A DNA stretch of 26,821 nt from positions 1-26,821 of the IMG/VR virus record IMGVR_UViG_3300031658_000094; one strand, written 5' to 3'. This document shows, one piece after another, positions 1-26,821 of this stretch. The notes beneath the pieces were generated by a model that saw only the letters and a program-made list of their open reading frames with translations, was not told where the DNA came from and ran no database searches. This stretch comes from a virus. The stretch's first letter is position 1. Each line of letters begins with the position of its first letter. The translations under genes and the position numbers were made by a program.

Positions 1-175
1 ATATACTAGGGCTTTACCAGAGTTTACTAACTCTCCTACTATCTCATTATCTTTATCTAAATTAGTTAGGCTATCCTGCAGGTATATACCATAACTATAG
101 TATCCTAAATCAGTTAGTGCTAGCTCCTGCTTTAATCCACTAGCTATACCAGTAATTTTAGCTATTATAGGTAAT
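1..175. repeat. Left copy of the contig terminal direct repeat
   Basis: These 175 bases recur at the right end with a single difference: T48 here is C at 26694. The repeat lies inside one open frame that continues across the joint, so it most simply marks a circular assembly or a terminally redundant molecule. A short physical terminal repeat cannot be excluded without reads. Confidence 0.93.
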
Positions 176-375
176 TTTAACATATTACTACCAGGAGTAT
201 ATAAAGCAGATACTCCTAATATCTGTATAAGTGTAAATACCTCCTTAGTAAAGTCATTAGTAAATACCATTAGCCAACTCCAGGATGTAGGAGTGTTAGT
301 TTTTTCTATCCTATCTCCTAAATTCATATATTCAATATTAATAGTAGGAGTAGTTTCTGCTTTTAAATATATCAT
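1..375 (-). CDS. Neck-region structural protein, N-terminal part (split by contig ends)
   Basis: This is the first 125 codons of a 148-residue protein whose last 23 codons lie at the right end (26575-26646). The start ATG at 375 overlaps the TGA of the upstream 66-aa gene as ATGA. No signal peptide or membrane segment is visible. The middle reads as a beta-rich virion-type protein (residues 40-90 contain TNDFTKEVFTLIQ and LYTPGSNMLKLP). I do not recognise a named family. Its place between tail tube/neck genes and the portal suggests a virion or head-tail joining role, which is inference only. The truncation is an artefact of linearisation. Confidence 0.8.
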   Translation of the reverse strand, partial: MIYLKAETTPTINIEYMNLGDRIEKTNTPTSWSWLMVFTNDFTKEVFTLIQILGVSALYTPGSNMLKLPIIAKITGIASGLKQELALTDLGYYSYGIYLQDSLTNLDKDNEIVGELVNSGKALVY

Positions 376-572
376 CTGCCTCCATCTTTAACCACCTCAA
401 ACATGTGCGTAAATCTATTAGTACCCTCTGCAAATCCATCCGATAAAAAGCTACTCCTTAAACTTAAAAGGTTTAGTATCTCTGCCTGGCTCATATCTTG
501 TAATAATTGCTCATAACCTACTGGCTCTCCCTCTGGATGCCTATACTCATCCTTTAATCTATAAGTAGGCAC
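372..572 (-). CDS. Small hypothetical protein (66 aa), GTG start
   Basis: The start is GTG, overlapping the TAG of the preceding gene as TAGTG, and the stop overlaps the next ATG as ATGA, so both joints look translationally coupled. The N-terminus (PTYRLKDEYRHPEG) resembles that of the 56-aa gene just upstream (RYKLKEEYKEV), hinting that the two are related small neck-region proteins. The rest is soluble and helical, with no Cys motif or membrane segment. The function is not recognised. Confidence 0.7.
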   Translation of the reverse strand: MPTYRLKDEYRHPEGEPVGYEQLLQDMSQAEILNLLSLRSSFLSDGFAEGTNRFTHMFEVVKDGGR

Positions 573-742
573 TATTTTTTATCTGTTTTTTTAGGCTTAC
601 TATCTACCTCCTCAAAATAATTAGAAAATCCAGCCTTAATTACTAGCTTAATCTGGGCCTGGTTTAAAAATTGTAATACTATAGTCTTACCAGATGGCGC
701 TATACTTACCTCTTTATACTCCTCCTTTAACTTATATCTCAT
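572..742 (-). CDS. Small hypothetical protein (56 aa) of the head-tail region
   Basis: This frame starts with ATG at 742 and ends with TAG at 572-574, sharing one base with the following GTG start. It reads MRYKLKEEYKEVSIAPSG at the N-terminus, then a helical segment (LNQAQIKLVIKAGFSNYFEEV) and a Lys-rich tail. Small proteins of this shape, with a short beta strand then a helix ending in aromatic-acidic residues, are common near capsid genes of Bacteroidota phages. That comparison is from memory and gives no function. A copy of the repeated AT-rich motif lies 18 bases upstream. Confidence 0.68.
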   Translation of the reverse strand: MRYKLKEEYKEVSIAPSGKTIVLQFLNQAQIKLVIKAGFSNYFEEVDSKPKKTDKK

Positions 743-759
743 TTTATTACAGTTATTAG

Positions 760-776
760 TTTATTATAAATATAAA
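760..776 (-). promoter_or_regulatory. Late AT-rich motif, copy before the 56-aa gene
   Basis: On the minus strand this reads TTTATATTTATAATAAA, identical to copies before the chaperone and protease genes and near-identical to those before the terminase and scaffold genes. It lies just after a strong terminator, as expected of a promoter restarting transcription. It contains TATATTTA, one base off the Bacteroidota -7 form TAnnTTTG, and also TATAAT. Confidence 0.45.
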
Positions 777-791
777 ACTCTACAAATTAGT

Positions 792-826
792 AAAAAAAAA
801 GAGGATATACCCTAAGATATACCCTC
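792..826 (-). terminator. Intrinsic terminator after the tail tube gene
   Basis: On the minus strand an AGAGG...CCTCT stem extends inward through a GTATATC/GGTATAT pairing (with G-T wobbles) to about 12 bp around a four-base TTAG loop. It is followed directly by a run of nine T. It lies about 30 bases past the tail tube stop codon. Confidence 0.82.
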
Positions 827-856
827 TAATAATTATTATATTATCTATTAATCTAC

Positions 857-1387
857 TTAGTAAGCAGGATTTACAGTTAATCCAGTAACATTATCCCATG
901 GATTTGTAGTAAAAGTACCAGCATTACGCATAGGCTCTCTCTCCTGGCTCATAAAAGTCAAGTCATAAGAATAACTATCTCCTAAAGCAGTACCAGTAGC
1001 TGCAGTCCCTGCAGATAGCTCAGCACCTAGTACCTCACCCATAGCCCACTGGTTATTATTGTTATCTAAAATAAAGCAAACTAATCTATTCTGAGCTATT
1101 AATTTTAACTCATCTCTCATAGCATTATCTAGCTTATGTAATTTTACAGTTAAAGTATCCTCATAAAAAACAGTGCCATTTTCACTACTTACAGTAATAG
1201 CTTCAGAAAAATTTCCAGTAGATTTTGGTAAATCGTACCTCCAGGCAGTAGCTGCAGCAACTGTAGTTAGTACAGTACCAGTATAAGTAGGAGTATAATC
1301 TGCTAACTCCATTAATAAAATAGAGCGGATACCTCCTACGCTATCTTTACAGTCTAATAATCTTCCAGCGGTTAAGTCGCAAGCCAT
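857..1387 (-). CDS. Putative major tail tube protein
   Basis: The 176-aa product opens with a conserved-looking CDLTAGRLLDCKDSVGGIRSI segment, continues as beta-rich sequence, and carries RLVCFILDNNNNQWAMG and ATGTALGDSYSYDLTF near residues 100-142. This pattern of a Cys-Lys-Asp N-terminus, an 'unknown diluent plus GTALGD' centre and a final methionine-glutamate-rich strand matches, from memory, tube-like proteins of Bacteroidota siphophages. It follows the major capsid gene and is bracketed by a hairpin upstream and a strong terminator downstream, consistent with an abundant virion protein expressed separately. A minor capsid or decoration protein is the main alternative. Confidence 0.6.
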   Translation of the reverse strand: MACDLTAGRLLDCKDSVGGIRSILLMELADYTPTYTGTVLTTVAAATAWRYDLPKSTGNFSEAITVSSENGTVFYEDTLTVKLHKLDNAMRDELKLIAQNRLVCFILDNNNNQWAMGEVLGAELSAGTAATGTALGDSYSYDLTFMSQEREPMRNAGTFTTNPWDNVTGLTVNPAY

Positions 1388-1423
1388 AATATTTTATTTT
1401 TTTTGTTATTTATTAAAAGTATT

Positions 1424-1445
1424 AGGAGGGTTTTTAGGCCCTCCT
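1424..1445 (-). terminator. Hairpin between capsid and tail tube genes
   Basis: A perfect 7-bp stem AGGAGGG/CCCTCCT with an 8-base loop lies 14 bases past the capsid stop codon. It is followed by AATACTTTTAA rather than an uninterrupted T run, so it may terminate only partially or stabilise the capsid mRNA end. Confidence 0.55.
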
Positions 1446-1458
1446 TATAGTTTAGTTA

Positions 1459-2331
1459 TTAAGCGTATCTTACTACATCTTTCCCTACTGCATGATTTGC
1501 ACCGATAGAAAAATTACCAGCAACTCTAATATTTTGAGATGCGTCTAAATCACTCATATCTAGTACTTTAAGTGTAGTATAGTCAGAGATTAAATCAGTA
1601 GCTGCAAATAAATTACTCTTTTGTGCAGCAATCATTTTATTAACTCCTAAACCTGGCGCATGTGCAATTTTAATACCCTCAAAAGTTAAAGGGATTTCTG
1701 CAGCATAATATAAGTTCATATATCCTAATTTACTCATAGCTGAGATATAAAACCTAACTGCAGCCGTACCCATAAAAATAGTTAAATCCTCCTTACCGTA
1801 ACAGTTAGTAGGTATAGCATCTCTTACTTTTCCTAACTCAGCTATAATATTATTAGCAGATAAAGTACCAGCAACTACATCCACTACAGTAGCATCTCCT
1901 AAAGTACTAGCTAATAAATCACTCCATATTTTATTTTCTACACTCTCTCCAATAGCAGCACCTAAGTACTCCATGATAAAAGCAGTAAAATCCGCATCCA
2001 TACCAGAGTTAGTAACTCCTGCAGTCATGTTTTGCGCTTGCCAATCTTGCTCTAGTGTACGCTTACAAAGTTCAATATTTAATTTTTGCTTAACTGGAGT
2101 AATAACTCTATCAGTTAAAATCATAGCGCCTGCAGTAGAAAAACTGCAATTCTCATCATCAGTAATTAAATTACCACTAGATACTACTGTTAAATTTCTT
2201 TTATACTTTACATTCTCTAAGAATGTAATATTTTGCTCTGCTAAAGTTAATCCAGATTTCATACAAGCACCGATATAATCCCCTGCTTGACTTCCTCTAA
2301 AATTTCCGTTTACTACTAATCCTGTTGGCAT
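1459..2331 (-). CDS. Major capsid protein
   Basis: The 290-aa product fits the short HK97-fold capsid proteins of Bacteroidota phages. Visible features are an N-terminal arm (residues 1-40), a long helical spine region near FTAFIMEYLGAAIGESVENKIW, the central KVRDAIP segment, the LTIFMGTAAVRFYI strand, and a C-terminal domain with EGIKIAHAPGL, NLFAATDLISDY and ending NFSIGANHAVGKDVVRY. It directly follows the acidic scaffold and XkdF protease, the usual maturation neighbours. The leader is A/T only (TAATAAAAAATAAAAAATT), with no Shine-Dalgarno site. The family assignment is strong; the exact fold is inferred. Confidence 0.88.
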   Translation of the reverse strand: MPTGLVVNGNFRGSQAGDYIGACMKSGLTLAEQNITFLENVKYKRNLTVVSSGNLITDDENCSFSTAGAMILTDRVITPVKQKLNIELCKRTLEQDWQAQNMTAGVTNSGMDADFTAFIMEYLGAAIGESVENKIWSDLLASTLGDATVVDVVAGTLSANNIIAELGKVRDAIPTNCYGKEDLTIFMGTAAVRFYISAMSKLGYMNLYYAAEIPLTFEGIKIAHAPGLGVNKMIAAQKSNLFAATDLISDYTTLKVLDMSDLDASQNIRVAGNFSIGANHAVGKDVVRYA

Positions 2332-2361
2332 AATTTTTTATTTTTTATTATTATTTTATTA

Positions 2362-2982
2362 TTATTTTCTATTACTAAGGTTATATCTAATACGCTCTTT
2401 TGCAGTCATATTTAAAATAGCCTCTCTTGATTTGTTTTGCTCTTTTACTGTAGAAAATTTATTTAAAACAATCTCCTCAGATGCTGGAGCGTTAGATAAA
2501 GCCTCTACCTTTTTAGTTAGCTCAGTAATCTCTGCTTTATAAGTATCTAAAATACTAGATAACTCTATAGAGATAACATTAACTAGCTCCTCCTGGCTAA
2601 ATTCGTACTCCTTAGTGCTCTTAACTTTTTTAGGTAATCTATCTGCCTCTTTTTCTAATACTACCTCCTCCTCAGCTACCTCCTCTACTACTTCCTCCTC
2701 AGTTTCTGGCTCAGCTACTACCTCCTCCTCTACTGCCTCTACCATTTCAGATATTACTCCATCCTCTACTACTATAAATCCTCTAGCATCCTCTAAAACA
2801 TACTCTCCAGGTGCTAATAAAATAGTAGTACCATCCTCTACTAAAATTGATACATCCGCTCCAGCCTCTAATACATCAAAAGTAGATACTATAATAGTAC
2901 CATCCTCTAATTTTTCCTGCACTGCCATTTTAACCTCTGCATCTAGGCCTAGGGCTACTCTTACTCTGTTTTTTAAATCCAT
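2362..2982 (-). CDS. Putative capsid scaffold protein
   Basis: The 206-aa protein begins with a small beta domain (residues 15-80: KLEDGTIIV, LLAPGEYVLEDARGFIVVEDG). It continues with a highly acidic stretch (about 83-110, runs of Glu and Val), a coiled-coil-like helix (about 130-165) and a basic C-terminus (residues 180-206). This arrangement between a prohead protease and the capsid gene is typical of scaffolding proteins, whose basic C-terminus contacts capsid subunits. A Ser/Thr-rich frame on the other strand is only the shadow of its Glu codons. Confidence 0.72.
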   Translation of the reverse strand: MDLKNRVRVALGLDAEVKMAVQEKLEDGTIIVSTFDVLEAGADVSILVEDGTTILLAPGEYVLEDARGFIVVEDGVISEMVEAVEEEVVAEPETEEEVVEEVAEEEVVLEKEADRLPKKVKSTKEYEFSQEELVNVISIELSSILDTYKAEITELTKKVEALSNAPASEEIVLNKFSTVKEQNKSREAILNMTAKERIRYNLSNRK

Positions 2983-2995
2983 TATAGTATAGTTT

Positions 2996-3012
2996 TTTGT
3001 TATAAATATATA
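2996..3012 (-). promoter_or_regulatory. Late AT-rich motif, copy before scaffold
   Basis: The minus strand reads TATATATTTATAACAAA here, 15 of 17 identical to the motif before the protease and chaperone genes. It lies 13 bases before the scaffold start codon. Confidence 0.38.
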
Positions 3013-3022
3013 ATTAGTTTGC

Positions 3023-3910
3023 TTATTGTACTTTCAGTATCTTATTACTCCAGTTAAGCATAGCAGCACCACCATAAAGGTTATAGGTAATAGTACCAAA
3101 ATCTGAGTACTTACCAGTATCTATGCTTTTAGTCTTATTTAAAAAGGCATTAATCTTTTTTATATCTGTAATACTTAAATAGCTCCTAGATATTAATTTT
3201 TTACCTATATTAATACTCATTTTAGTAGCATTTAATCCTCTCATCTCATCCTCTATAATAGCCCTCTGAGCATTTAGGATAGCTCTACTAGGATAATCTT
3301 TATAACTAGCTAACTCTAATATCTCAGATAAAGCAGTTAATATATCCTCATTAGTATCCTCTTTATTTTCTACCTTAGTAGATAGGCTAGCTAATTTATC
3401 TATATAAAAGCCCTCTATAGAAAATCCTTTAACTTTTTTAGCTAGTATATCCTGCCATACCTCATCATTTTCTACTTTCATAGATAATACCCATGAGCCT
3501 TTAGGTAAATTTAAACCGTAAATATTACTCTTATCATTTTTAGTATCCTCTACTATCCAACTCTCTACAGTAGTTACATCATGTATAGTATCTCTATGCT
3601 CATAAGTAGCACTACTCTGGTTATTATTCATTAAATAGAGCTCACTGGCACGCTTTACCGTACTCTCACTAAAAAATACATAAAACTCCTTACCGCTCTC
3701 ATCTCTCCTATATATCTGCTTATTAGGTATTAGGGCCGCTCCTATTATTAGGCGCTTATGCTCATCTACTTTAGCTAAAGATAAGTTATTTTTAGTATCC
3801 TTACTTAAAAAAATCCACTCACTTTCAATCGCTGGAAATTCTACCAGGCTTACCGCATCTATTGCCAGGCTCTCATGGCTCTCATCTATAATTAACTCTA
3901 CTATATCCAT
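3023..3910 (-). CDS. Prohead maturation protease, XkdF-type
   Basis: The 295-aa product has the layout of the phage XkdF putative serine protease family. It opens with VSLVEFPAIES (20-30), then RLIIGAALIPNKQIYR (53-68), FYVFFSESTVKR (76-87), an ATYEHRD segment with candidate catalytic His105, ESWIVEDTKNDKSN (116-129), LPKGSWVLSMKVENDEVW (135-152) and VKGFSIEGF with candidate Ser164. The C-terminal third is less conserved and helical. It is expected to process the scaffold and capsid during head maturation, matching its place directly before those genes. Which residues are catalytic is inferred from the family. Confidence 0.85.
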   Translation of the reverse strand: MDIVELIIDESHESLAIDAVSLVEFPAIESEWIFLSKDTKNNLSLAKVDEHKRLIIGAALIPNKQIYRRDESGKEFYVFFSESTVKRASELYLMNNNQSSATYEHRDTIHDVTTVESWIVEDTKNDKSNIYGLNLPKGSWVLSMKVENDEVWQDILAKKVKGFSIEGFYIDKLASLSTKVENKEDTNEDILTALSEILELASYKDYPSRAILNAQRAIIEDEMRGLNATKMSINIGKKLISRSYLSITDIKKINAFLNKTKSIDTGKYSDFGTITYNLYGGAAMLNWSNKILKVQ

Positions 3911-3919
3911 TTTTTTACT

Positions 3920-3936
3920 TTTATTATAAATATAAA
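3920..3936 (-). promoter_or_regulatory. Late AT-rich motif, copy before protease
   Basis: An exact 17-base TTTATATTTATAATAAA on the minus strand lies 9 bases before the protease start codon, in the 34-base gap after the tape measure gene. Confidence 0.45.
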
Positions 3937-3944
3937 TCTATATA

Positions 3945-5912
3945 TTATATGTTACTACGCCTCCTAATAGCCGCTAATTTATCCTGGCTATCAGTTAAGC
4001 TATCAGTAAGTACAAAAGCCTGCACTGGCTCAGTAGATAGGCCAGCTATAGCTCCTCCTACATCCTCAGAGGTAGCTCCTCCTCTGGCAAATCCTACTCC
4101 ACCTCCTGCTACATTCATACTACTTAACGCTCCTCTAAACATCTTAGCACTCTTAGCATTAATAACTACCTCTCCTCTGGATAATTTAGCATCTACACTA
4201 TCACTAGTGCCATTACCATAACCTCCTACTACTCCTCCTTTAGCCATCTTAGGTATCTCAGTAGCATTAATTTGCTCTACTTGTTTCTGGCCTTGTTGTA
4301 AAGCCATCCCTGCAGCTATAATACCTAAAGGCACTCCTACAAATGGTATAGATGCCATACTATTAAATGCGCTCATAGCACCCATTATACTCCCTATCCT
4401 AGCCTCAGCTATTTTATTTTTTTTCCATCCTTTAGTACCCTTAGTTTGCATAGATGCTGCCTGGCCAAACATACCACCGATAGCCGCTAAATCTCCTAGG
4501 CCTAACTTTCTCTCTGCATCTGAGGTAGCTTTATTTTGGGCCTGCACTTTTAGATTATATTTTTTATTTATTGCAGCCTTCATATCTGCAGTATTCTCTT
4601 TATCACTTAATCCATTTATCTCTCTAACACGCTCCTGCTCTATCTGTTCTAGTGCTCTTAAATTTAAATCCTCTATTAATAATAATCCATTTTCCTGCTG
4701 GATTAATAATAATTTATCGGCTGCTTTTTGAGCTCCTAAATCAGCTAAATCCTGGTACTTTTTTACTATTACCGCCTTATCATCTTGGTACTTTGTTTCT
4801 GCATTAGAGCTAGCTGTAAATTTTGCTAAATCACTAGCCTTACTCATTTGTATCTCCTTTTCGTTTTTCTGCCTAGCAGTAAATAACTTAGCTAACTCTA
4901 CCTCCTCTGCAGTTTTTAAGCCTCTATAATATAGCTCCTGCTGGATAGCTACAGTTTCATTAGTTAGCTTAACCTCAGCATCTGCTACCTCCTTAGCTAA
5001 TTTTTTCCTATCCTTTGCCTCTGTTTCTCTTATTTTTTTCCTAGCATCACTAGCCGCCTTTATAGTAGCTAGCCTTTCACTCTCTATTTTTCGCTCAAAA
5101 GTTAGCACCTGGGTAGATACCTTTTTTTTCATTTTAATACTAGCAGTTTCTAAATCTATTAGCCTAATTTTCTCATCTGTTAATCTCTGAAAATCCTCCT
5201 CTAAACTTTCTCCTAAACTTACCTCCTCCTCTACTGCAGCTACTCTCCTCCTTTGTAGCTCTAAACTTTTCTCTGTAGTTTTCTCCTCTAGTACTAAAGC
5301 CCTCTGCAGTGCTGCTAGTTTCTCCTCATTTGTTTTGGTTTCATCTACAGTAATTAACATGGCTTTTTCTATCTCCTGCCTAGTTTGGGCTTTTTCTAGG
5401 CCGAAATCTCTAGTAGCATCTGTTAAGGCTTGTAGCTCCTGCTTTAATCTCATAGCTGCATTAGCCTCCTCTATTATCTCATCTCCTATACCAGATAACG
5501 CTCCTTTAACATCCGCTGCAGCGCCAGCAAAATCTCCAGAAAATACTTTAGCTATAGCTCCTCCTATCATACTTATCCTATCAGTAAGTACTGAGATAGC
5601 TGCACCTATACCAGCTAATACTTGTTCTAGTTTCTCAGCACCAGCCTTAGTATTCATTAAATAACTCATTAGAGAGCCTATAATAACTACAAAAGCACCT
5701 ATACCAGTACTTATTAGCCCAGCCTTAATAGAGCCAAAGAGTAGCTTACTAGTAGCCTTAGCAGCTATCATAGCAGTCCTTACTCCATTCATAGCACCAG
5801 ATAGTAGGGTAGTCTGCACTGCAGCACCCTTAGAGCCATCTCCTACTTTTTTAATATCCTTACTAGCCTTAGCGCTCTTTACTTCTACCTCTAATACAAC
5901 CTTTTCAGCCAT
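3945..5912 (-). CDS. Tail tape measure protein
   Basis: The 655-aa protein has a basic N-terminus and a hydrophobic Gly/Ala-rich region (about 45-150, including GLISTGIGAFVVIIGSL). Long heptad-like helices rich in Glu, Lys and Gln follow (about 150-460), then a second hydrophobic stretch near 500-540. The C-terminus has the tape-measure-type segment IPKMAKGGVVGGYGNG, a DSVDAKLSRGEVVINAK stretch and Gly-rich sequence. This matches short tape measure proteins of siphophages, which set tail length. It shares a 23-bp leader around its start codon with the portal gene. Confidence 0.85.
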   Translation of the reverse strand: MAEKVVLEVEVKSAKASKDIKKVGDGSKGAAVQTTLLSGAMNGVRTAMIAAKATSKLLFGSIKAGLISTGIGAFVVIIGSLMSYLMNTKAGAEKLEQVLAGIGAAISVLTDRISMIGGAIAKVFSGDFAGAAADVKGALSGIGDEIIEEANAAMRLKQELQALTDATRDFGLEKAQTRQEIEKAMLITVDETKTNEEKLAALQRALVLEEKTTEKSLELQRRRVAAVEEEVSLGESLEEDFQRLTDEKIRLIDLETASIKMKKKVSTQVLTFERKIESERLATIKAASDARKKIRETEAKDRKKLAKEVADAEVKLTNETVAIQQELYYRGLKTAEEVELAKLFTARQKNEKEIQMSKASDLAKFTASSNAETKYQDDKAVIVKKYQDLADLGAQKAADKLLLIQQENGLLLIEDLNLRALEQIEQERVREINGLSDKENTADMKAAINKKYNLKVQAQNKATSDAERKLGLGDLAAIGGMFGQAASMQTKGTKGWKKNKIAEARIGSIMGAMSAFNSMASIPFVGVPLGIIAAGMALQQGQKQVEQINATEIPKMAKGGVVGGYGNGTSDSVDAKLSRGEVVINAKSAKMFRGALSSMNVAGGGVGFARGGATSEDVGGAIAGLSTEPVQAFVLTDSLTDSQDKLAAIRRRSNI

Positions 5913-6049
5913 GATTTTTTATTTAATTTATTACTATTTAATCTCTTATCCTTTATATCCTCCAGGCTTTTTAATACTAAACTCATATAGGATAAATTAA
6001 TTATCATCCTATGCTTTATATTATTTAACTCTTTAATCATTTTTATCAT
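5891..6049 (-). CDS. Small basic protein (52 aa) before the tape measure
   Basis: The ATG at 6049 overlaps the TAA of the fibre-like gene as TAATG, and the frame runs to a TAG at 5891-5893, overlapping the tape measure start by 22 bases. It encodes a Lys-rich, probably helical peptide (starting MIKMIKELNNIKHRM) with no membrane segment. The overlaps at both ends and lack of any other explanation for the 136-base gap support it; its shortness and A/T-rich composition are the main doubts. The function is unknown. Confidence 0.52.
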   Translation of the reverse strand: MIKMIKELNNIKHRMIINLSYMSLVLKSLEDIKDKRLNSNKLNKKSWLKRLY

Positions 6050-6885
6050 TATGTTAAAATTATCCCTGCTTTTAATTGAGTAAATCGGATAGTACTAACC
6101 CATTCTATAGTAGCATCTGCATCTCCTCTTACTGCTATATAAAAGTTATCAGATGCTCCTATACTAGCAGTAGGCCTCCAGTTTGTTACTGCCCCATCAC
6201 TACTCATTTTTTTTCTAGTGCGCTTAATAGATAGAGTACCTCCTTTATTTATTACTACTCCTCTCTCTAACCAGCTAGAATAATCTCCTAATCCTCCCTC
6301 TCTAGCAGAGCCTCCTACTCTTAACGCTAATATCTCAGCGTTAAAATACATAGCAGTATTATCTGGTATTATAAAATACTCTGGAATAGTATTATTAAGA
6401 TAGCTGGCTTTAGTATTACCATCTGAAGTAGTAGCGCCATAGAGTAAAGTTATAGCCTGCCTCTGCCCTAATAATGGAGGGTACTGAGTATCTACATCAG
6501 TAGAGTTACCTCCTATTATTATAGAGTTATCTGTAGTAGCCTCTGCTAGCCTACCAGTTATTATACTATTATTAACTCCATCATGTATTACATGCTCTCT
6601 ACCTACTGTTAAAATATTATCTACACTATTACCTAATCTATCCAGTACACTAGCAGATAATCTATTATTAGCAGTAGGTAAATCTCTTGGCGTATTTATA
6701 GTACATACTTTAGGCCTAGTAGTATCTACTCCAGCCCAGTTAAATCCATAAGCCTGGCACTCATCTTTAGTAGGTAAAATATCCTCATAAGTTACTAGCC
6801 CTTTTTTAATAACTTGTTTTTCAAAAATTACATTAGTATTAATAACCTCTTTAGGCCTTACACTATACCCTATTTTAAAATCCAT
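6049..6885 (-). CDS. Tail fibre / receptor-binding-like protein
   Basis: In the 278-aa product, residues about 80-135 carry repeated short strands such as NSIITG and NSIIIGGN, reminiscent of the beta-roll heads of trimeric adhesins. The last 100 residues follow a pattern seen in many phage fibre C-termini: NAEILALRVGG, a WLERG turn, VVINKGGTLSI, then WRPTASIGA, FYIAVRGDADATIEWVSTIRFTQ. The gene sits between the large tail-tip candidate and the tape measure, so host recognition is a reasonable inference, not shown. Confidence 0.6.
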   Translation of the reverse strand: MDFKIGYSVRPKEVINTNVIFEKQVIKKGLVTYEDILPTKDECQAYGFNWAGVDTTRPKVCTINTPRDLPTANNRLSASVLDRLGNSVDNILTVGREHVIHDGVNNSIITGRLAEATTDNSIIIGGNSTDVDTQYPPLLGQRQAITLLYGATTSDGNTKASYLNNTIPEYFIIPDNTAMYFNAEILALRVGGSAREGGLGDYSSWLERGVVINKGGTLSIKRTRKKMSSDGAVTNWRPTASIGASDNFYIAVRGDADATIEWVSTIRFTQLKAGIILT

Positions 6886-6886
6886 T

Positions 6887-9013
6887 TTATAAATCTTTTA
6901 TAGTTAATAACTCCATTTTACTTATAGCTCCAGGCCTATACTCTATTTTCCTTATCCTATATTTTTTATTCTTAATTAATACAGTATCATTAAACTGCAT
7001 ATTAGCTATATCAGAGCTATTTAAATTAACTAATATACTCACTATCTTAGTATCCTTATGGTAGAGCTCATCTATGTATCTACCGTAATATAAAGTATAT
7101 AAGCTATTTAATACAGTGCCTCCTCCCCATCCAGAGTAGCTAACTGTACCAAAATTAAGGCCCTCACTACTAGATGTAATAGGATAGATATTAGTAGATG
7201 AGAATTGATTATATATAACACTAGAATTAATAGGCCAAAATCCAGAGCAGTTAATATACCCAGAGCCTGGTATATTTACAGTACCATTATCATAAAGCAC
7301 CCTAAAAGCATTAGGCCAGTTAGTTAAACTAGTATCCTGGTTTACTATATGAGGTGCAAATATTTGTATTTCTGGAGATAAAGCCTTACAATAAGTAGCG
7401 GCAAATGGTTTTACTTGTATAATCTCCTCCTTACTATCAAAAATCTCTATATTAGGAGTAAAATTATATGGGTATTGCCATTTGTTAGGATTATTATGGT
7501 TTATTGTAATCCAGTCTGGAGTATCCTCAGTAAATGTAAATGATATTTTTTTATTTAATCCAGTTATAGGCTTATATTTAATCTCTTTTATATCCACTTT
7601 ACTAGTTAAATCATGTAAAGCAGTGCCACTATCTACCCAGGTACGGTATGGCTCTATAATTAAGTTACTAGGGTTAGTAGCATCCTGCATAATTATTAAT
7701 TTATACATATCTATAAAAGCCTTAAAATAATCCCACTGGGTTAAATCTCCTTTATCAGAATTTACTAGTATATTTTCAAAATCTATTACCTTAGTAGAGT
7801 TACTAAATATAGACTGCCCACTACCATCTAAAGTAAAAGTACCAGTAGCATTAATACATTTTATCTCCTGCTTTATTATCTCTCCTGGAAATCCACCAGC
7901 ACCATAAAGGCCCATACCAGCCTCAAATAATATATCTCCATTAGTTAAAGGTATAGAGCTACCAGTCCACACCTGGCCAGTAGTCATATTAGTATATTTA
8001 AATAATATATTAAGAGTAACGCCTCCAGCTATCACTACTGGTATATCAGTATTAGGGTAAATACCTACATTATTAGAGGCGGTAGTAGCATTTTCATAGG
8101 TAAAATTAGTAGTATCATAATAATTAGCAGCATTAAAATTAGAGTTAGCAGTAGCAGTACCATACTCTATCCTTTGCCATGTATTATTATATACCTTAGT
8201 AGTATTAGGGTTAGTACATAAAATCTCTACCTGGGCTATTCCTATCTCTGTATTAGTATCATTATATAACTTATTAAAAGATGGGCTATTTAAAAAATTA
8301 GATGTATATGTATATCCTGCATCTCTAAATATATTATCTATAAGATATAAGCAATTTATCCAGGGCCTATATCCATCCCAGCCATCTGGAAAACTCCAGA
8401 TAGAGTAGGTAGCATTAGCAGTGGGTACTGTATTCCATTTGCATATAGGGTATCTAAGTACTTGGGTATGGGTATCTCCTAGAGCGCCTGCAAAACTATC
8501 AGAGGTATTTATAGGATATAATAATTTTACTCCTACTGCAGTATCAAAAGATGGTACTACAGTATCCTCATGGTATTCATGCCTTAACTCAGTTAAATCT
8601 ATATCTGTAATTAATTTATTACTTAAAGTATCTTTTAGCTGCACTGCCTCAGAGTATAAAGTTATATCATAACTAATTACATCCTCTTTAATTAATATAT
8701 CATTTAACTGCATGTAGCCCTCAAAAATAGTAATACTATTATCTTTTAGTATTATAGCAGTTTTTAAATGAGGATTAAAATTACTATTAGATGTAACCTC
8801 ATAAATAAAAGTAAAAAATTTATTATTTATTTTAGTGCCTGGTAACTTCATAGGCCTAGAGTAGCTGGCAGTATTCTCAGCTACATTAGTAAAATCATCT
8901 ACATTTAATACTAGAGGTATAGGCTCATTATTATATAAATCTAATACTGTACTATCTATTACTCCTCCTAAATTAAAATTAGTACCCTGCGGATATGCTA
9001 TTAATTGTATCAT
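6887..9013 (-). CDS. Large tail-tip / baseplate-like structural protein
   Basis: The 708-aa product is rich in Asn, Thr and Tyr. Its N-terminal 150 residues include LDLYNNEPIPLVLNVDDFTNVAENTASYSRPMKLPGT cut across residues 25-60, a pattern I associate with tail-hub proteins of Bacteroidota phages: 'x-L-D-L-Y-x-x-E' then 'S-R-P-x-x-x-P-G-T'. The centre (about 420-520) has FIDMYKLIIMQD and PNLIIEPYRTWVD-type strands seen in tail hub folds, and the C-terminus (LVNLNSSDIANMQFNDTVLI) is compact. It is coupled to its neighbours by gaps of 1-2 bases. A role in the distal tail is likely; the exact part is not certain. Confidence 0.62.
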   Translation of the reverse strand: MIQLIAYPQGTNFNLGGVIDSTVLDLYNNEPIPLVLNVDDFTNVAENTASYSRPMKLPGTKINNKFFTFIYEVTSNSNFNPHLKTAIILKDNSITIFEGYMQLNDILIKEDVISYDITLYSEAVQLKDTLSNKLITDIDLTELRHEYHEDTVVPSFDTAVGVKLLYPINTSDSFAGALGDTHTQVLRYPICKWNTVPTANATYSIWSFPDGWDGYRPWINCLYLIDNIFRDAGYTYTSNFLNSPSFNKLYNDTNTEIGIAQVEILCTNPNTTKVYNNTWQRIEYGTATANSNFNAANYYDTTNFTYENATTASNNVGIYPNTDIPVVIAGGVTLNILFKYTNMTTGQVWTGSSIPLTNGDILFEAGMGLYGAGGFPGEIIKQEIKCINATGTFTLDGSGQSIFSNSTKVIDFENILVNSDKGDLTQWDYFKAFIDMYKLIIMQDATNPSNLIIEPYRTWVDSGTALHDLTSKVDIKEIKYKPITGLNKKISFTFTEDTPDWITINHNNPNKWQYPYNFTPNIEIFDSKEEIIQVKPFAATYCKALSPEIQIFAPHIVNQDTSLTNWPNAFRVLYDNGTVNIPGSGYINCSGFWPINSSVIYNQFSSTNIYPITSSSEGLNFGTVSYSGWGGGTVLNSLYTLYYGRYIDELYHKDTKIVSILVNLNSSDIANMQFNDTVLIKNKKYRIRKIEYRPGAISKMELLTIKDL

Positions 9014-9015
9014 TT

Positions 9016-10449
9016 TTATCCTTTTTGAGTTCTAATATTCTCTGCATATGTTACCTCTATCTCATACTGAGCTACTTTATCATTAGCCTCTGTATATTTT
9101 TCATATTTTTTAGAGGTTACTGTTACTGGGGTTACATATTTGCCATACTCAGCACCATTAGTACCAGCATCTGAATTATTTTTACCATTTAATATAAATA
9201 CTTCATTAGATATAAATAATTCCTCTAGCCAGGCAGCCTCCTCATCAGTAGTAAACCAGTCAGAATTACAGTTAATAACTCTAGTAGGAGAGGTAGTTAA
9301 TCCAGTTTTACCTCCCTGGTATCCATACTGGTTATATTTTGCACCATTCCAGTTACCTTTAATCTGGGTATAATCACTCCTTTTAATATTAGTACTCCTG
9401 CTATTCTTTTTAGTAAAATTATAATAATCCCATACTCCAAATTTATTAAGCCAGGTTAATCTTATATTTTCAAATCCTTTACAATCTGGATTTTGTTTTT
9501 TAAATGTTTTTACCTCATGGTATCCATAACCTGAGGTATTAGTTAAAGTTACTGTATAAGTATCCCAGTTTGCTGGTACTGATATTCCAGCGCCTGCAAA
9601 ATTAGCAGGGCCTACTCCTACATACTGTAGCTCCTTACCTATCTGTTGAAAACCAAGAGAGTTAGTGCCATCCCATCCTCCATTAGTATTATTTACAGTC
9701 GTATTAGTACTACTACCAATCTGAGCACCAGAGGCATCTCTAAATACTACCTGCATTTTGCCTGCTGGTATAGCATAGCCCTCCCAGTACCCTGCAAAAA
9801 AGGCCATAGTATGGTAGTCATTATCTCCTATATATAAAGTATCTGGAGAGTTAGTTAAAAAATTTATATTAGCATTTAGAGTACTACCTCCATCATATAT
9901 ATACTTCTTATTATTCCAATTTAAATAATCTACTCCATAATTATTAGCTACCATATTTTGCTCTCCTCCATAATCCATACCATTTAATAACCTACCTAAA
10001 TAACTACTAGCACCATAATAATAAGCAGTAGCACCATTAGGAGTAGTAGCATAACTCTCATAAAAGAAAATGCCGAAATTTATCATAGCATTATTAGATA
10101 AAGCAAATTTATCTATACAGTGTATAGGATGAGGAGTAGCTAAACTAAATGCAGTGCCTTTAAAAGTGCTTACAGTAAAATAAGCCATGTTACCTAAATA
10201 ATCAGCACTTAGGTACTGCTCATATACACTACTAACATCTGCTATACCTACTCCTGCAGCATTTGCAGATATATCCATAATAACTGTAGTAAAACTAATA
10301 CTCCCTATATAACCGTAAAGAGGATATACTATATATTTATATTTATATTTTGTAGCATCAGTAGCATTAGGAGAGCTAACTGTATAAATCATATCCTGGC
10401 CTACTATTGTATTTTCTTTTAAGGGTTTAGTATCTACTGTATAAGCCAT
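9016..10449 (-). CDS. Virion structural protein, tail-associated
   Basis: The 477-aa protein has no signal peptide and is rich in Tyr, Asn, Gly and Thr like tail or fibre proteins. A C-terminal stretch near 325-425 (FENIRLTWLNKFGVWDYYNFTKK, then WFTTDEEAAWLEELFISNEVFI, here given in pieces) recurs in Bacteroidota phage structural proteins from memory. The gene lies between the gp10-like and the 708-aa tail genes with one- to two-base gaps, so it is probably part of the tail. Its biochemical role is unknown. Confidence 0.6.
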   Translation of the reverse strand: MAYTVDTKPLKENTIVGQDMIYTVSSPNATDATKYKYKYIVYPLYGYIGSISFTTVIMDISANAAGVGIADVSSVYEQYLSADYLGNMAYFTVSTFKGTAFSLATPHPIHCIDKFALSNNAMINFGIFFYESYATTPNGATAYYYGASSYLGRLLNGMDYGGEQNMVANNYGVDYLNWNNKKYIYDGGSTLNANINFLTNSPDTLYIGDNDYHTMAFFAGYWEGYAIPAGKMQVVFRDASGAQIGSSTNTTVNNTNGGWDGTNSLGFQQIGKELQYVGVGPANFAGAGISVPANWDTYTVTLTNTSGYGYHEVKTFKKQNPDCKGFENIRLTWLNKFGVWDYYNFTKKNSRSTNIKRSDYTQIKGNWNGAKYNQYGYQGGKTGLTTSPTRVINCNSDWFTTDEEAAWLEELFISNEVFILNGKNNSDAGTNGAEYGKYVTPVTVTSKKYEKYTEANDKVAQYEIEVTYAENIRTQKG

Positions 10450-10450
10450 T

Positions 10451-10975
10451 TTATTTTATTTTTGTTTTTGTGTATTCACTACCTAGTATATTCTGTAGCA
10501 TTTTAGCGCTATCTATTCCATAGGCTTTAATTATTTCTGGTGCTAATCTCTTATGGTGCATCTTAAAGGCATCTCTAAAAAACCATTTAGGCTGGATGCC
10601 ATAGGTTTTTATGTGTAAGGCTATACCAAATGCTGCAGAGTTTATATTAGCCTGGCTCTTAGATTTAAATTTACCAGTTTTACTATCTCTTAATTTAATA
10701 GGTTTATCTTTAATCCATTTAGCTATAGCACTACTAGGCGGCATACTACCAGGCTTACGGCCCTCCTCTACATTTTTAAAATAATCCTCTGCAGAAAAAT
10801 CCATTTCTAAAGCACCAGATGGATATACTTTTACATTAAAACTAAGGCTATTAGATAGAGTACTAGCCTTAGTATTTATCTTACGCCTATTTAAATAAAA
10901 TTTAGCTCTATGTATTACATTAGCTCCAAACTTTTTAAAAGCCTCCTCAGTATTTATAAAGTTATTATTAGCCAT
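10451..10975 (-). CDS. Head-tail joining / tail completion protein, gp10-like
   Basis: The 174-aa product is basic. It starts with FKKFGANVIHRAKFYLNRRKIN, then a SNSLSFNVKVYPSG strand pair and ALEMDFSAEDYFKNVEEGRKPGSMPPSSAIAKWIKDK around residues 55-90, read here in pieces. The 'Y-x-x-x-V-E-x-G-R-K-P-G-x-x-P-P' pattern with a following WI helix is typical of HK97-gp10-like neck or tail completion proteins. An aromatic IQPKWFFRDAF segment (about 126-138) completes the match. It follows the putative tail terminator gene, as gp10-like genes usually do. Confidence 0.68.
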   Translation of the reverse strand: MANNNFINTEEAFKKFGANVIHRAKFYLNRRKINTKASTLSNSLSFNVKVYPSGALEMDFSAEDYFKNVEEGRKPGSMPPSSAIAKWIKDKPIKLRDSKTGKFKSKSQANINSAAFGIALHIKTYGIQPKWFFRDAFKMHHKRLAPEIIKAYGIDSAKMLQNILGSEYTKTKIK

Positions 10976-11112
10976 TAAATTTAAATCCTTTTATATATAT
11001 CATTCTTGTTATATGCTATCTGCTATGCAGTTTTATTTTTACTACCTATGTATCTTACTCATCCTTAATTACTTACCCTACCTATTAGCTATGTACTTTA
11101 GTGTGCAGCTAT
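10976..11112 (-). other. 137-bp non-coding gap inside the tail operon
   Basis: This is the largest break in an otherwise tightly packed tail operon. No coupled ORF longer than a few codons is present. It holds a 23-bp exact copy (10996-11018) of a piece of the replication gene at 18859-19287, plus a nearby eight-base copy GCTATGCA in the same order. Confidence 0.6.
10996..11018. repeat. 23-bp exact dispersed repeat, late-region copy
   Basis: The bases are identical to 18907-18929 (inner part CATTCTTGTTATATGC). A second shared block GCTATGCA follows after 3 bases here and after 14 bases at the other site. Here the repeat is non-coding, and the equivalent reading frame is closed by a TAG. Confidence 0.85.
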
Positions 11113-11724
11113 TTAAGTAGTAACCGTTTGCCCTGCAGGCATTACTACTGGCTTATCCTCTTTAGGGCTATTAACAGATGCAGCACAGTTAATAACTCCA
11201 TTATCTACCCAGGCCCACTGGCCACTCTCTCCATCTATAGTAGCATCCCAGTTAAAGCTATCACATGCAAAGTAGGTACTAGGTACTGTAATACTAAAGC
11301 TACAATTAAAGCCAGATACTACATTATCAAACCTCTCTGTAAATTGCTCTAGTGTAAAATCTTTATCATCTGCCTGGCCATAAATACCCTCATTTTGCTG
11401 CACTCCTAATAATAATCCATGCTTATACTGAGCTATTATATCTATTAAAATCTGCATAGTATCGCTTAATACTTGTTGCTCATTACTATCATCATCCTTA
11501 ACTAAATCCATAGCCAGGATATTAAAATTAAAAGTAATTTGCTGCACTCCTGCAGTTACATTACCAGGCACTATATGCACTAAAGGATAAACTGAGTTAG
11601 CAGATAAATCCACCTCATCTACTCCTCCAGAGCTAACATTATTAACCATACCATGAGTAAGAGCTACACATTTAAGCGCATCTATTACATTATTATAAGT
11701 AGCATTATTATTTTTATTTATCAT
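11113..11724 (-). CDS. Putative tail terminator protein
   Basis: In the 203-aa product, after a helical N-terminus comes VYPLVHIVPGNVT (46-58), then an ITFNFNILAMDLVKDD strand with an acidic end (63-78). Next is a long helix QVLSDTMQILIDIIAQYK (about 84-101), and an EQFTERFDNVVSGFNCSFSITVP segment (125-147). The order strand, 'D', long helix, 'E-x-F-x-D/N', strand resembles tail terminator/completion proteins of siphophages. It follows the chaperone pair and precedes the gp10-like gene. The C-terminal 50 residues (with SFNWDATIDGESGQWAW) are extra. The assignment is by pattern and context. Confidence 0.5.
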   Translation of the reverse strand: MINKNNNATYNNVIDALKCVALTHGMVNNVSSGGVDEVDLSANSVYPLVHIVPGNVTAGVQQITFNFNILAMDLVKDDDSNEQQVLSDTMQILIDIIAQYKHGLLLGVQQNEGIYGQADDKDFTLEQFTERFDNVVSGFNCSFSITVPSTYFACDSFNWDATIDGESGQWAWVDNGVINCAASVNSPKEDKPVVMPAGQTVTT

Positions 11725-11730
11725 ATCCTT

Positions 11731-11991
11731 TTATTTTCTATTTAACTCCTCATTTAGCTCTACATCTTTAGTATAAGATAACCAATTTAAGCATGTATTT
11801 ACCTCTAATTTACTTACTGCATCCATCTTTAATACATCTCCTCCAGCCATTCTATGGATAAGGCAGTACCATCCGTACTTAGTACCTATATTATCTCCTT
11901 TATCTGGCTCATCTTTATAGTGCTCTGGCTCATCTCCTCCTCCTCCAAAGAGGATAGCATACTCTCTATATGTATCATGCCGATACTGCAA
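11731..11991 (-). CDS. Tail assembly chaperone, -1 frame T domain
   Basis: This open frame has no convincing start of its own (its first possible start is a TTG inside the T9 tract). It overlaps the upstream chaperone gene by 106 bases in the -1 frame. Slippage on the heptamer T TTT TTT would join the first 180 residues of the upstream protein to these 86 residues, giving a 266-aa fusion. The domain includes YGWYCLIHRMAGGDV and VSKLEVNTCLNWLSYTKDV, a pattern of T-type chaperone extensions. The fusion would chaperone the tape measure, while the unshifted product is made in excess. Confidence 0.75.
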   Translation of the reverse strand: MQYRHDTYREYAILFGGGGDEPEHYKDEPDKGDNIGTKYGWYCLIHRMAGGDVLKMDAVSKLEVNTCLNWLSYTKDVELNEELNRK

Positions 11992-12530
11992 AAAAAAACC
12001 AGCGCTCCATAAACCGTATCTATACTTAACCTCTCTCTAAATAGCTCTCTCCTCTTTATTATATCCTTTAAAGTGTATGGCTCTATATTATATTTATCTC
12101 CATCTCTACTAGTTACTGGCCTATATAATACTGCAAATACTTTATCTAAATTATTAAATCCATCCTGGAGGTAGTTATCTAAATCTACAAACTCTCCTAA
12201 ACTGAGCTCATCAAAATCTGGTATTATACCATACTCTATACCATCTATCTCTATTACTCTATTTAGAGTAGAGTTAGGCAGTATCTCAGTTAGCTCTCCT
12301 AACTGCTTATAAGCCTCTCTAATCTGCTTAATAGGTACTTTACTTAGTATGCCCTCATCTATACCTACTAAGGCCTCTAGGCTCTTAATCATTAGCTCCA
12401 TCTTAGTACTCTCCTGCTTATCTACTGCTATCATTAACTTACTATACTGGCCTATACTTACCTCATCCCAGTCAGTAGGTAACTCATAACTCTTAACATC
12501 CTCTCCTATTTTTAGCTTTACTATTCTCAT
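11886..12530 (-). CDS. Tail assembly chaperone, 0-frame G protein
   Basis: The 214-aa product is acidic, with a beta-strand start (RIVKLKIGEDVKSYELPTDWDEVSIGQYSKLM in pieces) and helices around DELSLGEFVDLDNYLQD and FNNLDKVFAVLYRPVTS. 'W-x-E-V-x-x-G-Q-Y' and 'L-Y-R-P' are recurring marks of chaperones and neighbouring proteins in Bacteroidota phages. Its last 34 residues after the slip site (SIGMIHIESMLSSLEEEE and on) read as a low-complexity tail, as in unshifted G proteins. It starts right after a copy of the late AT-rich motif and follows a terminator behind terminase. Confidence 0.75.
   Translation of the reverse strand: MRIVKLKIGEDVKSYELPTDWDEVSIGQYSKLMIAVDKQESTKMELMIKSLEALVGIDEGILSKVPIKQIREAYKQLGELTEILPNSTLNRVIEIDGIEYGIIPDFDELSLGEFVDLDNYLQDGFNNLDKVFAVLYRPVTSRDGDKYNIEPYTLKDIIKRRELFRERLSIDTVYGALVFFCSIGMIHIESMLSSLEEEEMSQSTIKMSQIKEII
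11990..11998 (-). promoter_or_regulatory. T9 slippery tract for -1 frameshifting
   Basis: The minus strand has nine T between GG and GC. In the chaperone frame the codons are GTT TTT TTT TGC, so T TTT TTT fits the X XXY YYZ rule. A step back by one gives TTG and the 86-codon open frame. Transcriptional slippage on the T run is an alternative way to make the same fusion. Confidence 0.78.
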
Positions 12531-12546
12531 TTATTATAAATATAAA
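12530..12546 (-). promoter_or_regulatory. Late AT-rich motif, copy before tail chaperone
   Basis: An exact TTTATATTTATAATAAA on the minus strand abuts the start codon; its last A is the A of ATG. If it is a promoter, the transcript would have almost no leader. Confidence 0.42.
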
Positions 12547-12603
12547 TCATTATTATTTAATATATAACTATTTTAAAAGCATTTAAGCAGTTAAATAAGC
12601 CTT

Positions 12604-12613
12604 ACAGTACTGT
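12604..12613. other. 10-bp palindrome in the gap after terminase
   Basis: ACAGTACTGT is a perfect palindrome in the 127-bp gap between the terminase terminator and the chaperone gene. A small dimeric regulator site is possible, but nothing else supports it. Confidence 0.3.
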
Positions 12614-12619
12614 ACTATT

Positions 12620-12645
12620 AAAAAACTCTATAAGTTAAGTAGAGT
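12620..12645 (-). terminator. Terminator after the terminase large subunit
   Basis: On the minus strand ACTCTA and TAGAGT form a 6-bp stem with a 9-base loop, followed by six T. It is 12 bases past the terL stop. The stem is A/T-rich and may be leaky. Confidence 0.58.
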
Positions 12646-12657
12646 AATTTTACTAGG

Positions 12658-13968
12658 TTACCTAACAGAGTATTTACCAGTACTTACATTTAACTCATAA
12701 TAGCAGCGCATCATAATAGCATCTGAGTAATCTGGAGAGCGCCCTATTAAATCCTTAATCTTATCCTTACTTAGTATGCTTAGCTTACCATCCTTATCCA
12801 TGTTTATCCTCCTTATCTGCTCTAGCTCCTGGATTAAAGCCTCCTTAATCTTTATGCTATTAGTACTAACTCCTATCTGGCCCTTATTAATTAAATCTGC
12901 TAGCTTATAACTGCACTGGGCTTTTAAATTCTGGTAATTTTCTCCTCTTAAAGGCCTGCTATTATTTACAAATCCTTTGCAGCGTAGTATATCTTTACAT
13001 CCTCCTCCTACTCCATCCTCATCTACCAGTATATTACTTAGCTTAATACCCTCCCTTTGTTGTATCTCTCTAATCTTATTAGCTACATCTACCATACTAC
13101 TCATATCCATAGTAACTATATCTATAATCTGTAGGCCATTCCATAAATATATAACAGTTTTATCCTTACCAAAACGGGCTATATCTGCAGTAATAAACTT
13201 ATCTCCAGTAGGCACTACATTACTAAACATATTAATAATAGCATCATACTCTATTAAAGCATCCTTACTATCATCATATTCCCAGTCCCCTCTAAGTAAT
13301 CTAGCCTTACTAATCTCATCTAGCTTATTTAACTGAGCAGTATAATGCTTAGATATATGCTTATTATCTGTAACTAGGGCCTGGATAAATTGCTTATGGC
13401 TAGGTAGTACGCCCTCTCTACTCTCCTTATAGATATTATATACCCATCCTTTGGCAGGGTTACAACTCATATATAATTTAGGGATTAATCCAAACTCATC
13501 TAATTTATATCTTAGCCTACTACTTAGTATATTCTTAGCCTTTTCGGTAATCTGGTTAGCCTCATCTATGCAGGCAAATGTTAGCTCTAAACTTCCTAGG
13601 CTATCAAAATTAGCATCACTAGGATATAAAAATAAATCTTTTAGTATGATGCTGCTACCATTATAAAAGGTTATAACATTACTCTGAGCGTTATAAGTAT
13701 AGTGCTCTCCTGCCTTAATATTCCACTGGCTACATACATCCCAAAAGGTAAGTAAAGTAGTTTTTTTAAGAGCATCCAGTTTACTCCTACCTATTAAACC
13801 TCTTACTCCTGGATACTGTAGGCATGTAATAATAGCATAGGCGCATAGTAAATAACTCTTACCTCCTCCTGCAGCACCACCATAAAGTAGCTCAGTAGTA
13901 GTATCATCTAGCATATACTTAAATGCCTGCTTTTGTTTATTAGTTAAATCTGGGCTTATATCTATCAT
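12658..13968 (-). CDS. terL: Terminase large subunit
   Basis: The 436-aa protein is the DNA-packaging motor. The ATPase part has Walker A GGAAGGGKS (30-38), Walker B FACIDEA (131-137, Asp135-Glu136) and motif III MSCNP (167-171). The nuclease part has acidic residues in TADIARFGKDKT (Asp262), LVDEDGVGGG (Asp316/Asp318) and SPDYSDA (Asp413/Asp416). The length is typical of compact phage terminases. An AAAGGAG stretch touches the ATG, one of few purine-rich Shine-Dalgarno-like sites here. It follows terS by 40 bases. Confidence 0.96.
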   Translation of the reverse strand: MIDISPDLTNKQKQAFKYMLDDTTTELLYGGAAGGGKSYLLCAYAIITCLQYPGVRGLIGRSKLDALKKTTLLTFWDVCSQWNIKAGEHYTYNAQSNVITFYNGSSIILKDLFLYPSDANFDSLGSLELTFACIDEANQITEKAKNILSSRLRYKLDEFGLIPKLYMSCNPAKGWVYNIYKESREGVLPSHKQFIQALVTDNKHISKHYTAQLNKLDEISKARLLRGDWEYDDSKDALIEYDAIINMFSNVVPTGDKFITADIARFGKDKTVIYLWNGLQIIDIVTMDMSSMVDVANKIREIQQREGIKLSNILVDEDGVGGGCKDILRCKGFVNNSRPLRGENYQNLKAQCSYKLADLINKGQIGVSTNSIKIKEALIQELEQIRRINMDKDGKLSILSKDKIKDLIGRSPDYSDAIMMRCYYELNVSTGKYSVR

Positions 13969-14008
13969 CTCCTTTTACGAATTATTAAGCAAAATATAAG
14001 CAGCAATA

Positions 14009-14362
14009 CTAACAGTTTGGAGTTTCATCTAGGTTAATATTAATCTTAATCTTATCTCCTTTACTAGTAATATCAGTTTCCTGGCGCTCTACATATCCTC
14101 TACTCTTAGCTCTAGTCTTTAAATAAAATAATATAGCTACTACATTACCATCTCCTATTAGTTTCTGTAGCTCACTCTCAGCATCATCTATTAGGGCCTC
14201 AGTAATATCTAATACTGTTAGCTTAAAATCCTCATGCTTTTCCATCCAGTTATAATAGGTACGCCTATTAATACTCATAGCCCTACATGCGCCTGCTACA
14301 TTACCAGCCTGCTTAGTTAGTATCTCTATAAATCTCTCTCTATCCTTATCAGTATATGCCAT
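14009..14362 (-). CDS. terS: Terminase small subunit
   Basis: In the 117-aa product, residues 5-40 form a helix-turn-helix of the small terminase type: ERFIEILTKQAGNVAGACRAM, then INRRTYYNWMEKHEDF. Helices for oligomerisation follow (50-95, including VVAILFYLKTRAKSRGY). It lies directly before terL. It should bind the packaging start site and hand DNA to the motor. The protein is at the short end of the family. Confidence 0.88.
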   Translation of the reverse strand: MAYTDKDRERFIEILTKQAGNVAGACRAMSINRRTYYNWMEKHEDFKLTVLDITEALIDDAESELQKLIGDGNVVAILFYLKTRAKSRGYVERQETDITSKGDKIKININLDETPNC

Positions 14363-14391
14363 CTCTTTTTATATGTGTATAATTAGTTTAC

Positions 14392-14408
14392 TTTAATATA
14401 AATATAAA
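14392..14408 (-). promoter_or_regulatory. Late AT-rich motif, copy before terminase
   Basis: TTTATATTTATATTAAA on the minus strand is 16 of 17 identical to the exact copies elsewhere. It lies 29 bases before the terS start, leaving a normal leader length if it is a promoter. Confidence 0.45.
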
Positions 14409-14491
14409 CTCTATCCTATTTAGTTAATCAACTACCTTGTAATCCCAGTTAGTTCGTTTACTTTGTCTTTTAAATTGATTAATAAACAAGA

Positions 14492-14499
14492 CAAAACTA
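14492..14499 (-). promoter_or_regulatory. Possible Bacteroidota -7 promoter element
   Basis: TAGTTTTG matches TAnnTTTG just after the last early gene. No TTG was seen at the expected -33 distance, so the call is weak. Confidence 0.22.
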
Positions 14500-14500
14500 G

Positions 14501-14692
14501 CTACCCATTATAGTTACTACCTCCAGCATTTAAACCTCCTTTAGCCTTATCCTCCTCCTGCTTAATAGCTGCTTTTAAATCATCATACTTACCAGCCTTA
14601 ATATCCTTATCTATTTTACGCTTTAACTTTCTTTTAGTACGCCTATCTAATTTAGGCTTATTACCATAAACCTCCTTAGCTTTATTATTCAT
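14501..14692 (-). CDS. Small very basic protein (63 aa)
   Basis: An ATG at 14692 overlapping the previous stop (TATGAATAA) is preferred over an upstream ATG at 14725, which would overlap the previous gene by 41 bases. The product has a Lys/Arg-dense centre (LDRRTKRKLKRKIDKDIKAGK) and a Gly/Asn-rich end. It is the last gene of the early block. Nucleic acid binding would fit the charge, but no family is recognised. Confidence 0.66.
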   Translation of the reverse strand: MNNKAKEVYGNKPKLDRRTKRKLKRKIDKDIKAGKYDDLKAAIKQEEDKAKGGLNAGGSNYNG

Positions 14693-14876
14693 AATAGTTA
14701 CTTCTAGCATAAGGCCTAGTATCATGCTTTAACTCCATGTACTTACCGTTATCTACCTCTGGCATCCTCTTAAATCCAAACTGCATAAAGTAGGTTAAAT
14801 CCTCAGTTATTATTTTAGGTATATCTAGCTTTTTAATTACTAGCTTTTCCTTTTTTCTATTCCTGGTTAATCTCAT
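14685..14876 (-). CDS. Small hypothetical protein (63 aa)
   Basis: The start overlaps the DUF3310 gene stop as ATGA. The N-terminus is basic (MRLTRNRKKEK), followed by IPKIITEDLTYFMQFGFKRM and a Tyr-rich end. No known domain or motif is visible. It belongs to the chain of coupled small early genes. Confidence 0.66.
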   Translation of the reverse strand: MRLTRNRKKEKLVIKKLDIPKIITEDLTYFMQFGFKRMPEVDNGKYMELKHDTRPYARSNYYE

Positions 14877-15130
14877 CTTATTACATCTTTAGCCTCATAT
14901 CCTTTTACTCTCTCTAGCCTTTTTATCTCCATGTTAAGATGGGCTATAGCCTTAGTATAATCATCTATCTGCTTATCTATATCACTCATGGCCTTACTCT
15001 TTTTGCGGCCTGCTCTTAGGATATAACTGCATACGCTCCCTATATTATATGATAATCCAAAATCCTCTATAATATGAGATGCCTGGTACTTAAATATGCT
15101 ACCTATATAGTAGCTTGGCGTTTTACTCAT
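14873..15130 (-). CDS. DUF3310-family protein
   Basis: The 85-aa product matches the short phage DUF3310 (SaV-like) pattern. It has an N-terminal YIGSIFKYQASHIIEDFGLSYNIGSVCSYILRAGRK segment (8-43, read in pieces), where 'ED-x-x-L-x-x-x-x-G-x-x-x-x-Y-I-L-R-A-G-R-K' is the recognisable core. A helix, DKQIDDYTKAIAHLNMEIKRLER, follows. Such proteins are common in phage replication regions; some are annotated as nucleotide kinases without proof. ATGA overlaps join it to both neighbours. Confidence 0.78.
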   Translation of the reverse strand: MSKTPSYYIGSIFKYQASHIIEDFGLSYNIGSVCSYILRAGRKKSKAMSDIDKQIDDYTKAIAHLNMEIKRLERVKGYEAKDVIR

Positions 15131-15294
15131 ATCTTATTATCTAATTTTAAATACTCCTCCTTAATAATTTTTTCCATAATCCTCCTCCTTAATTTATTAT
15201 TATTTAGGGCTGCTCTTTTACCTTTATTATATACTACTACCATTGTGCATATAAGGGCTATCCATAATATGCATCCTATCACTGTTAATATCAT
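15127..15294 (-). CDS. Small membrane protein (55 aa)
   Basis: The ATG at 15294 overlaps the preceding TGA, and its own TGA overlaps the DUF3310 ATG. Residues 1-22 form one membrane helix (MILTVIGCILWIALICTMVV) followed by a basic stretch (NKGKRAALNNNKLRRR) and a charged end. It is likely an inner-membrane protein with a cytoplasmic C-terminus. The function is unknown; an early host-takeover role would be guesswork. Confidence 0.68.
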   Translation of the reverse strand: MILTVIGCILWIALICTMVVVYNKGKRAALNNNKLRRRIMEKIIKEEYLKLDNKI

Positions 15295-15494
15295 CTATTT
15301 TTATATTTAGTTAATTTATCTATTATCTCATCATCATTATATACTTTCCTAGCTCCTTTATACTCCTCTGGATTATATAGGCTTTTAACCTCAGTAATCT
15401 CATCCTTAGAGTTAAAATATAGTATCCATCCTCTTTTAATACCATAGTAATCCATAGCGCCCTTAGTTTTTATTATTAATTGTAGAGTAGTCAT
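15291..15494 (-). CDS. Small hypothetical protein (67 aa)
   Basis: The start overlaps the previous stop as TAATG. The product is a soluble mixed protein with DYYGIKRGWILYFNSKDEITEV near residues 15-36 and a Lys-rich end. No recognisable family. It is part of the coupled early chain. Confidence 0.65.
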   Translation of the reverse strand: MTTLQLIIKTKGAMDYYGIKRGWILYFNSKDEITEVKSLYNPEEYKGARKVYNDDEIIDKLTKYKNR

Positions 15495-15709
15495 TATGGA
15501 TAGTACTCTTTATATAGGCCCTCAGTACCGTAAAATACCTTACCTAGGCAGGATGAGCAGCTAGAGGTAACACTAAAATTAGTGCCTGCTACTTTATTCC
15601 AAAAATTTACCGCTCTACTTTTATCATCTTGGTTATTAGCCTCTCCATTTTTTATTAATAGCCAGATAATACCTAACTCTTTTATCTCATCTTTATTTAG
15701 CTCTCTCAT
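15494..15709 (-). CDS. Small hypothetical protein (71 aa) with a Cys pair
   Basis: Two starts are possible: ATG at 15718, or ATG at 15709, which forms the ATGA overlap usual in this block; the latter is chosen. A helical N-terminus (MRELNKDEIKELGIIWLLIK) is followed by FWNKVAGTNFSVTSSCSSCLGKVF, with one CxxC. The shape recalls small proteins beside Cys-rich early proteins in Bacteroidota phages, but no function is known. Confidence 0.62.
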   Translation of the reverse strand: MRELNKDEIKELGIIWLLIKNGEANNQDDKSRAVNFWNKVAGTNFSVTSSCSSCLGKVFYGTEGLYKEYYP

Positions 15710-15942
15710 TTTTTCCATTTATTTTTAGGGCATATCTCTGTAGTCCAGGATGCTTTTACCTCTACTGGGCAGCCACAAACCTTACACTCATCTTTATCAG
15801 CATCATAATACCTACATGATAAGCATGTTAATACTCTACTATCATATAACTCCTTACTACTCTTAATAAATCCTCCTGCAGCAAACTTAGCAGCGGCTAG
15901 AGTAAAGTTACTCAGTAGCTTTAATTTCTTTGGTTTTGTCAT
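15706..15942 (-). CDS. Small zinc-ribbon-like protein (78 aa)
   Basis: After a basic N-terminal helix (NFTLAAAKFAAGGFIKSS), residues 40-72 hold five or six Cys: CLSCRYYDADKDECKVCGCP, then ICPKNKW. The spacing (CxxC, then CxxCxC, then a final C) suggests a zinc ribbon. Its start overlaps the sigma-like gene by 35 bases in another frame. A role in DNA binding or as a transcription accessory factor is possible; nothing in the sequence decides it. Confidence 0.68.
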   Translation of the reverse strand: MTKPKKLKLLSNFTLAAAKFAAGGFIKSSKELYDSRVLTCLSCRYYDADKDECKVCGCPVEVKASWTTEICPKNKWKK

Positions 15943-16471
15943 CTATGTTATCCTTAATATAATTTCTTACCTTTTTTAGTGTATTAAATATACTAGTACG
16001 ACTAATACCAGTTTTTGCAGCCAGGCTATCTAAAGTATAGCTATCTCTATAATAGGTTAAAAATAATTCTCTATCATACCAGTATAAATTACTTAATAAG
16101 TCATCTATACCATCTAATCTAATATGCGTACCACTCCTACTATCATCTCCTGGCTTATTTTGGTAGTTATCTGGAGAGTATGTTAAATCACTGGTATTAC
16201 TATCAAAGAGCTCATAATACTTATTATACTTATAATAATAGCGGCTAGTTTTACTCTTAATATTTAGGCTTATCATCCTTATTATATACCATAATAAACC
16301 ATCTTTATTATATATATCCTGGAGCGTTTCCTTTGGCATCTTTAGGCAGGCCTCCATTACCATCTGTACTACATCACTAGCCTTATCCTCATCCTGGCAT
16401 ATATTAAGAGCCACCTCCTTATACTTATTATATCCAGATGCTAAAGCATCATATACATCTATTTTACTCAT
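15908..16471 (-). CDS. Sigma-70-like RNA polymerase sigma factor
   Basis: In the 187-aa product, residues about 10-75 resemble region 2 (QDEDKASDVVQMVMEACLKMP then LLWYIIRMISLNIKSK). Residues about 134-172 form a region-4-like helix-turn-helix (ELFLTYYRDSYTLDSLAAKTGISRTSIFNTLKKVRNYI, read in pieces). Between them lies an acidic Asn/Ser-rich linker. The length fits ECF-type sigma factors and the sigma-like proteins of Bacteroidota phages. It may redirect host RNA polymerase to late genes, and the repeated late AT-rich motif is a candidate target; that link is inference. The start overlaps the upstream stop (ATGAGTAA). Confidence 0.72.
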   Translation of the reverse strand: MSKIDVYDALASGYNKYKEVALNICQDEDKASDVVQMVMEACLKMPKETLQDIYNKDGLLWYIIRMISLNIKSKTSRYYYKYNKYYELFDSNTSDLTYSPDNYQNKPGDDSRSGTHIRLDGIDDLLSNLYWYDRELFLTYYRDSYTLDSLAAKTGISRTSIFNTLKKVRNYIKDNIDDKTKEIKATE

Positions 16472-16853
16472 CTATGGGCTCTATTTCGTTTAAAGCGGTT
16501 AAGCATCTACTAGCAGACTGCAGTACATCAGAGTAATATATATTACATGTTAATACATCTCCACTCTCTTTTAATCCAGATATAAAACCAGCTATAGCAT
16601 AGGTTAAGTTAGTAGGTATAATCCTTATCCATTCATAAAAATACTCCTCCTTATCCTCACTAAAGGAGCTAGAGTAATCAGTAACTACATCTATTACCTC
16701 AGATAGTAGCCTAAATGCCTCTTTAGATGGCCTTAGAGCCCTTAAAGCAGCATCTAGCTCATAATAGTAGGTTAGCATTATAACCTCATGCTCAGCGCTT
16801 ATATACAAGCTATCTCTCTCTGCTTTTAAAAGGTAAGTAAGTTTATTACTCAT
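16464..16853 (-). CDS. Hypothetical early protein (129 aa)
   Basis: The product is helical and acidic, with EHEVIMLTYYYELDAALRAL (about 21-40), ITP-like short hydrophobic runs, NLTYAIAGFISGLKESGD and a final acidic EIEPIDE. No Cys cluster, HTH or membrane segment stands out. It sits between the SSB-like and sigma-like genes, overlapping the latter by 8 bases, so it probably works in replication or the transcription switch. The family is not recognised. Confidence 0.65.
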   Translation of the reverse strand: MSNKLTYLLKAERDSLYISAEHEVIMLTYYYELDAALRALRPSKEAFRLLSEVIDVVTDYSSSFSEDKEEYFYEWIRIIPTNLTYAIAGFISGLKESGDVLTCNIYYSDVLQSASRCLTALNEIEPIDE

Positions 16854-16856
16854 TTA

Positions 16857-17099
16857 TTAAAATGGTAAATCATCCTTATCATCTTTAGGTACATTATCAG
16901 TATCTGGCTTTACATAAACATCAGATAAGGCAGCGCTAAAAAATTTACCATTATTACCCTCCTTAATCCAGAGAGCTATTTGCTGCTCTGTACCATCTTT
17001 TAATAGTATTTTACCTTTATAATCTGGCTGGTTTTCTGCAGTCTTATAGTCATTTTTAAATATACTACCAAATCCTGGTTTTTGTTTAAAATCACTCAT
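16857..17099 (-). CDS. SSB-like protein, DUF736-like, with acidic tail
   Basis: A start at 17099 gives 80 residues. It is preferred over ATG 17201, whose extra 34 residues are low-complexity and would contain a promoter-like TATATTTG. The core (FGSIFKNDYKTAENQPDYKGKILL, IALWIKEGNNGKFFSAALSDVYV) resembles small OB-fold DUF736-type proteins. The C-terminus DDKDDLPF matches the acidic tip of bacterial SSB (DDxPF) that recruits replication and repair partners. Placement beside RusA and the helicase fits single-strand DNA binding during replication. Confidence 0.6.
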   Translation of the reverse strand: MSDFKQKPGFGSIFKNDYKTAENQPDYKGKILLKDGTEQQIALWIKEGNNGKFFSAALSDVYVKPDTDNVPKDDKDDLPF

Positions 17100-17130
17100 C
17101 TTAATTATCTTTAAATTATTATTATTGGTA

Positions 17131-17138
17131 CAAATATA
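17131..17138 (-). promoter_or_regulatory. Possible promoter -7 element before the SSB-like gene
   Basis: The minus strand reads TATATTTG, an exact TAnnTTTG match, 31 bases before the chosen ATG. No -33 TTG was seen at the usual distance. It would supply extra SSB-like transcript. Confidence 0.4.
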
Positions 17139-17193
17139 TGTTTTTTTTATACATATTAAATCTAACTTATCAATTAATACTAACAGATTATTA

Positions 17194-17562
17194 TTACTCA
17201 TCTGTTAATACTACTATACTAGGTATATTACTCCAGTACTTCTCTGCAGTAAGGCTAAATACATGGCTATCCTCTGGTAATAGAGCATCCATAAAAGCCT
17301 TAGCTAAATTATCTATATCTGGCCTCTGCTTATGAGGTTTACCTAGCATTAAATCCTTTTTTTTCTTACTCCAGCTATGCGGCATAGATATATAAAAGAT
17401 TAAACTAATTTTATCTCCTGGTATATACTCTAGTTTTTTAGCCTGCCTATTTAACTCATTACTAAAAGCCCAGTATTTAAGTACTATAGGCCTTTTTTTC
17501 CAGGCATCCGCTCTAGTCATCCTAGGCTTAGGGCATGGTTTTATATTAAAATCTATTCTCAT
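17194..17562 (-). CDS. rusA: RusA-family Holliday junction resolvase
   Basis: ATG at 17562 (122 aa) is preferred to an upstream ATG that would overlap the helicase gene by 47 bases. Residues 4-15 (DFNIKPCPKPRM) and 80-94 (RPDIDNLAKAFMDAL) are the RusA signature, with Asp82, Asp84 and Asn85 in the metal-binding loop. An acidic LLPEDSHVFSL and EKYW stretch follows, as in the family. It would cut branched DNA made by recombination-linked replication before packaging. It is one base from the helicase stop. Confidence 0.9.
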   Translation of the reverse strand: MRIDFNIKPCPKPRMTRADAWKKRPIVLKYWAFSNELNRQAKKLEYIPGDKISLIFYISMPHSWSKKKKDLMLGKPHKQRPDIDNLAKAFMDALLPEDSHVFSLTAEKYWSNIPSIVVLTDE

Positions 17563-17563
17563 A

Positions 17564-18862
17564 TTAAAAAGGAGTAAATCCATTATTTTTAAAGTTACTA
17601 GTAGCTCCATAAAAATCCAGAGTAGCAGTACCTAAACTGCCTGCCCTATTTTTAGCTACTATAATCTCTGTAGTTATATCATTATTTTTAGAGTAGTATC
17701 CATCTCTGTAGATAAATAGCACTTTATTAGCATCCTGCTCTATAGCACCACTCTCTCTTAAATCCGATAGCATAGGCCTTTTATTACCTCTACTCTCTAC
17801 TGCCCTGGATAACTGAGATAGGCAGATTATAGGTATATTTAACTCCTTAGCTAGGGCCTTTAAATTCCTGGATATAAAAGATATTTGCTGCTCTCTATTT
17901 TGCTGCTTATTAGTTTTATCTCCTCCAGATAATAACTGTAGATAATCTATTATAATCATATCCAGCGGCTGCTTATGGTTTAGCTTTTTAGCTATAGACT
18001 TAATACCAAAGAGCTCAGAGGTTTCTGCATCTACATTAAGTAGCCCAGAGTTAATAATATCAGAGGTATCAGAGTAAACTCCTTTATACTCCTCCTCTGT
18101 TAATTTACCTCTATGTATCCTATCTCCATTAATCCCAGATAAATTAGATACTAATTTTAATCCTAACTCAGTAGCAGTCATCTCTACAGAGTACATTAGT
18201 ACCCTCTTATCCTGCTTAACTGCCTCCAGCATAAAATTAAGAGCTAAAGTAGTTTTACCCATTCCAGGCCTAGCAGCTACTATTATTAACTCTCCTTTAC
18301 CAAATCCATTAGTAAGCCTATCTAAATCACTAAAGCCAGTAGATATACCAGTACATCCTCCAGTATTAGTACTAGCCTCCTCTATAGCTTTAAAGGTATC
18401 TTTAAATAATGTAGTAGTATTTACTATAGTTTCTTTAGGTGCAGCACCTACCTTATCCAGATAACTACTTACCTCTGCAGTTAAATCAAAAATATCAGTA
18501 TCTAAATTAGCTGCTCTCTGCATTTTATTAATACCAGCCAGCATATCTCTCCTCATCTCTAGCTCCTTTAGTACTCTGCAGTAATCATCTAGTACTACCT
18601 CATCTGCAAACTCTCCAGCAATATCTGAGATATATATTAAATCTACTTTACCTTTTAGCTCTGCAGCTACTAGGCTCATATCTGGTATCTTACTGGCGTT
18701 ATATAAACCTATGCAGGTAGTATATATTAATCTATTCTCATGCTTATAAAAGCTACTAGGCTGCAGTACTCCAGCTATAGTATGGATAGCATCTGCAGTA
18801 TTCATTAGAGCAGATAGTACTTTAGCCTCTATATTCTCATCATTTGGTATTACTATACTCAT
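17564..18862 (-). CDS. dnaB: DnaB-type replicative helicase
   Basis: The 432-aa product has an N-terminal helical domain (1-110, VLSALMNTADAIHTIAGVLQPSSFY) and a linker, then the RecA-like motor. Motor motifs are ARPGMGKTT (197-205, Walker A), SVEM (225-228, catalytic Glu), MIIIDYLQLL (302-311, Walker B) and SQLSR (349-353). SDLRESGAIEQDAN (366-379) and NRAGSLGTATLDF complete the set. The length is near that of bacterial DnaB. It unwinds the phage fork, loaded presumably by the upstream winged-helix and DnaA-like proteins. ATGA overlaps the upstream gene. Confidence 0.94.
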   Translation of the reverse strand: MSIVIPNDENIEAKVLSALMNTADAIHTIAGVLQPSSFYKHENRLIYTTCIGLYNASKIPDMSLVAAELKGKVDLIYISDIAGEFADEVVLDDYCRVLKELEMRRDMLAGINKMQRAANLDTDIFDLTAEVSSYLDKVGAAPKETIVNTTTLFKDTFKAIEEASTNTGGCTGISTGFSDLDRLTNGFGKGELIIVAARPGMGKTTLALNFMLEAVKQDKRVLMYSVEMTATELGLKLVSNLSGINGDRIHRGKLTEEEYKGVYSDTSDIINSGLLNVDAETSELFGIKSIAKKLNHKQPLDMIIIDYLQLLSGGDKTNKQQNREQQISFISRNLKALAKELNIPIICLSQLSRAVESRGNKRPMLSDLRESGAIEQDANKVLFIYRDGYYSKNNDITTEIIVAKNRAGSLGTATLDFYGATSNFKNNGFTPF

Positions 18863-19287
18863 ATCAATTTATTAATTTTATTTAAGGGCTTATAAAGGCC
18901 TTTAGTTATATCATTCTTGTTATATGCTACTTTTACTGGTTTAGCTATGCACTTAATTTTATCCTCCTGGTATTTATTCCAGCTAACTACCTCTATATAA
19001 GTACCATAGGGCGTACTTTTAGTAGTTATCATGCGTGCACTTATTAGCTTTTTTAGTATGCACCTTATCCTACTAACTTTTATACCAGTACTATCCGATA
19101 AACTATATAGAGATACTAGGCACTCTCCTGCTTTTACTGAGCATAGCCTACCAGAAAACTGCCAGCTATTCTCTTTATGGTTTACTCTGCTTAATAACTC
19201 TATCCAGAGATGCATAGTATAACTATCCTTATATAGCTTAGTATCTCTTAACTTCCTATGTAGCTTTATAAAGCCCTTAGCCCTCAT
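18859..19287 (-). CDS. Winged-helix primosomal / replication initiation protein
   Basis: In the 142-aa product, the N-terminal 105 residues follow the phage replisome-organiser/DnaD N-domain pattern. It begins GFIKLHRKLRDTKLY, then LWIELLSRVNHKEN, a wing strand CSVKAGECLVSLYSLSDSTGI, recognition helix SRIRCILKKLISARMITTK and final strands YGTYIEVVSWNKYQ. A basic tail follows. No DnaD C-domain is present, so loading may be shared with the DnaA-like neighbour. A 23-bp piece of its 3' end (18907-18929) is repeated in the late region. The start overlaps the DnaA-like gene by 11 bases. Confidence 0.75.
   Translation of the reverse strand: MRAKGFIKLHRKLRDTKLYKDSYTMHLWIELLSRVNHKENSWQFSGRLCSVKAGECLVSLYSLSDSTGIKVSRIRCILKKLISARMITTKSTPYGTYIEVVSWNKYQEDKIKCIAKPVKVAYNKNDITKGLYKPLNKINKLI
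18907..18929. repeat. 23-bp exact dispersed repeat, coding copy
   Basis: This is the partner of 10996-11018. Here it encodes AYNKNDI near the C-terminus of the winged-helix protein. Confidence 0.85.
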
Positions 19288-19804
19288 AACTCCAGCTATT
19301 TATATGCTCTACACTAAAGGAGTAATTAAACTGCTTAAAAGCGCTCTTTAATAGTGTTATAGTAGCCTCTAGCTCTCTGGTATATATAAACTCCTCTACT
19401 TTACCTATCTTAAAGCCTACCATAAATGGGCTATCCTTATCAGATACTATATTATTTTTTATAAATATATCCTGCATATCCTCAGAGGTTAAAGCTATAG
19501 TATCAGCACCTAAATAAGCTACTTTTAGCTTATCATATAGCTCAGTATAATCCTCCCAGTAATCATAATACTCCTTATGCTTACTCTCATAGTAGTAAAA
19601 GCTAGTCCTATCTCTAGTTATATGCTTACCTAGCTCATCATAGGTATAATTTAAATCTATCATTAAAAAATTAGAGGCTACCATCCTGCCTAGTACTAGC
19701 TTTTTAACTCTACTGCCTCCTATTATACTCTCAGAGGGTACATCTAGTAATACTGCAGTTAAATTAGTTACATCCTGCATTACTTTTATAGTATTTTTAG
19801 TCAT
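19277..19804 (-). CDS. DnaA domain IV-like DNA-binding protein
   Basis: In the 175-aa product, residues 31-78 resemble the DnaA C-terminal origin-binding helix-turn-helix. SRVKKLVLGRMVASNFLMIDLNYTYDELGKHI is followed by TRDRTSFYYYESKHKEY, close to the DnaA signature 'RDHTTV...' but with Arg66 in place of the usual His. There is no AAA+ domain. An acidic, Tyr-rich helix follows (76-96), and the C-terminal 70 residues are unassigned. Placed between ERF and the winged-helix primosomal gene, it may mark the phage origin or recruit the helicase. A TAATG overlap joins it to ERF. Confidence 0.65.
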   Translation of the reverse strand: MTKNTIKVMQDVTNLTAVLLDVPSESIIGGSRVKKLVLGRMVASNFLMIDLNYTYDELGKHITRDRTSFYYYESKHKEYYDYWEDYTELYDKLKVAYLGADTIALTSEDMQDIFIKNNIVSDKDSPFMVGFKIGKVEEFIYTRELEATITLLKSAFKQFNYSFSVEHINSWSYEG

Positions 19805-20373
19805 TATTGTTTAATTTGTAAATTAATCATCCTAGTTAGTGTATCCTCCTGCTTTTTACTCATGCTATAATTAACCATTTTAGAGGTTACTGCAGCACTC
19901 TTACCAGTGTTTATATATTCTAGCATAGCATTATAAATATCAGTACTCATTTTAGGCTTTATTTTAGCTGCAGGCTCATTAACCGCCTGAGTATCAGCAT
20001 CTTTACTATCATCTAACAAAAATAAATTTCCGAGAGCGTATTTTTTTGCATAACTGCTAGAGCTACCAAAACTCTGAGCTATATCCATCCCTTTACGCTC
20101 TGGATTAATACCAGCCTGGGCCTCTACAAATATAGATTTTTCTCCATCCGATATACTAACTTTAGAGGTTAGCACTAAATACCCTCCTATCTCCTGGGTA
20201 GTTTCTGTAATAGTAAGGTAGCAGCTATATTTTTTTAATAAAGGCTTTAAAGCCTCTAAAATTCCCTCTGCACTCCTATAATTATATTTTCCAAAGCTAT
20301 TATACTCATTTTTTGGCGCTTTTAGCTCATTCTGAATATTTACTAGATAATCCATTTTAGTTAATTTTGTCAT
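19804..20373 (-). CDS. erf: ERF-family single-strand annealing protein
   Basis: The 189-aa product has the ERF signature segments. These are NSFGKYNYRSAEGILEALKPLLKKY (25-49), YLVLTSKVSISDGEKSI (65-81), VEAQAGINPERKGMDIAQSFGSSSSYAKKYALGNLFLLDD (83-122, read in pieces) and a Lys-rich variable C-terminus (from about 138). ERF proteins form rings that anneal homologous strands; this fits recombination-coupled replication with RusA and the SSB-like protein. The short leader is A/T-only. Confidence 0.93.
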   Translation of the reverse strand: MTKLTKMDYLVNIQNELKAPKNEYNSFGKYNYRSAEGILEALKPLLKKYSCYLTITETTQEIGGYLVLTSKVSISDGEKSIFVEAQAGINPERKGMDIAQSFGSSSSYAKKYALGNLFLLDDSKDADTQAVNEPAAKIKPKMSTDIYNAMLEYINTGKSAAVTSKMVNYSMSKKQEDTLTRMINLQIKQ

Positions 20374-20378
20374 TTTAT

Positions 20379-20789
20379 TTATTTATTTAATTTAATACTA
20401 ATTATTTCTTTACCTCCTTTATAGATAGGAGCGGCTAATAGCTCTCCAGTATCTAAATTTATTACATCTACTTTTAGGGCCGCCTTATGCTTATCCTTTA
20501 AGGCTTTTAGCTCTAACTCCATAGATACTACCTCTACTATATTAGAGTAATCATATCTACCAGCACTACTCTTATTAGTAATCTCAGCATCTCCATAGGT
20601 AAAGGTTTTACCATGTTTAGCGGCCTCATCTATCACTGCATCCGATATACTGGCTTTAGCTAGCTTTACTATCTCCTCTAGCTTTTTAAGGCTTACAATA
20701 GCCTCTAAAGGGTTTATAGTACCATCTAATACTGAGCTAGTAATATTAGCTACTACCTCATTAACTTTAACTGTTTTTAGTAATTCCAT
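20379..20789 (-). CDS. Hypothetical early protein (136 aa) upstream of ERF
   Basis: The protein has helices about 12-58 (ANITSSVLDGTINPLEAIVSLKKLEEIVKLAKASI in pieces), a GKTFTYGDAEITNKSSAGRYDYS turn (60-82), and a helix ELKALKDKHKAALKVD. It ends with beta strands (LDTGELLAAPIYKGGKEIISIKL). Proteins of this form commonly sit directly before ERF or RecT in phages and may be nuclease-like or accessory. No catalytic residues are evident, so the function is left open. Confidence 0.7.
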   Translation of the reverse strand: MELLKTVKVNEVVANITSSVLDGTINPLEAIVSLKKLEEIVKLAKASISDAVIDEAAKHGKTFTYGDAEITNKSSAGRYDYSNIVEVVSMELELKALKDKHKAALKVDVINLDTGELLAAPIYKGGKEIISIKLNK

Positions 20790-20794
20790 TTTAT

Positions 20795-21043
20795 TTATTT
20801 TAAAGGGTTAAAAAGTTCTGAATTTAAAGGGTTAAAAAGTTCTGAATTTAAAGAATGTATATCTACCGTATCATTAGTTAAGTAATGGGCTAAACTCATG
20901 GCATCCGATACTCTTACATCTCCATAAATAACCTCAGTACTAAGTACTAGTAATAAACTCTTATAAGTATAAGGATACTCATTTTTAACCTCCTCTAGCT
21001 TAGCTAGGTAAAAAGGCTTTAATCTATTTAGTAATATCCTCAT
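20795..21043 (-). CDS. Hypothetical early protein (82 aa) with a duplicated tail
   Basis: The ATG at 21043 overlaps the upstream TAA as TAATG and is preferred to an ATG at 21079 inside the previous gene. The body (RLKPFYLAKLEEVKNEYP then VRVSDAMSLAHYLTND) is helical. The C-terminus repeats the eight residues NSELFNPL twice because of a 24-bp tandem duplication. No known family is recognised. Confidence 0.66.
   Translation of the reverse strand: MRILLNRLKPFYLAKLEEVKNEYPYTYKSLLLVLSTEVIYGDVRVSDAMSLAHYLTNDTVDIHSLNSELFNPLNSELFNPLK
20799..20846. repeat. 24-bp tandem repeat, two copies
   Basis: Two adjacent exact 24-bp units (20799-20822 and 20823-20846) are followed by a 7-bp partial third. They are in frame and encode (NSELFNPL)x2 at the end of the 82-aa protein. 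Confidence 0.92.
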
Positions 21044-21288
21044 TATGCGTAAAACTCTAAAGAGCACTCTCTGCAGCAAAATACCTGGTTAATAACCTCA
21101 TTATTACAGTTACCGCATTTAGGCGCTGGCCTATTATCATCCATCTCCTCATACTGCTCTATAAAATAGCTCTCTATCTCTCTAAATATACCACTATCTG
21201 CATCTATCTTTATGCCTAGGGCCTCTGCTATCTTATCATATACCTTACTATCGTTAAGTATATTACTTACTCTCTCTATTCTACTCAT
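21043..21288 (-). CDS. Small protein (81 aa) with a C-terminal Cys cluster
   Basis: The N-terminal half is helical and acidic (KVYDKIAEALGIKID, YFIEQYEEMDD). The C-terminus has PKCGNCNNEVINQVFCCRECSLEFYA, with CxxC then CCxxC, a treble-clef-like zinc site. The start overlaps the small membrane gene as TAATG. It is probably a nucleic-acid- or protein-binding early factor; no family is recognised. Confidence 0.66.
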   Translation of the reverse strand: MSRIERVSNILNDSKVYDKIAEALGIKIDADSGIFREIESYFIEQYEEMDDNRPAPKCGNCNNEVINQVFCCRECSLEFYA

Positions 21289-21407
21289 TATCTTAAATTT
21301 AAAAAAAGTTCTACTAAGGTAATAGTACCTAATAGTATATATAGGATGCCATATAAAGCGGCAAATCCTAAAAGTATCTCCAGCATTTTGTAAATTAAAT
21401 TTTTCAT
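21288..21407 (-). CDS. Very small membrane protein (39 aa)
   Basis: ATG at 21407 follows an A/T leader, and the TAA overlaps the next ATG. The product is almost all one membrane helix (LEILLGFAALYGILYILLG) with a short hydrophobic amphipathic end. Coupling to the next gene supports it; its small size is the main doubt. Confidence 0.55.
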   Translation of the reverse strand: MKNLIYKMLEILLGFAALYGILYILLGTITLVELFLNLR

Positions 21408-21479
21408 ATCTTATTTATTAATTTGTAATAGACTAGGGCTACTCTCCTAGTTTCGGCTATTAAAGCCTCCTCAGTATTA

Positions 21480-21731
21480 CTATGCTACTTTAGGCTTATC
21501 AAAAGCATTTAATTTAGCTAAGGTATTTTTAAGATATTTTCTATCATCCTCATCTAAACATAAAAAATCCTCCTCAGTATATTCTAGCATGTATTTTACT
21601 ATAATTTCATAATTCCAGTAGCTTAAAGGCCTGGATATATAAAATCCTATATACTCTCCATTAGCTACTTTTAACTCTATGTACTGAGTTAGTATTTGCC
21701 TCCTTAAATCTGATTTGTTTAATTTTTTCAT
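21480..21731 (-). CDS. Hypothetical early protein (83 aa)
   Basis: The product has a basic helical N-terminus (KKLNKSDLRRQILTQYIEL), a Tyr/Trp-rich centre (GEYIGFYISRPLSYWNYEIIVKYML) and an acidic EEDFLCLDEDDRKYL. No motif points to a function. It is the second gene of the early operon. The 72 bases after it hold no convincing ORF. Confidence 0.65.
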   Translation of the reverse strand: MKKLNKSDLRRQILTQYIELKVANGEYIGFYISRPLSYWNYEIIVKYMLEYTEEDFLCLDEDDRKYLKNTLAKLNAFDKPKVA

Positions 21732-21752
21732 TTTAGTTATTTTTATTAATTA

Positions 21753-21977
21753 TTATGCTAAACAATCTCCAAAAGTATACCCTACTAAATCTCCATAGTT
21801 AGTAATAGTATCAAATTTAAGCCTTAATTTATCCATCTTAGCAGAATTGCATTTAGTTATATAAGATGCTTTAGAGCCATTATTTAAGTAGTTATGCGCT
21901 TTATCTAATATAGCCTCTATCTCATTAGATGTTTTAACTCCGTATTGGTTTGTGTAGTATTTTGTTGTTGTTTTCAT
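21753..21977 (-). CDS. Hypothetical first early protein (74 aa)
   Basis: The product opens MKTTTKYYTNQYGVKTSNEIEAILDKAHNYL, Asn/Tyr/Lys-rich, with SKASYITKCNSAKMDKLRLKF and ending GYTFGDCLA. It is the first gene after the 175-bp control region, where immediate-early phage products are expected. No family is recognised. Confidence 0.64.
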   Translation of the reverse strand: MKTTTKYYTNQYGVKTSNEIEAILDKAHNYLNNGSKASYITKCNSAKMDKLRLKFDTITNYGDLVGYTFGDCLA

Positions 21978-21981
21978 GCTG

Positions 21982-22012
21982 CTAAATTACAACAATAAAC
22001 CAGACTACCAAA
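21982..22012 (-). promoter_or_regulatory. Possible early promoter, Bacteroidota type
   Basis: On the minus strand TTTG (22009-22012) is followed after 19 bases by TAATTTAG (21982-21989), 7 of 8 to TAnnTTTG. The start codon is only 4 bases further, so use of this site would give a leaderless transcript. Confidence 0.3.
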
Positions 22013-22061
22013 TTATATTAACATAAATTTAATATCTTTTTATCTACTAGGTATAAAGCAT

Positions 22062-22087
22062 AAAAAAAGAGCCTATAATAGCTCTTT
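22062..22087 (-). terminator. Intrinsic terminator closing the late/lysis unit
   Basis: On the minus strand AAAGAGC, an 8-base loop and GCTCTTT form a perfect 7-bp stem, followed by TTTT after the stem's own T's. It lies in the 175-bp gap between the phosphoesterase and the first early gene, separating late from early transcription. Confidence 0.82.
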
Positions 22088-22107
22088 AATTTTGGTATAT
22101 GTTAGTA

Positions 22108-22150
22108 TTAAAAGTATTTAAAAGTACCTTAAAATGCTCTAAAATGAGTT
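22108..22150. repeat. Helically phased TTAAAA repeats
   Basis: TTAAAA begins at 22108, 22118 and 22129, and a CTAAAA variant at 22139, a spacing of 10-11 bp. Each is followed by GTA or TG. Phased A-tracts of this kind bend DNA; this could be part of a replication origin or regulatory site, but no function is shown. Confidence 0.55.
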
Positions 22151-22152
22151 TA

Positions 22153-22887
22153 CTAGAGAGGCATAGGCTCTAAAATAGGTAATTTACCATTATCCAGGAT
22201 AACCCCTACAGAAATTATAGGCTTTTTAGTAAAGTTTTTTGCATAGTTTGCGGCATAGCTATTAACATCAAAAGCAGCGCCTAGCTGCATACTCCATAAT
22301 AAGCTATCTTTATTAGCATGGTAGATAATACTAGTTTCTGTATGTATATGGCCCTGCACTATTTTGGTATTCCAGTTAATAGCTCTATTAATAGCTCCAT
22401 TCCTACCACTACTACCAGTACCATGCACATATAGTACGCCATCTATATTAAACTTATCTGCCCATACCCATCCTGGAGTACCTAATACCTCATTAAAATC
22501 CTTTAGCCAGGCATTAGATAAGCCAGAGGCTACTAACTTCCTGGATATAATAGCATCATGGTTACCTATACAAACTGTAGCCACTGGAAAAGCCTCCCAA
22601 AAGGGTTTTATCTGCTTAATAGCAAAAGCTAACTCATCTCCAGCACTTAGGCCATCTGGAGTAACTTCATGAAATGAGGAAAATGAGTTATCTAAACAAT
22701 CTCCAGTAAAATGCACCCTATTGCAGTTATATTTTTTATAGATATTCTTACAGTGCTGCAGAAATCCTGGCTCTATAAAAGGAGCGTGCAAATCTGGTAT
22801 CACTAATACCCTCCTATCCTCCTTACTCCTATTACTTTTAATTAACTCTGCCTCCTCTGGAGATAATCTATACTGTTTATTTCGCAT
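22153..22887 (-). CDS. Calcineurin-like metallophosphoesterase
   Basis: The 244-aa product has all the core metal-site motifs: PDLHAP (Asp32, His34), FTGDCLDN (Gly62-Asp63), IGNHD (Gly108-Asp111), VHG (His155) and QGHIHTE (Gly179, His180, His182). An N-terminal helical extension (1-25) precedes the domain. It is likely a phosphodiesterase or phosphatase; the substrate cannot be told (nucleic acid, nucleotide or signalling compound). It ends the late block next to lysis genes, and a TATATTTG promoter-like site sits only 5 bases before its start. Confidence 0.88.
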   Translation of the reverse strand: MRNKQYRLSPEEAELIKSNRSKEDRRVLVIPDLHAPFIEPGFLQHCKNIYKKYNCNRVHFTGDCLDNSFSSFHEVTPDGLSAGDELAFAIKQIKPFWEAFPVATVCIGNHDAIISRKLVASGLSNAWLKDFNEVLGTPGWVWADKFNIDGVLYVHGTGSSGRNGAINRAINWNTKIVQGHIHTETSIIYHANKDSLLWSMQLGAAFDVNSYAANYAKNFTKKPIISVGVILDNGKLPILEPMPL

Positions 22888-22892
22888 ATATA

Positions 22893-22900
22893 CAAATATA
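22893..22900 (-). promoter_or_regulatory. Possible promoter -7 element before the phosphoesterase gene
   Basis: TATATTTG on the minus strand is an exact TAnnTTTG match, ending 5 bases before ATG 22887. No -33 TTG was found, and the RNA would be nearly leaderless. Confidence 0.28.
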
Positions 22901-22953
22901 TTAATATACCCTAAATATATTAAGGTACTTATTAAATAAAATTAACAAATTAT

Positions 22954-23187
22954 TTACTTTCCTTTGTTAAAAGATAAAGCTATTAGAGGTAATACCGCTA
23001 TTAATGATAATATAAGAGCATTAGTAGTAATATCTCCTTTAGCGCTCATATCTGCAGCCGCTGCTATTACTAATACTCCAGAGATACTCCTCCTAGCAGA
23101 AAATTTACCAGTAGCAGTATGTTTAAATATTCCAGGTATAGAGCCTAGAGCATCTACTATAGCTTTTATAGGTAGTATTTTACTCAT
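22954..23187 (-). CDS. Small membrane protein (77 aa) of the lysis region
   Basis: A Lys/Arg-containing amphipathic N-terminus (SKILPIKAIVDALGSIPGIFKHTATGKFSARR) is followed by hydrophobic helices at about 36-46 and 56-72 (ALILSLIAVLPLIALSF), ending NKGK. The ATG overlaps the previous stop (ATGAGTAA). It is a holin or spanin-like accessory candidate by position and shape; no named family is certain. Confidence 0.65.
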   Translation of the reverse strand: MSKILPIKAIVDALGSIPGIFKHTATGKFSARRSISGVLVIAAAADMSAKGDITTNALILSLIAVLPLIALSFNKGK

Positions 23188-23332
23188 TATTAGGTACTAT
23201 AGCATCTATAATTTTATCTATATAGTTAAATATAGCATCATCCTTAACTCCTGGAGTTAATCTAACTACTATTTTAATTAAAGCTAATACTCCTATTAAT
23301 AGCTCTGCCCAGTTTTGTAAAATAAAATCCAT
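23180..23332 (-). CDS. Small membrane protein (50 aa) of the lysis region
   Basis: The frame runs ATG 23332 to TAA 23180-23182 and overlaps the next gene by 8 bases. Residues 3-22 form one membrane helix (ILQNWAELLIGVLALIKIVV), then RLTPGVKDDAIFNYIDKII, an amphipathic cytoplasmic part. It is coupled to the 77-aa membrane gene, so the two may work together in lysis. Confidence 0.66.
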   Translation of the reverse strand: MDFILQNWAELLIGVLALIKIVVRLTPGVKDDAIFNYIDKIIDAIVPNNE

Positions 23333-23343
23333 TTTTTTGTTAT

Positions 23344-23703
23344 TTAATTATATAGCCAGCATGCTGCAGGCTTGTTATTATCTATATCTATATGTAAAAA
23401 AGTCTTACCTATCCCTACTCTTACTATTGAATTTTTATAAATAGCTTTTAATAGCCTAGTCCTATCTCCAGAATTATTACAGTGCAAATCTACCGCTAAA
23501 CCTTTTAGGTGCGAACTGCCTACTCTACCGCCTACTACTGCATTATGTAGTACAGTCCTAAAGCCAGAATTAACACGCAAAGGGCCGCCAAACTCCTCCC
23601 TAATTTTGTCTAGTTTTGTTAATAGCTTACAACACATTTTAGAGCCACTACCTACCTCATCTGGGCTATCAAACTCATCTAAACTAAAGTATTTTAAATC
23701 CAT
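23344..23703 (-). CDS. Endolysin: M15-type D-Ala-D-Ala peptidase
   Basis: The 119-aa product is a compact peptidase M15 domain with zinc ligands in SSHLKGLAVDLHC (His65 and Asp72, the SxHxxGxAxD signature) and FLHIDID (His104). The preceding RVNSGFRTVLHNAVVGG segment matches the family's substrate loop. It cuts peptide bridges in peptidoglycan. There is no signal peptide, so a holin should be needed for release. Confidence 0.92.
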   Translation of the reverse strand: MDLKYFSLDEFDSPDEVGSGSKMCCKLLTKLDKIREEFGGPLRVNSGFRTVLHNAVVGGRVGSSHLKGLAVDLHCNNSGDRTRLLKAIYKNSIVRVGIGKTFLHIDIDNNKPAACWLYN

Positions 23704-23804
23704 TTTAAATCTATTTTAAGCAATTCTAAGCAACTTTATACCCTTTTAGGTATGCTAGTATCAAAACAAAAAGATAATTGATTACTAGGTTAAACGGGTA
23801 CACT

Positions 23805-23825
23805 AAAAAAGAAAGTTTTACTTTC
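23805..23825 (-). terminator. Terminator after the holin-like gene
   Basis: On the minus strand GAAAGT-AAA-ACTTTC is followed by six T. The stem includes the TAA stop codon of the holin-like gene. Confidence 0.75.
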
Positions 23826-24003
23826 CCTTGTTTTTGTTAATTTCTTTTCTATGGGCGTACCATTTATCTATGGTAAAAACTATAGATACAACTAATAAAA
23901 GTATCTTTAATCCTGCCTCTAATTCTGTAAATGATAAAGCTAAAGCAGTACTATTTACTGCAGCTACTTGGCCTATTTCGGCTAGTGTTTTTTCTATTGT
24001 CAT
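23818..24003 (-). CDS. Holin-like membrane protein (61 aa)
   Basis: After a polar N-terminus (MTIEKTLAEIGQVAAVNSTALALSFTE), one membrane helix (LKILLLVVSIVFTIDKWY, about 32-49) is followed by a basic tail (HRKEINKNKGK). This one-helix, basic-tail shape beside an M15 endolysin is typical of small holins in Bacteroidota phages. It has its own terminator. Confidence 0.68.
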   Translation of the reverse strand: MTIEKTLAEIGQVAAVNSTALALSFTELEAGLKILLLVVSIVFTIDKWYAHRKEINKNKGK

Positions 24004-24081
24004 TACTTTTATCTGTTTTTAAAAAGGCTTTTAATTTAGCCTCATTTTTAATTTTATTATATCTTTTTACTATTTTCACTA

Positions 24082-24585
24082 TTAATATAAATTCATATTA
24101 TTAGTATATTTTGTGGTAGATGGGCAAACATCAGAGCCACTACTTTGGTTATATTTAGGAAATAAAGCAGAGTTAAAGCAGAGGTAATCTATTAATCTAG
24201 CTCTATACCATTCTGCAGTATTTTTAATACTATCTTTTAAATCTCCTAACTCCTCTCTGGATAAAGATACTCCATTTTCTGAGGTTTTACTATATATATT
24301 ACCGTTCTCTATCTTATAAGCTAAAAAAGGTATAGCCTGGAGAGTAGCATAATGTACTAGTACGCTCTGTATATAATCATTTACTAGAGTTAAATTATTA
24401 CTAGCTAAAGTGCCTGCTATAATATGAGCCTGCAAATCCTCATATAAAGCAGTGCCTAGAGTACTCTCTATATAAATCCTCTGAGCATCCTTTAAATGAG
24501 GTAATATTAAACTAGGAGCTACATTACCAGCTATAGCATAGCTTTTTAATTTCTCCTCTGATACAAATAATGCAGTAGCTGCCAT
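24082..24585 (-). CDS. Head-tail connector protein, gp6/DUF6712-like
   Basis: The 167-aa protein is mostly helical: LFVSEEKLKSYAIAGN, then SLILPHLKDAQRIYIESTLGTALYEDLQAHI (read in pieces), VNDYIQSVLVHYATLQAIPFLAYKI, ENGVSLSREELGDLKDSIKNTAEWYRARLIDYL. This matches a family common next to portal genes in Bacteroidota phages that resembles head-tail adaptors. It follows the portal directly, supporting the call. Confidence 0.74.
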   Translation of the reverse strand: MAATALFVSEEKLKSYAIAGNVAPSLILPHLKDAQRIYIESTLGTALYEDLQAHIIAGTLASNNLTLVNDYIQSVLVHYATLQAIPFLAYKIENGNIYSKTSENGVSLSREELGDLKDSIKNTAEWYRARLIDYLCFNSALFPKYNQSSGSDVCPSTTKYTNNMNLY

Positions 24586-24601
24586 AATCTTTTAATTTTT
24601 C

Positions 24602-26557
24602 TTATTTATTTATAAATCCTTTATTAGGCATATCACTAGGCCTAACTGCCCAGTCAGTTTCTTTATTAGGTGCTGGCTTAAATCCTCTCCTCCTAGCCTC
24701 ACTAGTACCTATTACCTCATTATTAGAGCTAGGGCGCTGCCCTTTTTTCTGCACAAAAATAACTCTAAGCCATTTATGCTGGCACGCTCCACCGCCCTTA
24801 TAAAATTTATGTAAGTCCTTAGTACCCAGCTCTTTATCATAGCAATTATTAAGCCAGATAGAGTATGTATTTTTACCTTTAGCTCCCCATCCTGGATTAA
24901 CTGCCATCCTACTCATTTTTAATATATCTGATTTTCTATATACTAGCCCAGAGTTAGCTTTACCTACCATAAGCCTACAAAATTCTCTCTGAGGGCTCTG
25001 GCTACCAGAGTACCTATATCTTACTCTAAATTTATTACCTTTTTGCTCAGTTTGTTTACTAATACCATCCTGGTTACTAGGTTTATTAGGAGTAGGGCTA
25101 CCATCCTTTACATCCGCTAACTCTGTTTTGTTGTTTAATTGAGCCTCATAATCATCATCCTCTAGCTCATCAGTAGTATCCTCTATAGCTAATACCTCAT
25201 AATCTTTTAGTAAATCATCCTCCTGCTCTCCTAAGCCATCTAAAAGCCTATCTAGCTCATCTAAGCTAATATCTTTATTAAGTGATGTATTAGCATCAAC
25301 TACCTCCTCAGTAGCCTCTAAAGGCTCTAAACCGAGCTCTGCCCTTATCTCAGAGGTAGTCATAACTTTTTCTAGTATCTCAGTACCAAACTTATTAGCA
25401 AATGGTGCGACATCTTTAATTTTAAAAGGTATATTAATACCATTAATAGCAAAAACCTTACTAAGGGCCTTAACTATAATATCCTGGTAAGGTTGTATTA
25501 CACTCCTACTATATAACTCATAAGCCTCTAATAGCTCATTTTTACCTCCTAACTCTCCAGATGTTTTTACGCCCATTAAAGATGGAGATACTACCCTATG
25601 GCCAATCATTAAATTCTGTATAACTAACTCATTAAGAGCTAAATACTGAGCTGGCGCATCTGATAAAGCTAAATTTTGTATATCTGGAGTATTAATACCC
25701 TCATCTGTAAAGGTTAATACCATCTTTTTACCTCCTACTCCAGTCATTTTACGGTTTAAAGAGTTTTCTATCTCCTGCTGCTCCTCCTCTGTAGGCTGGC
25801 CATTATTAAAGTTAATCCAGGTAGTAGGGCTAAAGCCTCCAGTGATGTTATTGTAGTGATACTCAGACACTAAGCCATCAGTTAGTATCCAGTTAGTGCT
25901 GGCACTGTAGCTAGGCGCTCCATACAAATCTAAGCCTGGCGTATAATCTCTTACATAAAGTAACTGATTTGTAGCAGTTCTATCATAAGGATTAAATGCA
26001 GCTATAGGAGTAGGAGTATTTTCTTTACGCCTAGTATTAGCCCAGTCTGCAGATATATAGTACTCCTCTACTACTCCATTACTATTAGGTACTCCTATTC
26101 TTATTTTTTCTACTGCTACATGCGTAATACTTACTATACTTAGCTTATCCTTACTATAAATTATATTTAACGCTATAGCACCCTGGAGGTATAAGTCTTT
26201 ACCTATCTTACTTAATAACTCCTCTATACTTTCCTTAGAGTTTATATTTTTTAGGAGTAAATTTAACTTACTAGTAGCCTCTATATCTGCATTATCCTCT
26301 ATTAATATCCCTTTTCCTGCTATCATGGTACTAGCAGAATCTGTTATGGCTCTATGGGTAGCCGAGTTATTATACATAGAAATTAAAAACTGCGGATAGA
26401 GGTTAGCATAAGGCTTATCTATACCATAATTAATCCATCCATCTCCATTAGCCTCATAGGCCTTAGGAGTAATAACCTGGCTTAAATATACCTCTCTTAA
26501 AGGAGATACATAAGCGCCAGTATTAGCAGTTTTTTTAGTCTTTTTATTCTTAGCCAT
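24602..26557 (-). CDS. Portal protein with a C-terminal Cys/His domain
   Basis: The 651-aa product opens with a basic tail, then portal-type sequence: LYPQFLISMYNNSATHRAITDSASTMIAGKG (53-83, in pieces). A central helical/wing part includes YHYNNITGGFSPTTWINFNNGQP and LMIGHRVVSPSLMGVKTSGELGGKNELLEAYELYSRSVI (in pieces). After an acidic linker (about 425-475) a separate domain starts near residue 510: FRVRYRYSG, REFCRLM (Cys527), AVNPGWGAKG, Cys572 and ACQHKWLRVI (Cys592, His594). That domain is a separate gene or is fused to other head proteins in related phages (memory). One GANTC site, the only one seen, lies in this gene. Confidence 0.85.
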   Translation of the reverse strand: MAKNKKTKKTANTGAYVSPLREVYLSQVITPKAYEANGDGWINYGIDKPYANLYPQFLISMYNNSATHRAITDSASTMIAGKGILIEDNADIEATSKLNLLLKNINSKESIEELLSKIGKDLYLQGAIALNIIYSKDKLSIVSITHVAVEKIRIGVPNSNGVVEEYYISADWANTRRKENTPTPIAAFNPYDRTATNQLLYVRDYTPGLDLYGAPSYSASTNWILTDGLVSEYHYNNITGGFSPTTWINFNNGQPTEEEQQEIENSLNRKMTGVGGKKMVLTFTDEGINTPDIQNLALSDAPAQYLALNELVIQNLMIGHRVVSPSLMGVKTSGELGGKNELLEAYELYSRSVIQPYQDIIVKALSKVFAINGINIPFKIKDVAPFANKFGTEILEKVMTTSEIRAELGLEPLEATEEVVDANTSLNKDISLDELDRLLDGLGEQEDDLLKDYEVLAIEDTTDELEDDDYEAQLNNKTELADVKDGSPTPNKPSNQDGISKQTEQKGNKFRVRYRYSGSQSPQREFCRLMVGKANSGLVYRKSDILKMSRMAVNPGWGAKGKNTYSIWLNNCYDKELGTKDLHKFYKGGGACQHKWLRVIFVQKKGQRPSSNNEVIGTSEARRRGFKPAPNKETDWAVRPSDMPNKGFINK

Positions 26558-26574
26558 GATTTTTTATTTAATTT
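26552..26574. repeat. 23-bp start-region repeat shared with the tape measure gene
   Basis: The 23 bases around the portal start are identical to 5907-5929 around the tape measure start. Both give an A/T-only leader followed by ATGGCT. Confidence 0.85.
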
Positions 26575-26821
26575 TTAAGGTACATAGATAAAATTATTAG
26601 GAGTACCATCTTTTTGCTCTTTATATTCTACCTCATTAGTAGAGTTATATACTAGGGCTTTACCAGAGTTTACTAACTCTCCTACTATCTCATCATCTTT
26701 ATCTAAATTAGTTAGGCTATCCTGCAGGTATATACCATAACTATAGTATCCTAAATCAGTTAGTGCTAGCTCCTGCTTTAATCCACTAGCTATACCAGTA
26801 ATTTTAGCTATTATAGGTAAT
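26575..26821 (-). CDS. Neck-region structural protein, C-terminal part (split by contig ends)
   Basis: The stop TAA is at 26575-26577. Bases 26575-26646 encode the last 23 residues (ending FIYVP) of the 148-aa protein that begins at 375; the rest of this interval repeats its middle part (26647-26821 equals 1-175). It ends 17 bases before the portal start. Confidence 0.8.
   Translation of the reverse strand, partial: LPIIAKITGIASGLKQELALTDLGYYSYGIYLQDSLTNLDKDDEIVGELVNSGKALVYNSTNEVEYKEQKDGTPNNFIYVP
26647..26821. repeat. Right copy of the contig terminal direct repeat
   Basis: Identical to 1-175 except C26694 for T48. In the coding strand of the split gene the difference falls in the Asp-Asn-Glu region (GAT AAT GAG versus GAT GAT GAG), changing Asn to Asp. 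Confidence 0.93.

Follow-up and report, generated by a model that had tools for sequence, protein, structure and literature searches.

The promoters read by bacterial ECF sigma factors are laid out as a -35 box of the AAC type followed by a -10 box of the CGT type. In phage T4, AT-rich late promoters are read by the host core RNA polymerase together with the phage sigma factor gp55, which has no -35-binding sigma4 domain, and TATAAATA is without a -35 box. A phage ECF sigma factor with its own middle and late promoters is known in phiEco32 and has been inferred for 7-11, both Kuravirus-like (PMC4331800, PMC7881722). The principle of a phage ECF sigma factor is therefore already known; its Bacteroidota phage case was not found in the literature that we searched, which included few subscription papers and reported no phage-specific promoter system of any kind for Bacteroidota phages.

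The stretch of DNA analysed here, 26,821 nucleotides in length (the window), comes from a small virus of marine flavobacteria that appears to carry its own RNA-polymerase specificity factor and five matching start signals before its virion genes. It resembles phiEco32 and 7-11 in its small phage ECF sigma factor, in its few, short and well-conserved promoters before structural genes, in the predicted host promoters of its early genes and in that its promoters can be recognised from the genome alone (PMC4331800, PMC7881722). Those two phages differ in being Enterobacteria podophages with the consensus TAATGTATA, and they also differ from the relatives of the window described below (clade II and Nonlabens phage P12024L), whose promoters have a clear -35-like box; the promoters here also often abut the ATG. 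T4 shares with the window an AT-rich late promoter and, as predicted here, a phage sigma factor on the host core enzyme, whereas the window protein, unlike gp55, has a sigma4 domain and its sites are not -10-only, since an upstream box is conserved.

Genome and relatives

A terminal overlap of 175 bp closes the window into a phage genome with 26,646 bp of unique sequence, in which every selected gene is on the minus strand. The large terminase shares 51% identity with its counterpart in Flavobacterium phage 11b, and the gene order parallels that of P12024L (protease first, then portal, lysis, metallophosphoesterase and Erf). The names "scaffold" and "chaperone" are based on position and weak profiles, and "late" on gene function. 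Relatives of the sigma-like protein were found at about 50 IMG/VR loci, which we divided into a close group with sigma factors 56–100% identical to that of the window (clade I), a distant group at 34–42% (clade II) and a few stragglers; clade II proteins are 26–47% identical to their window counterparts. Searches with the sigma protein matched no annotated phage and, among 84,980 genomes, one contig in a MAG only, so that no prophage host was identified.

Five motif sites precede late genes

The first-pass annotation had reported five copies of one motif on the minus (coding) strand, and all five were confirmed, three exact, one with a single mismatch and one with two (Table 1). The distance from the end of the motif to the ATG is 17 nt at the 56-aa gene, 13 nt at the scaffold candidate, 9 nt at the protease gene and 29 nt at terS; at p214 it is -1, the motif overlapping the A of the ATG. 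Allowing up to three mismatches, the window contains 12 matches against 3.4 expected from dinucleotide shuffles; allowing up to two it contains five, against 0.14–0.29 expected from Markov models (orders 1, 3 and 4), and simulated genomes never had more than three. A leave-one-out weight matrix built from other genomes placed the same five sites at the top of the whole window (15.5–29.1), with the next sense site at 10.2 and the best antisense site at 9.6. No comparable copy therefore lies before the replication genes, as had been claimed. The further claim that two copies follow terminators held for one copy: only that of predicted promoter 1 stands directly after a clear terminator. The terminator scan called none before 12546, and the other strong terminator (1424–1445) precedes a 176-aa gene that has no good motif copy in the window.

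Table 1. Predicted promoters, terminator and sigma factor gene in the window (score: leave-one-out weight matrix)
Feature	Position	Strand	Elements	Motif copy	Context	Score
Predicted late promoter 1	760..794	-	TTTATATTTATAATAAA (760-776); -35-like ACTAA (787-791)	760-776, exact	Before 56-aa gene (572-742); directly after terminator; orthologous site in both clades	27.3
Intrinsic terminator upstream of predicted promoter 1	800..827	-	12-bp stem, T8			
Predicted late promoter 2	2996..3030	-	TATATATTTATAACAAA; AATAA box	2996-3012, two mismatches	Before 206-aa scaffold candidate (2362-2982)	24.1
Predicted late promoter 3	3920..3954	-	TTTATATTTATAATAAA; ATATA box	3920-3936, exact	Before head maturation protease gene (3023-3910)	25.3
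Predicted late promoter 4	12530..12564	-	TTTATATTTATAATAAATG; ATTAA box	12530-12546, exact	Abuts ATG of 214-aa gene p214 (11886-12530)	29.1
Predicted late promoter 5	14392..14426	-	TTTATATTTATATTAAA; CTAA box	14392-14408, one mismatch	Before terS (14009-14362)	15.5
Phage ECF-type sigma factor	15908..16471	-	187 aa (sigma2 + sigma4)		Assigned by profile, predicted fold and conservation	
Host-type -7 element	17131..17138	-	TATATTTG (TAnnTTTG)		Upstream of ssb...sigma operon, conserved across clade I; predicted early/middle promoter	
Host-type -7 element	22893..22900	-	TATATTTG		5 nt before metallophosphoesterase gene (22153-22887); candidate early promoter	

Conservation and two-box geometry

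The motif precedes the 56-aa gene, the protease gene, the scaffold candidate, p214 and terS in clade I contigs. In clade II the same 11-mer was found before the orthologous 56-aa gene (p56), the protease gene and p214 and at the scaffold position, terS being without it, and in every clade II genome to which it was applied the leave-one-out matrix returned four sites, each before one of the late genes that have a site in the window. Exact matches to TTTATATTTAT in clade II are concentrated at gene starts, with 43 of the 49 sense matches lying no more than 65 nt upstream of one, a zone that makes up 3% of the sequence; there were four antisense matches, against 3.0 expected per strand. The corresponding count for clade I is 12 of 13 sense matches within 65 nt of gene starts. 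Directly upstream of the p56 site is the terminator in the window, and T-runs occupy the same place in clade II. Motif-like matches inside an ORF upstream of the clade II sigma gene were set aside as possibly coding. In one relative (L016) a similar stretch in the sigma gene is coding and encodes a conserved YYKYNKYY segment.

A second box, AAAACAAA, stands at a fixed offset in clade II: AAC or GAC is found exactly 15 bp upstream of the motif at 34 of 38 distinct sense sites, the four exceptions being two sites elsewhere than these genes, one beside an N run and one copy that overlaps a site already counted. In clade I this position is occupied by a less pronounced A[ACT]TAA box (A[ACT]TA at -15 in 30 of 46 sites), so that the clade to which the window belongs has a weak -35-like box. 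A count along the printed sequences puts the C of AAC 18 bp upstream of the aligned -10 box in both clade II and P12024L. These two have an ECF-type AAC box with a spacer of about 16–17 bp, and the window clade has only the weak A[ACT]TAA. Compared with bacterial ECF promoters, the P12024L box AAAAC-N17-CGTTA fits the layout and the AAC of clade II is spaced identically, whereas the window lineage differs in both its -10 box (TTTATATTTAT) and its -35 box (ATTAA/ACTAA-like). A CGT box is also present in the flavobacterial SM6 motif (PMC9723704).

A phage sigma factor of the ECF type

The protein described at first pass as sigma-70-like is, by profile, predicted fold and conservation, a sigma factor of the ECF type (group 4). 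The sigma70-ECF model TIGR02937 matched residues 14–174 over model positions 7–163 of 165 (E = 2e-8), with a score of 34 bits that is below the curated cut-off of 42.9, and the same model was matched by 27 of 28 homologues; Pfam gave only weak region 4 and region 2 matches. A moderately confident AF2 model (pLDDT 77, pTM 0.46) consists of sigma2-like and sigma4-like helical blocks on either side of a low-confidence disordered linker (residues 86–112), and its best PDB matches by Foldseek were ECF sigma factors in RNA polymerase initiation complexes, at E-values above 0.001. The segment SKTSRYYYKYNKYYE (residues 73–87), near-invariant in the sigma factors of lineages that keep TTTATATTTAT, corresponds in the model to a loop together with the final helix of sigma2, where known ECF factors read the -10 element. 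No anti-sigma partner was identified. BLASTP detected no similarity between the window protein and phiEco32 gp36; against phrog_1740, the gp36 family, the window protein scored E = 0.011 and P12024L_35 E = 6e-6, so that any relationship of the window protein to that family would be very distant.

Boxes change with the sigma factor

P12024L encodes a different ECF-like sigma factor just before terS, and AAAAC-N17-CGTTA occurs at its late genes six times on one strand and not at all on the other (0.12 expected), each copy being 7–8 nt before an ATG. The box is retained upstream of terS and other genes in relatives of P12024L, whose sigma factors are 47–92% identical. In another distant relative (G021) the sigma2 segment is changed (SNTSPFYKKFRG), the window motif is absent, and CCAACAAA...TTATAyTTAAC adjoins the ATG of two genes. 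Boxes like TTCTATTATATA precede p214 and other genes in L029, L030 and L117. The case for this lineage is less clear, since most of its sigma2 segment is conserved and matches to the pattern are also present on the antisense strand. Among distant relatives, then, a changed sigma factor is accompanied by a changed box at the ATGs of late genes, a co-variation that suggests recognition of each box by its sigma factor.

The association could also be followed from promoter to sigma factor. The clade II promoter pattern alone, run against 2.9 million viral contigs, returned five, four of which are family members by their late genes or sigma factor; two carry the sigma gene, among them a divergent new family member (G032). 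Repeated P12024L-type sites were present in six contigs, of which four carry a P12024L-type sigma factor and the other two are without a match.

Predicted host-type promoters before early genes

The strict host pattern TTG-N16-23-TAnnTTTG was no better than chance; unlike this pattern, the -7 element taken alone and combined with conservation was informative. As TATATTTG elements stand before the ssb-to-sigma operon and the metallophosphoesterase gene (Table 1), the phage appears to use host promoters early and its own box late. The window thereby has the layout of phiEco32, with predicted cognate sites before structural genes and predicted host-type promoters before early genes. A scan for E. 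coli-type sigma-70 promoters was uninformative (61 found, 70.6 in shuffles).

Alternative explanations

The main alternative put forward by the first-pass annotation was a translation leader, that is, an AT-rich initiation enhancer acting at the RNA level before highly expressed genes. The leaders favoured in flavobacterial translation are indeed rich in A and unstructured, have A at -3 and lack a Shine-Dalgarno sequence (PMC6847099), and several copies of the motif are near an ATG. The scan of the window for RNA families and tRNAs found none, and hence no known leader RNA. The distance from motif to ATG ranges from -1 to about 40 nt and differs among terS orthologues by as much as 15 nt with the motif intact, and most clade I sites at p214 have T at -3. 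Some 18 bp further upstream, at a fixed spacing, there is a second conserved box, in a place where RNA would not yet be made, and other lineages have unrelated boxes (CGTTAATA, TTATAyTTAAC) at the same place, although translation rules should stay constant. The variable distance and the fixed-spacing box in particular count against a leader element, which we regard as very unlikely. An activator or repressor site working with the host sigma factor, for instance for a late regulator of the ArpU/RinA/Q type, would make the 187-aa protein an activator rather than a sigma factor. In favour of this reading, its C-terminal domain weakly matches phrog_36 (a transcriptional regulator) and phrog_79 (Q-like). 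Against it, the ECF profile spans nearly the whole protein (residues 14–174), and the sigma2 and sigma4 fold has initiation-complex sigma factors as its best PDB matches. The -35/-10-like geometry is also no more than about 12 bp from the ATG, so that a separate host promoter would not fit downstream at p214, and the motif lacks the host -7 element, having A where the host needs G; we consider this reading unlikely.

It is also conceivable that the sites are variant host sigma-A promoters read without any phage factor, since TATATTTA departs from TAnnTTTG in its last base only, and both are AT-rich with a box starting in TA near the transcription start. That last base is A at every clade I and clade II site in our table of sites, whereas the host has an almost invariant G there (PMC6847099), so that the obligatory TTTG end is absent; the second box differs as well. 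True TATATTTG boxes precede early operons in the same genome, and in other lineages the late box is replaced altogether, which makes variant host promoters extremely improbable.

A model for late transcription

We conclude that the five sites are very probably promoters of virion and packaging genes, predicted to be read by the host core RNA polymerase with the phage ECF-type sigma factor and to give transcripts whose leaders are often very short or absent. The proposal of phage-specific late promoters is in this respect supported by conservation at orthologous genes despite 26–47% protein identity, by the two-box geometry and by the co-change with the phage sigma factor. From the positions, conservation and geometry of the sites, the ECF assignment and the co-variation with sigma lineage, we infer sigma binding, transcription start points and timing as follows. 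Early in infection the host primary sigma factor would read TAnnTTTG promoters and transcribe the early operons, including the sigma gene. The phage factor would then bind the -35-like box (AAACAAA in relatives, A[ACT]TAA in the clade of the window) through its sigma4 domain and the TTTATATTTAT box through its sigma2 domain. Bound in this way, it would switch on terS-terL, p214 with the tail genes, and protease-scaffold-capsid, and also, beyond the terminator, the genes from the 56-aa gene onward.

There is no gap between the box and the ATG of p214 in either clade, and 7–8 nt separate CGTTA from the ATG in P12024L; these transcripts are therefore predicted to be leaderless or near-leaderless, and that of p214 is probably so. 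Among the mRNAs mapped in F. psychrophilum, the leaderless fraction is only 5.5% (PMC9723704).

Implications for Bacteroidota phages

Beyond the window, we lean slightly towards the broader view that marine Bacteroidota tailed phages share an unreported class of ECF sigma factors with co-diverging promoters. This class would comprise at least four sigma lineages with distinct -10 and/or -35 boxes, most keeping an AAC-type -35 box at the same spacing, and its virion genes would be expressed from leaderless or near-leaderless transcripts in hosts in which about 5% of mRNAs are leaderless. For each late gene the system offers a predicted transcript start, together with a predicted sigma factor and regulon, all testable in the cultured Nonlabens phage P12024L. 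The matched series of sigma factors and boxes, some sharing a -10 box with different -35 boxes and others a -35 box with different -10 boxes, is a natural experiment on which sigma residues read which promoter bases, and is a possible source of orthogonal promoters for Bacteroidota, where E. coli tools fail.

Late-box-like sites in relatives

Among the distant relatives of the phage (clade II, loci L022-L052), a weaker late-box-like site, ATTATATTTATAAaAAA, with a matrix score of about 16, was observed 5′ of the sigma gene at a distance of approximately 104-110 nt; it lies within the ORF preceding the sigma gene, and in locus L046 a site of this type is present in duplicate. This site may be a positive feedback promoter, or else a coding coincidence (IYKK). 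The 176-aa gene of the relative G002 also carries a late box, degenerate in sequence (TATATACTTTTAATAAA) and scoring 13; the counterpart of this box at the 176-aa gene of the window does not exceed background.

Features of the window

The first and last 175 bp of the window (1-175 and 26647-26821) are identical, so the contig either forms a circle or has a terminal redundancy, and its length is 26,646 bp. The late operon containing the 56-aa gene runs on into the portal gene. At the 3′ end of the 214-aa gene p214, a run of nine T (GCTGGTTTTTTTTTGCAG) immediately precedes the overlap with a -1-frame ORF, an arrangement that looks like a programmed frameshift of the tail-assembly-chaperone type. 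A conserved host-type box (TATATTTG, 17131-17138) falls within the ssb-like ORF as called, and the in-frame ATG at 17099 is a likelier start for this gene than the called one. Two tandem copies of a repeat of ~24 bp (CTTTAAATTCAGAACTTTTTAACC) were noted just upstream of 20789 (minus strand), immediately 5′ of the gene neighbouring the Erf gene.

Coordinates of features in the window
Feature	Position	Strand	Remark
-1-frame ORF	11731-11991	-	overlaps 3′ end of p214 (11886-12530, -)
ssb-like gene, ORF as called	16857-17201	-	
Bidirectional terminator	1388-1445	-	followed by 176-aa gene

L117 and Nonlabens phage P12024L

The sole match among 84,980 genomes (L117) is a 36-kb contig within a Pseudooceanicola MAG, probably a misbinned flavobacterial phage. 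In Nonlabens phage P12024L (L116), the product of 21405-21884 is annotated as a 'hypothetical protein containing Sigma-70 region 2'. Six AAAAC-N17-CGTTA sites, which do not appear in the P12024L annotation, likely constitute the regulon of this protein.
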